A DNA stretch of 64,000 nucleotides, from assembly GCA_013286045.1 (NCBI GenBank), contig JABDGM010000006.1:1-64000 (forward strand), read 5' to 3'. This DNA is from Planctomycetota bacterium (GTDB taxonomy: Bacteria; Planctomycetota; Planctomycetia; Pirellulales; Lacipirellulaceae). How positions within the stretch are numbered: position 1 is the first letter of the stretch; the number at the start of each line of letters is the position of its first letter. Position numbers and translations under genes: made by a program. The notes below the pieces were generated by a model. The model saw only the letters and a list, made by a program, of their open reading frames with translations, did no database searches and was not told where the DNA came from. Positions 1 to 64,000 of this stretch are shown one piece after another.

Positions 1-516
1 TGCTTGCTGGCCCGTCGGCTCATTGAGGGCGGCGTGCGCTTTATCACGATCAATACGTTTCTAACCGTGTTCGACGAAATCACCTGGGATATTCACGGAA
101 CGAAACCGTTCACTTCGATCGAAGGGATGAAGAATATCGTGGCGCCGATGTACGACAAAGCGTATAGCGCGCTCATCGAGGACCTCGATCAACGCGGGAT
201 GTTGGATTCGACGCTGGTTTGCAACTTGGCCGAATTTGGCCGAACGCCGCGAGTGAATCCGGCGGGCGGGCGGGATCACTGGCCGCAGTGCTTCACTTGC
301 TATTTCGCGGGCGGTGGGGTGCAGGGTGGCCGTGTCGTGGGCAGCAGCGATCCAATCGCCGCGGTACCGGCTGATCGGCCTGTGGAGCCCGCGGACGTAG
401 TTGCTACGATTTTTCACAGTATGGGGCTGAACTTGGACAAAACGCTTCCTGGGCCGGCCGGCCGGCCATTCCCGCTGGTGGACACAGGGCACCGCGAAAT
501 TCACGAGTTGTTTTGA
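1..516 (+). CDS. DUF1501 family protein, C-terminal part (partial at window edge)
   Basis: The frame is open at the left edge of the window, so the start codon lies outside and only about 171 C-terminal residues are seen. They match the end of planctomycete DUF1501 proteins, which have a sulfatase/alkaline-phosphatase-like fold and usually carry a Tat signal at the missing N-terminus. Visible hallmarks are 'AEFGRTPRVNPAGGRDHWP', with the conserved FGRTP and the GRDHWP histidine expected near the metal site, and the ending 'IFHSMGLNLDKTLPGPAGRP'. The biochemical role of the family is not established. It is almost always paired with DUF1549/DUF1553 proteins, as here, where the next gene begins within or just after the stop codon. 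The two genes are therefore probably one operon and may act together outside the cytoplasm. Confidence 0.9.
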   Translation, partial: CLLARRLIEGGVRFITINTFLTVFDEITWDIHGTKPFTSIEGMKNIVAPMYDKAYSALIEDLDQRGMLDSTLVCNLAEFGRTPRVNPAGGRDHWPQCFTCYFAGGGVQGGRVVGSSDPIAAVPADRPVEPADVVATIFHSMGLNLDKTLPGPAGRPFPLVDTGHREIHELF

Positions 517-530
517 GTAACGTCGGCGTG

Positions 531-3068
531 ATGAATAACTTGCTGCGGAATTTGGTCGGGTCTCACTTTTGGTCTACTACCAGCGTTGTTGTTTCGGCGC
601 TGTGTCTACTGATCGCTGGGCTACTTTCCGAAGACATTTTAGCCGCAGACAAATCGCTCACCCTACTACCAGGTACTTCCGAACTGGAAGGGACGGGTGC
701 CGTTCAGCAACTAATCGTTGAGGAAACGGTCGAATCGCATTACGCGGGCGAGTGCGCCGAAAAGCCTACGTTTGCTACGAGCGATGAGCGTGTCGCGACG
801 GTGGATGAGTCTGGCATCGTGCATCCCGTGGGCAACGGCAATGCGACGATTACGGCTTACGCCGGAGGCCGGACCGCGGCGTGCGACATTAAGGTCGTTG
901 GCGCAGGGAATGACGCTGGAAGGAGTTTTCGAAATGATGTGCAACCCGTGCTCGCAAAAATGGGTTGTAGTATGGGCGCCTGCCACGGCGCGTTGGCGGG
1001 CAAAGGTGGATTCAAGCTTTCGCTGCGTGGTTACGATGCGGCGGCCGATTTTGAAGCGATAACCCGCGCTGCTGATGGGCGTCGTATCGAGCCTAGTGAC
1101 CCGGGCCGAAGTCTGTTTCTGCTGAAACCTACCATGGCAGTGCCTCACAAAGGCGGCCTCCGCTTTGATACGGAATCACCAGCGTACGCAATTCTTTCGC
1201 AGTGGATCGCCGAAGGCTGCAAAGCGCCAGTAGAAGCGGATCGGCGGATCGAAAAGATCGAAGTGTTTCCCGACGCAGTGACGTTGCGACCCGCGGACAA
1301 GCAGCGAATTGTCGTGCGGGCAAGATTCTCCGACGGCCAAGCTCGCGATGTCACTCAATGGGCGAAATTCACTGCGACGAATGAGGCGGTGGCCGGGGTG
1401 GGCGACGACGGTCGCATCAGGTGCAACGGCCACGGCGGCGGCGCTGTTTCCGTGTGGTATTCAAGCAAGATTGCAAATGTGCGGATTACCTCGCCGTACG
1501 ACAATGAAGTATCACCGTCTGTGTTTCGCGAAGCGGCACGCCGCAACTTTATCGATGAGGGAGTACTCAAAGAACTTGACGTATTGCATTTACCGCCTGC
1601 CCGACCGGCAAGCGACGCAACGTTCTTGCGGCGAGTGTTTTTGGATACGATCGGAAAGCTGCCGACTGCCGATGAAGTTCGGGCATTTTTGAACAATACC
1701 GCGCCCGACAAGCGTGATCGATTGATCGAAGAGTTGCTCGCGCGAGATGAGTTCGTCGATTATTGGACGTACCAATGGTCGGATTTGCTACTCGTGAACG
1801 GCACGCGTTTGCGACCAATGGCGGTGAAGGCGTTTTACACTTGGATACACGACCAGGTAAAAGCAAACGCGCCGTGGGATAAGTTCGCGCAGCAAATCGT
1901 TTTGGCGAAGGGAAGCAGCGTCGAGAACGGGTCGACCAATTTTTACGCTCTGCATCAAGATCCCGAGGACATGTCGGAGAATATCAGCCAAGCCTTTCTC
2001 GGGCTTTCGATCGGCTGCGCAAAATGTCACAACCACCCGCTCGAGAAATGGACGAACGATCAATACTACGCGATGGCAAACATGTTCGCCCGCGTTCACG
2101 CAAAGGGCTGGGGCGGCGAAGGTCGGAATGGGGATGGTGTTCGGACGGTATTTGTGTCGAGTCGCGGTGACTTGATTCAACCATCCAAGGGCGTGCCGCA
2201 GTCCCCTGCACCGCTTGATGGCGAGTCGTTGCCCATGGATAGCGACCAGGATCGGCGCGAAGTACTCGCGAAGTGGCTTACGGCGTCGGACAATCCTTAT
2301 TTCGCACGTGCGATTACCAACCGCGTTTGGGCAAAGTATTTTGGCGTCGGCCTCGTCGATCCGGTGGATGATCTACGCCTCTCCAATCCTGCGAGCAATG
2401 AGGAACTTCTGAAGGAAGCCACAAAGTTTTTAGTCGACCACGGTTACGATCTGAAGTCTCTCATGCGAGCGATTCTGCAATCGAATGCGTATCAGGCGAG
2501 CAGCCAACCTGAAGAATCCAGTCAGGCGGATCTCCGTTACTATTCTCACTACTATCCGCGTCGTTTGAGTGCGGAAGTCGCCCTGGATGCAATCTCGCAG
2601 GTATCGTCGGAGCCAACAGAGTTCTCGCAGATTGAGTTTCCGGGTGCAGACGTTGAGAAGACCACGTTTTATCCGAAAGGGACGCGCGCGTTGCAGTTGT
2701 ACGATTCGGCTGTGTCGTCGCGGTTCTTAAAGACTTTCGGGCGGAATCAGCGCGCGATCACTTGTGAATGCGAGCGATCGAACGAGCCGAGTCTGGTTCA
2801 AGCATTACATATCTCGAACGGCGAGACGATTCGCGCGAAATTGACGGCCAAAGACGGCAAAGTGGAGTCTCTCGCCAAGGGAATTGAGCCGCTTTATCGC
2901 GTGATTGAAGAGTTGTATCTCTCTGCCTTGTCGCGCTATCCAACGGATGAGGAGGTTGCGAAGCTGCTAGCTGCCACCAGCGAGAATCAGGCCGATAAAC
3001 GGCGCGAGTGCATCGAGGACTTGTTTTGGGCCGTGCTAAGCAGTCGCGAGTTCATGTTTAATCACTAA
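531..3068 (+). CDS. DUF1549/DUF1553 secreted protein with Ig-like (BIG2) domains
   Basis: An N-terminal hydrophobic segment after MNNLLRN is a signal peptide or anchor. I chose the ATG at 531. A TTG at 513, overlapping the upstream stop as TTGA, is in frame and would add six residues. Domain order (numbered from 513): a BIG2-like Ig domain at about 48-130, a cytochrome-like segment with CSMGACH (C152, C157, H158), a second BIG2-like domain at about 245-330, DUF1549 with a CAKCH haem-type motif (C502, C505, H506), and DUF1553 at about 590-830 with 'NRVWAKYFGVGLV'. The family is greatly expanded in Planctomycetes and is thought to bind c-type haem, but no reaction is established. Pairing with the upstream DUF1501 gene and the downstream cytochrome/WD40 gene is typical. 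The first haem-like motif has a CX4CH spacing rather than CX2CH, so haem attachment there is uncertain. Confidence 0.9.
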   Translation: MNNLLRNLVGSHFWSTTSVVVSALCLLIAGLLSEDILAADKSLTLLPGTSELEGTGAVQQLIVEETVESHYAGECAEKPTFATSDERVATVDESGIVHPVGNGNATITAYAGGRTAACDIKVVGAGNDAGRSFRNDVQPVLAKMGCSMGACHGALAGKGGFKLSLRGYDAAADFEAITRAADGRRIEPSDPGRSLFLLKPTMAVPHKGGLRFDTESPAYAILSQWIAEGCKAPVEADRRIEKIEVFPDAVTLRPADKQRIVVRARFSDGQARDVTQWAKFTATNEAVAGVGDDGRIRCNGHGGGAVSVWYSSKIANVRITSPYDNEVSPSVFREAARRNFIDEGVLKELDVLHLPPARPASDATFLRRVFLDTIGKLPTADEVRAFLNNTAPDKRDRLIEELLARDEFVDYWTYQWSDLLLVNGTRLRPMAVKAFYTWIHDQVKANAPWDKFAQQIVLAKGSSVENGSTNFYALHQDPEDMSENISQAFLGLSIGCAKCHNHPLEKWTNDQYYAMANMFARVHAKGWGGEGRNGDGVRTVFVSSRGDLIQPSKGVPQSPAPLDGESLPMDSDQDRREVLAKWLTASDNPYFARAITNRVWAKYFGVGLVDPVDDLRLSNPASNEELLKEATKFLVDHGYDLKSLMRAILQSNAYQASSQPEESSQADLRYYSHYYPRRLSAEVALDAISQVSSEPTEFSQIEFPGADVEKTTFYPKGTRALQLYDSAVSSRFLKTFGRNQRAITCECERSNEPSLVQALHISNGETIRAKLTAKDGKVESLAKGIEPLYRVIEELYLSALSRYPTDEEVAKLLAATSENQADKRRECIEDLFWAVLSSREFMFNH

Positions 3069-3082
3069 GACTTTTCGCAGCG

Positions 3083-5953
3083 ATGTGGCGGATCAAAGCT
3101 AATTATTTTGTTGTCGTGGCGGTCCTGCTGCCGGCGTGCGCGCTGGCTGCCGAGGAATCCGCGCCGAATTTCGAACGCGATGTGGCGCCGATACTCGCCA
3201 AATATTGCGTCGGCTGTCACAACGGGTCCGATCAGGCGGGGGAATTGTCGCTCGAAACTTACACGGATCTTCAGAAGGGCGGCAAAAAGGGGGCGGTGAT
3301 TCTTCCGGGCCGCGCAGATGCGAGCCTCATGGTCCGGGCTCTTGCTGGCGAAATCGAGCCGGCAATGCCGCCGCCGGACAATCCGCATCCGAGCGAGCGC
3401 GAGGTCAGCATGCTGCGCGAATGGATTGATAGCGGCGCTGCCGGGCCGAGCGGATCATCAACGTCGCTACCAGACATTAAAGCGCCTGCGGTCGCCACGG
3501 CGCGCGGCGTCCATCCTTACCTCACAAGCCTTGCGCTGTCGCCGGACGGGTCACGGCTGGCGCTGGGTTCCTACAAACACGTTGAACTCGTTGATCCGAC
3601 CACGAAGCAAATCGTGGCGACAACGGGCGATCTACCAGGCAAGGTAATGAGCGTGGCGTTTTCGCCTGACGGTTCGCAGTTTGTCGCCGGTTCCGGCCTG
3701 GCAGGGCTGTATGGCGTCGCCACCGTCTGCAGGACGAGCGACGGGGGAACGATATCACAGATCAAAGCGCATCGAGATGCCGTCTATGATGCGAAGTTTA
3801 GTTCTGACGGGCGGTTACTTGCAACTTGCAGTTACGATCGAGCCGTTGATTTATGGAATGTGGCGGACGGGAAGCTCGTTCGTACCATGACGGGACACAA
3901 CGGCGCTGTCTACCATGTCGCTTTTTCGCCCGACGGCTCGGTGTTGGCGAGCGCAAGCGCGGATGACACCGTAAAACTCTGGAATGTGAAGACTGGCGAA
4001 AGGCTGGACACATTGGGTCAGCCGGAAGGGGAGCAATACGCCGCCGCGTTCACCCCGGATGGGAAATCGGTGCTGGCCGCCGGCGGAGATCGGCAACTGC
4101 GTCGCTGGGCATTTGTATCTCGTGATAAGCCGGCGATCAATCCGCTGATTTCTTCGCGCACTGCGCATAACGGCACCATTCTTAAGATGGCAGTTTCGCC
4201 AAACGGAAGATATGCCGTGACCGCCTCGGAATCGCGAGAGCTGGTTCTTTGGGACGCACGTATGCTCATTCCACTGAAGCGCTACGAAGCGCTGCCGGAC
4301 GTTCCCACGGGTCTTGCATTTGCGCCGAATAGTGAGAGCTTTTATGTTGCAAGCATCAACGGCGACTGGCGGACGCGCGACGTACCTGCAGATGCTAGCA
4401 GCGATTCGATAGAAGTAGGCGAGACGAACACTGTGGCGGTCGATGAGGCGAGCCTCGACGACGCCGGAGTTGCGACAGAAACGACAGAACACGAGCCGAA
4501 TAATGCATTTGTCGATGCGAATCCCATCGGGACGAATGACGTCGTCTCGGGCGTAATCAGCGCGAAGGGAAATGATCAGGTAGCGGATACCGATCTGTAT
4601 CGCTTTCATGCCGCGAACGGACAACGCCTTATATTCGAAATCGACGCGGCCCGCAGCAAGTCGCCTCTGGATTCCAAATTGGAAATCTTGACTGCCGAAG
4701 GCAGTCCCGTGCCGCGGGTCGTTTTGCAAGCTGTTCGAAGTTCCTACTACACATTTCGCGGTCATGACTCGGTTGATCCGAACGATATTCGACTGCAGGG
4801 CGCCGCGGATATGGAAATCAATGACTATGTGTACTCGAACGGCGACGTGATGCGGTTATGGTTGTTGCCGCATGGACCGGACTCCGGCTTCATGGTTTAT
4901 CCGGGTACGGGGCCGAGTCGGTTCGCATATTTCGGATCCACTGCGATTACGCACGCTCTGAACGAGCCGTGTTACATTGTCGAGCCACACGACCCGCGGG
5001 AAACACTCATTCCTAATGGCCTGCCGACATACACGCTTTATTATGAGAACGACGACGACGGTTGGCGGAAGCTCGGCACCGATTCGCGAATTGCTTTCAC
5101 AGCGCCGGCAGCTGGCGATTACCTTGTTCGCGTTTCCGACGCGCGTGGAATGGGCGGCGAGAAATACGCTTACAAGCTTATGGTGCGCCCCGCGCGTCCA
5201 GGCTTTGAGATCACGGTCGGCGAAAAGAATTTCACGGTGAACGCTGGAAGTGGCAAGGAATTCAACATCGCTGCGGACCGAAAGGATGAGTTCGACGGCC
5301 CAATTACACTTGCGGTTTCGAAGCTTCCGCGTGGATTTCACGTATCCTCGCCACTGACGATCGAGGCGGGACAAGTTGCTGCATTCGGCGCGTTTACCGC
5401 AGATCCGGATGCACCGGATCCAGCTTCGGACGAAGCTCGGTTTGTTTCGATTACTGGAACGGCGGAGTCGAACGGCAAGCAAATCGCGCCGAGCACGATT
5501 AAACTTGGCGAGCTGAAGTTGGCTCCGAAACCGAAGTTCCTGGTGCAGGTGTTACCAAACCGTGGTGCAAGCGGCGCGCAGTCGGACAGTTCGTTATCTC
5601 GTACCCTGCCTGGAGAGTTGGTGATCGCCCCAGGCCAGACGATTTCGGCCACGCTAAAGGTCGAGCGCAATGGATACGACGGAGAAATCAAGTTCGGCGT
5701 CGAGCGAGCGGGTCGGAATTTGCCCCATGGCGTTTTTATCGATAACATCGGCTTGAACGGCGTGACATTGCTCAAAGGGGAAAATGAACGCACAATTTTC
5801 CTGACTGCTCGGAAGTGGGTCCCCGATCAAACCCGGCCGTTCCACCTGCAGGCCGAAGAGGAAGGCAAACAAACGAGTTGGCCGATTCTGATTACGGTGC
5901 GTAAGGCCGTCGATACGCAGAGTGTCGCGGCGACGCCGGCCGCGACTAACTAG
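3083..5953 (+). CDS. Planctomycete cytochrome c / WD40 repeat secreted protein
   Basis: The 956-residue product starts with a clear signal peptide (MWRIKANYFVVVAVLLPACALAA). A planctomycete-type cytochrome c domain follows, with CVGCH at C42-H46 and a candidate axial methionine in 'AMPPPDNPHP'. Next come about six WD40 repeats at roughly 140-440, with repeated 'FSPDG' and '(V)LWN' signatures. A PPC-like beta-sandwich region at about 470-710 starts with 'EHEPNNAFVDANPIG', and Ig-like beta domains make up the C-terminal 250 residues. It lies 14 nt after the DUF1549/DUF1553 gene on the same strand, so co-transcription is likely. Such proteins are probably periplasmic or surface scaffold/redox proteins. 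The start ATG at 3083 directly precedes the signal peptide. Substrate and partners cannot be read from the sequence. Confidence 0.88.
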   Translation: MWRIKANYFVVVAVLLPACALAAEESAPNFERDVAPILAKYCVGCHNGSDQAGELSLETYTDLQKGGKKGAVILPGRADASLMVRALAGEIEPAMPPPDNPHPSEREVSMLREWIDSGAAGPSGSSTSLPDIKAPAVATARGVHPYLTSLALSPDGSRLALGSYKHVELVDPTTKQIVATTGDLPGKVMSVAFSPDGSQFVAGSGLAGLYGVATVCRTSDGGTISQIKAHRDAVYDAKFSSDGRLLATCSYDRAVDLWNVADGKLVRTMTGHNGAVYHVAFSPDGSVLASASADDTVKLWNVKTGERLDTLGQPEGEQYAAAFTPDGKSVLAAGGDRQLRRWAFVSRDKPAINPLISSRTAHNGTILKMAVSPNGRYAVTASESRELVLWDARMLIPLKRYEALPDVPTGLAFAPNSESFYVASINGDWRTRDVPADASSDSIEVGETNTVAVDEASLDDAGVATETTEHEPNNAFVDANPIGTNDVVSGVISAKGNDQVADTDLYRFHAANGQRLIFEIDAARSKSPLDSKLEILTAEGSPVPRVVLQAVRSSYYTFRGHDSVDPNDIRLQGAADMEINDYVYSNGDVMRLWLLPHGPDSGFMVYPGTGPSRFAYFGSTAITHALNEPCYIVEPHDPRETLIPNGLPTYTLYYENDDDGWRKLGTDSRIAFTAPAAGDYLVRVSDARGMGGEKYAYKLMVRPARPGFEITVGEKNFTVNAGSGKEFNIAADRKDEFDGPITLAVSKLPRGFHVSSPLTIEAGQVAAFGAFTADPDAPDPASDEARFVSITGTAESNGKQIAPSTIKLGELKLAPKPKFLVQVLPNRGASGAQSDSSLSRTLPGELVIAPGQTISATLKVERNGYDGEIKFGVERAGRNLPHGVFIDNIGLNGVTLLKGENERTIFLTARKWVPDQTRPFHLQAEEEGKQTSWPILITVRKAVDTQSVAATPAATN

Positions 5954-5964
5954 CGATCAAATCG

Positions 5965-7155
5965 TTATGCAAACGCCGCAGAGGCTTTGGAGTCGGCCGC
6001 AGGAGCCGCAGTCGGCAAATCGTGCCATTCGAACGCTGGCAACGAGTTCGAAGACCCTTCCGCAATTCTGAAAGTGGCCGCGCGGGCACGCGTGGCGGCG
6101 GGGCCATCGATTCGCCACATATGGGCAGGATCGCGATGTAACCGCAAGTGATCGCGTTCGCGCCACCAGGCTGCCGTTTGACGCGGAAGGGTGTGCCACA
6201 TCCCTTCCGTTTCTCGGGCCTTTTCCAGAAGGTCGCGATAGGCGTCCATCCGCGGACCTTGGTCGAGATAATCGGGATGGGTGATTAGGAGCGCCATTCC
6301 GCCCAGCTTAACGACGTGGTCGAGCTTGGCGTTCCATATGTTGCCATCGCGCTCCCCCAGCGCGATGAACAACGTGTGGTCCTGTGGGAGCGTGTACGGC
6401 ATCTCAACAAAACGGCCGACGATAAATGGCCATACGCTGCCGACGCCGCCCGGCATCGCCTGGTAGGGGTCAATGTCGAAACAAGATGCGTCATATTCAA
6501 TATCGAGCGCCTGCATCCATTTCAGGTTGCGATGCACCATCGGGGCGCGAAAACCAACAGCGTTAAATTCTTCCAAAGCGGTATTTATGGCCGGCACGCG
6601 ATTGTTGAACAAAGCGCGGCTGGTGAAAAGTTTCCCGTCGTGATTGTAACCATGCACACCGATTTCAAATCCACGGGCCTGAAGGTCTCGCAGCAGCCCG
6701 CGGTCAACGGCGTACTTGTGCGGGACGATGTTCCACGACGAACGAAATCCCAAATCCTCTTCAAGATTGGCTAGCCGTTCGATGCGCCGCATCCCCTCAG
6801 CGGTTTCAACATCGTGCGTGGGAACGAACGCGAAGCGAGCCCCATCCGGCCAGGGATGAATTGTTGGGAAACCAGCCTCACCAGCCGCCATGTACGTGGC
6901 GGCCAGAGATCTCTCGAAGTGGCGCGGAATATACCAATCTGTTGTTCGCTCCACTTGGCGATAGCGTTGCAATAGTTGTCGCACGGGCAACGGGATCAAC
7001 GATCGCAGACGATAATACGCGCGAAATGCCGACGACAATCGCGACGCAGCGACATCGTCAGCGAGCGCGGCTCGCAGAACTTGTTCCGCCGGCGTGCCAT
7101 CGAAGAGAAATCGACAGGCGAGATCAAGTCTGCGGATGGTAGATTCGTCGCTCAT
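5965..7155 (-). CDS. Polysaccharide deacetylase-like protein
   Basis: The 396-residue product has a NodB-like deacetylase core from about residue 105. The catalytic strand is 'FVPTHDVE' (D115, in place of the usual TFDD), and 'IGVHGYNHDG' gives the metal-binding H168 and H172. The first about 100 residues are helical and of unknown role. No signal peptide is seen, so action in the cytoplasm or at the inner face of the membrane is possible. It is the last gene of the minus-strand exopolysaccharide operon, 34 nt after the JmjC-like gene. The family removes N- or O-acetyl groups from polysaccharides. Related enzymes occur in PEP-CTERM/EPS loci, which fits the FemAB-like genes nearby. Its substrate is probably the polymer of this cluster, but that is inferred from position. 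Confidence 0.82.
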   Translation of the reverse strand: MSDESTIRRLDLACRFLFDGTPAEQVLRAALADDVAASRLSSAFRAYYRLRSLIPLPVRQLLQRYRQVERTTDWYIPRHFERSLAATYMAAGEAGFPTIHPWPDGARFAFVPTHDVETAEGMRRIERLANLEEDLGFRSSWNIVPHKYAVDRGLLRDLQARGFEIGVHGYNHDGKLFTSRALFNNRVPAINTALEEFNAVGFRAPMVHRNLKWMQALDIEYDASCFDIDPYQAMPGGVGSVWPFIVGRFVEMPYTLPQDHTLFIALGERDGNIWNAKLDHVVKLGGMALLITHPDYLDQGPRMDAYRDLLEKARETEGMWHTLPRQTAAWWRERDHLRLHRDPAHMWRIDGPAATRARAATFRIAEGSSNSLPAFEWHDLPTAAPAADSKASAAFA

Positions 7156-7189
7156 GTGCGTTCATTCCACGTTGCCATATAACCGCCGA

Positions 7190-8068
7190 TCAGTTAGCTA
7201 CGGCACGCCGCATGCGCTTACCGTTGTGTTCGATATGACAAGTGCATGGAACCCGATAGAGGCCGACGTCGTGGAAGACTTGCTTGACGCGTTCCGATAG
7301 CAGGTCGACGACTATACCTTTCGCGTCATAGCTGATGTTGCTAACGCTAATCGATTTGTCGAGCGAGCGGACATGATGCCACCAACCGCGCGGAATGAAC
7401 AACATTTCGCCCGGCTCGATAACGACGCGATACTCGGTCGCTTTGGCGAACAAGGGGAATCGGTCGGCGTCGAAGTTGTCGACATCCATTTCGCTCGACA
7501 TCGTTCCTTGATCGAACCGCTTCGAAGCGTACATATACTTCGAATCCTCGGGCGCAACCAATCGCACCTCTTTGCGGCCGCAAATTTGAGCGAGGACGTT
7601 GTCGCCCCAGTCCACGTGGTACCCGGTCACGGTACCCGCAGGGCCGATCCAGCCCTTGGCCGTGTTTTTAATTTTGAATTGCGAAAGCAGAGAAAAGTCG
7701 ACATCTTTTCTTAGCTCGGGAAATGCGTCGAAAACGCGGAATACGGAGAGGTAACCTTTTGGCGCACTTTGCCCGGGGCCACTGTCGGCGATGCGGCGAA
7801 TGTAGTCGCCGTACTCCATGACTTCATACTGGCCGCCGCCTTGCAGGACGTTGTTCATTTCCAGAAACACTTGCTTCGGCAATTGTAGTCCGGCAAAGAA
7901 CTCAAACGACCATTTTTTCATCGCCGCCCAATTTGCGGTGACGTTGCGCATCAACAGCGCGCGATTTTTGTCGATGTATTCGCGCTTGAACTCTTTCGAA
8001 GAAATCATATCGACAACGTCGATTTGTGCTTCTGTAGCAATCGTTGGGCTTGATTCGGTAGCTTGCAT
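7190..8068 (-). CDS. Cupin-like / JmjC-type Fe(II)- and 2-oxoglutarate-dependent dioxygenase
   Basis: The 292-residue protein has the layout of cupin_8/JmjC (FIH-like) hydroxylases. The iron-binding HxD is in 'GYHVDWGDN' (H151, D153). The distal histidine is in 'PGEMLFIPRGWWHHV' (H231 or H232). The family couples 2-oxoglutarate decarboxylation to hydroxylation of a protein, peptide or small molecule. It sits 47 nt downstream of a FemAB-like transferase and 34 nt upstream of the deacetylase, so it is transcribed with the polysaccharide genes. That is an unusual place for a JmjC protein. It may modify an amino-acid substituent added to the polymer, or a partner protein, but this is inference. 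No signal peptide is present, so a cytoplasmic location is expected. Confidence 0.82.
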   Translation of the reverse strand: MQATESSPTIATEAQIDVVDMISSKEFKREYIDKNRALLMRNVTANWAAMKKWSFEFFAGLQLPKQVFLEMNNVLQGGGQYEVMEYGDYIRRIADSGPGQSAPKGYLSVFRVFDAFPELRKDVDFSLLSQFKIKNTAKGWIGPAGTVTGYHVDWGDNVLAQICGRKEVRLVAPEDSKYMYASKRFDQGTMSSEMDVDNFDADRFPLFAKATEYRVVIEPGEMLFIPRGWWHHVRSLDKSISVSNISYDAKGIVVDLLSERVKQVFHDVGLYRVPCTCHIEHNGKRMRRAVAN

Positions 8069-8115
8069 TGGAGGTCCTCGTCGCTTGTGCGTATGCAGTG
8101 TGTTATAGATAGTTG

Positions 8116-9222
8116 TTATCGGTTTGTTTTGTACTGAGCGGGCGTTCGGCTAATCGCTATTCGTTGCTTTGGTGAAATTACAGACCGCCCCAATTCGTAG
8201 GCGCGCTCGGCAATCGCCATTTTCCAACGGGAATATATTTTGCGATATCTTCCGTAACAGACGAGCTCACCGCCGAAACTGGCTTTGAAGTCGCGGACTC
8301 CATAGGGCACATCAGGCCAACCCGCGCCCCCGAAATCGTAGCATTCGATGCCGTTCTCGCAGCTCCATGCGATTTCGCGCCACTGCATGAATGCGGCGGG
8401 TGAGAGACCCGTCAAACGCTTCGACCCGCCGTACCACGCAAACGCCTTCTTGTTGAAAAGCAACAGTGTGTCGGCGGCGACCGGCTCGTCGCCGTTGTAG
8501 GCAACGACGAACGTGATCATTTTCTTGGGTTTGAGGATTTTGTATGCCGCTTCAAACAGGCTTTTGTCGGCGAGAGGCACTCCAGCGCGGCCGTAAGTCG
8601 CGCGGAGAAACTCATAGAGAATGTCCACGCATTCTGGATTCTCCAAGTGGCGAAGTTCAAAACCGCGTTTCTCGCATTTCCGAACATAGGACTTGGCGGA
8701 GTCATGCACGCGACTCCAGATCGATTTGATCGGCTCTGTGGTGTCAATGAGATAGTTGAGATAGTCGAGGTGCCGATAGCCGCTTCGCTCTAACGCCACG
8801 CGTTCGGGGCCGCTGGCACATAGCGGTCGGACCTCGGCAAATAAAGCGCGCCGTTTTAGGTATTGATCGTGAGTGGCAATCAACTCGCACAGGGAGTCGA
8901 CGCCATCCGGCGAATCAACGCACAGCGGCTCGGCGTAGGATACGGAACGCGACGACACGGCGCCGAAAACGTTGGGAAGCGTCTGCACCCGCGTCGCGAC
9001 CAGCATCGAGAGAATCTCGCCGGTATCGCTGACCGCTGCCAAGGGAATGACGCTATGGCCTTTCGCCGCCGCGAAGACTTGAATCATCGCAGAGGTATGG
9101 AAAACGCTTCCTTTGGGATGCCGCGCAACGAACTCATCCCAAGCAGGTTGGAACTCTTCCCAACCGCTCACCAGATTGATTGCTTTCCATCGAGTTGAGC
9201 TTGCAGTAAGCAAAGCAGTCAC
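8116..9222 (-). CDS. FemAB-like GNAT-fold transferase (PEP-CTERM/EPS-associated type), copy 1
   Basis: The 368-residue protein has the double-GNAT layout of FemAB/FemX-like peptidyltransferases. Its C-terminal signature is 'CYDFGGAGWPDVPYGVRDFK' followed by 'FGGELVCYGRYRKIY'. FemAB enzymes transfer an amino acid from aminoacyl-tRNA to a cell-wall precursor. The subgroup found beside exosortase/EPS loci has an unknown acceptor. The next gene upstream in the operon (9295-10386) is a clear paralogue with the same domain order and the same 'YAEPLC' and 'GGAGWP(D)' motifs, so this is a tandem duplication. It is soluble, with no signal peptide. Its position between glycosyltransferases and the dioxygenase suggests it decorates the polysaccharide or its lipid-linked precursor. 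Confidence 0.82.
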   Translation of the reverse strand: MTALLTASSTRWKAINLVSGWEEFQPAWDEFVARHPKGSVFHTSAMIQVFAAAKGHSVIPLAAVSDTGEILSMLVATRVQTLPNVFGAVSSRSVSYAEPLCVDSPDGVDSLCELIATHDQYLKRRALFAEVRPLCASGPERVALERSGYRHLDYLNYLIDTTEPIKSIWSRVHDSAKSYVRKCEKRGFELRHLENPECVDILYEFLRATYGRAGVPLADKSLFEAAYKILKPKKMITFVVAYNGDEPVAADTLLLFNKKAFAWYGGSKRLTGLSPAAFMQWREIAWSCENGIECYDFGGAGWPDVPYGVRDFKASFGGELVCYGRYRKIYSRWKMAIAERAYELGRSVISPKQRIAISRTPAQYKTNR

Positions 9223-9294
9223 GTCTATCTCCCAATGCCGAGCGCTGGCTCTGCGCTCGGTGTCGTTCGATCCGTTTTTTAAACAGGCCCCTGT

Positions 9295-10386
9295 TTATTT
9301 AGATGAAAATACCGTGCGTTTAAAGTTGTAGACCTTCTCGGCCAACGCCAGGCGCCAAGGCGAAAACACCTTACGATAACGACCAAATTGCACGAGCTCC
9401 CCGCCGAACTTGCGCTTGAAGTCCCGAACGCCGTACGGAATATCCGGCCAGCCGGCACCGCCTGAATCGCACACTTCGTATCCTTGCTCATGCGCCCATT
9501 TCAATTCTTGCCAGCGGAGCAAACTGCAGGGCGACCCTTCGCACGAGCGCGACACGCCGCCATACCACAAGTAGACTTGCCGCTTGTAGGTCAGCAGCAC
9601 ATCCATCGCAACGGGTTGTTCCCCTTCGTACACGGCGAAAAACTTGACCATGTTGCGCGGGCCGCCCATACGCACAGTTTCATCGAACAAACTGCGGTCG
9701 ACGAGCGGAACCCCGGAATGTCCGTAGCTCAGCTTGAGTAAGGGGTAAAGCTGGTTGACCGCGGTTTCGGCCGGCACTTCGCGGACGACGAGCCCGCGCT
9801 TTTCGCACTGCCGAATCGCGTATTGAGCCCCTTTATGCAGATTCGACCACATCGTTCCGATGGGCAGCGTCACGTCGTTGAGATAATTCAGATAATCCAG
9901 ATAGGTGTAGCCGGCTCGCTCGAGTACGATTCGCTCACTGCCGGGCGCAAATAATGGGCGCACCTCGGCAAACAACACGGAACGAACCATTTCTTCGTCG
10001 TGTCGGGCGACCAGCTGAGATAGTGCCTTCATGCTATCCGGATGGTCGCTGCACAAAGGCTCGGCATAAAACACGGCGCGCGACGAGAGTCGGCCCATTG
10101 GAGCGGGAAGAGACTGCACACGAATACTGACGAGAATCGCCGTTACCGTTCCTTCTGAGTTCAACGAGGCCAGCGCGAGCGGACGTTGGCCACGAGTGTT
10201 TTGAAAGGTACGAACCATTTCTGAAGTGTGGAACGCGCTACCTTTGGGATGCTCGTCGACATAACGGTCCCAAAGTGGCTGAAGCCGCTCAAAGTCATCA
10301 CACAGATTTACGATTGTATGATTCTGACCCGGCGGCGAATAACCTGCCGTGCGTTCGGCCAGCGGTTTGTAGGATGTCGTCTGCAT
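9295..10386 (-). CDS. FemAB-like GNAT-fold transferase (PEP-CTERM/EPS-associated type), copy 2
   Basis: The 363-residue paralogue of the neighbouring gene has matching blocks along its whole length: 'HPKGSAFHTSEMV' near residue 50, 'AVFYAEPLC' near 110, 'RPLFAPGSERIVLERAGY' near 155, and the C-terminal 'CDSGGAGWPDIPYGVRDFK'. One visible difference is CDSGGAG in place of YDFGGAG at the conserved strand. Two copies could add two different residues in sequence, as FemA and FemB do in staphylococci, but that comparison is only an analogy. It lies 72 nt upstream of copy 1 in the transcript and 78 nt after the GT4 gene. No membrane segment or signal peptide is seen. Confidence 0.82.
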   Translation of the reverse strand: MQTTSYKPLAERTAGYSPPGQNHTIVNLCDDFERLQPLWDRYVDEHPKGSAFHTSEMVRTFQNTRGQRPLALASLNSEGTVTAILVSIRVQSLPAPMGRLSSRAVFYAEPLCSDHPDSMKALSQLVARHDEEMVRSVLFAEVRPLFAPGSERIVLERAGYTYLDYLNYLNDVTLPIGTMWSNLHKGAQYAIRQCEKRGLVVREVPAETAVNQLYPLLKLSYGHSGVPLVDRSLFDETVRMGGPRNMVKFFAVYEGEQPVAMDVLLTYKRQVYLWYGGVSRSCEGSPCSLLRWQELKWAHEQGYEVCDSGGAGWPDIPYGVRDFKRKFGGELVQFGRYRKVFSPWRLALAEKVYNFKRTVFSSK

Positions 10387-10464
10387 ATCAGAAGTGGTCA
10401 GTCAAAAAGTTACCAGTTACAAACGCCTGATATAGTTGGCTTCTGGAGGTATTAGAATTCGCGA

Positions 10465-11745
10465 TCAATTGTTGGTGGCAACGAATTCACAATGTTCGGG
10501 CTGCTTATTTGGATACGCATGACCGCGAGGCTCCAAACTACGATACGCCGCCAACAAATGCTCTTCTTGATGTTCCCAGGTAAGTGATTGCACGACACGC
10601 TCGCGCCCGGCGCGTCCTAAACTTTGCCGAAGGGTCGGGTCATCCATCAGGCGTAACAATTGTCGCGCGAAATCGTGTTCGTCGTTCGCACGCGCGTACA
10701 AGGCGGTGTCTGCTGCGGTCACGCGGTGCTCGGGCAAATCGAACGCCACAACAGGTTTTGCTTGGGCCATGTATTCCATGACCTTGACGATTGTCGAATG
10801 ATCGTTGTATTCGTTCGACGGATCGGGTACTACGCATATATCCGTGGCGGCGATGTACCGTGGGACCTGCTCGTAGTCGACCCAACCGGTGAATAAGACT
10901 TGCCCGGCGATATCGAGTCCCGCGGCCAATTGCTGAAGCTCTTCCATAGCCGGGCCTTTTCCGATGAGGACGCAGCGCCAATCGCTACGATTGTTTTCGG
11001 TTCGCAATATGGCCAATGAACGCAACAAATAATCTATGCCATCCTGCCGGCCCATCATTCCGACGTAACCGAAAACGATGGCTGCTCCCGCCCTCAAGGA
11101 ATCGTCCGGCTCGAATTGATGCAAATGCCAAGGCTCCGGGCCATTTCGAACTACGGTGATGCGATCTGCCGGAATTCCGCTACGCTGAATCTGCTGTTGC
11201 TTGTACGAGTCATTCACAGCGATCACGTGGTTTGCACATCGACACGACATGCGTTCAAAGAACTCCAAGATCCCAAGCAGCATGCGGTTCGGCGGATGGG
11301 TGAAACGAGTCTGGTACATATCTGGAGCCAAGTCATGCTGATCGTAGACAAACTTCTTTCCGAACAGCCGCCAAAAGCCGCCGATGAGGACGAGAAAATC
11401 GGGCGGGTTGTGCGCGTGGATGACATCGAAACCGCGTCGTAGCGCGATCCACAGCGTCAGCGCAAACATAGTCGAGAGCGCGTAGGCGTATTCCACGAAA
11501 TAGCCGATGAGCCCGTTCGCCATGGGCGGTGGTGGGAACTGGTAACCGGCCACGCCGCCGAATTGTTCGAACCAGCGCTCGCCATCTGCCGCTGGACCAA
11601 TCACGGTAACGTCGAACCCAGCGGCGGCCAATGAATTGGCTTCGCAGCGGACGCGACCGTCTTCCGAGTAGGCCGCGTTTTCCAGTAGCATTAGTACCCG
11701 CGTCGGACGCTTAGCATGCGTGTTGGAGGGGTTTGTTGCCCTCAT
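10465..11745 (-). CDS. Glycosyltransferase family 4 (GT-B fold)
   Basis: I use the ATG at 11745, which forms an ATGA overlap with the stop of the upstream glycosyltransferase. The ORF track's longer start would add 21 unlikely Arg-rich residues. The resulting 426-residue protein has a GT-B fold. The N-terminal domain opens with 'RVLMLLENAAYSEDGRV'. The C-terminal donor domain contains 'VFGYVGMMGRQDGIDYLL', 'VLIGKGPAMEEL' and the donor-site helix 'STIVKVMEYMAQAKPVVAFD'. It should transfer a nucleotide-activated sugar to the growing lipid-linked glycan at the cytoplasmic membrane face. Donor and linkage cannot be read from the sequence. Translational coupling with its neighbour suggests the two GT4 enzymes work on the same repeat unit. 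Confidence 0.86.
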   Translation of the reverse strand: MRATNPSNTHAKRPTRVLMLLENAAYSEDGRVRCEANSLAAAGFDVTVIGPAADGERWFEQFGGVAGYQFPPPPMANGLIGYFVEYAYALSTMFALTLWIALRRGFDVIHAHNPPDFLVLIGGFWRLFGKKFVYDQHDLAPDMYQTRFTHPPNRMLLGILEFFERMSCRCANHVIAVNDSYKQQQIQRSGIPADRITVVRNGPEPWHLHQFEPDDSLRAGAAIVFGYVGMMGRQDGIDYLLRSLAILRTENNRSDWRCVLIGKGPAMEELQQLAAGLDIAGQVLFTGWVDYEQVPRYIAATDICVVPDPSNEYNDHSTIVKVMEYMAQAKPVVAFDLPEHRVTAADTALYARANDEHDFARQLLRLMDDPTLRQSLGRAGRERVVQSLTWEHQEEHLLAAYRSLEPRGHAYPNKQPEHCEFVATNN

Positions 11746-12971
11746 ACGGCGTGCTCCAGCTGCGAGTGCGATTCTTCGCGCGGGGCTTCTGTGTCCCCGT
11801 CGTCGCACTCCAAAGTTTTTGGTGAGCTTTTGAGTTTCGGCTCAATCATACTCGCCAAGAGTTCGGCGGTGTGGCCAACGTTGCGGAGCGAGAAATGCTC
11901 CTCCGCCAGCTCGCGATTCCTCTGGCCGAGTTCGCGCCTCAACGATGGCGACTGGTAAACTCGCTCCAACGCCTCGGCCAATCCGTGAACGTCGTTTTCA
12001 TCGACGAGGATTTGCTCAACGATCCGCGGTATTTCAACGTGGCGCGTGGTTACGACTGGCTTGCCGCAGGCCATGGCTTCAATAATTACATTGGGAAACC
12101 CTTCGGAGTCTCCATTCCGGTCCACGCGACTGGGTAAGCAGAACACATCGCACGCATGATAAACGGCCTTCAGCGCAATTCCGCTCAGCTTTCCGAAGAA
12201 CGCGACCTGCGACTGCATACCCATCTTTTTGACCATCGCCTCAACGTCCACAACGCTGGATGAACCTCCCGTTCCGCCGACGACCCACACTTCGACATCC
12301 TCACGCCCCATTTCCTTAACCGCCTGCAGCAGAATCTCGTGTCCTTTCTTTTCCACGAAGAAGGCGACGATCAACACGACAAATTTTGTGGCTGGTTGGT
12401 AGTCGCAAAGATCGATCGAATAGCGGACGACGTCGATGCGCGATTCGGACACTCCGAACCTATCAGTCAGCACGGAGCGATTGTGTTCGGTGGCCGCGAT
12501 GATTCGATCGCACGCACCGAGCGCTACCGGGAAGAGTTTTGAGTTTGGGTTTTGATAAAGTTCGTATGCGTGTATTTCGACGGCCAAGGGGATGTTCAAA
12601 AGCTGCTTGCAGAAGTAGCCGACGAACAGTTTGCGGTCGCCAAACGTGGCGTAAATCGCGTCAATATCCTTCATCGCTGAGGCAAAATAAGCAGCTAACA
12701 GGAAGTCGCCGACCGCGCCATATCGAATCGCTTGAATCAGTACGACGAGATAGCGAATCGGCATCGAAATCAAACGCAGCGGCTGGCTTGCCAGTACCTT
12801 CCACCATTGCCAGCGCTGGCAGTCCCACTCAGGTCGCGGATCGTAGAGGCCACGCCGATGCTTGGTCGGAAATAGGCGAACTGCGATCCCTCGATTCGCC
12901 AATTCATCTATCTCACGATAGATGAACTGCTCGAGTCCGCTTTTCATGGATGCTATGACGGCAAGACGCAT
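11742..12971 (-). CDS. Glycosyltransferase family 4 (GT-B fold)
   Basis: The 409-residue GT-B enzyme starts 'MRLAVIASMKSGLEQFIYRE', the N-terminal acceptor-domain strand and helix of the family. The C-terminal part has 'FVEKKGHEILLQAVKEM', 'VWVVGGTGGSSSVVD' and the EX7E motif in 'DSEGFPNVIIEAMACGKPVV', which binds the donor sugar nucleotide. The 3' end overlaps the next GT4 gene by ATGA. It starts 13 nt after the stop of the GT2 gene, so the three glycosyltransferases form one run. Expected role: addition of one sugar of the exopolysaccharide repeat unit on the cytoplasmic side. The gap between the ATPase-like sugar-nucleotide genes upstream and this run holds the flippase and polymerase. Confidence 0.87.
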   Translation of the reverse strand: MRLAVIASMKSGLEQFIYREIDELANRGIAVRLFPTKHRRGLYDPRPEWDCQRWQWWKVLASQPLRLISMPIRYLVVLIQAIRYGAVGDFLLAAYFASAMKDIDAIYATFGDRKLFVGYFCKQLLNIPLAVEIHAYELYQNPNSKLFPVALGACDRIIAATEHNRSVLTDRFGVSESRIDVVRYSIDLCDYQPATKFVVLIVAFFVEKKGHEILLQAVKEMGREDVEVWVVGGTGGSSSVVDVEAMVKKMGMQSQVAFFGKLSGIALKAVYHACDVFCLPSRVDRNGDSEGFPNVIIEAMACGKPVVTTRHVEIPRIVEQILVDENDVHGLAEALERVYQSPSLRRELGQRNRELAEEHFSLRNVGHTAELLASMIEPKLKSSPKTLECDDGDTEAPREESHSQLEHAV

Positions 12972-12984
12972 CGGGGCCAGTTAC

Positions 12985-13983
12985 CTATTTCACGATGACC
13001 GCGTCGGTCGGGTACGCTTCGACCGGCAGTGGCCGTGCTGTGACAAAAGACAAAAACGTGCAGTAGGTCACCATGGTTCGCTTCAATAAACTGATGCCTA
13101 CTTGCCTAAGATTGCGGACTTTGAAGGCTACGCAGACCACGGCAAGTAAAACGGTGCCCGCGAGCAGCCAAACGGTGTGCGTAAGGATGGCAGTCGCGAC
13201 TGCACCGAGCGCGGCCGCGATGAACGCCACGAATACGTAAACAAACGACATTTGCTCGATGGAGAAGCGAAGCCCGCATCCATTCTTCAAACAATACCGC
13301 AGCGTCGTGCCGTAATCGTAAAGCTTGCTGCGCGACCGCCGCATGATTTCGCCGACGGTCTCTCGCGGAGAGGAATAGGTCACACACATCGGTTCGTAAA
13401 TGCGCGCCAGCGAATACCCTGCGTCTTGAATTCGCAATGCGAGCTCGCACTCTTCGCCGGTTGTTAGAAACGGATTGAACGTGCCGGCTTTTTCCATGGC
13501 TTCCCGACGGTACATGGCGATCCCGCTTAACGACACGGCCGCCCGAACCGATTCTGTCGACGTTTGCGAAAAGTAGTTCTTTGCAACCGCGATACAATTG
13601 CCTTTGCGCGACAAATAAGCCTGGTGCATGATTCCAGCGACGCCGCCGCAAGCCGGATTATTATCCAAAAATTCGCAGGCTTTATTCATCCAGCGCTTAA
13701 ACAGCAGCGAGTCGCCATCAACGAACAACAGATACTTGCCGCGAGCGTGTTGATAGCCGATATACCGGCCCGCCGAAGGAGATAGCTTCCACGACTTCCG
13801 TAACTGCAGGATGCGAATTGGGAAGCGGCTGGCGATGGCGACGGTGTCATCTTCGGACGCAGAATCGACGTAAATCACTTCGCACTCTTCGTGCGACGGC
13901 AACGAAGCGAACACCGAGCGCAGGCACCTTTCAATCCGCTGCGCTTCATTGCGGCCAATCACGATGATGGAAATAATACACAT
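12985..13983 (-). CDS. Glycosyltransferase family 2 with C-terminal membrane segments
   Basis: I chose the ATG at 13983, which begins 'MCIISIIVIGRNEAQRIERC', the standard first strand of the GT-A fold. The longer ORF upstream adds 61 residues with no family resemblance and would overlap the flippase gene. The 332-residue product has the metal/nucleotide motif in 'LLFVDGDSLLF' and 'GEECELALRIQDAGYSL', the usual ED-like acceptor/catalytic region. Two hydrophobic helices around residues 245-290 anchor it in the membrane. It lies 53 nt after the flippase gene and 13 nt before the first GT4 gene. It probably adds a sugar to the lipid-linked repeat unit. The donor is not predictable. Confidence 0.86.
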   Translation of the reverse strand: MCIISIIVIGRNEAQRIERCLRSVFASLPSHEECEVIYVDSASEDDTVAIASRFPIRILQLRKSWKLSPSAGRYIGYQHARGKYLLFVDGDSLLFKRWMNKACEFLDNNPACGGVAGIMHQAYLSRKGNCIAVAKNYFSQTSTESVRAAVSLSGIAMYRREAMEKAGTFNPFLTTGEECELALRIQDAGYSLARIYEPMCVTYSSPRETVGEIMRRSRSKLYDYGTTLRYCLKNGCGLRFSIEQMSFVYVFVAFIAAALGAVATAILTHTVWLLAGTVLLAVVCVAFKVRNLRQVGISLLKRTMVTYCTFLSFVTARPLPVEAYPTDAVIVK

Positions 13984-14036
13984 TATGTATTTGGTTGGCT
14001 GGGCCGCAGACGCGCTACACGCGCCGCCGGCGCACA

Positions 14037-15560
14037 TTAACTCTGTCCAACACTGGCCTCTTGGAGGGGAAATAAAAACCGTTCGCGCAATCCGTTTGCG
14101 CCCCGGCATCTCCAGAACATTAATCCCACCAACACGGCCGCGTAGAGCAATACTGCGACAATGCATGCGACAATAAAATTCACCTCGCCAGAAACGCTCT
14201 CCGTGGCGGCCATCGCGCCACAGGCAGCGATAATGTACAGCACGAGGGAACTACGCCACGGCGAAGTGTGGCCGGGCTCCATCGCGAACACATGGCGAAT
14301 TGCCCAAAAGTGCAGCAACGTATTCAGCACATTGACGACTACAACGGACACGGCCGCGCCGGTTAACCCATAGCCATAGATCAGCGGCACCCCAATCACG
14401 ATGTTTAATGCTACATCGATCGCGACAATTTGGAGCGTGACATGCTCGCGATGCTTTGAGTACACAACCTGGCCGAACGTGCCTGCGATCGCCTGCAACA
14501 AAAGCGCCGGCAAGATGATGCGGAGCACGGGGGCGGCGTTGGAGAAATCTTTGTGCGCATATAAAAATGAGATAACCTGCTCCGCGTTGAAATACAACAA
14601 GATCGAGCTCGGGGCGGCAATCAACAACACAACTTCAATCATCATTACGGTGAACTGTTGAAGTCTTTCGTTATTCTCGTCTGCGCGTCGGCACATCATG
14701 GGGAACATGCTGTTGATGATCGCAAGCAGCACGAGTCGCACGGGCATTAACAACTGCCAGGCCGCTCCGAACAAACCGACTGCCACCTCGCTGGAGTACC
14801 AAGACAATAAAACGGTGCTCGTGCAGGCCAACACAGCGCCAAGGCTGTCAATTCCCAGGAATTTCCACGTCCGTCGGAGCAAGCTGGCGCATTCGGTCCA
14901 GGTAAAACAGATATCGCGAAGCGGCACTTCTCGAAGCAGGATCACAGCCTCGCAGATCATGGCCGCCATTTGACACGCCAAGAGAACATAAGCGATATCG
15001 ATCACCGTCCCACCGCGGCGTAAGACATAATACGAAACGCCGACTCGGCAAATGTTGATCGGAATTGCCACGGACGCAAGCAAATGTATCTGCTCGCGAG
15101 CGCGGAAAATGGCCTCGATGTTTGTCGCTAAAGACCAAGGGAGTATGCCTAACCCCAAGATTAAGATCACTTCCGCCGTATCACGCGGGTATTGTGAAAC
15201 GAGCACCAGCAGGATCAGTATCACGAAATTAACGAGGAAGGCTCCGAAGACGATGACGCCCGCATTCGCGCAGTAGGAGCCCGCAAGTTTTGGAAGCTTG
15301 GCGACATCGCGGGTGATTAACGTTGGCAAGCCCGCGCTGGCGAACACTTGAAACGTGTAGAGCAGTGTCAGGCCCAATGACAATTGTCCGAACGCGCCTG
15401 GGCCGCAATAGCGCCCGACAAGTGCATAGACAACGAATGTCGCCGCCTTGTTGAGGACGTCGGTGGTCAGCAACGACATTGTGTTGAGAACCACGCGCCA
15501 CACAAGCGTTACCGCGCCCGGCTGTTCGGGCAAAGGCCAAGTTTGTTCACTTTCCGTCAT
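14037..15560 (-). CDS. Polysaccharide flippase (MOP/MVF superfamily, Wzx-like)
   Basis: The ATG at 15560 overlaps the upstream methyltransferase stop as ATGA, so I prefer it over the ORF track's start 15 codons earlier. The 507-residue protein is hydrophobic throughout, with about 12-14 membrane helices. It begins its first helix region with 'LLTTDVLNKAATFVVYALVG' and has the 'GRYCGPGAFGQLSLGLTLLY' motif typical of Wzx and related oligosaccharide flippases. It should move undecaprenyl-linked repeat units from the cytoplasmic to the outer face of the inner membrane. The polymerase/ligase-like gene two positions upstream in the operon supports a Wzx/Wzy-type assembly route. Confidence 0.86.
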   Translation of the reverse strand: MTESEQTWPLPEQPGAVTLVWRVVLNTMSLLTTDVLNKAATFVVYALVGRYCGPGAFGQLSLGLTLLYTFQVFASAGLPTLITRDVAKLPKLAGSYCANAGVIVFGAFLVNFVILILLVLVSQYPRDTAEVILILGLGILPWSLATNIEAIFRAREQIHLLASVAIPINICRVGVSYYVLRRGGTVIDIAYVLLACQMAAMICEAVILLREVPLRDICFTWTECASLLRRTWKFLGIDSLGAVLACTSTVLLSWYSSEVAVGLFGAAWQLLMPVRLVLLAIINSMFPMMCRRADENNERLQQFTVMMIEVVLLIAAPSSILLYFNAEQVISFLYAHKDFSNAAPVLRIILPALLLQAIAGTFGQVVYSKHREHVTLQIVAIDVALNIVIGVPLIYGYGLTGAAVSVVVVNVLNTLLHFWAIRHVFAMEPGHTSPWRSSLVLYIIAACGAMAATESVSGEVNFIVACIVAVLLYAAVLVGLMFWRCRGANGLRERFLFPLQEASVGQS

Positions 15561-16318
15561 GGTTTGCGACACAAATACACGGCTTCCTTGGGGTCCAATC
15601 CACACTGCGTGGCGATTGTCGCTCCCATTTCCTCAGCAAATGGATGCGTTTCTACGACAAATCCGGCGTCCGCGAGGCGAGTGGCGTAATCCGGACCGTA
15701 GCGGCGAACGTGGTCGAATTGTCCGAACAGACGCTCCCGCTCCTTAGGGTCCGTAACCGACGGGTCTTCGTAGGTTACGTCGGCCGTGATCGGCACGTGA
15801 AGAATTGCCCACCGCCCCGGCTTCAACACTCGCAAGAATTCACGCATCGCCTTCCGATCATCGGGCACGTGCTCGAGAACGTGACTGCAGTAAATCACGT
15901 CAAATGTATTAGCCGGATATTGGATTTCGGTGATATCCATCTTCTCCATGGCACTGACATCGGACAGATCGGCCGATAGGTAGTCGATATAGTCGCCACT
16001 TTGAAATAAAGCGCGCATGCTCAATTCGGGCGCGATATGCAGCAGCTTCTTCCGCCGTCCGTCGAGCAGATCCGTCTTCTGGTTGATAAACAGATGCATC
16101 AACCGATCTCGCTCAACGCTTCCGCACACGCCGCACATTGCCTCGGGGCGGACAACAATCTCGCCGTAAGGCTTGAATCGCCGCAGGTAGCTCTTACAGC
16201 ACGGACAATACCTCGCGTCTCCGCGTTCGATCATTCGCAGTACCGGGTGCAGCGATCGGCGAGTTCTCGAAAGAACCATCTTTGCAGTTGAACGAACTTT
16301 TTTTGTCGTAATCATCAT
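15557..16318 (-). CDS. SAM-dependent methyltransferase with N-terminal zinc ribbon
   Basis: The 253-residue protein (ATG at 16318; a GTG at 16333 would overlap the upstream stop) starts with a cysteine cluster. 'YCPCCKSYL' is followed about 25 residues later by 'MCGVCGSVERDRL', a CX2C...CX2C zinc-binding ribbon. A class I methyltransferase domain follows: 'LLHIAPELSMRALF' as motif I, 'YLSADLSD' as the acidic strand, and 'FDVIYCSHVLEHVPDDRKAM' then 'LRVLKPGRWAILHVPI', typical of the methyltransferase type-11 group. It lies between the polymerase-like and flippase genes and is coupled to the latter by ATGA. It may methylate a sugar of the repeat unit or cap chain ends, as WbdD-like enzymes do, but the substrate is unknown. 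Confidence 0.84.
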   Translation of the reverse strand: MMITTKKVRSTAKMVLSRTRRSLHPVLRMIERGDARYCPCCKSYLRRFKPYGEIVVRPEAMCGVCGSVERDRLMHLFINQKTDLLDGRRKKLLHIAPELSMRALFQSGDYIDYLSADLSDVSAMEKMDITEIQYPANTFDVIYCSHVLEHVPDDRKAMREFLRVLKPGRWAILHVPITADVTYEDPSVTDPKERERLFGQFDHVRRYGPDYATRLADAGFVVETHPFAEEMGATIATQCGLDPKEAVYLCRKP

Positions 16319-16325
16319 TCGTCCG

Positions 16326-17774
16326 CTAACCACGCGCGGTCAAAGAGTGTGAGCGATGAAGGGAATTTGGCTGCCGTGGGCCGAACGCATGGGGTGCTAC
16401 ATGCCGAGCGAACATGGCGGGCTTCCTGTATCTGGCATTGGCGGTAACGGCGCCGCCGTAGAACACGACCACGGAGATGGTGAGAACCGCCACAAATGAT
16501 TCGAACCCGTCTCGCGCGAAACTCCCGTCGAGAAATCCATGAACCAAAGCGAATATCAGGAGCGCCGATGCGAAATGGAACGCCTGATCGCCGCTTACTC
16601 GAAACGCGCGCGAAGCCGATACGATCGCAACAAGAACAACAGATAAACCTAGCACCAGACCGACAACACCCACGCCTAACAATATTTCGAGGTACGCGGA
16701 GTGAGAGTGCATAAACGTCCAATCGAACATCGAGGAGAATTGCTCGACTCGACGCGCAGTCCAGAACCCCCCGTATCCGTAGCCAAAGAGAGGCCGCTCG
16801 GCGACAGCGCCCAACACGGCCCCCCAAATCGGAATCCGTCCTGTGAGTGTCGTGATATCAGCCGTTTCCTGCTCGCGCCCCATTTTGACGGCGCTCAGGA
16901 AGCCATCTTGAGAATCCGACATGAACCACAGCACGCCAACAACTGCTGCCAATTGCAACAGCACGCCGCAATACAGAACCTTCTTGTTGAGCGACGCACC
17001 CTGAAACATGAATACCGCGAGGGCCACGCCGAACGCCACCGTAGCGCTTCGGGAACGTGTTAAGAGTAAAAAGACGATTCCGACCGCTGCCAAAGCGAGC
17101 CACAAGAGGCTCGCCTGGTAGTTACGATTCTGTCGCGAATCCAAATAGAGTGCCAACGACGCTAGCGAAAGAAGCGCGCAATTGACACCCGTTGTGTTCG
17201 GGTGCTGCGTGCCGGCAAATCGATGTATGTTGCTGATCGAAAACGAGCCCTGAGCAATCTCGGCACCAAGCCCGAGCAATAGAAAACCGGCCGTCGTGAC
17301 TGCGACGAACATCAATAGCTCCGGCCCACGCCAGTGCTTGGCGATTCCCAGAGTTGCGAGCAGCATCAGCAGCGGCACGAGCGATCGCTTGAACGATTGG
17401 AAGCTGTCCTCTGCCCAAACACAGCTCGCCAACATCAACGCACACATCAGCAAGCAGCCGACGAGCAGCGCAGTGTTCGTTTGCAACTTTTCGGGACGCC
17501 ATCTAATCAACAGCGCTACGCCTAACCCGCTAATGGCTAAGAAGCTGAGCTCTCGCAGCAAGCTGCTACTTCCGGCTTCCGAGACCAGATCGGACACCTG
17601 GTCGTAGTCGACCGACTCGCCAGCGGCGTACAACAGGTTGTGCTGCGTCACATATGCCAACGCGATGATGATAGTCGGGATCCAGAACATCAACCCGCGC
17701 ACTCGCCCTTCGGTCCATACGACAGGCTCGCTGGATAGTTGGGTTCCAAAGGTTGAGTGGTAGGAAGCGTCCAT
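16326..17774 (-). CDS. O-antigen ligase/polymerase-like membrane protein (Wzy/WaaL family)
   Basis: The start is set at the ATG at 17774 (MDASYHSTFG...). The upstream 54 codons of the long ORF overlap the aminotransferase gene and show no membrane character. The 482-residue protein has about 11 membrane helices. Its large loop contains 'RPLFGYGYGGFWTARRVEQF' and 'FMHSHSAYLEILLGVGVVG', the histidine-containing Wzy_C region of O-antigen ligases and polymerases. The cytoplasmic-side motif 'LLLTRSRSATVAFGVALAV' is also typical. In this cluster it most likely polymerises flipped repeat units in the periplasm. Ligation to another acceptor cannot be excluded, because the two activities are not separable from sequence. 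It lies 11 nt from the upstream aminotransferase gene. Confidence 0.84.
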   Translation of the reverse strand: MDASYHSTFGTQLSSEPVVWTEGRVRGLMFWIPTIIIALAYVTQHNLLYAAGESVDYDQVSDLVSEAGSSSLLRELSFLAISGLGVALLIRWRPEKLQTNTALLVGCLLMCALMLASCVWAEDSFQSFKRSLVPLLMLLATLGIAKHWRGPELLMFVAVTTAGFLLLGLGAEIAQGSFSISNIHRFAGTQHPNTTGVNCALLSLASLALYLDSRQNRNYQASLLWLALAAVGIVFLLLTRSRSATVAFGVALAVFMFQGASLNKKVLYCGVLLQLAAVVGVLWFMSDSQDGFLSAVKMGREQETADITTLTGRIPIWGAVLGAVAERPLFGYGYGGFWTARRVEQFSSMFDWTFMHSHSAYLEILLGVGVVGLVLGLSVVLVAIVSASRAFRVSGDQAFHFASALLIFALVHGFLDGSFARDGFESFVAVLTISVVVFYGGAVTANARYRKPAMFARHVAPHAFGPRQPNSLHRSHSLTARG

Positions 17775-17785
17775 CGCGACGTGGA

Positions 17786-18904
17786 TTATCCGGCAATTGC
17801 AACGGGCGAACTCTGATCGATTACGTTTGCAACTTGGTCGATCGAAGCATCGCTTAAGCCTGGGTACATCGGCAACGACAGGATGCGGCCCGCGAGGCGC
17901 GTGGCGACGGGAGCCCCATCCGGCACGGTTCGGCACGATTGGAACGGCGCAATCTCATGAATCGGCGTTGGATAATGAATGCCGCATTGCACCCCTTCGG
18001 CCTGCAATCGAGCCGCAAGTTCGTCTCTTTTCGGATGCTGCACCACGTACAAATGGTACACATGTGTCACTCCGGGACGCTCATATGGCAAAACTAGATC
18101 TGCTTGGTCCGAAAGTACTTCCCTGTAGTGCTCGGCCGCGGCGCGCCGCTGCTCGTTTCCTTCGGCCAGATAACGAAGCTTCACGGAAAGAATTGCTGCC
18201 TGAAGCGTGTCGAGCCGGCTGTTGAAGCCCAGCATCTCGTACTTATTCTTCGCGCGCTGACCGTAATTGCGAAGCATTCGAATTCGTTCTGCGAGCGTGT
18301 CGCAATTGGTGACGACCATTCCGCCGTCGCCATAAGCGCCTAAGTTTTTGCTTGGGTAAAAACTGTAGCAAGCCGCTGTGCCGAAGGACGCGATCGGCCT
18401 ATCGCCAATCATTGCGCCGTGAGCCTGACAGGCATCTTGCACCACGGGCAAATCGTACTTGGCGGCGATCTCAAGAATCGACACCATATCCGCGGGTTGG
18501 CCGTACAGGTGGACTGGGACGATCGCCTTAGTCTTCGGCGTAATGGCCTGCTCGATTAGGTCGACATTGATCAGATAGTCTGACGGGCCGCAATCGACCA
18601 ATACGGGCTTCGCGCCGCAATACGCGATCGCGAGCGCCGTGGCCACAAACGTGTTGGCGGCCGTAATCACTTCATCGCCGGGACCGATACCGAGACCGCG
18701 CAGTGCCAAATGGAGCGCCTCGGTGCCGTTTCCCATGCCGACGCCGTGCCTGCCGCCGCAAAAACCGGCGAACGCCTGCTCGAACGCAGCGACTTGGTCG
18801 CCCAAAATGTATTGACCGTCGTCGATCGCTTGCTGGACGGCAGAGGAGATCTCCTGACGAACTTCGGGCGAATTTGCTTTCAAATCAACAAAGGGGATTG
18901 TCAT
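17786..18904 (-). CDS. DegT/DnrJ/EryC1/StrS aminotransferase (WbpE-like)
   Basis: The ATG at 18904, coupled by ATGA to the acetyltransferase stop, gives a 372-residue protein starting 'MTIPFVDLKANSPEVRQEI', the normal start for this family. The longer ORF adds 37 unrelated residues. It is a PLP fold-type I sugar aminotransferase. The Schiff-base lysine is K186 in 'YSFYPSKNLGAYGDGG', and the cofactor-phosphate loop is 'GNGTEALHLAL'. 'QDACQAHGA' supplies the PLP-ring aspartate. Together with the adjacent dehydrogenase and acetyltransferase it matches WbpB-WbpD-WbpE, which converts UDP-GlcNAcA to UDP-2,3-diacetamido-2,3-dideoxyglucuronic acid. This enzyme would carry out the 3-amination. The role is inferred from family and order; the specificity is not proven. 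Confidence 0.88.
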   Translation of the reverse strand: MTIPFVDLKANSPEVRQEISSAVQQAIDDGQYILGDQVAAFEQAFAGFCGGRHGVGMGNGTEALHLALRGLGIGPGDEVITAANTFVATALAIAYCGAKPVLVDCGPSDYLINVDLIEQAITPKTKAIVPVHLYGQPADMVSILEIAAKYDLPVVQDACQAHGAMIGDRPIASFGTAACYSFYPSKNLGAYGDGGMVVTNCDTLAERIRMLRNYGQRAKNKYEMLGFNSRLDTLQAAILSVKLRYLAEGNEQRRAAAEHYREVLSDQADLVLPYERPGVTHVYHLYVVQHPKRDELAARLQAEGVQCGIHYPTPIHEIAPFQSCRTVPDGAPVATRLAGRILSLPMYPGLSDASIDQVANVIDQSSPVAIAG

Positions 18905-19506
18905 AAGGTGATTGCTTCCAGTTCCGATTGATGGCATCGCATCTGCGGTGTTTCTCCGCAGGCGTCGCACGTCGCCGCGCGATAGTCTCCAAATAGTTTT
19001 TGTCCACAGCGGCACACGTGGCCGACAATTCGAGCCGGGGCGCCGACCATGAGTGCGAACGGCGGCACGTCGGCCGTAATGATCGCGCCCGCGGCAATCA
19101 TGCTGTAACGGCCGAGTCGCAAACCCGGCACGACCGTGACGTTGGCACCGATCGATACACCGCGCTCCACCACGGTTAAGGCGAGCCAGCTGTCGGTCGT
19201 CGCGTAACGGCCGGCCGCTTCGCGCATGCGGGGCGACCGCGGATAGCGGTCGTTGGTGAATGTCGCATTCGGTCCGACGAACACGTCATCTTCAAGTGTG
19301 ATACCCGCCCATACGCATACGTTGTTTTTCAGCGTCACGTTATTGCCGACGATCGCGCCAGACTCGACGAACGCATGATCGCCGACATTGCAATTGCTCC
19401 CTACGCGCGCGCCGCGCATGACGTGAGCATACGCCCACACGCGTGTGCCTGTGCCGACTGCGTCTGACTCTACCAGGGCGGCAGGATGAAAGTAGCTGTC
19501 TGCCAT
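18901..19506 (-). CDS. Left-handed beta-helix acetyltransferase (WbpD-like) with C-terminal zinc ribbon
   Basis: The 201-residue protein is built of hexapeptide repeats from about residue 10 to 150 ('AIVGNNVTLKNNVCVWAGI', 'GVSIGANVTVVPGLRLGRYS'), the fold of N-acetyltransferases such as WbpD/WlbB. The segment 'FTNDRYPRSPRM' matches the loop these enzymes use for substrate. Unusually, the C-terminus carries 'HVCRCGQKLF' and 'TCDACGETP', a CXC...CX2C set that looks like a zinc ribbon. It should acetylate the 3-amino group of the UDP-diamino-uronic acid made by the neighbouring aminotransferase. It starts 1 nt after the oxidoreductase stop (TGAGATG) and overlaps the aminotransferase start by ATGA, so the three are tightly coupled. 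Confidence 0.87.
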   Translation of the reverse strand: MADSYFHPAALVESDAVGTGTRVWAYAHVMRGARVGSNCNVGDHAFVESGAIVGNNVTLKNNVCVWAGITLEDDVFVGPNATFTNDRYPRSPRMREAAGRYATTDSWLALTVVERGVSIGANVTVVPGLRLGRYSMIAAGAIITADVPPFALMVGAPARIVGHVCRCGQKLFGDYRAATCDACGETPQMRCHQSELEAITL

Positions 19507-19507
19507 C

Positions 19508-20599
19508 TCAGTTCCCGGCTCCCGCCACGATTAGTGGTTCACGCTCCACTCCGTTGATGTCAGCGGTGCTGGGGCGGCGCGGCATGATTCGGTGAATCGG
19601 CACGTGGCCGCCACTATCGCGAAGCGATTTGTCCGCCGCTTCGATCACTTCGACGACTCGCAGCCCATTCCAGCCATCCGTCTTTGGCTTCTTTCCATGG
19701 GCCACTGCGTCGATGAAGCTGCGAATTTCTGCTTTGAGCGGCTCGCCTTCATTGATGCGCGGACTGTAAATATCGCCGTAGCGGTAGCTGTATAAGAACT
19801 CGCCAAACGAGCTAGCGTCCGTCGCGGCGTGAACACCGGTGTCATAAATACGGATTTTTTCGATCGGCTCGATATCGTCGTATACCGCCATCTTCTTACT
19901 GCCGACGACGGTCATCACTCTCCGCTTGCGAGGATCCAGCCAGCTGACGTGAACAATACCGATCCGGTTATCCGGAAATTGCATCGTCATGTTGCAGACG
20001 TCGTGAATACGCCGATCGAGGTAGGCGAGACCCGAGCAGCACACGCTGATAGGCGAACGGCCCATCAGGTCGAGAATGATCGACGTGTCGTGCGGCGCAA
20101 GATCCCACAACGCGTTGACGTCGTGCCGCACGGGCCCGAGGTTGAGACGCGTCGAGCTGATGTAGTAAATCTCTCCGAGCTCGCCGCTCGAAACGACTTC
20201 TTTGAGCTTGGCAACAGCTGCCGAATACAGGAATACGTGGCCAACAAACAAGACACGATCGTTCGCCTCGGCGCACGCGATCAGGTCTGCGCATTCTTCG
20301 CTTCGCGTGCAGAGCGGCTTTTCGACAAACGTATGCAGCCCAGCTTCCAGAGCGCGTTTGGCAAGCCGATAGTGTGTCTTCGTTGGCGTTGCAATAACAA
20401 CGGCGTCGATTCGGTCGCGCCTTAATACTTCGGCATCATCTGTCGTTCCAATAACCTGCGGGAAGCGCTCACAGATTTGCTTCAGCTTTTTCTCGTCGCG
20501 GTCGCAAATGCAGACGACTTCGCACTCGGCGGACTCTTGAAAGCAACGAATTAAGTTTGGGCCCCAATATCCAGCCCCGATAATACCGACACGAATCAT
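19508..20599 (-). CDS. Gfo/Idh/MocA oxidoreductase (WbpB-like)
   Basis: The 363-residue NAD(P)-binding protein starts 'MIRVGIIGAGYWGPNLIRCF', a Rossmann GXGXXG loop. It has the family's 'FVEKPLCT' (EKP) motif near residue 95 and the C-terminal alpha/beta substrate domain. Its position directly before WbpD-like and WbpE-like genes points to oxidation of C3 of UDP-GlcNAcA to the 3-keto intermediate. The UDP-GlcNAc 6-dehydrogenase (WbpA) that should supply the uronic acid is not in the window. It lies 94 nt after the priming sugar transferase gene, and its stop is separated from the next start by a single base. The pathway assignment is an inference from gene order plus family. Confidence 0.86.
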   Translation of the reverse strand: MIRVGIIGAGYWGPNLIRCFQESAECEVVCICDRDEKKLKQICERFPQVIGTTDDAEVLRRDRIDAVVIATPTKTHYRLAKRALEAGLHTFVEKPLCTRSEECADLIACAEANDRVLFVGHVFLYSAAVAKLKEVVSSGELGEIYYISSTRLNLGPVRHDVNALWDLAPHDTSIILDLMGRSPISVCCSGLAYLDRRIHDVCNMTMQFPDNRIGIVHVSWLDPRKRRVMTVVGSKKMAVYDDIEPIEKIRIYDTGVHAATDASSFGEFLYSYRYGDIYSPRINEGEPLKAEIRSFIDAVAHGKKPKTDGWNGLRVVEVIEAADKSLRDSGGHVPIHRIMPRRPSTADINGVEREPLIVAGAGN

Positions 20600-20693
20600 C
20601 TTGTTTCCTCAAATCGCCTGCTTGACCACGTTAAATGAATTACCCACTTGCTCGCATTGAGCCAGTGTTGGCGGCTTACGCAAAGCCACCTTC

Positions 20694-21479
20694 TCAATCC
20701 CACGCGAGTGCCGGAATCGTCAAAAGTATGATCCGCACATCGAGCCAGAAACTGCGGCGTCGAACGTATGCCGCGTCCAGGCACATCATTTCGGTGAATG
20801 TTGTTTGATTTTTGCCGCATACTTGCCAGAGCCCGGTAATCCCTGGCAGCACGTCAAATCGCCGGCGATGCCAGCCATCATATTGGCCGTAGGGAACTAC
20901 ATCCGGCCGGGGACCAACCAGACTCATTTCGCCGATTAATACGTTGATCAGCTGTGGCAATTCGTCGACTCCGAAGTTGCGGAACAACGCTCCGCCCGGA
21001 ATGACTTCGAGCTCGTGGTCGCGCTTTTGAAGCGGCCGATTGCTCGCCATTAAATCTGCAACGTGCGATTGATGTTGGTCCAACCCATCGTTCACTTCGA
21101 TCGTGCGGAACTTCCACACTCTGAAAGGCTTGCCATCGAGTCCGTAACGCAATTGCCGAAATAGAACGGGGCCCCGCGATACACATTTGATATAGACAGC
21201 GACCGCACACAGAAAAGGCGCGAGCACTAACAGCCCGGCGATTGAGCCAACAATGTCGATCGAGCGCTTCCACATGGGGCACGGCGACCCGGCACTGACA
21301 TTGCGCGAAGCACTTGCGTGACCTACATGTCCGTTTGCCTGTATCTCCCGCGAGCGTTCTTGCTCTTGAATATTGTCGTCCGACGACAGTGCGGCACTTA
21401 GCAGCACGTCATCCGCATTGGACGGCTTGGATTTCCAGGATTGCACTAAGGTAGCGCTATCCGTTGCAACTTGCGACAT
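20694..21479 (-). CDS. Priming sugar-phosphate transferase (undecaprenyl-phosphate, bacterial sugar transferase family)
   Basis: The 261-residue monotopic phosphoglycosyltransferase has a polar N-terminal 80 residues and a re-entrant membrane helix, 'VGSIAGLLVLAPFLCAVAV'. The catalytic core follows with 'VLFRQLRYGLDGKPFRVWKF', 'FGVDELPQLINVLIGEMS' holding the Asp-Glu dyad, and 'GPRPDVVPYGQYD'. It ends with the family's 'PGITGLWQVCGKN' block. It transfers a sugar 1-phosphate to undecaprenyl phosphate at the inner face of the membrane and so starts each repeat unit. It lacks the N-terminal four-helix domain of WbaP/WcaJ, so it is the short form with an added variable leader. It sits 73 nt after the chain-length gene in the operon. 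Confidence 0.88.
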   Translation of the reverse strand: MSQVATDSATLVQSWKSKPSNADDVLLSAALSSDDNIQEQERSREIQANGHVGHASASRNVSAGSPCPMWKRSIDIVGSIAGLLVLAPFLCAVAVYIKCVSRGPVLFRQLRYGLDGKPFRVWKFRTIEVNDGLDQHQSHVADLMASNRPLQKRDHELEVIPGGALFRNFGVDELPQLINVLIGEMSLVGPRPDVVPYGQYDGWHRRRFDVLPGITGLWQVCGKNQTTFTEMMCLDAAYVRRRSFWLDVRIILLTIPALAWD

Positions 21480-21552
21480 TACGTAAACCCTGAATACGAA
21501 GTGCCGTTGCCCGTGAAACGCACTTCGGCCCGTGTCTATTTCGACACTTGTC

Positions 21553-23805
21553 TTACAATCGATCGTCTAACCACCGAGGGACATACCGGCGTTGATTCGC
21601 CAAGACGACCCCCGTCACTCGAATTCCCGCTCGTTCGAGTAGTGCTTTGGCCCGCTGTGCAGTCTGAATTCGCGTCTGATCCGCTTCGACGACAAGCAAC
21701 GACTCATCCGGCCATCCGGCGGCTGCCCGCGTCTCTGTGAGACTCGTCGACGGCAAGTCGATAACGACTAATCCGTATTTTTGTTTTAACTCATTGAGTT
21801 GATGATCACTGCCGACGCCCTGACTTTGGGACGAAGCGGACGACGCTTGCCCCGCCGTCATTACCGAAAGCCGTCCCTCGCTCGCAGGGTGGACACAGGC
21901 TTGTGCCTCTGCAGTTCCTGCTAAGACGTCCCTCCAGCCTGGCGAGCCGTTCAGGCCGAATCGCTCCGCAACATTCCGAGAGCGTTCGTCCGCGTCAATC
22001 AAGAGGACGGGAGCGGTACCACACTCAGCCGCTTGAATTGCAAGTTCCGCGGCAACTCGGCTGCGCGACGCACCGGCTTCGCACCCCACTATGCCGACGG
22101 ATCGGGCCAGGTGATGTCCGTTGCCATTGCCGTTCTCCGACAACAATTGGTGCGCGAGCGGTCGAAGACCGCTCTCCGTGGATGCCATGGCGACCCGGTC
22201 GCGTTTTGCTGCCGCGTGTCCATTCGTATTCTGATGTTTGCGGTATGGGAGGGAGAGCAGCACCGGCACTCCCAATTCGGCCTCCACCTCATCCGACGAC
22301 CGCAGCGTTCCGTCAAACATTTCCGCCAAGACAGGCGTAGCGAACGCCACCCCGAGCGCGATGACAAAGCCTAGTGCGAGCAGCAACGGCTTCTTGGGAG
22401 AAGTTGGTTTGCCGACAAGCGTTGCGGCTTGGGCAACTTTGACATTTTGAATCCCATCTCGACCAAGCGCATCGTTCAAGCGGGCTTGTTCGAGCTTCTC
22501 AACGTGCATCCGATATTTGCCATCCAGGATCTGGACGTTTCGCTCGAGATCTCCGATCTGCACTTCGTCCTCGTTAAGTGCTTTCAGCTCGCTGTTCAAG
22601 TCATCACGCTGCTTTTGTGCCGCCACAAGGCGAGCCTGTTGAGCTTCTTTCTTCGCCTTGGCTTGAAGCAGGTCTAGCTCCAGCTGGCGTTGATTAGGGT
22701 TTAACGCTGCTGTCGTTTGCGTGCGATCATTCGGCATATCCTTCAGAAGCGCTTCGGCTTCTTTTCGCTGCTGCTGAATCTGCTCGAGCAGCGGGTGCCC
22801 ATCGCTATAACGCGCGCGAAGTTTGCTCTCTTCGATTTCCAACTCGTAGAGTTTTGCCCGCATCAGGTCTTTGCCCTCATTGGCAAAGCCGTCCACGCGA
22901 TTGGTCACCAACTCGGGCTGCAGCGAGGCGATGGCTCGCGTCAAATTCTCGATTTCCGCCTCGGAATACGCCAGTTCTCGACCGGCCGAAAGCAATTGCA
23001 GCTCGATATCCTTCAGCTGCTCCGCAAATACGGTCCGCCGGCTTTCGATTGTTGAGATGCCGAATTTGTTTTTGCGGTCGCGCAGCGCATCTTGGGCGCT
23101 GGTGAGTTGCTTCTGTAGCGAATCTGCTTGCTCGGCGAAGAATGCCAGCGACCCTTCCGTGTGGTTGACACGCAGATGCTCATTTAAAAAGACGCTCGTG
23201 ACGGCTTCGACGATGTCGTGTGCTAACTGTGGCGACGCGGCAGAATAGGTCACCGTAAGGACCGTGGAATCCTTCGTCGCGAACGCCTTCAGGCCACTCT
23301 CTAGTTTGCGAATGGCCGATTCTTCGGGTGTCGCCGGGTCGGAAAGATGAAGCGCGGCCATCGCTTGAGCGGCCCGCTCTGTGAACTGCGAAACCGTGGA
23401 ACTTAAAGAGTCGCTCCAAGTGCTCAACTTGGTTTCGCTCGAACCGCTGCTGGGTGCAGGAGTCTTGGCATCTTTGACGATTCGGTCTGCGCCGACCTTT
23501 TCCACGGCATGTTGCATTACTTCGCGCGACAGCATTAACTGCAGCGCCGAATTGACCTCATCCACCTGCGTCTTCTGCAGCATGATGGTCTGGCCAGTCG
23601 TGGCCGTCGGGTCTAGCGCGACGCTTTCGCGACCTACACGAATAAACAGTTTTGCTTCGGATGTGTAGGAGCGCGGATAAAGCGCGATCGCTGCGAGCGT
23701 CAGCAGCATGACGCTGAGGAATAGAAACACCATTCGGCGTCGATAGCGGAATATATTCCGCACGATGCCGCGAGGCGTAATCTGGCGAGGATTGGTCGCA
23801 GACAT
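21553..23805 (-). CDS. GumC/Wzc-like polysaccharide chain-length protein with degenerate BY-kinase domain
   Basis: The ATG at 23805 gives a 750-residue protein; an alternative at 23868 adds 21 residues. The N-terminal Wzz domain has a membrane helix at about residues 25-45 ('MVFLFLSVMLLTLAAIAL'). A long coiled-coil periplasmic region at about 190-440 includes a GNVR-type block. A second helix, 'LLLALGFVIALGVAFATPVL', lies near 470. A C-terminal P-loop-like domain at about 565-750 keeps the A'-type strand 'PVLLIDADERSRNVAERFG', but its Walker A position reads 'GCEAGASRSR' with no GK(S/T). No tyrosine cluster is seen at the C-terminus. It should set chain length and link to export. The kinase part is probably inactive. 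As first gene of the operon it defines the transcript start. Confidence 0.85.
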   Translation of the reverse strand: MSATNPRQITPRGIVRNIFRYRRRMVFLFLSVMLLTLAAIALYPRSYTSEAKLFIRVGRESVALDPTATTGQTIMLQKTQVDEVNSALQLMLSREVMQHAVEKVGADRIVKDAKTPAPSSGSSETKLSTWSDSLSSTVSQFTERAAQAMAALHLSDPATPEESAIRKLESGLKAFATKDSTVLTVTYSAASPQLAHDIVEAVTSVFLNEHLRVNHTEGSLAFFAEQADSLQKQLTSAQDALRDRKNKFGISTIESRRTVFAEQLKDIELQLLSAGRELAYSEAEIENLTRAIASLQPELVTNRVDGFANEGKDLMRAKLYELEIEESKLRARYSDGHPLLEQIQQQRKEAEALLKDMPNDRTQTTAALNPNQRQLELDLLQAKAKKEAQQARLVAAQKQRDDLNSELKALNEDEVQIGDLERNVQILDGKYRMHVEKLEQARLNDALGRDGIQNVKVAQAATLVGKPTSPKKPLLLALGFVIALGVAFATPVLAEMFDGTLRSSDEVEAELGVPVLLSLPYRKHQNTNGHAAAKRDRVAMASTESGLRPLAHQLLSENGNGNGHHLARSVGIVGCEAGASRSRVAAELAIQAAECGTAPVLLIDADERSRNVAERFGLNGSPGWRDVLAGTAEAQACVHPASEGRLSVMTAGQASSASSQSQGVGSDHQLNELKQKYGLVVIDLPSTSLTETRAAAGWPDESLLVVEADQTRIQTAQRAKALLERAGIRVTGVVLANQRRYVPRWLDDRL

Positions 23806-24295
23806 GGAAGTGGAGAGTCCGGCGATGACGAAACAAAACGCTCTCGCGACTCCATCCGACTTGAGCAATCCGCGCCGGACCGATCCAAGTTCAGGCGGCG
23901 CTTAATTGCGCAGGTGAACCCAGAAAACCGACCAGGCGGTCGCCACAACCCATATCCCTTAATCGTTAGTGTTGCGGCAACCGCTTTACTTTACTCAGAT
24001 ATCTTAAAATCGCCAACGTGCCGCAGTCCTATTTGCCCATTTACAGCGGCTCGATAACCGAAAAATGGCTTGGAATTTATGGAAATCGGGGGCCGAAATC
24101 AGCGCCTAAAACGATATGGGCGAAAGAGTTGTGGACCAACTATTATTCACCTACGCTAGCGAAAATGCGAAATGTGGTAGGAACTTCCTTATGTGATCGA
24201 GTCGAATACAGGGCGGGGGTATACGACAAAACGTCGTCAATGGCAGGGACCTACACTCGGTTTTACGTCAATTCGAACGCTTGCTAGCATTTGCA
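23806..24295. other. Intergenic region upstream of the exopolysaccharide operon
   Basis: About 490 nt between the chain-length gene and the Lhr helicase gene, noticeably richer in A and T than its surroundings. It must hold the promoter of the minus-strand polysaccharide operon. I find no convincing sigma-70 hexamer pair and no sigma-54 GG-N10-GC site at a sensible distance. A short perfect inverted repeat, GTTGCGGCAAC at 23971-23981, could be an operator half-site pair. A plus-strand ORF (24018-24287, 89 codons) has no recognisable features and is not called as a gene. Confidence 0.5.
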
Positions 24296-27200
24296 TCAGA
24301 GTGTGTTGATTTCGCGAGGGCCGCCAACAGACCCGCCCCCAATGTCGGCTAGTAAAGCCACGTCAAAATCCTTTAATTCGAAGCGTTCTCTGGCTGCGCG
24401 AGGACCCGACAAGGGCGGAATGGTCAACAGCCGCTCCGCTTTGTCTCGAACTTCAGTTTCAACGTCCGCCAACCAACGAATTTCGCCCCCATCGCGAATG
24501 CCAATGGGTTGACCATTCCTGAAGGCAAGTCGATTGCCGCGCACCGCCGGCACTTTTGCGCCCTTCGTAAGCACACCAATAAGATTCAGCGGGTCCACCG
24601 CCGAAACAACAGCCCACTCGACCTCGCGCGGTTGGTCCCGAAATTTTCTCAGCTGTTCGACCGCCTCAGGCAAAGCAAACTGCTCGCCACCAACCCCGGC
24701 GACAAATCGGCCGCCCCGAATTTCGCCGCGCATTTCCAAGCGTCGATACGCGCGTGCCAGAACTCCCCACGGCGGCGCCAACGACTCACGCCCGACCAAG
24801 TCCCGAAACATCACGCCGTAACGTCGTAACAAAAGCCAGGCCCACTTCTCCGTCCTCGCATCAGCATCCACGGCTTGAACGAATGGCGGAAATAGTGACC
24901 ATCGACCACTATGAGAATAATTTCCTCGTTGTCCGGTTCGTACTGTCCGGCGTTTTCGACCGGCCGCGTGTTTTGACTTCACACCGATGCTGCGAATCGC
25001 CGCAAATCCATCTGCCGTGACCATTCCTAACGCTGCAAGTTCGCGTAGCGCATCATCGAGTTGACTCGGCATTAAATTCGTCAGCGAAAGTAAGTCGCCA
25101 AAGAAAAGGGCCCCATGGCTCTTCAAAGCCTCATAGACGGCTTGAGCATCCCATCGCGCGATGCCAACTGAAATTTCACGCTCGGTGGGCAACAGCCAAT
25201 TTAAATCGTTGCGAAGAACGAGTGAGATCGGCGTAGAACGCGTCAGTCGTACGCCGCGTGACTCGTCACGCATTTGCGGCGGTTCAAGTCTTCCCCAAGC
25301 AACTTCGCCTTTTGCAAACAAGCAATCAAGTTCGTCCGGATCGTAGGCCAAACGTGCTGGTAGTAGATCGTGTTCCCAAGCGCCAAGAGGCGCCTCAAAG
25401 CCCTGGAGTCGGCCAATTACGTTTTTCGCAGCATGCTCGCCCGCCGGGTGATCGCCAACAACGCCTTGATATTCCAGCAGAAACCGCATAAAAGCGATTT
25501 CGTCGACCGGCGCAATTTGCCGTCGCAAGCGGTCCATAGTCTGACGATGAATTCGCGCTAGCAATCGCCGCTCGCACCACTCCACCTCTTTTGCACCCGG
25601 CGTGAAATGCCCGCGTAGGACGAAGCCAGCCAACTCCAGGTGTTCCAGTGCGATTTGGGCATTCTCAGTACTCAAACCAAGATCCGATGCGATCCGCTCG
25701 GCCCTCACCGGCCCTACTATTTCCAATCTCCCACGCACTAGAAAGCTGCAAGCTTCGTCTTTCGAAACGCCCGCTTGCAACGATTCAGGCAACGCGGCCG
25801 GCGTTTCACCGTTTGCCAGGCCCACCGCCGCATTCACAATCGGCCAACGTTCGGTCGCAATCCACAGGACAGGTCCGTCCGTGACTTCGCGACGTATTGC
25901 ACGCTGTCGGGTTTCTAACTCACTAAAGAATTCAAGCCAGTCTCCGCATTCGGTTTCCGGCATCGCTCCAGTTGAAAGTAGGACATCGTGCAATTCGTCT
26001 GCATCGCGAACGATCGGCCATGCGTCCGACCGCACCTGGTCGATGGCCGCCGGATCGAGCTGACCCAAATCGCGAACGTCATCGGCACGGAAAGTTCGGC
26101 GCACCGCCACTGCGCGGGCTCGCCGTTCTTCGATCGGGGCGTCATCCAAAAACGTGTAAACATTCGAATTCACTAGTTGATGGCTGAACGGCGATGGCTC
26201 ACGAGTGTCTCGCCCTATCAATTGAATTTTGCCGGATTCGATATCGCGCAGAATGTCCATCCATCGCGAATAATCCATCACTTCGTTCAGGCAATCATGT
26301 ACGGTTTGCCGAACCAGTGGGTGATTGGGCGGCTCGAGGTCGCCGGTGCGATGCTCAAAGCACGCCGTCTGCATCGGGAAGACCGACGTCAGCAAATCTT
26401 CGGCGCGAAATCGCTGCAGATAAGGTGGAACTTTTTTGCCGCCGCGAAGCCGGAGCACGGCCAGTGCGCGAGTCACGTTCCACCGCCAGCGAACGCCGAA
26501 CATCGGCGCCGCCAACAATGCTTGGGTTAGTACCGACTCGGCAATGGACGGTTCGAGCAACGAAAGCATCTGCTCCAACGGAAAGCTCTGCTGCGGCCCC
26601 ATGGCCAGCACGATTCCGTTGTCATCGGCGATTGCTTGCAGCTCAAAATCAAAGTTTCGGCAGAAGCACTTTCGAAGCGCCAAGCCCCAAGCACGATTGA
26701 TCCGTGCTCCGAATGGCGCGTGAATAACGAGCTGCATGCCGCCGGATTCATCGAAAAATCGCTCAAATACCACGCGGCGCTGGCTTGGAATAACGCCAAT
26801 CGCCCCTCCCTGCGCGGCAACGTATGCGACGGCTTGCTGTGCAGCCCATTCATTCGCGCCCGTTTCCTTCTGAAGCCAAGAAACTGCTCGGTCGTTTGAG
26901 CCTTCGGCTTGCTCCCATATTTCCTCTCGGAGCTCCGAGAACTCTTGAGACAACTCGGGCGTGCGTCCAGGCGCTTCGCCGAGCCAAAACGGAACGGTCG
27001 CCGGTGCCCCATGCGCATCACGGACAGTCACCTCGCCACCGCGAACATACAGGATTCGCCACGACGTGTTTCCCAATTGGAAGACGTTGCCGGTTTGACT
27101 TTCCATCGCGAAGTCTTCGTTGAGCGTGCCAACGAACGTGCGATCGCCCTCGGTGACAACGCGATAATCGGCCATCTCCGGAATGGCGCCGCCCGAGGTG

Positions 27201-28675
27201 AGCGCCGAAATACGCGAATTCCGCCGACCGCGCAATCGATGATGAATTTGATCGCGGTGAAGGTACGCTCCGGTGCGATTACCGGCGGCGATCCCCTCGC
27301 TTAACATCGCAACGACTTCATCAAAATTGCGGCGATCAAGATTGCAATATGGCCACGCTTCGCGACACATGGCATAGAGGTCATCCTCCTGCCACTCGTC
27401 GCATGCCACAGCTGCTACAATTTGCTGTGCTAAAATATCTAGCGGCGCGGTTGGAATCTCTACGCGATCCAATCGTCCTCGCTTTACGGCTCGAACAAGT
27501 GCGAGCGATTCGAGCAGCTCATCGCGGGTTAAGGCAAATAGTCGCCCCTTAGGCACTCGGCCCAGGGCATGCCCGGCGCGTCCCACACGCTGCAAAAAAG
27601 TGGCGATCGAGCGTGGCGACCCGATTTGGCAGACCAAGTCGATGTAGCCAATATCAATTCCCAGTTCGAGCGATGCCGTCGCCACGATCGCTTTCAGTTG
27701 GCCCGCTTTGAGCTGCTCCTCCGCTCTCAATCGCGTCTCGCGCGAGAGACTGCCGTGGTGACTCGCGATCGACCCCTTCCCGAGCTTCTCCTCAAGGAAA
27801 TGCGTTACGCGCTCGGCCAGTCGCCGCGTGTTTACAAATACGAGCGTGCTTCGATGACTGTTGATCAGCTCGCACAATCGTGCGTAAATCTCCTGCCAGG
27901 TTTCCACCGAACACACCGCCGATAGCTCGCTTGGCGGCACTTCCACGGCTAAATCCAGCTCGCGCACGTGACCGATGTCGATCACACGGCAATTCGAAGA
28001 ACCATCGGCTCCGATATTAGCCGAACCGACGAGGAATCGAGCGATATCTTCAATCGGCCGTTGAGTGGCTGACAGCCCGATTCGCGTCGGCCGCTTGCTA
28101 CATAAATGATCCAACCTGGCCAGCGAGAGCGTTAAATGCGATCCTCGCTTATCGCGCGCAAGCGCGTGGATTTCGTCGACAATTACGGTGCGGACATTGC
28201 GCAAAATCTCCCGACTTTTAGCGCTCGTGAGCAACAGATAGAACGATTCGGGCGTTGTTACCAGGATATGCGGCGCTTTTCGGAGCATCGCCTGCCGGTC
28301 TTTGGCCGGCGTATCGCCTGTCCTGACTGCGACGCGAATTGGCAGCGGGTCTGCCCCGGCCGCGATGGCGATTTGATGAATCTCCGCCAGTGGCTCCTGC
28401 AGATTTCGATGGATGTCGTTGCTTAGCGCCTTCAGTGGCGAAACGTAAACTACCTGCGTCTCATCCGGCAACGTTCGGTCGAGCGATTGGCGAAGCAATT
28501 GATCGATCGATGCAAGAAACGCGGCCAGCGTCTTGCCTGAACCGGTCGGAGCGGCCAGCAGCGTGTGGTTTCCGCCAACAATGGCCGGCCAGCTCTGCGC
28601 CTGCGCTTCGCTCGGCGCAGAGAATCGGCTCGCAAACCATTCACGTATAAAGGGATGGAAATACTCGAGCGGCAT
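24296..28675 (-). CDS. lhr: Lhr-family DEAD/DEAH ATP-dependent helicase
   Basis: The 1459-residue protein is of the size and order of bacterial Lhr. The helicase core comes first: Walker A 'AAPTGSGKTLAAFL' (K48), DEIH box at 167-170, 'IGLSATQRPIEDIARFLVG' as motif III, and 'FLQRVGRAGHALG' as motif VI near 360. The DEAD_assoc and Lhr-CTD regions with winged-helix parts follow and fill the remaining about 1000 residues. Lhr is a 3'-5' translocating helicase linked to DNA repair; in mycobacteria it is induced by mitomycin C. Here it stands alone as a monocistronic minus-strand gene, 5-6 kb from the imu mutagenesis cassette. The C-terminal half is conserved enough ('LTNLMPSQLDDALRELAALG', 'WGVLARAYRRLEMRGEIRGG') to place it in the long form, not the short Lhr-core form. 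Confidence 0.92.
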   Translation of the reverse strand: MPLEYFHPFIREWFASRFSAPSEAQAQSWPAIVGGNHTLLAAPTGSGKTLAAFLASIDQLLRQSLDRTLPDETQVVYVSPLKALSNDIHRNLQEPLAEIHQIAIAAGADPLPIRVAVRTGDTPAKDRQAMLRKAPHILVTTPESFYLLLTSAKSREILRNVRTVIVDEIHALARDKRGSHLTLSLARLDHLCSKRPTRIGLSATQRPIEDIARFLVGSANIGADGSSNCRVIDIGHVRELDLAVEVPPSELSAVCSVETWQEIYARLCELINSHRSTLVFVNTRRLAERVTHFLEEKLGKGSIASHHGSLSRETRLRAEEQLKAGQLKAIVATASLELGIDIGYIDLVCQIGSPRSIATFLQRVGRAGHALGRVPKGRLFALTRDELLESLALVRAVKRGRLDRVEIPTAPLDILAQQIVAAVACDEWQEDDLYAMCREAWPYCNLDRRNFDEVVAMLSEGIAAGNRTGAYLHRDQIHHRLRGRRNSRISALTSGGAIPEMADYRVVTEGDRTFVGTLNEDFAMESQTGNVFQLGNTSWRILYVRGGEVTVRDAHGAPATVPFWLGEAPGRTPELSQEFSELREEIWEQAEGSNDRAVSWLQKETGANEWAAQQAVAYVAAQGGAIGVIPSQRRVVFERFFDESGGMQLVIHAPFGARINRAWGLALRKCFCRNFDFELQAIADDNGIVLAMGPQQSFPLEQMLSLLEPSIAESVLTQALLAAPMFGVRWRWNVTRALAVLRLRGGKKVPPYLQRFRAEDLLTSVFPMQTACFEHRTGDLEPPNHPLVRQTVHDCLNEVMDYSRWMDILRDIESGKIQLIGRDTREPSPFSHQLVNSNVYTFLDDAPIEERRARAVAVRRTFRADDVRDLGQLDPAAIDQVRSDAWPIVRDADELHDVLLSTGAMPETECGDWLEFFSELETRQRAIRREVTDGPVLWIATERWPIVNAAVGLANGETPAALPESLQAGVSKDEACSFLVRGRLEIVGPVRAERIASDLGLSTENAQIALEHLELAGFVLRGHFTPGAKEVEWCERRLLARIHRQTMDRLRRQIAPVDEIAFMRFLLEYQGVVGDHPAGEHAAKNVIGRLQGFEAPLGAWEHDLLPARLAYDPDELDCLFAKGEVAWGRLEPPQMRDESRGVRLTRSTPISLVLRNDLNWLLPTEREISVGIARWDAQAVYEALKSHGALFFGDLLSLTNLMPSQLDDALRELAALGMVTADGFAAIRSIGVKSKHAAGRKRRTVRTGQRGNYSHSGRWSLFPPFVQAVDADARTEKWAWLLLRRYGVMFRDLVGRESLAPPWGVLARAYRRLEMRGEIRGGRFVAGVGGEQFALPEAVEQLRKFRDQPREVEWAVVSAVDPLNLIGVLTKGAKVPAVRGNRLAFRNGQPIGIRDGGEIRWLADVETEVRDKAERLLTIPPLSGPRAARERFELKDFDVALLADIGGGSVGGPREINTL

Positions 28676-28729
28676 TCCAACATTATAGGCGCGTCCACGC
28701 GCCGGGGCAGCCGCCCAGCACTCGCAAGG

Positions 28730-30103
28730 CTATCCTTTCATCACCTCGAATTTGCCCGGAACCGGTACAGGATAAAATCCGTCCTTGTCCGGCACGACGG
28801 AGGGCATCGCCGCGAAGTCATAAGATTGCGGCGAAAGATCGATACCCTTCTTAAGCGCATCTTCCCACTTAACTGCCTTGCCGGAATATGTTGCCATCCG
28901 GCCTAAGATCGCCGTCATTGTGGATTCAGCGCCGTATTGCACTTCGTTATAGATTTGCCCGTCGCGTAACGCGGCAAATAAGTCGTGGTGCTCCTGATGG
29001 TGGTTGTCGAGCTTCGGTCCAGGGCTCTTCCACTTGCCGTCCTTCGTAATGATCAAACCACCGGCGGTGTCGTCGATATCGAGCGTTCCCTTCGAGCCGT
29101 GTGCGTGCTCGCGAACTTCGGAATCGCAATCCGGCATGTGTCGGCATTGGCTGAACATCTTCGTCCCGTCGGCAAAAGTGTATTCCACGGCGTGATGGTC
29201 GAAGATTTGACCGTACTCTTTGCCTGTCCGCACTTGCCGCCCGCCCATGCCTTGTGCCATGACCGGATGAGCGCCGTGAATCCAGGTACCGACGTCCAAA
29301 TTGTGAATATGCTGCTCGACGATATGATCGCCGCAAAGCCACGTGAAGTAATACCAATTGCGCATTTGGTATTCCATTTCCGTCTGCTCGGGCTTGCGCG
29401 GGCGAACCCAGAGCCCATGATCGTTCCAATACACGCGTGTGCAAATCAAGTCGCCGATCGCGCCGTCGTGAATTCGCTTGATGGTTTCCACGTAGCGCGG
29501 ATCATGCCGGCGTTGCAAACCAACGGCTACCATCAGGTTCTTTTCTTTGGCCTTTTCGTTGGTCGCAAGGACACGACGGATTCCAGGCGCATCGGTCGCC
29601 AGTGGCTTTTCCATGAATATGTGCTTGCCGGCCTCGACAGCCGCATCGAAATGGATCGGCCGAAAATGCGGCGGCGTAGCGATCACCATCAGGTCAACAC
29701 CGCTGTCGATCGCTTGGTGATAGGCATCGAAGCCCGAAAACTGTCGCTCCGCCGGTACGTTGACCGTGGAATCTTTGAACAGAGGATCCCCATCGCGCCG
29801 ACCACGTTCCACCGCTTTGTTGACGTTATCTAAACAAGCCTGCACGTTATCGGGGAACGCGTCCGCCATCGCCCACAGCGTGACTTTTCCTTTGGTGGCG
29901 AGTGCCTGAGTAGCCGCTCCAGTGCCACGTCCACCGCAGCCGATCAGCGCGATTTTGATTTCGTCGCTGCCGCCTGGGTGTGCGCCCCGCGCAATCCGGG
30001 CGCTAACGCCCGTTAGTACGACCCCCCCCACCAATGCCGATGACGTCTTCAAAAAAGTGCGACGTGAAGAATCGGCACCGATTTGATCGCTATTCTCGAA
30101 CAT
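28730..30103 (-). CDS. Tat-exported Gfo/Idh/MocA family oxidoreductase
   Basis: The 457-residue protein begins with a twin-arginine signal: 'SSRRTFLKTSSALVGG' followed by a hydrophobic stretch to about residue 40. The Rossmann domain follows with 'IKIALIGCGGRGTGAATQAL', and the family motif 'IFMEKPLATDAPG' lies near residue 165. Planctomycetes encode many such exported oxidoreductases. Known relatives oxidise or reduce sugars and inositols with tightly bound NAD(P), but the substrate of this one is unknown. It lies 55 nt upstream of the Lhr gene in the same direction, with a separate-looking function. Export of a folded, cofactor-loaded enzyme explains the Tat route. Confidence 0.9.
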   Translation of the reverse strand: MFENSDQIGADSSRRTFLKTSSALVGGVVLTGVSARIARGAHPGGSDEIKIALIGCGGRGTGAATQALATKGKVTLWAMADAFPDNVQACLDNVNKAVERGRRDGDPLFKDSTVNVPAERQFSGFDAYHQAIDSGVDLMVIATPPHFRPIHFDAAVEAGKHIFMEKPLATDAPGIRRVLATNEKAKEKNLMVAVGLQRRHDPRYVETIKRIHDGAIGDLICTRVYWNDHGLWVRPRKPEQTEMEYQMRNWYYFTWLCGDHIVEQHIHNLDVGTWIHGAHPVMAQGMGGRQVRTGKEYGQIFDHHAVEYTFADGTKMFSQCRHMPDCDSEVREHAHGSKGTLDIDDTAGGLIITKDGKWKSPGPKLDNHHQEHHDLFAALRDGQIYNEVQYGAESTMTAILGRMATYSGKAVKWEDALKKGIDLSPQSYDFAAMPSVVPDKDGFYPVPVPGKFEVMKG

Positions 30104-30252
30104 ATTGAACTCCGCTTGTGAATTGGGGGCGGTGGGACACCAGAGCGGTGAATCGCCAACCGAAGGTGGGATGCGTTCAATATACCTGCCGATTAAACGG
30201 ATGCGAAGAGTTGAACAAGTTCTGCGATAATGCCTGGCTGTGTTTTGTTTCC

Positions 30253-33200
30253 CTATCGAAAATCCCGGGCCTTTACATCGAATTCTTTGAGCGCATCGCC
30301 CAACGGCTCGATCCGGTTTACGACCACATGAATCACCTTCGTGACGTCAGCATCCACAGTTTGGATGCGCCCGTGTGCGATCCACGCCCGGGCACGGCGG
30401 GCAACTCGATAGAAGCGATCCCACGTTTGACGATGGACGACCAAATTCACCGTACCCGTTTCGTCCTCCAAGGTCACAAACGTGATGCCCTTCGCCGTGC
30501 CCGGCCTTTGACGCAGCAATACTATGCCGGCGACGACTACTGGCGACTCGTTCGAGAGTTCGCCCAAACGCTGTGCCGGTGTGATCCCTAATCGCTGTAA
30601 CTGCTTGCGATAAAACGAAATCGGATGCGCCCGCAACGACAAACCCGCCGTACGATAATCGGCAACTACCTGTTCATATAATTGCATCGGAGGCAACGTC
30701 TCCAGAATTGGTTCTTCGCTCGTTTGCTCGTCATCCCACTTATTAGCTCCAATAGCCGATGACCTACGGTCACCGGAGCCCGGACGGCGTGGCCGTCCGG
30801 CTATCGATTCTTTACCCCCACTATCAAACAACGGCATCGCGCGTCGTTTCTTGTCCTGGCCGAGCGCCTGCCACAATGCTTGCCGTCGTTCAGCACCAAG
30901 CGAGACAAAAGCATCTGCTTCCGCCAAGCGTTTTATTTTTGCTTGCCCCAATCCAGTGCGGCGTGCGAAGTCATCGAGCGATAAAAACGGCCCTGCCTCT
31001 CGAGCATTTTCGATCGCCTTGCTAGCCGCTTCACCCAAGCCATTGAGTATCCGAAATCCCAACCGCAGTTGTGGGTCATTTTTCTCCGTCGCCGCTTCCT
31101 CTTTTTCCAAAATACAGTCCCAGCGACTCCAATTCACATCGACTGGCCGCACCACGACACCGTGTTCTCGCGCATCGCGTATGAGTTGGGCAGGTTGATA
31201 AAAACCCATCGGCTGACTGTTAATCATCGCCGCCGCGAACGCTGCTGGGTAATGGTGCTTCAACCACGCCGAGACATACACCAGCAGCGCGAAGCTCGCT
31301 GCGTGCGATTCCGGAAAACCATATTCGCCAAATCCCTCGATTTGCTGATACACCCGATCAGCAAACTCTCGTGGCAAATGGTTCGCTTTCATACCGGCAC
31401 GAAGCTTCTCCTGAAATTGGCTGATCAAGCCGGGCCTGCGCCAGGCGGCCATCGCTCGCCGGAGTTGATCGGCTTCCCCAGCCGAAAACCCAGCGGCAAC
31501 GATTACGAGCCGCATAGCCTGCTCTTGAAAAATGGGTATGCCGAGCGTTTTTTTTAACACTTCGCGAATTGCGTCGTTGGGGTAGGTGACTTCCTCCTTT
31601 TCTGCTCGTCGCAACAGATACGGATGCACCATATTTCCCTGAATCGGCCCCGGCCGCACGATCGCTACTTCGATCACTAAATCGTAGAACGTTCGCGGCT
31701 TCAACCGCGGCAACATCGACATCTGTGCTCGGCTCTCGATCTGAAACACGCCAATCGTATCGGCACGGCAGATCATGTCGTACACACCTTTGTCATTTGG
31801 CGAGATGGTCGCCAGCGTTAACGCGCGGCCATAGTGCGATTGCACCAAGCCGAAACACTTTTGAATTGCTGTTAGCATTCCGAGGCATAGACAATCGACC
31901 TTCAAAATACCGAGCTCATCGAGGTCGTCTTTGTCCCATTCGATGACCGTGCGGTCCTCCATCGCCGCGTTTTCAATTGGCACCATTTCGCACAGCGGCC
32001 CCTGTGTCATCACCATTCCACCGACATGCTGCGATAAATGCCGCGGAAAACCGATGATTTCATTAACACAATAAATCAGCCGCTGGCCCAAGTCGGATGC
32101 CGGATCGATTCCCACATCCTGGCAGCGACGCACGAATTTCGGATCTTGTGTGTGCCCTTCGATGTTCTTAGCTAGCGCATCAACTCGATCGAGCGATAGC
32201 CCTAACGCCTTCCCGACATCGCGAATCGCCGAACGCGTGCAATACGTGATCACTGTCGCGGCGAGCCCGGCCCGCTCGCGGCCGTATTTTTCATATAGAT
32301 ACTGCAGCACTTCCTCGCGTCGCTCGTGTTCGAAGTCGACGTCGATGTCCGGCACCTCATTCCGCTCGCGGCTAATAAATCGCTCAAAAAGCAGATCGAT
32401 CTCCGTGGGATTGACGGAGGTCACGCCCAAGCAATAGCACACCACCGAATTCGCCGCCGATCCCCTACCCTGACACAAAATCTTTCGCGATCGAGCAAAC
32501 CGTACCAAGTCTTGGACGGTGAGAAAGTACGCTTCGTAATGCAGTTCGCCGATCAGCTGCAATTCCGATTCAATTTGCTGCTGCACTGTTTCCGGCACTC
32601 CGTCCGGATACCGTTCGGTCGCGCCTTTCCATGTGAGCTGCTTCAAATACTCGAGCGGCGTTTGCCCCGCAGGCGCAAGCTCAGCCGGATACTCGTACTT
32701 CAACTGATCGAGGGAGAAGCGGCACCGTTCGGCAATTTCCACAGTCCGCGCGATCGCATCTGGCGCTGTGGCGAAGAGCTCGCGAATAACATTGAGCGGT
32801 CGCAAGTGCCGCTCAGCGTTTGGAAAAAGCAGCGTCCCTTCGGCCGCGGCGACTGTAGTGCCATGCCGAATCGCGGTCAGCACATCGTGCAGCACCATTC
32901 TCCGGGACAGATGGTAATGAACGTCCCCCGCGGCCACGAGTGGCAGATCGGCCTTACGTGAAAACTCCTGCAACCAAGCTAATCGCGCGCGATCATCCGC
33001 CCCGCGCACGAGTTCTGCTAATAAATAACACCGATCCCCAAATATCTCGCGGTAGATCGCAGCCTCCGGCTCTGCCGGGGGTTTATCACGTACGATTCGC
33101 AACCCGGAATCTGACTCAGGGTCGCTAACTATTGCGTCCTCGTAAATCTCCGGCAGAGCCGAGGGCTGAACGCCGGCGATCAGCCCTTCGTTGAATTCCG

Positions 33201-33534
33201 TGATGTCGTTTAATACCAGCGCGCACTCACCTTTCGGCGCCTGCCGCCGGCCGCGCGTTAGTAGCCGACATAACCGTCCGTAGCTGGCTCGATCGGTCGC
33301 CCATAACACCACCGGCAACGCATCGCTCGGCGTAATTTCCGCCCCGATAATGAGCGGCAATCCCACGTCTTTGGCCGCCATGTGCGCTCGCACCACGCCC
33401 GCCAAACTGTTTCGATCCGTCACTGCGAGGGCGCTGTACCCAAGCTCCTTCGCTCCCTCGACCAACTCATTGGCATGCGATGCGCCTTCCAAAAACGAAA
33501 AGTTCGTTTTGCAATGTAGCTCTGCGTATTGCAT
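30253..33534 (-). CDS. dnaE2: Error-prone DNA polymerase DnaE2 (ImuC)
   Basis: The 1093-residue C-family polymerase starts with a PHP domain, 'MQYAELHCKTNFSFLEGASH'. The palm holds 'CQGRGSAANSVVCYCLGV' and the catalytic aspartates in 'NEVPDIDVDFEHERREEVL'. The finger and beta-binding regions follow, with an OB fold near the C-terminus ('VVVAGIVLLRQRPGTAKGI'). Length and the lack of a long tau-binding tail match DnaE2 rather than the replicative DnaE1. It performs translesion synthesis as part of the ImuA-ImuB-DnaE2 mutasome under SOS control. It is the third gene of a three-gene minus-strand cassette, 28 nt after imuB. Completeness of all motifs suggests it is active. Confidence 0.93.
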   Translation of the reverse strand: MQYAELHCKTNFSFLEGASHANELVEGAKELGYSALAVTDRNSLAGVVRAHMAAKDVGLPLIIGAEITPSDALPVVLWATDRASYGRLCRLLTRGRRQAPKGECALVLNDITEFNEGLIAGVQPSALPEIYEDAIVSDPESDSGLRIVRDKPPAEPEAAIYREIFGDRCYLLAELVRGADDRARLAWLQEFSRKADLPLVAAGDVHYHLSRRMVLHDVLTAIRHGTTVAAAEGTLLFPNAERHLRPLNVIRELFATAPDAIARTVEIAERCRFSLDQLKYEYPAELAPAGQTPLEYLKQLTWKGATERYPDGVPETVQQQIESELQLIGELHYEAYFLTVQDLVRFARSRKILCQGRGSAANSVVCYCLGVTSVNPTEIDLLFERFISRERNEVPDIDVDFEHERREEVLQYLYEKYGRERAGLAATVITYCTRSAIRDVGKALGLSLDRVDALAKNIEGHTQDPKFVRRCQDVGIDPASDLGQRLIYCVNEIIGFPRHLSQHVGGMVMTQGPLCEMVPIENAAMEDRTVIEWDKDDLDELGILKVDCLCLGMLTAIQKCFGLVQSHYGRALTLATISPNDKGVYDMICRADTIGVFQIESRAQMSMLPRLKPRTFYDLVIEVAIVRPGPIQGNMVHPYLLRRAEKEEVTYPNDAIREVLKKTLGIPIFQEQAMRLVIVAAGFSAGEADQLRRAMAAWRRPGLISQFQEKLRAGMKANHLPREFADRVYQQIEGFGEYGFPESHAASFALLVYVSAWLKHHYPAAFAAAMINSQPMGFYQPAQLIRDAREHGVVVRPVDVNWSRWDCILEKEEAATEKNDPQLRLGFRILNGLGEAASKAIENAREAGPFLSLDDFARRTGLGQAKIKRLAEADAFVSLGAERRQALWQALGQDKKRRAMPLFDSGGKESIAGRPRRPGSGDRRSSAIGANKWDDEQTSEEPILETLPPMQLYEQVVADYRTAGLSLRAHPISFYRKQLQRLGITPAQRLGELSNESPVVVAGIVLLRQRPGTAKGITFVTLEDETGTVNLVVHRQTWDRFYRVARRARAWIAHGRIQTVDADVTKVIHVVVNRIEPLGDALKEFDVKARDFR

Positions 33535-33562
33535 CGGAAGTCAATCGTTCCTCTTGACCCAC

Positions 33563-35107
33563 TCATTCAAAAATCCCATGGAGAAACCACCGCTGGTCCA
33601 CAAGTCGCTCAAATATCCAAAAGTGGCGGCTCGATTCGGTGGTCACACGGTAATAATCTCGCCGTACTGTCGGCCCGCGCCACCATAATGTTTCGATCCG
33701 CTCTGGTCCCACACACCGGATAACTTGCTCGCGACGCTTTTCCAGCCACACAAACTGCGGAGGACCATCGGGCGCAACACCTTCCACTTCTATCGCTTGA
33801 GGCTTTGAGCACAACACCAACGGGCGCGCGGGAATGCTAACAGACGATGACTGCGGAGATGAATGGCCTCTTTTGGTTACTTGTTTCAGTGCCTGCTTGT
33901 TTTTTCCCAATACCGCTGTCCATTTCACCGCCCGCTCGGGAACTGGGCTCGCACGCGGCTCCGCCCGCAACACGCTTTCGTAGCCCAACCGGCTTCCAAG
34001 CCGATTTACCAACACAGCGAGTTGATGCGGATCGGTCGGCCAGCAATCTGCGAACAATTCGCCCTGCCGCTCGCCGAGCCGCCCCACCACCGCAGCTCGA
34101 AGTTCAATCCGATCCACTTCGCTTCTTAGTTGCACGCGCTCCAAGTGCAGTTCGATAAGCTCCAGTAATTGCCGCGCATTCGCCGAAGGTTGCAACAATC
34201 CAACCTCGAACTGCTGAGGCGTGCAGCCCGCGGAACAAAATGACCCTATCAGCAGCACTGCTCCCTGATCTCGCGAGGTTAACTGCCCTGCTAACTGTTC
34301 CACTAATTGCTCGAAAACGTACAACAGCACAGTTCGATCAGCCGTTGGCTCTTCCAGCACGTGACTGGCTTCCAACGCTGCCGACGGGCGCCGCGGTTCG
34401 ATCAACTCCCGTCCCGCGCCTGTCAATTGATCGAGCCGCAGCAACAACTTCTCGCCAAATCGGGATACCAACCCCTCACGCGGAAGCGCCTTCAATTGGT
34501 CCACGGTTTCGATGCCCAATTCTTGCAGCAGCCCGGCCGCCTCCTCAGAAATCCGCAATGATTCCACGGGCAGGATAAATGACGAATGCTTGGATGACTC
34601 ACCCGCCCCTTCCATGTTGTTAGTCAAAGCTTCATCGAAGTGTGTTGCCGCCCAAGCGGCTCCCACCGTATCCGCGACTCCTAGGCGCACCAAATACCCA
34701 CGCCGCGTGAAAAACTTTTTCACCTGCCCAACTAGCCGCGCCTCGCTCCCCCATAAATGCTCAAGGTTGCCAACGTCCAACAACAAACTCTCCGGCTCCG
34801 CCACCTCTTCAATCGCCACCCGCGGGCTGAATCGTTCGCAAGCCTCGGCGCATTTCACCAGCGCGCGGCGATCACCTTCGGGATCGTATTTCGCAACCGA
34901 CAACCCTCTTGCGAGCGCTTGCGCCTCCACAAGCGGCATGCCCGGCCGCACACCTTCCGCAGCCGCCTTCTGGCAACACACCGCGACCTCGCTGCCGCGT
35001 GGGGCACTACGCACCAGCACCATGGGCCGCCCTTTAAGCTCCGGCCGAGCGCGAACGGCTCGCTGAATCGGCCAAGTCGGTAACCACACGCAAAGGATGC
35101 GGGTCAT
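33563..35107 (-). CDS. imuB: ImuB, Y-family polymerase-like protein
   Basis: The preferred start is the ATG at 35107 (MTRILCVWLPTWPIQRAV), the conserved ImuB opening; the ORF track begins four codons earlier. The 514-residue protein has the Y-family fold, but the acidic triad is missing. The position of the usual DMDAFF is 'CVWLPTWPIQ', and the second site reads 'AEPESLLLDVG'. This is the normal state of ImuB, which acts as a clamp-binding scaffold, not a polymerase. It connects DnaE2 with the beta clamp and ImuA. It lies between imuA and dnaE2, and its start is buried 74 nt inside the imuA 3' end, an unusually long overlap that implies coupled translation. Confidence 0.9.
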   Translation of the reverse strand: MTRILCVWLPTWPIQRAVRARPELKGRPMVLVRSAPRGSEVAVCCQKAAAEGVRPGMPLVEAQALARGLSVAKYDPEGDRRALVKCAEACERFSPRVAIEEVAEPESLLLDVGNLEHLWGSEARLVGQVKKFFTRRGYLVRLGVADTVGAAWAATHFDEALTNNMEGAGESSKHSSFILPVESLRISEEAAGLLQELGIETVDQLKALPREGLVSRFGEKLLLRLDQLTGAGRELIEPRRPSAALEASHVLEEPTADRTVLLYVFEQLVEQLAGQLTSRDQGAVLLIGSFCSAGCTPQQFEVGLLQPSANARQLLELIELHLERVQLRSEVDRIELRAAVVGRLGERQGELFADCWPTDPHQLAVLVNRLGSRLGYESVLRAEPRASPVPERAVKWTAVLGKNKQALKQVTKRGHSSPQSSSVSIPARPLVLCSKPQAIEVEGVAPDGPPQFVWLEKRREQVIRCVGPERIETLWWRGPTVRRDYYRVTTESSRHFWIFERLVDQRWFLHGIFE

Positions 35108-35876
35108 ACGTAAAATCACTCTGCACAGTGTGAGCTACATCATCGATTTCCAACGTCACGGAGCCGCCTTCACGCCCACCACGACAATGCACCAGCCCAA
35201 CTTGAGCCAAACGTCCCTGGTTCGCAGTCCGTTGGCCGTTCTTCTCGTGCAACGGACTACAGACAGCCGACCACGGACTAACTTCCAATCTCACATTCGC
35301 CCACGTCGGCTGGCCGCGAGCAGCAGCGGGTCGCAACAGCACGCCCAAAGTCCGTCCAGCTTCGGCCGCTAACTGCAACCGGCGAAACGCTCGACTCTCA
35401 AGCCGCTCGAACTTCCCCCACATCGCCGCCACCACCGGTGAATGCAGCGCTTGTACCGCCGCCCACAGTTCATCCCTCACCGTCTTAGGACGCACCACGA
35501 TCAGCCGCTCCAAATCAACTCCCCACGTCGCGGCCGCCGGCGGATAAAAAGTTTGCGATCGGTCGACGACTACCAACACGCCCCCCTCTCGGCAAGCTTC
35601 GCGCGCACACAATAGCCCCAACGTTGCCGCCCCACTTCCGCTCAAACTGCTCAGCCATTCGATCATCATCCCCGGCCGCAATCCGCCCTCGGGTAATAGC
35701 CGATCGAGCGCCATCACTCCGCAAGAAAAAATGGTGGCTTCGTCGTCCTCCTTCGTAGCTCCCCACCGGCCTAATTGTTGACGTAATCCATCAACTAGCT
35801 GATCGCGCCCGTCCCGCGGCACCGGCTGTTTTGGCCACGACAAATCAGCGGATTCCGATCGAAAAACACTACTCAT
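35034..35876 (-). CDS. imuA: ImuA-like RecA-related protein
   Basis: The 280-residue protein is the first gene of the imu cassette. It has the RecA/SulA-like core seen in ImuA: 'GGLRPGMMIEWLSSLSGSGA' at the P-loop position, 'VLVVVDRSQTFYPPAAATWG' and 'LIVVRPKTVRDELWAAVQAL'. The P-loop is degenerate, with SGSGAAT in place of GKT, so ATP binding may be lost or altered. ImuA is needed for DnaE2-dependent mutagenesis and binds ImuB in other bacteria. The C-terminal 25 codons overlap the imuB coding sequence in another frame. A good promoter with an overlapping LexA-like site lies about 40-65 nt upstream. Confidence 0.85.
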   Translation of the reverse strand: MSSVFRSESADLSWPKQPVPRDGRDQLVDGLRQQLGRWGATKEDDEATIFSCGVMALDRLLPEGGLRPGMMIEWLSSLSGSGAATLGLLCAREACREGGVLVVVDRSQTFYPPAAATWGVDLERLIVVRPKTVRDELWAAVQALHSPVVAAMWGKFERLESRAFRRLQLAAEAGRTLGVLLRPAAARGQPTWANVRLEVSPWSAVCSPLHEKNGQRTANQGRLAQVGLVHCRGGREGGSVTLEIDDVAHTVQSDFTYDPHPLRVVTDLADSASRSRSAGA

Positions 35877-35915
35877 CGCGAGCCTCGGTGGATGCTAGCA
35901 CCCCTTGCCGATATA

Positions 35916-35943
35916 ACTGTACAAATGTATCGTAATACGTCAA
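35916..35943 (-). promoter_or_regulatory. Candidate promoter and LexA-like operator of the imu cassette
   Basis: On the minus strand TTGACG (35943-35938) and TACAGT (35921-35916) are separated by 16 nt, a reasonable sigma-70 pair about 40 nt upstream of the imuA start. The -10 element and spacer are overlapped by GATACATTTGTACA (35931-35918). Read on the plus strand, TGTACAAATGTATC matches 10 of 12 fixed or constrained positions of the published cyanobacterial LexA consensus RGTACNNNDGTWCB. Whether planctomycete LexA recognises such a site is not known to me. The placement is what an SOS repressor site would require. Confidence 0.5.
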
Positions 35944-36063
35944 GCGAGCTTTTTAGAAAAAGCAAAAACCTGACATAAAATAGGCGCAGAAATCGCCCGG
36001 CGAAGCAGAAAGCTTCCAAGAAAAATTACTACGAAACCGCTTGCGACAAACCTGCGGAACCGA

Positions 36064-36981
36064 TCATTGAACGCCAGGAACGCTCGCGCTCAAAAGCCCC
36101 TCTTCTCGCATCGATGCCCAAAAGTTGGCCGGCACTTCGACGAACGCCGAGCGAATGTTCTCCGCCACCCGGTCGGAATACGAAGAGTCAATCTGCACCG
36201 CCACCACCCCCGGCAGCAACAACGCAAATTGTATGCACGCATGAGCTGGCGTAATGCCATGGCCATCGCATAGCGCGACAAAAGCCTTCCGCCAGGCAAT
36301 GAAAGTGCGCTGTGCCTCGTCATCGGCACGAACCGCATGCCCATCTAATCGATTGCCACCTACCAAAAACCCGCCTTCGAACACACCCGACAAAACAATC
36401 GGAATTTGCCGAGTCACCAATTCACCCATCGTTGCAAGGCACTCGGGCACTTGACGCATCACGGTGCATCCGCCGACGAACGTAACCCAATCCGGTTCAA
36501 TTTCCCCAAGCCGGCGAGACGCTGACGGCCAGTCTCGCACCACGACACCCACCCCTTGCACGGCCTTCGCTGACTTGAGATCCATCGCCGCCGACCATGT
36601 CACTACGTCCGGATTCTTGACCGAAATTAACCTCGGCCGATACTCAGTCCCCAGCAACCAACTGCTTTTTTTCCAACTCTCTTCGACCTCGCTTGCTTTG
36701 CCATCGATCTCCAGTTCTATAACAATCTCTTGACCAGGGGTTTCGAACCGTCGCAATGTCCGGCCCAATACTTCAAGCGCGATCCCATCGCCAAACTGGT
36801 AATTCACATGGCACACGATCGGCGGCCTGACCTGCCGAAACCACTCACCGCAAATAGCCGACTTCGCTTGCTCCGTAATGACGCGCTTCACATTGCCCAG
36901 CGAAGCGGTACAGAAGACGATCGGCGGCGTGTCTACTCCAGTGAAAGCAAGCGGGAGGTGCCGAGCGTATAAAAACCCCAT
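36064..36981 (-). CDS. Aldo/keto reductase-like protein, catalytic residues apparently lost
   Basis: I use the ATG at 36981 (MGFLYARHLPLAFTGV); the ORF track's earlier start overlaps the tRNA leader region. The 305-residue protein resembles the D-threo-aldose dehydrogenase branch of aldo/keto reductases in overall order. It has an N-terminal 'FCTASLGNV' strand, 'YQFGDGIALEVLGRTLRRFE' matching the usual YYGDGLSERVLGRAL block, and a C-terminal 'CIQFALLLPGVVAVQIDSSY' then 'DRVAENIRSAF'. The catalytic Asp of the DTxPxYG motif appears to be His, and the Tyr appears to be Phe, so reductase activity is doubtful. The similarity is distant and function unknown. It follows tRNA-Gln on the same strand by about 73 nt and may be co-transcribed with it. 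Confidence 0.6.
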   Translation of the reverse strand: MGFLYARHLPLAFTGVDTPPIVFCTASLGNVKRVITEQAKSAICGEWFRQVRPPIVCHVNYQFGDGIALEVLGRTLRRFETPGQEIVIELEIDGKASEVEESWKKSSWLLGTEYRPRLISVKNPDVVTWSAAMDLKSAKAVQGVGVVVRDWPSASRRLGEIEPDWVTFVGGCTVMRQVPECLATMGELVTRQIPIVLSGVFEGGFLVGGNRLDGHAVRADDEAQRTFIAWRKAFVALCDGHGITPAHACIQFALLLPGVVAVQIDSSYSDRVAENIRSAFVEVPANFWASMREEGLLSASVPGVQ

Positions 36982-37054
36982 AGTCCTCACATCGGACAGG
37001 TCGCCATGCGCAGTCGAGTTGCAGCAAATCAAACGGGAAGCGATCAATTAGAAG

Positions 37055-37125
37055 CTGGGGAACTAGGATTTGAACCTAGACTAAAGGAGTCAGAATCCTT
37101 CGTGCTACCGTTACACCATTCCCCA
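37055..37125 (-). tRNA. tRNA-Gln (anticodon CTG)
   Basis: The minus strand folds into a complete 71-nt cloverleaf: acceptor TGGGGAA/TTCCCCA with discriminator G, D arm GTGT-AACGGTA-GCAC, anticodon arm AAGGA-TTCTGAC-TCCTT with anticodon CTG at 37093-37091, a four-base variable loop, and T arm CTAGG-TTCAAAT-CCTAG. The U1-A72 acceptor pair and G73 are glutamine identity features. The 3' CCA is not encoded. It reads CAG codons. An inverted repeat lies just upstream (37141-37161). Confidence 0.96.
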
Positions 37126-37689
37126 AAAACAAGCGGTTCACAACGCCCCTCGTGGGCGTTGATATCCGCGACGCATTTAAGAACGGTCGCCGAACAACCG
37201 AACGTTACGGTATACGGCATCTTCCCGCCGGTCAATGTCGAGGTAACCCCTACCAAAGTCCTGTTTTTAATGCTGTGGACGGTGCCTCAGCCATTGCTTT
37301 CTAACGCGAGTTCTCTTCACCGGGGTGCTCGGCGCAGTCAGAAAAAAGTCGAATTGCACGCCGAAGAGCGGGCGGCCAAGACGCTTCCCATCGGCAGGAC
37401 CCGGCCGGAGCCGACGCTTCGGCTGTAGTTTGACCGACCGTGGAGTAGCGCCGCGCTAAATCGCTCAATAGATTTGCGTTATTGTCGAGCGAAACCCGCA
37501 ATTTCGCACAAAATCATGCTGGGCTGGTGCAATACGAAATGGTTGACGCTGCAACCAGCCCGATTCTAAAATGAGGGGCTGCTGTTCTTTTTCCGCATGG
37601 ATTCGATCGAATCAATTGGTGCGATTCGCGCGCTGCTTTCCACCGGTGCGCTAAAGAGAATCGCTTACCTCGATCGGCGGTGAGCTTGC
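37126..37689. other. Intergenic region between tRNA-Gln and the FHA-GAF-PP2C gene
   Basis: About 560 nt with no credible gene. It contains a perfect 8-bp inverted repeat (CAACGCCC/GGGCGTTG, 5-nt loop) at 37141-37161, 16 nt upstream of the tRNA 5' end. The promoter of the following plus-strand gene lies at 37543-37572. The small ORFs in the track here are mutually overlapping and lack features. A small RNA could be encoded, but nothing in the sequence requires one. Confidence 0.5.
37543..37572 (+). promoter_or_regulatory. Candidate sigma-70 promoter of the FHA-GAF-PP2C gene
   Basis: TTGACG at 37543-37548 and TAAAAT at 37567-37572, 18 nt apart, match the sigma-70 consensus at five of six bases each. 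The implied leader before the ATG at 37690 is about 110 nt. No other promoter of similar quality is visible in this intergenic region. Confidence 0.5.
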
Positions 37690-39375
37690 ATGGCCATCCT
37701 TGAATTAGTTAAGGGGACGATCCCCGGCACGCGATTTGAGTTCGACAGCGACCGCGCGGTGATCGGTCGCAGTGCCGATTGCGAGGTCCCACTCGATGTG
37801 CCCGCCGTCAGCCGGCGGCACGCCGTAATCCTAAAGGAAAGCGGCCGCTATTTCATTGAAGATTTGCAAAGCCGCAACGGCACCTTTCTCAATGACAATC
37901 GCATAACGGAACGCGAGTCACTCGGCGAAGGAGACCGACTCCTAATTTGCGATCAGGAGTTTCGCTTCTACTCCGGACAGAGTCCGACGCTGCTGAATCC
38001 GCTTCGCAATCTCGAGGAGTCGTCCCTCTCCGACTTGGTAGATGACCGCGCGACGCCTGGCCGTGGCAGCGTCATGGCCACGCTCGATGTGAGCGGAGGT
38101 TCAGCGAGTTGGGGCCTTTCTGCCAAGCCTGAAGTCAAACTCGCCGCCCTCATGGAAATCTCGAACGGGCTTGCGCACGCGGTTTCGGTCGAAGACATTC
38201 TGCCCAAGTTGCTCGATAGCTTGTTCAAAATCTTCACGCAGGCCGACCGGGGCTTCGTCGTCATGAACCCGAAGGCAGACGGCCCACCCGTCGTCGTGGC
38301 TGATAAGAGCCGTCGGCCCGGCGGCGAAGAGCGAATGCGGATTAGCCGCACGATCGTCGAAGAAGCGATGAAAAACAAAAAGGCCATACTCTCCGCCGAC
38401 GCGGCCAGCGATGAGCGCTTCGGAATGGCCCAGAGTATCGCCGATTTTTCCATCCGTTCGATGATCTGCGCTCCGATGATCGGCCTCGACGGCCAGCCGC
38501 TCGGCGTCATTCAAATCGATACGCTGAATCAGCGGGCACGCTTTACCGATCAGGACCTCGAGGTCCTCGCGACTGTTGCCAGCCAAGCGGCCGTGTCGAT
38601 CGATAACGCGAAGATGCACGAACAGGTAATGGCCCAGCGGGCCATGCAGCGTGATCTCGAGCTCGCCCGCCGGATGCAGCGCAGCCTCCTACCCAGTGCC
38701 CCACCGCAGGTGCCCGGCTACTTTTTCTTCGATTATTATCAGGCTGCTCGGCAGGTCGGCGGCGATTACTACGACTACGTCCAGCTGCCCGGGGGCCGCT
38801 ATGGAGTCATCGTTGGCGATGTCGCAGGCAAAGGCGTGCCGGCAGCGCTGCTTATGGCCCGGCTTTCCGCCGACGTCCGCTTCGCCCTGGCGAGCGAGCC
38901 AGACCCAGCGAAAGCAATTCAACGAATTAACGACGGCTTTGCCAAGCAAGATTGGCAAGATCGTTTCGTCACCATGCTCGCCGCGGTTCTGAACCCCAAC
39001 ACAAGCGAGCTCACAATCGTGAACGCGGGCCACATGGCCCCATTGTTACGCCGACACGACGGCATCGTGACCGAAATTGGCGACGACGCCGCGGGGCTGC
39101 CGCTTGGCGTTTCGGAAGGCTTCGAATACGAGTCCTTCACTCACAAAGTCGAACCGGGCGACGTCCTCACCATCTTTACCGATGGCTTCAGCGAAGCTAT
39201 GAACAACGAGCGCGAGCTCTATGGCCTCGAGCGATTAAAGCAGCAGCTGAGTTGCCCTGCCGTGAGCCTCGTCGATTTCGGGCAGCATATCTTGGACGAC
39301 GTCCACAAATTCGTCGACGGCTACGACCAAAGCGACGACATGTGCCTCGTCTGCTTCGGCCGCGTCGACGCTTAA
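37690..39375 (+). CDS. FHA-GAF-PP2C (SpoIIE/RsbU-like) serine phosphatase regulator
   Basis: The 561-residue protein has three domains. An FHA domain (1-95) carries the phosphothreonine-binding set GRS at 26-28, SRRH at 41-44 and NGT at 63-65. A GAF domain spans about 150-320 ('MICAPMIGLDGQPLGVIQID'). A PP2C/SpoIIE-type phosphatase domain (about 330-560) has the metal motifs 'QVGGDYYDYVQLPGG', 'VGDVAGKGVPAALLMARL', 'NAGHMAPLL' and 'FTDGFSEAMN', ending with 'DDMCLVCFGR'. Such proteins dephosphorylate anti-sigma antagonists or other Ser/Thr-phosphorylated targets in response to a ligand and a phosphorylated partner. No kinase, anti-sigma or STAS partner gene is adjacent. Its 3' end overlaps the BON gene's stop by four bases, in convergent orientation. 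Confidence 0.92.
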   Translation: MAILELVKGTIPGTRFEFDSDRAVIGRSADCEVPLDVPAVSRRHAVILKESGRYFIEDLQSRNGTFLNDNRITERESLGEGDRLLICDQEFRFYSGQSPTLLNPLRNLEESSLSDLVDDRATPGRGSVMATLDVSGGSASWGLSAKPEVKLAALMEISNGLAHAVSVEDILPKLLDSLFKIFTQADRGFVVMNPKADGPPVVVADKSRRPGGEERMRISRTIVEEAMKNKKAILSADAASDERFGMAQSIADFSIRSMICAPMIGLDGQPLGVIQIDTLNQRARFTDQDLEVLATVASQAAVSIDNAKMHEQVMAQRAMQRDLELARRMQRSLLPSAPPQVPGYFFFDYYQAARQVGGDYYDYVQLPGGRYGVIVGDVAGKGVPAALLMARLSADVRFALASEPDPAKAIQRINDGFAKQDWQDRFVTMLAAVLNPNTSELTIVNAGHMAPLLRRHDGIVTEIGDDAAGLPLGVSEGFEYESFTHKVEPGDVLTIFTDGFSEAMNNERELYGLERLKQQLSCPAVSLVDFGQHILDDVHKFVDGYDQSDDMCLVCFGRVDA

Positions 39376-39599
39376 GTCCAATTCACTTGCAACAAATTCT
39401 CGATCTGCTGCACGCCATCAACCCGTCGCACCGCTTCCTGGGCCATTTGCTTCTGGAAGAACGTTTTCACGCTTCCTGTGAGCACTACCCGGCCGTCCGC
39501 GGCTTCAACACGCACGTCTTGAAATGGCACGTGCGGGTTCGACGTCAACGCGGTGCAAATCTGGTCGAACAACGGGCGGGTGAGAGTGGCGGTGCTCAT
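39372..39599 (-). CDS. Small BON-domain protein
   Basis: The 75-residue protein is essentially one BON domain: 'FDQICTALTSNPHVPFQDVR' as the first helix and strand, the central 'VEAADGRVVLTGSVKTFFQK' hairpin with its conserved glycine, then 'EAVRRVDGVQQIENLLQV'. BON domains bind membrane lipids or partner proteins and occur in osmotic-stress proteins such as OsmY, but this copy lacks a signal peptide and has only one repeat. It is convergent with the phosphatase gene and shares its last four bases with it. Its ATG overlaps the stop of a doubtful 103-codon ORF upstream. Confidence 0.82.
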   Translation of the reverse strand: MSTATLTRPLFDQICTALTSNPHVPFQDVRVEAADGRVVLTGSVKTFFQKQMAQEAVRRVDGVQQIENLLQVNWT

Positions 39600-39931
39600 G
39601 TGCTGGCTAACGCGGGTTGGGGAGCGAAGCGGTTAAGTAAAGGCTGCCGACTCTCAAAAATAGCACGCATTGTTTGCGCAGGACGCTTCGTCCATAACAT
39701 TTTGTATATCACCAAGCCGCGCTCTTCGTGTCCCACTAACATCGGCCGTTTGCCCCGCCCGGCGCCACGCAAAGCAATCGAAGCCTGATAAGATGTGTGG
39801 GCGTTGCCGCGCGCAGCCATTACATTCGCGCTCGAAATCGCCGGCACCGCGCAGCAAATTCCGCCTATGACGCCTTTGACGGCTGGCGACTTGAATTGCA
39901 GCCTCAAAACTGCCCGCTGAAAAGATTCGAG
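39600..39931. other. Region between BON gene and serA with only a doubtful ORF
   Basis: About 330 nt on the minus strand upstream of the BON gene. A 103-codon ORF (39907-39596) ends in an ATGA overlap with the BON start, which is suggestive. Its translation, however, shows no domain, no signal peptide and a mixed composition, and plus-strand ORFs of similar length overlap it. I treat it as unconfirmed. Promoters for the BON gene and the 3' end of the serA transcript should lie here. No clear terminator hairpin with a T-run is seen. Confidence 0.3.
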
Positions 39932-41554
39932 TTACCCCTGAAGCCAGCTCGGCAATTGGCCGGCGGGCGGCAGACGAACCACGATCGCCGACGTTATTGC
40001 CGGCAGTTTCCGAACGTCCGCAAGCGCCTCCGGCGACGGCTCGGTATCTAAATTTAACACGCCTACGGCCTCGCCACCCGGCGCATCGCGCCCCACCGCC
40101 ATTTGAGCGATGTTGATTCCATGCTTACCAAAAATCGTACCCACAGCACCAATGATGCCGGGCACATCGTGATGGCGAAACACCAAGATCCGCCCGTCCA
40201 GGTAAGCTTCCAACCGTCGATCATCGAGCGACACCAGCCGCGGCATGTGCTGACCAAAAATGGTCGCCGCCGCTTTGTGCTGGGCATGATCGTAAACCAC
40301 TTCCGCCGTCATCGAAGAGCGGAACGAACCCATCTCGCTCCGCGATTCCTCGGTCAACTTGATACCACGCTGCTTGAGCACAACTTCCGCATTTACCAGG
40401 TTCACTTCCTGATCGAGCGCGCCCTGCAGCAATCCGGCGGCAAAGACCGCAGTGAGAATCTTTGTTTCCTTCTCGGCAATCTCACCTTTGTACAGAATTC
40501 GGCACGACTTCAGCGCGCCCGTCTCCATACCGGCCAGCAGAATACCCAACCGATGAGCGACGTCTAAATACCCGCGTAGCGATTCTAACGTCTGCGGATC
40601 GAGCGACGCCACATTTACTGCATGGCGTATCGCGCCGGTCGTCAGATACGCAACAACCAGCTCGACGGCTTCCACCGCAACTTGCGTCTGCGCTTCCTCG
40701 GTGCTCGCCCCCAAATGCGGCGTGCAAACAACGCCGGACAGGCCAAACAGCGGGCTATCGGTGCAAGGTTCGGTCGCATAAACATCGAGCGCAACACCGG
40801 CAATCTTGCCGCTCTTCAACCCTTCGGCCAATGCCGCTTCTTCGTAGATTCCGCCGCGCGCCGCATTGATGAGCCGCACGCCCGGCTTCAACTTTTCGAG
40901 CTGTGCCATTCCGACGAGACCGCGTGTCTCGTCTGTCAGCGGCGTGTGGACTGTAAGATAGTCGACTTTGGGCAACATCGCCTCGACCGTATCGACCGGT
41001 TCGATGCCCAGTTCTTTCGCCCGCTCCTTGGACATAAACGGATCGTAACCAAGCACATTCATCTCCAGTGCCCGGGCCCGCTTCGCCACCGCAACGCCGA
41101 TCCGACCCAGCCCTACGATGCCAAGCGTCTTGCCGGCGACCTGGGTACCCATGTATTTATTGCGGTCCCATTTGCCTTCACGCAAGCTCTGGTGAGCAGG
41201 AGCGATATTCCGCGACAGCGCTAACATCAACGCAATCGTGTGCTCCGCCGTGCTCAGCGTATTACCGCTCGGCGTATTCATCACGACGATGCCCTGCTTC
41301 GTCGCGGCTTCTTTATCGATGTTGTCTGTTCCAACGCCCGCGCGAACCACCGCCTTCAAGCGACGATTCCCTTCGAGCGCCTCGGCCGTGATTTTCACAC
41401 CGCTGCGGCAAATCGCGCCATCGAATTCCGCGAGCGCTTGGCGAAGTGCGTCACCCTTCAGCCCAGTCCGCACCTCGAATTCTATACCCGGCGCGGCCTC
41501 AAGCATTGCGAGGCCTTCCGGAGCGAGCGTATCGAGAACGATTATGCGGGCCAT
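39932..41554 (-). CDS. serA: D-3-phosphoglycerate dehydrogenase
   Basis: The 540-residue form starting at the ATG at 41554 (MARIIVLDTLAPEGLAML) has the usual length of the long SerA type. An earlier ATG at 41638 adds a Ser/Lys/Asn-rich 28-residue leader and is only 15 nt after the serC stop, so it cannot be ruled out. Domains: substrate/NAD Rossmann domain with 'LGIVGLGRIGVAVAKRARAL', catalytic arginine in 'RLINAARGGIYEEAALAEGL', catalytic histidine in 'VVCTPHLGASTEEAQ', then the ASB intervening domain and a C-terminal ACT domain ('RILVFRHHDVPGIIGAVGTI'). It oxidises 3-phosphoglycerate to 3-phosphohydroxypyruvate, the first step of serine synthesis. The ACT domain suggests serine feedback control. 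It follows serC in one operon. Confidence 0.93.
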   Translation of the reverse strand: MARIIVLDTLAPEGLAMLEAAPGIEFEVRTGLKGDALRQALAEFDGAICRSGVKITAEALEGNRRLKAVVRAGVGTDNIDKEAATKQGIVVMNTPSGNTLSTAEHTIALMLALSRNIAPAHQSLREGKWDRNKYMGTQVAGKTLGIVGLGRIGVAVAKRARALEMNVLGYDPFMSKERAKELGIEPVDTVEAMLPKVDYLTVHTPLTDETRGLVGMAQLEKLKPGVRLINAARGGIYEEAALAEGLKSGKIAGVALDVYATEPCTDSPLFGLSGVVCTPHLGASTEEAQTQVAVEAVELVVAYLTTGAIRHAVNVASLDPQTLESLRGYLDVAHRLGILLAGMETGALKSCRILYKGEIAEKETKILTAVFAAGLLQGALDQEVNLVNAEVVLKQRGIKLTEESRSEMGSFRSSMTAEVVYDHAQHKAAATIFGQHMPRLVSLDDRRLEAYLDGRILVFRHHDVPGIIGAVGTIFGKHGINIAQMAVGRDAPGGEAVGVLNLDTEPSPEALADVRKLPAITSAIVVRLPPAGQLPSWLQG

Positions 41555-41653
41555 CTTGGTAGAGTTGCTGTTCGAAGACTTGGATTGCGGCGCTTTCGAT
41601 GATGCGTTCGCTCGTGGCGACTTTTCAGTGACTGCCATTCTTGAGACCTATCC

Positions 41654-42778
41654 CTAATCCCTTTGTTGCCCTGCGACCGCGACGCCCGCATTTTGTTCGC
41701 AGAATTCGACCATGAAATCGCGGAGCCTTTCGACTCCTTCTACCGGCATGGCGTTGTAAAGCGAAGCCCGGATACCGCCGACCGAGCGATGACCCTTCAA
41801 ATCAGTCATCCCCTGCTTCTCCGCTTTTTCCACGAACGTCTTCGTGAGCTCTTCACTCGGCAGGCGGAACGACACGTTCATCATCGAACGCCACTTTGGT
41901 TGCGAGTGGCCAACGTAGAAACCATCGCTGCTATCAATTACGTCGTAGAGCAGTTTGGACTTGCTCCGGTTGATCGATTCCATCTTTGCCAGGCCGCCGA
42001 CGTCGTCGACTAACCACTTCGTAACCAGCCCCAAAATATAAATCGGGAAGGTCGGCGCCGTGTTCCATAGCGACTGCGCCTCGGCATGCGTATGGAAATT
42101 CAAATAGCCGGGCAACGCTTCGCTGCTCCGCGGCAACAAATCTTTGCGGATGATCACGACCGTCACACCGGCCGGCCCCGCGTTCTTTTGAGCGCAAGCG
42201 TAATAAATGCCATACTTCTTAATTTCGACCGGGCGACTCAAGAAGTCGCTGGACGAATCGCATACCAGCGGCACGTCGCCAGTGTCAGGCTCATCTCGGA
42301 ACTGCACGCCCTGTATCGTCTCGTTCGAGGCGTAATACAAGAACGCAGCTTTCGGATCGACTTTCAGGTCTGAAGACTCCGGCAAGCGATCGTAGTTCGT
42401 CGCCTTCCCGTCCCAAATGACTTTCGTCTCGCCAAACTTCACCGCTTCCTGAGCAGCATATTTGCTCCAAGACCCGGTTACGAGGTAATTGCACAACCGC
42501 CGGCCGCCACCCATGAGATTCATGGGGATCATTGAAAACTGCAGCCGCGCGCCGCCTTGAAGAAACAAAACGGCATAGTCGTCGGGCACGCCCAACAACT
42601 GCCGCAAGTTCGCTTCAGCGTCGGCAATGATTTTCTCGAACGTCCGGCTACGGTGGCTGATCTCGAGAATCGAAGCCCCAACGCCTGGCAAAGCCAACAA
42701 ATCGCGCTGCGCTTCCAACAACACGGGCTCAGGCAATACCGCGGGGCCCGCCGAAAAATTGAATACTCGGTCTTTCAT
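41654..42778 (-). CDS. serC: Phosphoserine aminotransferase
   Basis: The ATG at 42778 (MKDRVFNFSAGPAVLPEPVL) is the family's canonical start; the ORF track's longer version adds 15 Arg-rich residues. The 374-residue protein is a PLP fold-type I enzyme. The lysine that forms the Schiff base is in 'YYACAQKNAGPAGVTVVIIR', and 'FLQGGARLQFSMIPMNLM' and 'HRSVGGIRASLYNAMPVEG' are diagnostic SerC blocks. It converts 3-phosphohydroxypyruvate and glutamate to phosphoserine and 2-oxoglutarate, the second step of serine synthesis, and can also act in pyridoxine synthesis. It is the first gene of the minus-strand serC-serA pair and diverges from acnA. Confidence 0.94.
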   Translation of the reverse strand: MKDRVFNFSAGPAVLPEPVLLEAQRDLLALPGVGASILEISHRSRTFEKIIADAEANLRQLLGVPDDYAVLFLQGGARLQFSMIPMNLMGGGRRLCNYLVTGSWSKYAAQEAVKFGETKVIWDGKATNYDRLPESSDLKVDPKAAFLYYASNETIQGVQFRDEPDTGDVPLVCDSSSDFLSRPVEIKKYGIYYACAQKNAGPAGVTVVIIRKDLLPRSSEALPGYLNFHTHAEAQSLWNTAPTFPIYILGLVTKWLVDDVGGLAKMESINRSKSKLLYDVIDSSDGFYVGHSQPKWRSMMNVSFRLPSEELTKTFVEKAEKQGMTDLKGHRSVGGIRASLYNAMPVEGVERLRDFMVEFCEQNAGVAVAGQQRD

Positions 42779-43088
42779 GTGTCTGGCTCGTCGTCCCTGA
42801 AATTGTGCACGAATTTCCCGCACATTGTACCGTTATTGGTCTGTGCTGACGATGGCTGTTTAGTCATGCCATTCGAGTGCGAGATTCACTCATGCCGTGG
42901 AGTTTCCACGGCCTTCCGCCTTCCAGACACGCGCCTCACCGTGCCGGTTCAAATTCGTAAAAGTTACAAGCCGCACGCCGTCTCCAGCACGATGCCCAGC
43001 CGTTTATCCGCGATATTTTCTCCGCTACAATTCATTGCCGAGGCCGCCGGAGCTGGGTCGGCCGACCGTTTTCACCAAGGACCCCAAC
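42779..43088. promoter_or_regulatory. Divergent serC / acnA control region with a perfect hairpin
   Basis: About 310 nt between divergent genes. It holds a perfect 8-bp stem with a 3-nt loop, GCCGTGGA-GTT-TCCACGGC, at 42894-42912, not followed by a T-run, so an operator or leader structure is likelier than a terminator. A TACAAT hexamer at 43026-43031 is a candidate -10 for acnA, with only a weak -35 (TTTATC, 17 nt upstream). An AAGGA ribosome-binding site lies just before the acnA ATG at 43089, which supports that start over the longer ORF. Confidence 0.45.
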
Positions 43089-45884
<2,796 letters not shown>

Positions 45885-45940
45885 CGGCGCGGCGCCTTCA
45901 ATTGAAAATTGAAATCGCAGCCTGCGACCCAAGCAAGGGC

Positions 45941-47239
45941 CTAGGAGGTCTTTCTGCGCACTATCGGCAGCTCCGGCAGCAGGAGCGCCGAGGCCGCGCC
46001 TAGCAAAAACAGAAAGCTCGCGTAAAACAGCGCCACACGGTAGTCACCTGCTTCGCCGAACCGCCCAGAGAACACCGTCCCAAACGCAGCGGCAATTCGA
46101 CCAATGTTGAAGCAGAATCCAGCACCAGTCGTCCTCAACAGCGCTGGAAACAGCGGCGGCAAATACATCGTGAAGAGGGCGAACACTCCTTGGCATACGC
46201 CGATCGCCAGCAGCCACACATACATGTCCGCGTGACTACGGGGGACGCTGTACGCCAACGCCATGCATGCGAAATACGCCAGGCACATCGTCGACACGGC
46301 CACGCGATACCCAATTCGACTCGCAATCGCCGACGCCAGAAAATTACCGCCAATCGATGCGAACATCACGAGCGTAATCCCCACGATCACGAGCCGATTC
46401 TTTTCCACGTCCGACCAGTCGGCCACATCTGCAAGATTACGAAGTTGCTGCGGAAACCAAAACATAAACGCCCAATGAGCTGTCAGCGCCGAAGCGCAAA
46501 CCAGCAGCGCCGGCATCGTAATCTTCCGCAGAGGCGACTGAAACAACTCAATAAATCGCGGCTGGTCGTGGTCGGCCCGCGCCATCGCCAATTTCCACTC
46601 GCTCGGCTCCGGTACCGCACTGCGAATCCAAAGCACCAACAACGCCGGCAGCACGCCCACCAGAAACACCGAACGATCCGGCAATTGCAGTAGCGTCAGC
46701 AGTACATACCCGGCCAGCATCGCCAGCATCACGCCCAAGTTCACGCCGCTCTGCAACACTGCTGCCAGCCAATGCCGCCAGCTCGTTGGCCATGTCTCGG
46801 TCAAAATCGAGGCGCCAACGGCCCATTCACCACCGACGCCCAACGCCGCCAAAAACCGAAACACCATGAGGTGCCACCACTTGGTCGCGAAAAACGATAG
46901 TCCGGTGAACATCGCATACGTGAGAATCGTAAGCATGAGCGCCCGACTACGCCCCAACCGATCTCCCACTCGCCCGAAGAGTCCCCCGCCCAGGGCCCAT
47001 CCCACCAGAAACGACGCTTGAATCCACGAACTCCGTTCGCGAACCACGTCCGATTTGAAATCCATCGCCAGCAACTGCGCCACAAACGGCGTTGCGACGA
47101 TCGTGTACAGATGCAGGTCGAGCCCGTCAAAGAACCATCCGAGCCACGCCGCTAAACCCGATTTCCATTGCGTCGCGGAGATATCGCGCAAAGAAACCGC
47201 TTCGCCATCCGCCAATTTTTCAACCGCGACGTTCGACAC
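45941..47239 (-). CDS. MFS transporter (sugar/organic-anion type)
   Basis: The 432-residue protein has 12 predicted membrane helices and the MFS loop 2-3 motif, 'LFGRVGDRLGRSRALMLTI'. The N-terminal 'WLGWFFDGLDLHLYTIVATP' carries the D in helix 1 typical of the sialic-acid/metabolite:proton symporter group. 'GVGGEWAVGASILTETWP' is the helix 4-5 segment of the same group. Substrate cannot be decided; aromatic acids, sialic acid and other anions are all transported by relatives. It is divergent from the endonuclease-like gene and convergent with acnA, so it is probably a single-gene unit. Confidence 0.86.
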   Translation of the reverse strand: MSNVAVEKLADGEAVSLRDISATQWKSGLAAWLGWFFDGLDLHLYTIVATPFVAQLLAMDFKSDVVRERSSWIQASFLVGWALGGGLFGRVGDRLGRSRALMLTILTYAMFTGLSFFATKWWHLMVFRFLAALGVGGEWAVGASILTETWPTSWRHWLAAVLQSGVNLGVMLAMLAGYVLLTLLQLPDRSVFLVGVLPALLVLWIRSAVPEPSEWKLAMARADHDQPRFIELFQSPLRKITMPALLVCASALTAHWAFMFWFPQQLRNLADVADWSDVEKNRLVIVGITLVMFASIGGNFLASAIASRIGYRVAVSTMCLAYFACMALAYSVPRSHADMYVWLLAIGVCQGVFALFTMYLPPLFPALLRTTGAGFCFNIGRIAAAFGTVFSGRFGEAGDYRVALFYASFLFLLGAASALLLPELPIVRRKTS

Positions 47240-47405
47240 CCAAACCCCGCCATAATATCAACGCATCCGAGTCCGAACCGACAGTATGCTCGCCCTTAGC
47301 GGCGACGGCAACGTCGCACTTCCATCAAAACCACAACCATAGCCCAACCAGCCGATTCCTGAGTATGATCGATCCGGGGACCCACCCGCACGTTTGGAGT
47401 ACACG

Positions 47406-48407
47406 ATGATTCGCCCGACGCTCGCCGCCTCGCTTTTGCTCGCGTTTACCCTGATCCAAGCCCCCACACTCCACGCCGACGACCTCGTCATCGCGAGCTG
47501 GAATTGCGAAAACTTGTTCGACACCGAGGACGACCCGAACGTCAAAGGCGATGAAGAATACACGCCCGACTCGCCCAAAAAGTGGACCAAAGAAAAGCTC
47601 GATATAAAGCTCACGAACCTCGGCAGCATCATCAAGAAGATGGACGACGGCAAAGGCCCCGATGTCCTCGGTGTCTGCGAAGTCGAGAACCGCAAGGTCG
47701 TCGAAATGCTGGTTGAAAAACTCCAGCCGCTCGGCCGCAAGTACGAGATCATCCACAAGGATTCACCCAGCGAACGCGGCATCGACTGCGCGATCATCTT
47801 TGACAGCGCAGTCTTCACCCTTGCCGATTCGAAGTTCCACCACGTCGACGCCGGTGCCACGCGCGACATCGTCGAAGCCAAGCTCCATCGAAAAGACAAC
47901 GATCTCTACGTCTTTATGGACCACTGGCCGTCGAAATTCCACGCAGAAGAAGCCCGCGATAAAGCCGGCGACACCGCCCGTAAACGCATCGACGAAATCC
48001 TCGCCACCGACCCAAAAGCCGACATAATCATGCTCGGGGATTTCAACGACGAATCGACCGACGAATCGATAAAAGATCACTTACGCACGGCAACGTCATC
48101 CGAAAATCTCCCCGCGGGCACAATGTTCGACACCACCGCCAAAATCAAAGAGTCTGGCTCCGGCACGTTCTTCTACAAAGGCCATTGGGACATGCTCGAC
48201 CATATCCTCATCTCGCCCGGCCTTCTCGATCACGACGGCTTCCACTGGAAAGAAGGCAGCAGCGAACGCGTCGAATTCCCCGAGCTTTTCTATCAGCCGA
48301 AGTTCGAGGTCGCCCAGAAGATTCCGTCGTCCAGCTATACCAAGAATACTTTTCACGAAAACGGGTATTCCGACCACCTCCCTGTCGAGTGCGTCATCGA
48401 GCAGTAA
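47406..48407 (+). CDS. Secreted endonuclease/exonuclease/phosphatase-family protein
   Basis: The ATG at 47406, with GGAG six bases upstream, is preferred over the TTG at 47394. The 333-residue protein has a signal peptide (MIRPTLAASLLLAFTLIQAP...LHA). The DNase I-like fold then shows 'VIASWNCENLFDTEDD' (metal-binding Asn), 'VCEVENRKVVEML' (catalytic Glu), 'YVFMDHWPSK' (His), 'IIMLGDFNDESTDESI' (Asp, Asn) and the terminal 'YSDHLPVECVIEQ' (Asp-His). All catalytic positions are present, so it should be an active Mg-dependent nuclease or phosphodiesterase in the periplasm or outside. Whether it cleaves DNA, RNA or a phospholipid headgroup is open. It may serve phosphate or nucleic-acid scavenging. 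Confidence 0.88.
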   Translation: MIRPTLAASLLLAFTLIQAPTLHADDLVIASWNCENLFDTEDDPNVKGDEEYTPDSPKKWTKEKLDIKLTNLGSIIKKMDDGKGPDVLGVCEVENRKVVEMLVEKLQPLGRKYEIIHKDSPSERGIDCAIIFDSAVFTLADSKFHHVDAGATRDIVEAKLHRKDNDLYVFMDHWPSKFHAEEARDKAGDTARKRIDEILATDPKADIIMLGDFNDESTDESIKDHLRTATSSENLPAGTMFDTTAKIKESGSGTFFYKGHWDMLDHILISPGLLDHDGFHWKEGSSERVEFPELFYQPKFEVAQKIPSSSYTKNTFHENGYSDHLPVECVIEQ

Positions 48408-48573
48408 CGCTCGCCTGGCCAAATCGCCCTGTTTTGTAAACTCCTCCGGCAATGTAAACTGAGAGTTCGGGCGGGTTGCTCCATCACGTGTCGGAAATCG
48501 ATCCTCCGACGAGATTGAATAAGCCGCGCTACGCGCTTCTGGCTTCACGCCAACCCGCGCTCTTCGGTGAATA

Positions 48574-49641
48574 ATGCCTCTTCAGCTCGAATGCCCCGGT
48601 TGCAAAGCCACGCTCCACGTGCCCGATGAACTCGCGGGCAAACAGGGCAAATGCATCCACTGCGGCCACCGCATCGTCGTGCCGGGCCCTGGCGCGCCTG
48701 TCGGCCGATCGAGCGTCAGTGGCATCGGCGTCGGCCCACCTTCTTCCGCCAATCCAGCCGCCAACATGGGCAACATGCCCGCCCCGCCCAGTGCAGTCAA
48801 CATGCCTGCCCCACCCACCGCAAGCAGCATGCCTGCGCCCCCGAGCGCGAGTGGCAGTTTTTCTTCGGGCCTATTCGAAGCGACGCCCGAATCGATGGTC
48901 CGCGAACTTTTTCGTCGCCAACAGAGCGCGATGCTCCTGATTTTCCCAACGCCTCCCAATGGCTCCTACGATCTCGCGAATTTTCCCGATTCCGATCTCA
49001 AGTGCATCGCCACAGAGGACATCAACCAAGCTCGCTTCATGCAGCTCGTCGCGAGCTTCGCCCAACGATACGGCCCGAGAAAAAAGGGCCCCGGTAGCAG
49101 CACTACAATGTCGGTCGACGAGATGCTCTACGAGCTCAAAGGCGACAAGCTCGGCATGACGCTCGAGGAGTTCAAACAAAAATACGAACGCAGCGGCGAA
49201 GGCGGCACCCGTCTCCCGCTCTGCTCGGATACCGCGTGGGGCGCAAACAAAGCGTCGCTCCGACCCCAACCCTGGCACCAACGCGCCGGAATCGTCCATG
49301 CCCGAATCGACCTGCCATCCGAAGACGATTCGCCAACCGTCGCAGGTGTAAAAACAGATTTACTGCTGTACGAATTCATCGACGGCAGGCTGTTCCGCAT
49401 CGTCGCCTGGCTGCCGACAGATAAGTTCCACCTCATCAGCGACGCCGCGATCAGCAAATACGGCACCGTCTCGCGCGAAACACAAAAACCACGCCAGCTC
49501 GTCTGGGAAAACCCGATGGCCTGGGTCGCCCTCACCCGCGGCCTAGTCCACCCGCCAGAGCCCTCCGTCATCGAGCTCGTCCACCGCCAGCTCCATCAAG
49601 TGGCCGAGTCCCGCGTGCCGAGTGGCGCGACCGACATCTAA
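48574..49641 (+). CDS. Hypothetical protein with N-terminal zinc ribbon and Met/Pro/Ala repeats
   Basis: The 355-residue protein begins with a CX2C-CX2C zinc ribbon ('LECPGCKATLHVP' and 'GKCIHCGHRIVVPGP'), common at the front of planctomycete proteins. A linker with three tandem MPAPP(S/T)A repeats follows at residues about 68-94. A conserved-looking but unrecognised domain fills 100-355 ('ARFMQLVASFAQRYGPRKKG', 'LLYEFIDGRLFRIVAWLPTD'). No membrane helix or signal peptide is present, so it is cytoplasmic. It stands 166 nt after the nuclease gene with the same orientation. No function can be assigned; a zinc-ribbon adaptor binding nucleic acid or protein is only a possibility. Confidence 0.7.
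   Translation: MPLQLECPGCKATLHVPDELAGKQGKCIHCGHRIVVPGPGAPVGRSSVSGIGVGPPSSANPAANMGNMPAPPSAVNMPAPPTASSMPAPPSASGSFSSGLFEATPESMVRELFRRQQSAMLLIFPTPPNGSYDLANFPDSDLKCIATEDINQARFMQLVASFAQRYGPRKKGPGSSTTMSVDEMLYELKGDKLGMTLEEFKQKYERSGEGGTRLPLCSDTAWGANKASLRPQPWHQRAGIVHARIDLPSEDDSPTVAGVKTDLLLYEFIDGRLFRIVAWLPTDKFHLISDAAISKYGTVSRETQKPRQLVWENPMAWVALTRGLVHPPEPSVIELVHRQLHQVAESRVPSGATDI
48775..48855 (+). repeat. Three in-frame 27-bp tandem repeats inside the zinc-ribbon gene
   Basis: Three successive 27-bp units begin with ATGCC at 48775, 48802 and 48829 and encode MPAPPSAVN, MPAPPTASS and MPAPPSASG. They form the flexible linker between the zinc ribbon and the rest of the protein. The units differ in several bases, mostly at synonymous positions, so the array is not recent. 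Confidence 0.8.
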
Positions 49642-49710
49642 CGCTACGTTTTGATCCACATCATTTAGCCGCCACGCGCAGCGGAGCGCTTCGATAGCCC
49701 CGCTCCTCAT

Positions 49711-50193
49711 TCAAATCGCATCGATCGTATCCGCGTACCGCGTAATCACCTCGCGCGGCTCCAAGTTGAAGATGACACGCCCCTGCGTCGACCACTCCCG
49801 TTTACTGTACACAAACACCGCCGTCGCCGCCCGAAGGTTGCCCACCGCGGCCACGTCTTCCATCCCTCCCCCCTCAATGGCTTCGAACGAAATGGTAACG
49901 CCCACCAACCCCACCAAATCGCCGTTGCCTCGGTCGCGCGCCAGAACTACACCCTGCTGAAAAGAGCACTGTTTCCACGCCAGCCCGCGCGGTTTGCCAC
50001 TGGTGGAAGCCGCTTTAAAGAATGCCGCTTCGAGCTCATCGCGCCGGCGAACAAACTGCTTCAGCGCGATCTCGGTGCGACGGGCCGCAAGCGTTGGCCG
50101 CACGCTCATCCACACGAAGAACGCCGCCACGCAAAATAGAAAAGCGAAAAACCAAATCACGGTTTGAGCGCAGGCCCTGGGGTGGCGAATCAC
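49711..50193 (-). CDS. Hypothetical single-membrane-helix protein
   Basis: The 160-residue protein has one N-terminal membrane helix ('VIWFFAFLFCVAAFFVWMSV', residues about 12-32) preceded by a short basic segment, so the rest probably lies outside the cytoplasm. After it comes a helical stretch rich in Arg and Glu ('IALKQFVRRRDELEAAFFKA') and a beta-rich domain with 'VGLVGVTISFEAIEGGGMED' and 'VIFNLEPREVITRYADTIDA'. I do not recognise the family. The layout resembles small membrane-tethered planctomycete proteins. It is convergent with the zinc-ribbon gene and followed on the same strand by no obvious partner; the small secreted protein gene lies 54 nt upstream. Confidence 0.6.
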   Translation of the reverse strand: MIRHPRACAQTVIWFFAFLFCVAAFFVWMSVRPTLAARRTEIALKQFVRRRDELEAAFFKAASTSGKPRGLAWKQCSFQQGVVLARDRGNGDLVGLVGVTISFEAIEGGGMEDVAAVGNLRAATAVFVYSKREWSTQGRVIFNLEPREVITRYADTIDAI

Positions 50194-50247
50194 TGCCGCT
50201 GGGTGATGGTCCCGCGTCGCGGCTCGCCCAATCTACCAGGAACCGCG

Positions 50248-50628
50248 CTAGTATTGAACCGGCGCGTTAAAGATCAGCGAACTTCGATTCGCCTCGGGAT
50301 TCGCAGCTGGCTGCACCATCTCTGGCTGCGGCTGCGATGGCATGGAACGCACCGTTGGAGCCCCACCATTGCAGCCACAGTTGCCGTACGGCGAACATGC
50401 GTAAGGATTCGGCGCCTGCGGCATCCGAATCTCGTTCGGCCCCTCCCAACATTCGTGGGTCAGCGGACCCAAAACGAGCGGCGCATGATACCCGCCGCCA
50501 AACCCGCAGCCCCACCATTGGCAGAAAGTTCCTGGCATATTCCAGTAGCCGGTCGCCTGGGCAGCCTGCGCATTTACCAAACCAGCAACGGCAACTATCA
50601 CAGCGGCCAGCAGACGACGTATCACCAT
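50248..50628 (-). CDS. Small secreted cysteine-containing protein
   Basis: The 126-residue protein has a clear signal peptide (MVIRRLLAAVIVAVAGLVNAQAAQA). The mature part is rich in Gly, Pro, Trp and Cys: 'FCQWWGCGFGGGYHAPLVLG', 'PYACSPYGNCGCNGG' with six cysteines in all, and a Gln/Pro-rich tail. This pattern suggests a disulphide-bonded cell-wall or surface protein. Planctomycetes encode Cys-rich envelope proteins, but I cannot place it in a known family. The gene is short and lies between two unrelated minus-strand genes. A promoter was not identified. Confidence 0.62.
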   Translation of the reverse strand: MVIRRLLAAVIVAVAGLVNAQAAQATGYWNMPGTFCQWWGCGFGGGYHAPLVLGPLTHECWEGPNEIRMPQAPNPYACSPYGNCGCNGGAPTVRSMPSQPQPEMVQPAANPEANRSSLIFNAPVQY

Positions 50629-50793
50629 GGGCGCAATCCTTTCGGCGCAGGAGTCTACGATCCCTTCCTCTACAGAATCGATCCCGGCCGGTCAGATTAA
50701 CCAGCCAAATTTCCGTCGCCCACACCACCGGCAAACGCCGCAAGGTTTCACACCGCAGTCGGCGTGCTTCCGCCGAATCTCTCGCTGGCCGCG

Positions 50794-52053
50794 CTACTCA
50801 TTGTAGTGATGCCGCTCTACGTATTCCGTCAAGAAGTGACGAGAAATCAGCCGGTCCACATCGAATACGTGGGCCAGCAGCGCCGCCCGAATCCACATCC
50901 CGTTGCGAGCCTGCCGAAAGTACATCGCCCGCGGATCGTTATCAATTTCCGGCGGAATCTCTCCAAAATGCTGATCGCGCGGAAACGGATGAAGAATAGG
51001 AGCATACTCCTTCATCCGGCTCACCAGCTCGGGCGTCAAACAATACTTCGAAAAGTCGATCGTCGCCAACGAGTCTGTGTCCGCAGCGTTGTTATGCTCT
51101 TTCTGGATGCGCGTCATGTAAAGCGCATCGAGCTGTTCGATGACCGGCCGACCGTCGAGCGAATCCTCGAACGAATCCATCTCATAAAACCGCACATTGC
51201 GATCGACTAGCCGCTCACGCATGTCTTCTCGCATCGCGAGCGTGGGATGATCCGGCCCGACAAACACCAGCCGTACGTCTTCATACAACGCCAAGAGCAT
51301 CGCTAGCGAACGCACCGTCCGCCCGCGGCCGATGTCTCCGCAGAAACCAATCGTTTTGTGCGCAAGCCCTTTCGTAAGCCCGTCGTAGCCTTTCCGCTCG
51401 CGCAGTTCGTCGAGCTTGTTCGAACTCGGCGAATCCTTGGGATTCGCAAACTGAAACGACCGCTGCAGCGTGTAGATATCGAGCAGCGCCTGCGTCGGAT
51501 GCTCGTCCGCGCCCGAGCCCGCATTAACAATCGGCACGCTCCGACTCCCCGACGAATCCAAGTCGTTCATCAGGTAAGCGCATGACTCCGCCAATCGCGC
51601 GATCGGACTCCGCATGATCACGACGTCAAAATAGCTGCTGAACATGCGGATCGAATCGAACCGCGTTTCGCCTTTCGTCTCGCTTGAAGTGCTCGGATCT
51701 CGCACCTCGTTGCATGACATCCCCAACACCTGGCACGCCGCCATGAACGATAGAAAGGTTCGCGTCGAAGGCTGCGTGAAATACAGCATCGCCCGCTTAT
51801 GCGGCAGCAGATTAATGAGAAAATCCTGCCCCGCGCGGCTCTTCGACATTAGCCGGATCATATCCGCTATGCCGGCCAACTCCTCCAAAAACGGAACTGT
51901 GAACTGCCCGGAAAAGATAGCATGACGAATTCGCCCGTCACGCTCGAGCTCCGGAGTTTTCATCCGGATCGGCCGCTGCAAACGCGAATCATACAGGAGC
52001 AGGTCGCGTTCGTCCTGGGTCTTCGGACGCTTCATAGTGGAGGCGGTAGACAT
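50794..52053 (-). CDS. pyrB: Aspartate carbamoyltransferase (long form)
   Basis: The ATG at 52053 (MSTASTMKRPKTQDERD) gives 419 residues; the ORF track adds 23 more. The carbamoyl-phosphate loop is 'YFTQPSTRTFLSFMAACQVL'. The aspartate/carbamoyl domain has 'DEHPTQALLDIYTLQRSFQF', and 'HKTIGFCGDIGRGRTVRSLA' belongs to the second domain. 'RIQKEHNNAADT' replaces the usual shorter loop. It condenses carbamoyl phosphate with aspartate in pyrimidine synthesis. At about 110 residues longer than the E. coli catalytic chain, it has an N-terminal extension and internal insertions. An ornithine or other carbamoyltransferase role is less likely, because the STRT and HPTQ motifs and the neighbouring segments fit ATCase. 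It stands alone, downstream of the hairpin repeat at 52133-52217. Confidence 0.85.
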   Translation of the reverse strand: MSTASTMKRPKTQDERDLLLYDSRLQRPIRMKTPELERDGRIRHAIFSGQFTVPFLEELAGIADMIRLMSKSRAGQDFLINLLPHKRAMLYFTQPSTRTFLSFMAACQVLGMSCNEVRDPSTSSETKGETRFDSIRMFSSYFDVVIMRSPIARLAESCAYLMNDLDSSGSRSVPIVNAGSGADEHPTQALLDIYTLQRSFQFANPKDSPSSNKLDELRERKGYDGLTKGLAHKTIGFCGDIGRGRTVRSLAMLLALYEDVRLVFVGPDHPTLAMREDMRERLVDRNVRFYEMDSFEDSLDGRPVIEQLDALYMTRIQKEHNNAADTDSLATIDFSKYCLTPELVSRMKEYAPILHPFPRDQHFGEIPPEIDNDPRAMYFRQARNGMWIRAALLAHVFDVDRLISRHFLTEYVERHHYNE

Positions 52054-52132
52054 ATTGCACGAATCCTTGCGTGCTTGATCGAATCTTCCTCCGTTATCCC
52101 ACACCCTGCAATCGCCGGTCAAGAACCGTATC

Positions 52133-52217
52133 AGCTCTTAGCGGTTAGCCATTAGCTTTTAGCCAAATCATACGACCTCTTCACTGGCTAACGGCTAATA
52201 GCTAACGGCTAACAGCT
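52133..52217. repeat. Heptamer (TTAGCNN) inverted repeat forming a 33-bp stem
   Basis: Left arm 52133-52165 and the reverse complement of right arm 52185-52217 agree at 28 of 33 positions, with a 19-nt loop. Each arm is four TTAGCNN heptamers: TTAGCGG, TTAGCCA, TTAGCTT, TTAGCCA on the left, and TTAGCCG, TTAGCTA, TTAGCCG, TTAGCCA in the reverse complement of the right arm. It lies in the 169 nt between the ABC permease stop and the pyrB start. There is no T-run after either arm, so it is not a standard terminator. Confidence 0.85.
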
Positions 52218-52222
52218 TTTCT

Positions 52223-53860
52223 TCAATCCGCCACCCGCCACCGCACCTGAAACAACCGCATCATCATCAACACCAGCACCGTGTTGTAAACAATCGACCA
52301 CCCAATATACCCAAAAAACACGCGCAGATCCGAATTCACCACCGGAGGAGTCGCCGATGGACGCGTCTCATCTTCCACATTAAGCGGCAACGAAAACGCC
52401 GCCGAAAACGGGCTCACCACGCCCACCTTGCTCGCCACCTCTGCTTGCGACGTCCCCTGATAAAACGTCTGCGCGAAATACTTCACCGCCACCGGCGCCA
52501 TGAACATCACGACGATAATCATGTACGTCGAAATCAAACTCGTCGCCGTCTTTTGAAAGACCGACGAGCAGAATAGCGCCGTCGTCGCCGTCGTCGCGCA
52601 CGACAACCCGACAATCAAAATGTAACCCGCCATCGTCGGCAGATTATGCCAAAACGGCAACGGCATGATGCACGCCAAAATCACCGGCCACAGCAAGAAC
52701 GACGTTAGCACGCTCGACACACGCAGACCCGAGAGCAACTTCCCCCAAAGCATTTGCCACGGCGTGACCAGCGTCACCAGCAGCAAATCAAGCGTCTGCC
52801 GCTCGCGCTCGCTCGTCACACTCCCCGCCGAAAACACCGGCCCCACCAACACATTGAACAGAATCACATACGAAATGTACCAGGCCGCATACGCCGGCCA
52901 GATATACAAGCACCCCGCCATCACAAACAGCGCGAGCAACATGCTGATCTGGATCACCAGGCGCAGCATGAGCGTCCCCTGGCTGAAAATCTCGCTCCGC
53001 ATCTCCTTGTCGTAGATCGGATTGACGCCCTCCTCCATGAACGACGTCCGCTTCGGAGGCGCAAACAGCTTATCTGGAAACTCATCGCGCTTGATGTATA
53101 GCCCGACCGCCTCGCGCGCCTCAGTCTCTAAATCGACGACCTCCTTGCCCTCACTCCCCAGATCCTTCGGATAAAGCAGCTTCTTGCACGCGTTCTGCCA
53201 CATGAGTGCCGAAAGAGAAATGCAGGCCACCGGCACAACGGTCAGCACCACAAGTAGCCGCATCCCGCCCAACTGCTCCATCTGCTGCCAAATCAGCACG
53301 CAAATTACCGCCAGCGGCAATATCATCAGGTACGAAACTACCAGCGAAGCGCTCGTCCGGCTGAAATAACTACTCGCCCACAAACTGATCATGCCGAACA
53401 GCGCGACCGTCGAAATCATGCCGAAGTAAGCAACAAAAACTTCATATAGCGACACGCCCCCGAGCGGCAAACATAGCATCACGATCGGCAGCGAGCAGAT
53501 CATGAGGATGCCGAGATGCGTAAGCGCCGCGAACAACTTGCCGAGCACAATCGCCCCTGGCCTTAGCGGAGTCGCGAGCAACATCTCGTAACTCATCCGC
53601 TCCTTTTCACCGGTGATAGCGCCCGCAGCAAAGCTCGGAGCCATCAGCGACGCCAGCATGTATTGCCCAAAGAAGAACAGCCCGACTAACCGTTTTGCCG
53701 CCTCCGGCTGAGCCAAATCCAATCGCTGCTGCTGCGGCCAAGCCAACCAGACCACTAATCCCAGCAGCGCAACGTAGGCAAACAAAAGAACAAACGCCCG
53801 CGTCATCCGCAGGTTCGTAAGAAGCTCGCGTTGAAGAACAGGATTTTCGCGAATGTACAT
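52223..53860 (-). CDS. Fused two-half ABC-2 type transporter permease
   Basis: The 545-residue protein has about 12 membrane helices in two similar halves. Each half opens with an elbow-type segment ('NPVLQRELLTNLR' at residue 6 and 'NPIYDKEMRSEIFSQG' near 275) and has a matching cytoplasmic motif ('GEKERMSYEMLLATPLRPG' and 'SERERQTLDLLLVTLVTP'). This marks an internal duplication of an ABC2 permease. Such proteins work with a separate ATPase to export polysaccharide, lipid or other substrates, but no ATP-binding gene is adjacent. The product is probably an inner-membrane exporter whose ATPase is encoded elsewhere. It is the gene after the broken argG, 32 nt away, and is flanked on both sides by heptamer repeats. 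Confidence 0.82.
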   Translation of the reverse strand: MYIRENPVLQRELLTNLRMTRAFVLLFAYVALLGLVVWLAWPQQQRLDLAQPEAAKRLVGLFFFGQYMLASLMAPSFAAGAITGEKERMSYEMLLATPLRPGAIVLGKLFAALTHLGILMICSLPIVMLCLPLGGVSLYEVFVAYFGMISTVALFGMISLWASSYFSRTSASLVVSYLMILPLAVICVLIWQQMEQLGGMRLLVVLTVVPVACISLSALMWQNACKKLLYPKDLGSEGKEVVDLETEAREAVGLYIKRDEFPDKLFAPPKRTSFMEEGVNPIYDKEMRSEIFSQGTLMLRLVIQISMLLALFVMAGCLYIWPAYAAWYISYVILFNVLVGPVFSAGSVTSERERQTLDLLLVTLVTPWQMLWGKLLSGLRVSSVLTSFLLWPVILACIMPLPFWHNLPTMAGYILIVGLSCATTATTALFCSSVFQKTATSLISTYMIIVVMFMAPVAVKYFAQTFYQGTSQAEVASKVGVVSPFSAAFSLPLNVEDETRPSATPPVVNSDLRVFFGYIGWSIVYNTVLVLMMMRLFQVRWRVAD

Positions 53861-53870
53861 CGCAGTTGAT

Positions 53871-53891
53871 ACTCTGTACTCTGTACTCCGT
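53871..53891. repeat. Heptamer tandem repeat ACTCTGT x3
   Basis: ACTCTGT, ACTCTGT and ACTCCGT follow each other exactly at 53871-53891, filling most of the 32-nt spacer between the argG stop and the ABC permease start. On the coding strand it reads ACGGAGTACAGAGTACAGAGT, directly upstream of the permease ATG. The heptameric unit size is shared with the TTAGCNN array on the other side of the same gene, but the sequences differ. Confidence 0.75.
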
Positions 53892-53892
53892 C

Positions 53893-55108
53893 CTAGTACT
53901 TACGCGGTCGCACCTGCCCTAATACTCTCCCTGGCAACCCTTGCAGTCGCAAGAAGCCTTCGGCATCCGTCTGATCGTAACTCCCACCGCCTTCCATGCT
54001 TGCCGTTGCCGCATCGTACAGGCTATTCGGACTCGTCCGTCCACGCACTAACACGTTGCCCTTGTAGAAACCAAGCGTTACGTCACCGTTCACCGCCTGC
54101 TGTATCTCGCGCGAGAACGCCATGAGCGCATCCATCTTCGGGATATACCAGAACCCGTAATAAACCATCTCGGCAACTTCCGGCGAAAGCCGATCGCGCA
54201 AATGCACCGTATCCCGATCAAGCGTGAGCTGCTCGATCGCCAAATGGGCCGCATAGAGCGCCGTCATGCCCGGCGCTTCATAAACGCCGCGGCTCTTCAT
54301 CCCCACAAATCGATTCTCAACAATATCAATTCGCCCCACGCCGTTCCGTCCCGCGATCTTATTCATCTCCTCGACCATCGCGAGCGCGCCTAACCGCTTG
54401 CCGTTCAGCTCGACCGGCACACCCTTCTCAAACTTAACCTTCACCTCCTCGACCTTGTCGGGTGCCTCCTGCGGCGATACCGTCATCCCGAAATCAATGA
54501 TCGAAACGCCATCCACCGCCGGGTCTTCCAAATCCCCAGCCTCATAACTAATGTGCAAACAATTCTCATCCGAGCTATAAGGCTTCGAAATCGACGCCTT
54601 CACAGGAATTTTCTTCGCGGCACAAAAGTCGATCATCTCCTTCCGCCCGGGAAACGTGTCGCGATACTTCTTAATTCGCCACGGCGCTACGACTTTAATC
54701 CCCGGATCCAGCGCTTCGGCCGCCAATTGAAACCGGCACTGATCGTTCCCCTTCCCCGTGGCCCCATGGGCAAACGCCTTCGCCCCCACCTCACGAGCCA
54801 CTTGCAAACACGCTTTCGAAATCAGCGGCCGGGCGATCGACGTCCCCAACAAATAAATCCCCTCATACTTCGCCTGCCACTGCAGCACGGGGGAACGCAA
54901 AGTCGCGGCACAGCTCCTCCCGGGCATCCACAATCCGCGCCGACTTCGCCCCGCAATCGTGCGCCTTCTTCAGAATCGCTTCGCGGTCCTCGCACGGCTG
55001 CCCCAGGTCGACGTATGCACAATGCACCTCGTACCCTTCATCCTGCAACCACCCCAAAATGACCGAAGTATCAAGACCACCAGAATACGCAAGAACACAA
55101 GAAGTCAT
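53893..55108 (-). pseudogene. argG: Argininosuccinate synthase, interrupted by one +1 frameshift
   Basis: Two minus-strand frames together give a complete ArgG of about 404 residues. The first (from ATG 55108) has the ATP-pyrophosphatase loop '[20 protein letters not shown]' and runs to '...CRDFAFP'. The second resumes at '[20 protein letters not shown]' and continues to the normal C-terminus, with 'SSDENCLHISYEAGDLEDP' and the tail 'GFLRLQGLPGRVLGQVRPRK'. The switch lies in a run of five Cs (coding strand; five Gs at 54889-54893). With four Cs the reading DFAFPVLQW is restored. ArgG joins citrulline and aspartate for arginine synthesis. A single extra base in a short homopolymer suggests a sequencing error or a recent mutation, since the rest of the coding sequence is intact. 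Confidence 0.9.
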
Positions 55109-55273
55109 AGAAGGATTAAGAATTCGGAAAAAAGGAAGTTATCGACAATGCCATCTCGCGCCGGCAAAAACCCAACACGAATGCAGCAGCATCGCTTGCG
55201 GCTTAGCTCAACGCAAGACTTTTGAGACACACCCCGCCCATTGTGGTTCGCTGCGACCGCCGAGGCAAGCGCA

Positions 55274-56492
55274 TCACTTCGCCGCAGGCTCGCGTTCATC
55301 CGCCGCCGTCTCTGCAGGCAACTCCGCCGCCCGAATCTTGCGAAACAAAAAGTCTGTCGTCTTATCATGCCCTTGCAGCGCGATCGCCCCGCCCGCATCG
55401 CGCCGCCCCTCCCTCGCATTCTCCATCTCCGGCCGCGTATCCGTCCAATCGCTCACCTGATACCCATTCACCCACACCGCCATGTGCGGCCCATCAGCCA
55501 CGATCGTCTTCGTAAACCACTCATGATCATTCGGCACCACATGCCTCGCCGGCTGCCGACGATAAATTGCCCCCGTCCCAGCATCCTTGGGCTTCGTCCG
55601 ATCGCCATCCTTAAACCCATTCTGAATCTGACTCTCATACCCAGCGCACCACCCTTCCCGCAGCGTGCGAAAGAAAACGCCAGAGTTCAGTCCATCGCCA
55701 TTCGACTTGCAATCAATCTGCAGAACGAAATTCGTAAAATCCGCGGCGGTATCAATCTGCCCCGCCCCGTTCGACATGTGCAATTCGCCATTCTCGGTTA
55801 CTTCGAATTTGCTTTTTCAGCGCGCGATCGATACTCCAACCCTTCAAGTCCTTGCCATTGAACAGCGACTTGAGCAACAGCGGCTTGAGTCGCAGATTTC
55901 GGAACGCAACCTTTCCTTCACGCGATTGCAGGCCAATGTGGCCTATTGCAGTTGGTTTCTCGTCCTTGTATTCGACGACCGCCTTTCCATCAAGCTGCAC
56001 CCAAATTGCGGCCTTCTCGACTCGCACGTCGAAACTGTGCCACTGGCCGCCTGCCGGAAAATCCGCGGACGAAATCGATGCCTTTTGACGACCCACAATA
56101 CTTCCGGTCGGAAACGGATTCTCCTCCGGCGCGATATTCACCTCGTAACAATCCTTCGCGGGATCGGTCGGCTTCAGCGGCGTTCGCAAGAACACGCCGC
56201 TATTCGTTTTGGGGTCCGCCTTGAACTCAGTATGTAGCTGAAAATTCGCCCAGCGAGTGGTCGTCATTAACCAACCGTCCTTCACGCCGTCCGTGCGAAT
56301 ATCACCATCGGCAATCTCCCACTTCGCGTCGCCACTCGGCTGCCAACCGAACTTCGTCTCGCCATCGAACAGGGAGATCCATCCGTCGTCAAGCAACGCC
56401 TGCTGCAAGAGCTTCGGCTCACCCGCCAACGCGCTGCACGCTACTATCAAACAGACTATTAATGCTACGCAATTCTTAAGTAACTTCCGCAT
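55274..56492 (-). pseudogene. Tandem DUF1080 (3-keto-disaccharide hydrolase-like) secreted protein, one +1 frameshift
   Basis: The ATG at 56492 starts a signal peptide (MRKLLKNCVALIVCLIVACSALA). Two DUF1080 domains follow. The first, at about 30-205, has 'WISLFDGETKFGWQPSGDAK' and 'TNSGVFLRTPLKP'. The second begins 'SLFNGKDLKGWSIDRALK' and is then broken. The continuation is in the next frame ('GELHMSNGAGQIDTAADFTN', 'GLNSGVFFRTLREGWCAGYE'). Removing one A from the AAAAA run (TTTTT at 55813-55817) restores ALKSKFEVTENGELHMSNG and a protein of about 405 residues. DUF1080 has a concanavalin-like fold and acts on 3-keto-glucosides in some bacteria. Two domains per protein is less common. The enzyme would be periplasmic or external. 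Confidence 0.85.
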
Positions 56493-56509
56493 TGCATACA
56501 TATTTAATC

Positions 56510-56636
56510 AACCACGGAGGCACACAGGGCACGAAGAGGAATTGTCTAACAAAGATTTTCAATTTGTAAACCGCGCGGCCACTGATTAGGAAGTGGAGGA
56601 TTTTAAATTCCTCGTTTTGAACGAGCCACCGTGGTT
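56510..56636. repeat. Short element with inverted ends (MITE-like candidate)
   Basis: A 127-nt stretch begins AACCACGGAGGC (56510) and ends with its partial inverse GCCACCGTGGTT (to 56636). Inner AGGAATT/AATTCCT segments are also inverted, and a perfect CTCGTT-TTG-AACGAG hairpin lies near the right end. The right end abuts the stop codon of the next gene. No open reading frame is present. It could be a non-autonomous palindromic element or a composite regulatory stem. Only one copy is visible in the window. Confidence 0.45.
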
Positions 56637-57070
56637 TATTCCTCGATTTCCAACCTCACTTCGCCCACCAATCCCCCAACACACTCCGGCACATCATGCT
56701 CTACCAAGATCTCTAAGCGCTCGTCCCCCCCCAACAAATCTGTAACGTCCACACGCATCGGCGCACGATCCATCCGCACTTCGCCCACTTGCTTGCCATT
56801 TAGCTCTACCGCCCCACGCGACCGCGGCGCTTCCACCACGAGAAACACGCGCTCCCCCAATTCGAGTCCCGTCGGCTTATGAAATGCCCGGGTATAGCGG
56901 ACACGGCCAAGAAAATCGCCGCCCAGAATCGCCGACCAGTCCGCCGGCATGTTCACCCGGAATCCCGCCGCAAGCTCCTCAGCCGACTCCAGAATCGTCC
57001 CGTCGCCTTGAGGCACGAACCGCGCCAGCGGTTCGACATGCCACGGCCCGCGTAGTCGAATCACGTGCAT
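56636..57070 (-). CDS. Small galactose-binding-like (GH2 sugar-binding fold) protein
   Basis: The ATG at 57070 (MHVIRLRGPWHVEPLARF) gives 144 residues that form one beta-sandwich domain like the sugar-binding domain of GH2 beta-galactosidases: 'RLRGPWHVEPL', 'ADWSAILGGDFLGRVRYTRA', 'ERVFLVVEAPRSRGAVELNG' and 'RVDVTDLLGGDERLEILVEH'. The catalytic TIM barrel that normally follows is absent. There is no signal peptide. It may bind carbohydrate or support a partner enzyme, or be a stand-alone remnant of a larger hydrolase. It is 81 nt after the pseudopilin-like gene on the same strand. Confidence 0.65.
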   Translation of the reverse strand: MHVIRLRGPWHVEPLARFVPQGDGTILESAEELAAGFRVNMPADWSAILGGDFLGRVRYTRAFHKPTGLELGERVFLVVEAPRSRGAVELNGKQVGEVRMDRAPMRVDVTDLLGGDERLEILVEHDVPECVGGLVGEVRLEIEE

Positions 57071-57150
57071 GCGCGGTAGCAATTGCGGGAACGCGAGTGA
57101 AGAATCTGCTCCATCGAACCAACCCTAAGCCCCTAGCCCCCGGTCCCACA

Positions 57151-59472
57151 TTACTCCGGCATAAAGTGCTGATTCACACGCACCTGTCGAATCGCTCGGC
57201 TATCGCGCTCGTAAGCACGGATCACGACTTGCACGCCTCGCAGCGGCTTGTCGTACGGCGGCGCGGTTTCGCGCTCGCCCGCATCATCTGGGCCGAAACG
57301 TCTGTCCCGATCAATCTTCTGGGTCACAGGATTATAATAACTCCCGGTGTCCTCTAGCCCATTCGTTCCGGCATCGACGACTGAGTTCGCGACCACCCAC
57401 GCACCAGAAGAAAGCGCGAATTGGTTTTCTATAATACCGTTGTTTTCATAATGAAAAGACCAGGTATCGTACACCGCAAACCCTGGCGCGAGCGGCGTAC
57501 CGTACACGTCGGTAATTGCCCGCGGCGTAAAAAACCAGGGGTCCGCCGATGCCTGGTAACCGCTCGCATACGCCGGAAGAGGAAAAAAGCCATTGCCCCC
57601 TGGCGGCGTGTTGATCGTAAACCACGGGTCGTACCCGTACCCCAAATCTACATATGCGCCTTGACCGACGTATGGGTACGTCGTGGTCTTCGTTCCGATT
57701 TGGCCGGCTGGTGATCCCATATTATCTGAGTGGAAATACGCCCCATTCGCTCCGTTCGGCGCCTGCCCCCGCCACCCCGGGTCGCTCGGCGTCAGCACCA
57801 CATCATAGCCCTGCAACGTATCACTCGGGTTCTTCCACGTCGCAAATAGCGGGGCCCCCGGATCGAATACTCGCAAATCGAACGCCAACACGTCGGACAG
57901 CATCACGTCTTGGCCCCGTCGAGTCCCCCATAGCGGCACAGGCCCATGAAGCACCTGCACAACCTGTCCATCATCGTTTAGCATCGCCTGCGCCGTCGCC
58001 GGAACGCCTCCCTTAGGCAATTGGTTCACGTAAACAAACGGCCGAACCTTGTAGATACTCGCGCCCGCCGCGTAACTGACTGGATCGACCGAGTAGCTCA
58101 AAATGCAACTCTGGAAAACATTCGCCTTTGCGGTCGGTTGAGGGCTCGGCGGGGTCTGTATATCAGGATCGGGCATGAACGTCAGCGCTGGCGCGCCCGT
58201 GTATCCGCTGCCCCACGACTCGAGCGCAAACGGATATCGCCGTCCGCTGGTCGTAACACCCGGCCCCGTCACACCGCCCGTGGAAGGCAATGTGCCAGAA
58301 AGCCAATATCCGTAATGCCCAAATCGATTTTCACGCTTCGTCAAATCTCCCAGCGTGTTCGCCATGATTTTCCACTGCTGCACGCCATAATCCCATTCCA
58401 AACGGCATGAAATGTCATAGCGGTCTTGAAATGAAATCAAAGCCGCGATCGCTCGATCGACATCCGTCTGCTTGAAATTGCCCGCCGGCAATAACCGCAA
58501 CAGCCCCGGAACCGGCTTGAACTTCGGCCCGCTCCCCTCCTGGACCATGCCGTCATTATCGCCGTCCAGCGCCTTATAGGGATTCAACCACGGCGCTATC
58601 AGAAGCGTGCGACGATAGATCGTCCGCATCCCTGGCTCGCCGAAGAAATGATTCGCCGTCGGATCATCGGCTAATGTTGCGGTCGTATACCCAGGATTTT
58701 CGATCGCGAACCACACCACCTCCGCCAACGGCGATTCGACCGATTCGTAAGTCCATTGATCGTAAGAATTGGTTCCCTTAACTGGAATTGATGGCCCCGG
58801 TCCCACGAACGGCTTATGCTCATTCCGCACCGTCAGCATCAACACGTCGTCATAATCACCGAGGCCGGCGCCGTCGGTCGCCCATGTCGGATCCGCAAAC
58901 GGCGTCGTATTCGCGTCGCTCGAGGGAATCATCGACGTCGTATGATCGATTTCCGGGTCTAATGGCGATGGCGGCCAGTTCGGCGAGAGCGCCGTCGGGG
59001 CCTTCGACGTCGGAGTCGACGGATTCCCATCGATCAGCCTGCTCGCCTCCCCTTCGCGGCATGGCCCTTCGATAATCTCGATATAACCATGATTCGACTC
59101 CGGCCGCTGCCACGTCAGCCCCGGGCAAGTTGCCCCCTGCAAATCCTCCTGAAGCGTATTTCGAACCTGACGAATCTGCGCGTTGAGCTCCATCGTCGCC
59201 CGGCGATTCCGCACGCTGTTGCTCACGTTGGCGAACAATGTCACCACCGCCGCCATCATCACTAGCGTGATCGCCATCGCGACCAGCATCTCGATCAACG
59301 TGAAACCGGTCCGGCCCTCCGATGACCCCGGCAGCCCCCGGTCAATGATCCGCCGTCGCGGGCTCTGCCGGGGGTTCGCCTTGGACCGCAACGTTTCGCA
59401 GCGCAATAACCTGCAACAGAATCCGACGCTGGGCTGCGCAAGCGCCCGAGCCGTGTAGTTGCTTCGCGACAT
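57151..59472 (-). CDS. Large pseudopilin-like protein (type IV prepilin N-terminal motif)
   Basis: The 773-residue protein has a type II/IV prepilin cleavage and methylation motif, 'RTG|FTLIEMLVAMAITLVM', with the cleaved Gly at about 56 and Glu+5 present. A 20-residue hydrophobic helix and 'NSVRNRRATMELNAQIRQVR' complete the N-terminal pilin helix. The leader of about 56 residues is unusually long and rich in Arg. The remaining 680 residues are beta-rich with many Gly/Pro segments ('DYDDVLMLTVRNEHKPFVGP', 'TIYRRTLLIAPWLNPYKALD') and no family I recognise. Planctomycetes encode many such 'GspG/H-like' proteins with huge C-terminal regions. It would be inserted in the inner membrane and handled by a pseudopilin assembly system encoded elsewhere. 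Confidence 0.82.
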   Translation of the reverse strand: MSRSNYTARALAQPSVGFCCRLLRCETLRSKANPRQSPRRRIIDRGLPGSSEGRTGFTLIEMLVAMAITLVMMAAVVTLFANVSNSVRNRRATMELNAQIRQVRNTLQEDLQGATCPGLTWQRPESNHGYIEIIEGPCREGEASRLIDGNPSTPTSKAPTALSPNWPPSPLDPEIDHTTSMIPSSDANTTPFADPTWATDGAGLGDYDDVLMLTVRNEHKPFVGPGPSIPVKGTNSYDQWTYESVESPLAEVVWFAIENPGYTTATLADDPTANHFFGEPGMRTIYRRTLLIAPWLNPYKALDGDNDGMVQEGSGPKFKPVPGLLRLLPAGNFKQTDVDRAIAALISFQDRYDISCRLEWDYGVQQWKIMANTLGDLTKRENRFGHYGYWLSGTLPSTGGVTGPGVTTSGRRYPFALESWGSGYTGAPALTFMPDPDIQTPPSPQPTAKANVFQSCILSYSVDPVSYAAGASIYKVRPFVYVNQLPKGGVPATAQAMLNDDGQVVQVLHGPVPLWGTRRGQDVMLSDVLAFDLRVFDPGAPLFATWKNPSDTLQGYDVVLTPSDPGWRGQAPNGANGAYFHSDNMGSPAGQIGTKTTTYPYVGQGAYVDLGYGYDPWFTINTPPGGNGFFPLPAYASGYQASADPWFFTPRAITDVYGTPLAPGFAVYDTWSFHYENNGIIENQFALSSGAWVVANSVVDAGTNGLEDTGSYYNPVTQKIDRDRRFGPDDAGERETAPPYDKPLRGVQVVIRAYERDSRAIRQVRVNQHFMPE

Positions 59473-59575
59473 AGAAAAGTCCTCTCGCCGATTGCGCGGC
59501 CCCCGCCGCGGCCCTGTTCCACTACCATTATGGCCCGAGGCCGCGCACCAGTCGAGAGATTTAACTGCGCCGCGA

Positions 59576-61133
59576 TTACGCCATATGCCGCGTCCATCGC
59601 CGCCGGAAGCCTCCCAAAGCGAAGGACCCGCTTACCACGAGAAGAAGCGTCCCAGGCTCGGGAATCGTCGCTACCGACAATTGAGCCATCGGATCCCAAT
59701 TCCCGGCGACTTTCCAATTCGGATTCGTATACGCCGCCGGGTTACCAGGAATCGGGTAAATCTGCGATACCGTAGCGTTCGCCGTGTCGTTATTCGAGTT
59801 GCGGTCGCCCCAAAACGCCGGCCAACTGTAATTCGGATCCCCCGGAATCGCCGAACCCGTTCCCGGATTGTTCGCGTCTCCCGCCGCATAACCCAACCCA
59901 TACCACGGATACTGCGCCTCGTACGAGAACAAATTCGGTACGGTGTAAGCCGCCGCCTGACTCGCAGTCAGCTGATGTGACCACGCCACGCGCGACGACA
60001 CATCCAACGGGTTGCCACCCGCGTCCATGCTATTAAACTCCGCATACCGCGCATCCTTCAGCGGATTGCCATCCTGTTTCCCGTTCGCGGCATTCAATTC
60101 ATTGGCGTTCCAATTCAAGTAACCCACCGCACGAACTGCCGCCGGCATTTTAGTGTTGATGAACACAGTACTTGCGTCGCCACCAACTTGCTGCCATCCC
60201 CACGGGCGACCCAAATACATGTTGTTGTTCGCGGGCCCGTTCGCATTCGCAGCGCCCTGCGGATCAATCACCGGATTGTTCTTCACACTGTTGGCGGTGA
60301 TCGTGCTGTTGAGAAACACGATGCCGTTGGAAGTCTTCTTATCGGTGCTGGCCGCCGTAATCGTCCCTCCCGAATGATCGCCATCCATATTGATCGTCGA
60401 GTTGTCGAAAACGGTCGTCCCATCCGCAAAGATAAAATCGATATCCCCACTCACCGTCGAGTTTTTGAAATAAGATCGCCCACCCTTGGTATACAAAGTG
60501 TCCTGATACCCCAGGAACTTGCAGTTCAAAAACGCCTGCTCATCTCCTTGCAACAACAACGCCACCGCGGGCGCGTTTGACGTTTGCGCCGTCGTTCCAT
60601 TGACGTAATCCCCCTGCGGCGTCACCGCCTTGTGACCCGCGTTCACGATGTACGGCGTATTCGTGCTGTTCGCGAACGTAATGCCGATCGCGCTCGTATT
60701 GTTCCCCTTCAGCTGCAGCGTCGAACTGCCTGTGGTGCCTAGCGCGCCGCTTCCCGGATTGTAAGACGAGTCCAGAAACGACGTGATCACAACGTCATCC
60801 GGGGTTCCCAGTCAGACCTACAAGCGCGATGTTGTTCCTGCTGTTCGAAAGCGACACGCCCGTCGTGATCGCCGTGTTGTAGACGCCGGGCGCGAATACC
60901 AATCGATTCGGATTACTCGCCGATGCTCCGGCCGGCATGCCGGTGCTTCCCAGCGCCGTCGTAATCGATTTGTACGCCGCGACATAGCTTCCGAACGGCG
61001 CACCCTCGACCCCCGCATAATTCGGATCAATGTAGTAGTTGCCCGCCAAAGACGGATTGCAAACAACCGCCAACAACCCCGCGGCAACAATTGAAAACCA
61101 GTGCCCCAACGCCTGCTTGAATGTGCCCTTCAT
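59576..61133 (-). pseudogene. PEP-CTERM pectinesterase (CE8), interrupted by one +1 frameshift
   Basis: Two minus-strand frames combine to about 518 residues. The first (ATG 61133) has a signal peptide (MKGTFKQALGHWFSIVAAGLL...) and ends at 'LVGLTGNPG'. The second begins 'VITSFLDSSYNP'. Removing one base from CCCCGG (60799-60804) restores GLTGNPDDVVITSF, the expected pectinesterase text. The beta-helix core has 'FLGYQDTLYTKGGRSYFKN' (catalytic QD), 'SGDIDFIFADGTTVFDNS' (catalytic Asp) and 'NMYLGRPWGWQ' (Arg). The C-terminus is a PEP-CTERM sorting tail: 'TIPEPGTLLLVVSGSFALGG' with FRRRW at the end. It would demethylate pectin-like polyuronides outside the cell after exosortase processing. The remaining sequence is intact, so it may be a recent or artefactual break. 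Confidence 0.86.
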
Positions 61134-61391
61134 TAGCGAATCTCCTACCGTGCGCGTTTCGGATTCAACCCGTCGCTCGGAGTTCGCAATTCAGGCAACG
61201 CTGGACAACGTAGATACCGATCGCGTGCGCGCCGACAACCACTCGCAAAGATTTCGCACTCGACCGAAGAGAAATTCCAACCGACTCGCCTGTTTACGTC
61301 TTCGAACGACGTCACTTTCGCTGATTCTAGCGCGCAAGATTGGTGCAACAACCGGAACTTTTTGCAATCCACTTCAGAATTCACGCAACGC

Positions 61392-62429
61392 CTAATGCGT
61401 TGCCGTGGTGGGCGGCGTCCCCGACGCCGACGCGGCCCCGTCGCGCTTCGCAGCAATCAGCGACGCCACGATCGACGTCCCCAACAAGCCAATAATCACT
61501 AACAGTGATTGCCAATTCGCCGGCTCCCAACCCGTCGCTTGCTTCACGATCATCTTCACCCCGATGAACCCCAGCACTGCCGAAAGCCCGTAGTTGAGAT
61601 ACCGAAACAGCCCAATGACCCCCGCGAGCAGAAAATACAGCGCTCGGAGCCCCATGACCGCGAAGATGTTCGACGTAAACACAATGAAAGGATCGCGCGT
61701 GATCCCGAAAATCGCCGGCACGCTGTCGATCGCAAACAGCACGTCCGTGAAGTCGATCACCAGCAGCACGAGGAACAGCGAGGTCACGAACAATTGCCCG
61801 TCGACTCGCACAAAAAACTTCTGCCCGTGCGAGCCAGGGGCCACGCGCAAGTACTTGTGCCCCAGCCGCACAAATATATTCTGATCAGGGTGAGTCTCCG
61901 ACCCGTGCGACATGGCCAGCTTGATTGCCGTATACACCAGGAATGCACCGAAGAAATAAAACGCCCATTCGAAGTAATGCAGAATCCCCGCCGCCGCCAC
62001 GATAAACAGCAATCGCAACGCGATCGCGCCGATGATTCCCCAAAACAACACCCGATACTGGTACTTCAACGGCACGCCGAAGTAAGCGAAGATCACCACG
62101 AACACAAACACGTTGTCCATCGACAACGACCATTCGACGATGTACCCCTGCAGGAAAGCCATCGCATGCGGCAAACCGGGCGGCGCGATCTGCTCGGCCC
62201 ACCACCACAGCCACAAATTGAATACCAGTGCCAATAGGCACCAGAACGCCGTCCACAGCGCCGATTCGCGCAACGTCGGCTCGTGCGAATCTCGATGGAA
62301 CACGAACATGTCGAGCGCGAGCAGCACGAACGTGCCGACACAGAACGCAACCCAGTGCACCCAGGTCACGGGCAAATTCGCCGCCGCCACAGCAGCGCCA
62401 TTCGCAACTTCAGCAACGAGCACCGTCAA
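61392..62429 (-). CDS. TerC family integral membrane protein (Alx-like)
   Basis: The 345-residue protein has about nine membrane helices. It starts at TTG (62429); a GTG six bases later is an alternative. Family marks are 'FVLLALDMFVFHRDSHEPTL', 'EWSLSMDNVFVFVVIFAYFG' with the conserved D-N, 'FTDVLFAIDSVPAIFGITRD' and 'FIVFTSNIFAVMGLRALYFL', all typical of TerC/Alx proteins. Relatives move manganese or calcium across the membrane and protect metalloproteins in the envelope. The conserved acidic residues are all present. A promoter (TTGCCG-17-TATGAT) lies about 95-125 nt upstream. I see no yybP-ykoY riboswitch. It is a single-gene unit facing the pectinesterase gene. Confidence 0.9.
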   Translation of the reverse strand: MTVLVAEVANGAAVAAANLPVTWVHWVAFCVGTFVLLALDMFVFHRDSHEPTLRESALWTAFWCLLALVFNLWLWWWAEQIAPPGLPHAMAFLQGYIVEWSLSMDNVFVFVVIFAYFGVPLKYQYRVLFWGIIGAIALRLLFIVAAAGILHYFEWAFYFFGAFLVYTAIKLAMSHGSETHPDQNIFVRLGHKYLRVAPGSHGQKFFVRVDGQLFVTSLFLVLLVIDFTDVLFAIDSVPAIFGITRDPFIVFTSNIFAVMGLRALYFLLAGVIGLFRYLNYGLSAVLGFIGVKMIVKQATGWEPANWQSLLVIIGLLGTSIVASLIAAKRDGAASASGTPPTTATH

Positions 62430-62525
62430 AACCCCCAGCGTTCAGGCCCAGTCCAAAAAACGCCCGGCCCAAATCCCCGCTGTTAAGCCGCGACGCGAAG
62501 CGGATCGCTCCCCCAACCCCGCGCT

Positions 62526-62554
62526 ATCATAGGCCTCGATGCCCAACCCGGCAA
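62526..62554 (-). promoter_or_regulatory. Candidate sigma-70 promoter of the TerC family gene
   Basis: On the minus strand TTGCCG (62554-62549) and TATGAT (62531-62526) are separated by 17 nt. The implied leader before the TTG start is about 90 nt and GC-rich. The two hexamers match the sigma-70 consensus at four and five of six bases. Confidence 0.5.
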
Positions 62555-62589
62555 CCTTCGAAGCGCGGCCCTTCGCGCGTCCATCGCAA

Positions 62590-63474
62590 CTACGCTGCTT
62601 CCGCAAGTCGCGGCGCCATCCAAGAAAACTGCTGATCCGAAACCTCACTCAGCAGTTGGTCATAGGGCCGATAGTGTTCGCGCAACAACGTCAACACGCG
62701 TGGATCGATCGACTCGTGGCTCACGTCGACGCGTTCGTCCGCTGGCAATCCGATCTCGATGCTCTCGAGCCCCATAAAGTTGAAGACGCGATCGCAAGCA
62801 GCATTCATGTTGGCTCGCAGGCTCGCGCGATCCATCACGAGAATCTTGTTTCTCGGATAGAGCTTTTGCAGCAGCTCGAGTTGCAACGCATAATAACCTT
62901 GCGACACATAACCAAGCATCGGCGCCGCCTTCGGCTCGAGCGCTTGACCCAACTGTGCCGGATGCGCATTCGAGCGGATCTCGTCGGCCACACATTCAGC
63001 GAAACTTCGTCGCTCTGCGCCTACAATCTGCCGCCGCCGGAAGTGGTCTTGAGCACGCGCAACCGGATCACTGAGCAACACAACGATCCGAATCTTGGTA
63101 AGCACCTGCCGCATCTGCCGCAGTGCACTCGGGATCGCCAAATACGAATTCGACGCGTCCAGCACGTGCGCTTGCTTCCGTGTCACGCGCATCGAAAGCG
63201 GAAAGGAGGCCCGATACCAACCGACCGACCGCGCCGCGTGGTGCGAGAAGTATTTACTTTCCCGCCGTGTCGCACGAAAGCAACGCGGATGGCTCGCCAA
63301 ATAGGCCGCTAGCCGACTCGCTTCGTCCGCATGCCCGCCAAGAACGACCGTCGTCGGCAAATGGCGGAAATAACGCGTCGAATGCCGCCACAAGTCAGAC
63401 AATGGGCGAAGTACAAACATCAATCGAAGTCGCGGCCTCGAAAAATGAGATCGCCACGACGACGCAACGAACAC
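62590..63474 (-). CDS. Sulfotransferase-like protein with altered PAPS motifs
   Basis: The 294-residue protein resembles the heparan-sulfate type sulfotransferases. 'RRESKYFSHHAARSVGWYRA' matches the usual KEPHYF region, 'VLDASNSYLAIPSALRQM' matches the DATPSYL block, and 'KIRIVVLLSDPVARAQDHF' matches the 3'-phosphate loop. The key arginine of LLRDPVERAYSHY is Ser here, and the 5'-phosphosulfate loop near residue 45 ('VVLGGHADEASRLAAYL') lacks the Lys-Gly-Thr-Thr/Ser core. PAPS binding therefore looks impaired, so it may be a binding protein or use an altered donor site. No signal peptide is evident. It lies between the TerC gene and the sigma factor, on the same strand as both. Confidence 0.7.
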   Translation of the reverse strand: MFVASSWRSHFSRPRLRLMFVLRPLSDLWRHSTRYFRHLPTTVVLGGHADEASRLAAYLASHPRCFRATRRESKYFSHHAARSVGWYRASFPLSMRVTRKQAHVLDASNSYLAIPSALRQMRQVLTKIRIVVLLSDPVARAQDHFRRRQIVGAERRSFAECVADEIRSNAHPAQLGQALEPKAAPMLGYVSQGYYALQLELLQKLYPRNKILVMDRASLRANMNAACDRVFNFMGLESIEIGLPADERVDVSHESIDPRVLTLLREHYRPYDQLLSEVSDQQFSWMAPRLAEAA

Positions 63475-63540
63475 GGCGTAATCTAACTTGCGTTTTTCTT
63501 CCGTCGTGCTCGTTGTGCCGTCGTGGTTAATTGATAAGAA

Positions 63541-64000
63541 CTATGCCGTGGCGCCAAACTCAGGCCGGCGCTTACCTAGCTGGCCCTGCAACCGCTGCAC
63601 GATCGCACTGTGCATCTGGCTCACACGGCTTTCCGAGAGATCCAGCGTGTCGCCAATCTCCTTCATCGTGAGCTCTTCGTAATAATAAAGAATGATGATC
63701 AGACGCTCGTTACGATTTAGACCCTTCGTCACGAGCCGCATCAGGTCGGACTTCTGAATCCGCTTCGTCGGATCCTCGCCCTTCTTGTCTTCGAGAATAT
63801 CAATCTCGCGGACATCCTTATAGCTGTCCGTTTCGTACCACTTCTTATTCAGGCTAATAAGATTCACCGCATTGGCATCGGTGATCATCTTTTCGAGGTC
63901 GGCCGCGGTCAGCTGCATATATTCCGCCAACTCGTTCTCGTTCGGCGTGCGGCCAAGCCGGGCCTCCATCGTCTTGAGCGCTTCGTTCAGCTTGCTCGCC
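63541..64000 (-). CDS. FliA/WhiG-like RNA polymerase sigma factor, C-terminal part (partial)
   Basis: The ATG in the ORF track (63969) is internal: the frame stays open to the window edge ('SKLNEALKTMEARLGRTPNE'), so the N-terminus with regions 1.2-2 lies outside. The visible part has region 3 ('NENELAEYMQLTAADLEKMI') and region 4 with the DNA-binding helix-turn-helix 'TMKEIGDTLDLSESRVSQMH'. Both match the sigma-28 (FliA/WhiG) group, which usually drives motility genes. In planctomycetes this sigma factor is often encoded near flagellar genes, but none are in view. The end of the protein, 'QGQLGKRRPEFGATA', is complete. Confidence 0.9.
   Translation of the reverse strand, partial: ASKLNEALKTMEARLGRTPNENELAEYMQLTAADLEKMITDANAVNLISLNKKWYETDSYKDVREIDILEDKKGEDPTKRIQKSDLMRLVTKGLNRNERLIIILYYYEELTMKEIGDTLDLSESRVSQMHSAIVQRLQGQLGKRRPEFGATA

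Follow-up and report, generated by a model that had tools for sequence, protein, structure and literature searches.

The 3' tail of an exopolysaccharide (EPS) operon from a planctomycete of the family Lacipirellulaceae may encode a cytoplasmic decoration module in which deacetylation and FemAB-type (amino)acylation precede Wzx and Wzy, a full explanation to which we assign a probability of about 0.37. The operon is located on the minus strand, from 23868 down to 5965 of the window (the whole 64,000-nucleotide stretch that was analysed), and is a complete Wzx/Wzy-type locus, with the phosphoglycosyl transferase (PGT), Wzx, Wzy, a Wzc-type co-polymerase (PCP) and glycosyltransferases together. 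All of the genes named in the original prediction are present at their positions on this strand. The tail has the order GT4a-GT4b-FemAB1-FemAB2-JmjC-deacetylase with all six frames open, and the features of the operon are as follows.

5965..7155, minus strand: NodB/DUF2334-like polysaccharide deacetylase, 396 aa; putative metal ligands D115, H168 and H172
7190..8068, minus strand: JmjC/Cupin_8 Fe(II)/2-oxoglutarate (2OG) oxygenase, JMJD5-like, 292 aa; H151, D153, H231, K166, Y106, T148, W140 and N157
8116..9222, minus strand: FemAB2, FemABX/Acetyltransf_6 acyltransferase, 368 aa
9295..10386, minus strand: FemAB1, paralogue of FemAB2, 363 aa; 46.9% identity to FemAB2
10465..11808, minus strand: GT4b glycosyltransferase (GT4); orthologue fused to the deacetylase in G141 and G201
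11742..12971, minus strand: GT4a glycosyltransferase (GT4); kept with the tail in G112 and G045
12985..13983, minus strand: GT2 glycosyltransferase, not conserved in the G112 locus; a longer ORF reaches 14166
14037..15605, minus strand: Wzx-type flippase
15557..16333, minus strand: class I SAM methyltransferase
16326..17936, minus strand: Wzy/O-antigen ligase-type polymerase
17786..19015, minus strand: DegT sugar aminotransferase, WbpE-like; WbpE among the PDB matches (1.4e-83)
18901..19506, minus strand: left-handed beta-helix sugar N-acetyltransferase, WbpD-like
19508..20599, minus strand: Gfo/Idh dehydrogenase, WbpB-like; top model UDP-GlcNAc 3-dehydrogenase, 196.6 bits, below its cut-off of 450
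20694..21479, minus strand: phosphoglycosyl transferase, the EPS initiating enzyme
21553..23868, minus strand: Wzc-like polysaccharide co-polymerase with a tyrosine-kinase domain

For the GT2 gene, a start at 13983 (MCIISII...) is likelier than the longer ORF to 14166. The likeness of the dehydrogenase to WbpB, of the acetyltransferase to WbpD and of the aminotransferase to WbpE makes a 2,3-diamino sugar a plausible, if unproven, precursor. Genes for a tRNA synthetase or for amino-acid biosynthesis are absent from the operon. Directly upstream of it, a very large Lhr-like helicase ORF (24296-28675, 1459 aa) occupies the window and was not seen in the examined stretch of a sister genome of the same genus (G112). 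Also near the operon (30253-35119) are genes for a 1093-aa DnaE-type polymerase and a 518-aa Y-family/ImuB-like protein, with a DnaE orthologue near the G112 EPS locus; from reading and synteny only, this pair is perhaps an SOS mutasome.

The two FemAB-like transferases, paralogues as predicted, are 46.9% identical, and the FemAB domain reaches its cut-off of 24 bits in both, with 47.6 bits for FemAB2 (8116-9222) and a marginal 24.8 bits for FemAB1 (9295-10386). Acetyltransf_6 scores 63 and 54 bits, respectively, so that both proteins carry FemAB/Acetyltransf_6 (GNAT) domains above curated cut-offs, as members of the FemABX family do. The top PDB match of FemAB2 is 9wqw, an aminoacyl-tRNA-dependent peptide synthase (5.7e-6). 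Both proteins retain a C-terminal FK motif, the lysine of which, by our own placement, probably corresponds to FemX K305. We rejected this lysine as proof of aminoacyl transfer, since related acyltransferases may retain it too and it may fail to separate the two kinds of transferase. Assignment to the XrtA FemAB family TIGR03019 was likewise rejected, the scores being 65 and 46.1 bits against an equivalog cut-off of 260.35.

The NodB-like nature of the deacetylase was borne out by its motifs, though its DUF2334 score of 22.9 bits lies below the Pfam cut-off of 26. TH-D115-VE, H168-GYN-H172, GF-R203 and T-H293-P are conserved in a 15-sequence alignment of homologues and provide the predicted metal-binding D-H-H residues (D115, H168 and H172) and the R/H motif residues (R203 and H293) of NodB-like (CE4) enzymes. 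A fused homologue scores 27.2 bits with Polysacc_deac_1 (cut-off 23.1), and the PDB match is the polysaccharide deacetylase 3rxz (1.1e-5). The XrtA deacetylase family TIGR03006 was rejected as an assignment (16.9 against an equivalog cut-off of 276).

The JmjC protein matches Cupin_8 with 141 bits (6e-41) and JmjC with 26.4 bits (cut-off 24). Human JMJD5 is its top solved relative by sequence (5e-36, ~30% identity) and the best fold match of its AlphaFold model in Foldseek (target TM 0.85; model mean pLDDT 64). This model was made from a nine-sequence alignment and has core blocks at 75-89; two sequences gave a pLDDT of 33. In the sequence alignment, every metal- and 2OG-binding residue of JMJD5 has a like residue in the JmjC protein, namely Y106, W140, T148 (for S318), H151, D153, N157, L159, K166, H231 and V233. 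The iron triad H151/D153/H231 and the 2OG lysine K166 expected of a JmjC/Cupin_8 2OG oxygenase are thus present, in agreement with the intact Fe(II)/2OG dioxygenase triad that had been proposed. The third ligand, previously left between residues 231 and 232, is assigned to H231 because the G112 protein has a tyrosine at position 232.

JMJD5 is an arginyl C-3 hydroxylase in which E238 and Y243 are the substrate-arginine residues (PMC5862942). The window protein shares with it the JmjC fold, the HxD...H triad, the 2OG-binding Y/T(S)/K/N/W residues and an equivalent of E238 (E70), but differs in its ~30% identity, its bacterial EPS operon setting and the residue aligned with Y243 in the pairwise alignment, which is L75; the complete arginine pocket of a JMJD5-type arginyl hydroxylase (E238 with Y243) is therefore not found. 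E70 could point to a basic substrate. This is only a hint, because E70 is not general among the aligned distant JmjC relatives and the alignment is loose in that region.

The tail was compared across the genus, the family and the order. G112 carries GT4a, GT4b, FemAB1, FemAB2, JmjC and the deacetylase in the identical order at 60-74% identity, and this shared order shows that the six-gene arrangement is not due to chance. The Wzx proteins of the two loci are just 27% identical, and the Wzy and GT2-position genes of G112 have no match to their window counterparts. The JmjC proteins are 72% identical (dN ~0.21; dS ~2.0, at which synonymous change is saturating), and the gene is under purifying selection. 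A third genome of the genus (G140) lacks JmjC, FemAB and deacetylase alike at the cut-offs used. Of the 44 genomes of the family, two carry a JmjC orthologue, and the other genomes searched had none, in line with the view that such a gene is unusual in an EPS operon. No close orthologue was found beyond the genus, a contig scan matching the sister genome only, and elsewhere in the order and phylum there are only distant relatives (26-36% identity) without recognised EPS tail genes as neighbours. The nearest of these in the order (L011:2369-5075, G185; 33%) has a DUF6065 protein and a sulfotransferase as its neighbours.

In a set of 297 genomes from the order, 10 have FemAB (E up to 1e-20) and 14 have the deacetylase; nine have both, for which the naive chance, relatedness ignored, is ~4e-13. 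Within the genus, and also in G114, G141, G201 and G249, FemAB and deacetylase genes lie close together, and more distant FemAB-type proteins adjoin a deacetylase in G028, G057 and G091. In G141 and G201, GT4b and the deacetylase form a single ORF directly after FemAB; these fusions lie at L044:8715-11150 (G141, 811 aa) and L046:8777-10993 (G201, 738 aa). G045, from another family (f18) that holds the closest outside FemAB pair, has GT4a-GT4b-FemAB1-FemAB2 on a contig that ends within FemAB2; neither JmjC nor a deacetylase was found in this genome, and no JmjC was found in three genomes of f18. JmjC is absent from every FemAB/deacetylase locus outside the genus with the full stretch assembled. 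Given this recurrence, adjacency and fusion across the order, FemAB, GT4b and the deacetylase are a conserved unit and JmjC is an accessory. The co-occurrence of four families expected in the original prediction thus held for FemAB with the deacetylase, and for JmjC with the FemAB pair in G112, but most FemAB/deacetylase loci are without JmjC. As its orthologues are known in two species of one genus only, the JmjC co-occurrence possibly represents a single event.

Twelve distant plasmid relatives of the JmjC protein (about 23-30% identity, from a plasmid collection that is a biased sample) were examined for their neighbours. Eight lie beside non-ribosomal peptide synthetase (NRPS) genes, two beside other amino-acid ligases, one of these also with a class I tRNA ligase, and two beside neither; none of the twelve is in a polysaccharide locus. 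That 10 of 12 adjoin NRPS or other amino-acid ligases is the strongest ground for favouring an amino acid as the JmjC substrate, by guilt by association at 23-30% identity. On a Rhizobium leguminosarum plasmid (L095), the JmjC-like cupin adjoins a serine-tRNA ligase and an NRPS, and on a Streptomyces hirsutus plasmid (L098) it adjoins class I tRNA ligase, ATP-grasp and GNAT genes; both neighbourhoods are possible aminoacyl-tRNA-linked pathways. Several IMG/VR viral contigs (L078-L086) encode near-identical JmjC/Cupin_8 proteins with ~30-33% identity to the window protein.

Several known systems resemble parts of this tail. In the Caulobacter holdfast, the amines that HfsH exposes have been proposed as acylation targets of HfsK, which is soluble, FemX-like and of double-GNAT type (PMC5362036); there too a polysaccharide deacetylase and a FemX-like protein modify an EPS, but the polymer is another one, JmjC is missing and a single FemX-like protein takes the place of the adjacent paralogues. 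In the Rubrivivax EPS locus, nodB, femA and a group 1 glycosyltransferase gene are neighbours (PMC3684757), as is the case in XrtA/PEP-CTERM loci (NCBIfam TIGR03006 and TIGR03019), where a deacetylase, a FemAB-related protein and a group 1 glycosyltransferase adjoin; these loci have no JmjC, and the window proteins fall far under both equivalog cut-offs. Orf11 of BD-12 biosynthesis, which shares the FemABX fold with the window FemABs, transfers an amino acid from Gly-tRNA onto an amino-sugar antibiotic (PMC12945691), a small-molecule acceptor rather than a polysaccharide. The bacterial Cupin_8 oxygenases of NRPS clusters belong to the family of the JmjC protein and have neighbours that imply amino-acid modification, but their identity is 24-30% and the ligation that they accompany is by NRPS, not by FemAB.

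The recurrence of FemAB, one GT4 and the deacetylase across the order, together with the GT4-deacetylase fusions next to FemAB, makes it likely that a lipid-linked repeat unit undergoes N-deacetylation coupled to N-acylation. GT4b would attach an N-acetylated amino sugar to this unit, after which the deacetylase would free an amine on it. The two FemAB-like double-GNAT enzymes would then acylate the freed amine or successive amines, with aminoacyl-tRNA as the most likely donor by homology, before Wzx flips the decorated unit and Wzy polymerises it. Apart from one borderline GT4, the six tail proteins have zero predicted membrane segments or signals; neither a TM segment nor a signal peptide is predicted for FemAB1, FemAB2, JmjC or the deacetylase, so that these enzymes most likely act before flipping. 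Predicted soluble proteins fit the mechanism because the use of tRNA and 2OG requires them. We infer what the substrate is, which donor supplies the aminoacyl group and how the steps follow one another. The coupling of deacetylation to FemAB acylation in the original prediction gains from recurrence, adjacency, fusions and precedents, but its JmjC step depends on two related genomes, and we regard as doubtful the proposal that amino acids added by FemAB from aminoacyl-tRNA to the EPS are then hydroxylated by the JMJD5-like oxygenase.

The FemABs could instead be acyl-CoA-type N-acyltransferases performing an HfsK-like re-acylation, with JmjC hydroxylating a sugar ring or an acyl group and no amino acid involved. 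Acetyltransf_6 outscores the FemAB model for both proteins, and the FemX-like HfsK, which works with the deacetylase HfsH, is termed an acyltransferase, its donor being unproven (PMC5362036). Since the closest solved relative of FemAB2 is aminoacyl-tRNA-dependent and all 12 plasmid JmjC relatives examined lie outside polysaccharide loci, we consider this arrangement rather unlikely.

The JmjC protein could also be a protein hydroxylase of the JMJD5, ycfD or FIH type that acts on a ribosomal protein or the EPS machinery and is merely co-transcribed. The solved structures nearest to it in sequence and in fold belong to protein or RNA hydroxylases, and E70 aligns with a substrate-arginine residue, but the replacement of the other by L75, the ligase neighbours of the plasmid relatives and the restriction of the gene to the EPS cassette of one genus, which is ill-suited to housekeeping, make this role unlikely. 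It is quite improbable that JmjC is a passenger, recently inserted into the operon of one genus and with no role in the polymer. Its absence from the fully assembled FemAB/deacetylase loci outside the genus would fit such an insertion, whereas the divergence between the two species (72% identity, with the dN and dS given above), the conserved partners on its flanks and its full active site speak against it.

In a full-text search of openly available papers, no listed paper brought JmjC and exopolysaccharides together, the ten best matches all lacking JmjC, so that the combination of JmjC with EPS decoration seems undescribed. The pairing of a deacetylase with FemAB/acyl transfer is of an already known kind, and JmjC is the unusual addition. 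If JmjC hydroxylates a polymer-borne amino acid, the operon would offer a route to hydroxylated aminoacyl groups in a biofilm polysaccharide; oxygen and 2-oxoglutarate would then be tied to matrix chemistry, with oxygen-dependent tuning of the biofilm polymer. Even without hydroxylation, the recurring FemAB/GT4/deacetylase core and its GT4-deacetylase fusions assign a particular glycosyltransferase and a particular deacetylase to a FemX-like protein, which makes the nature of the group transferred by HfsK-type FemX-like proteins directly testable.
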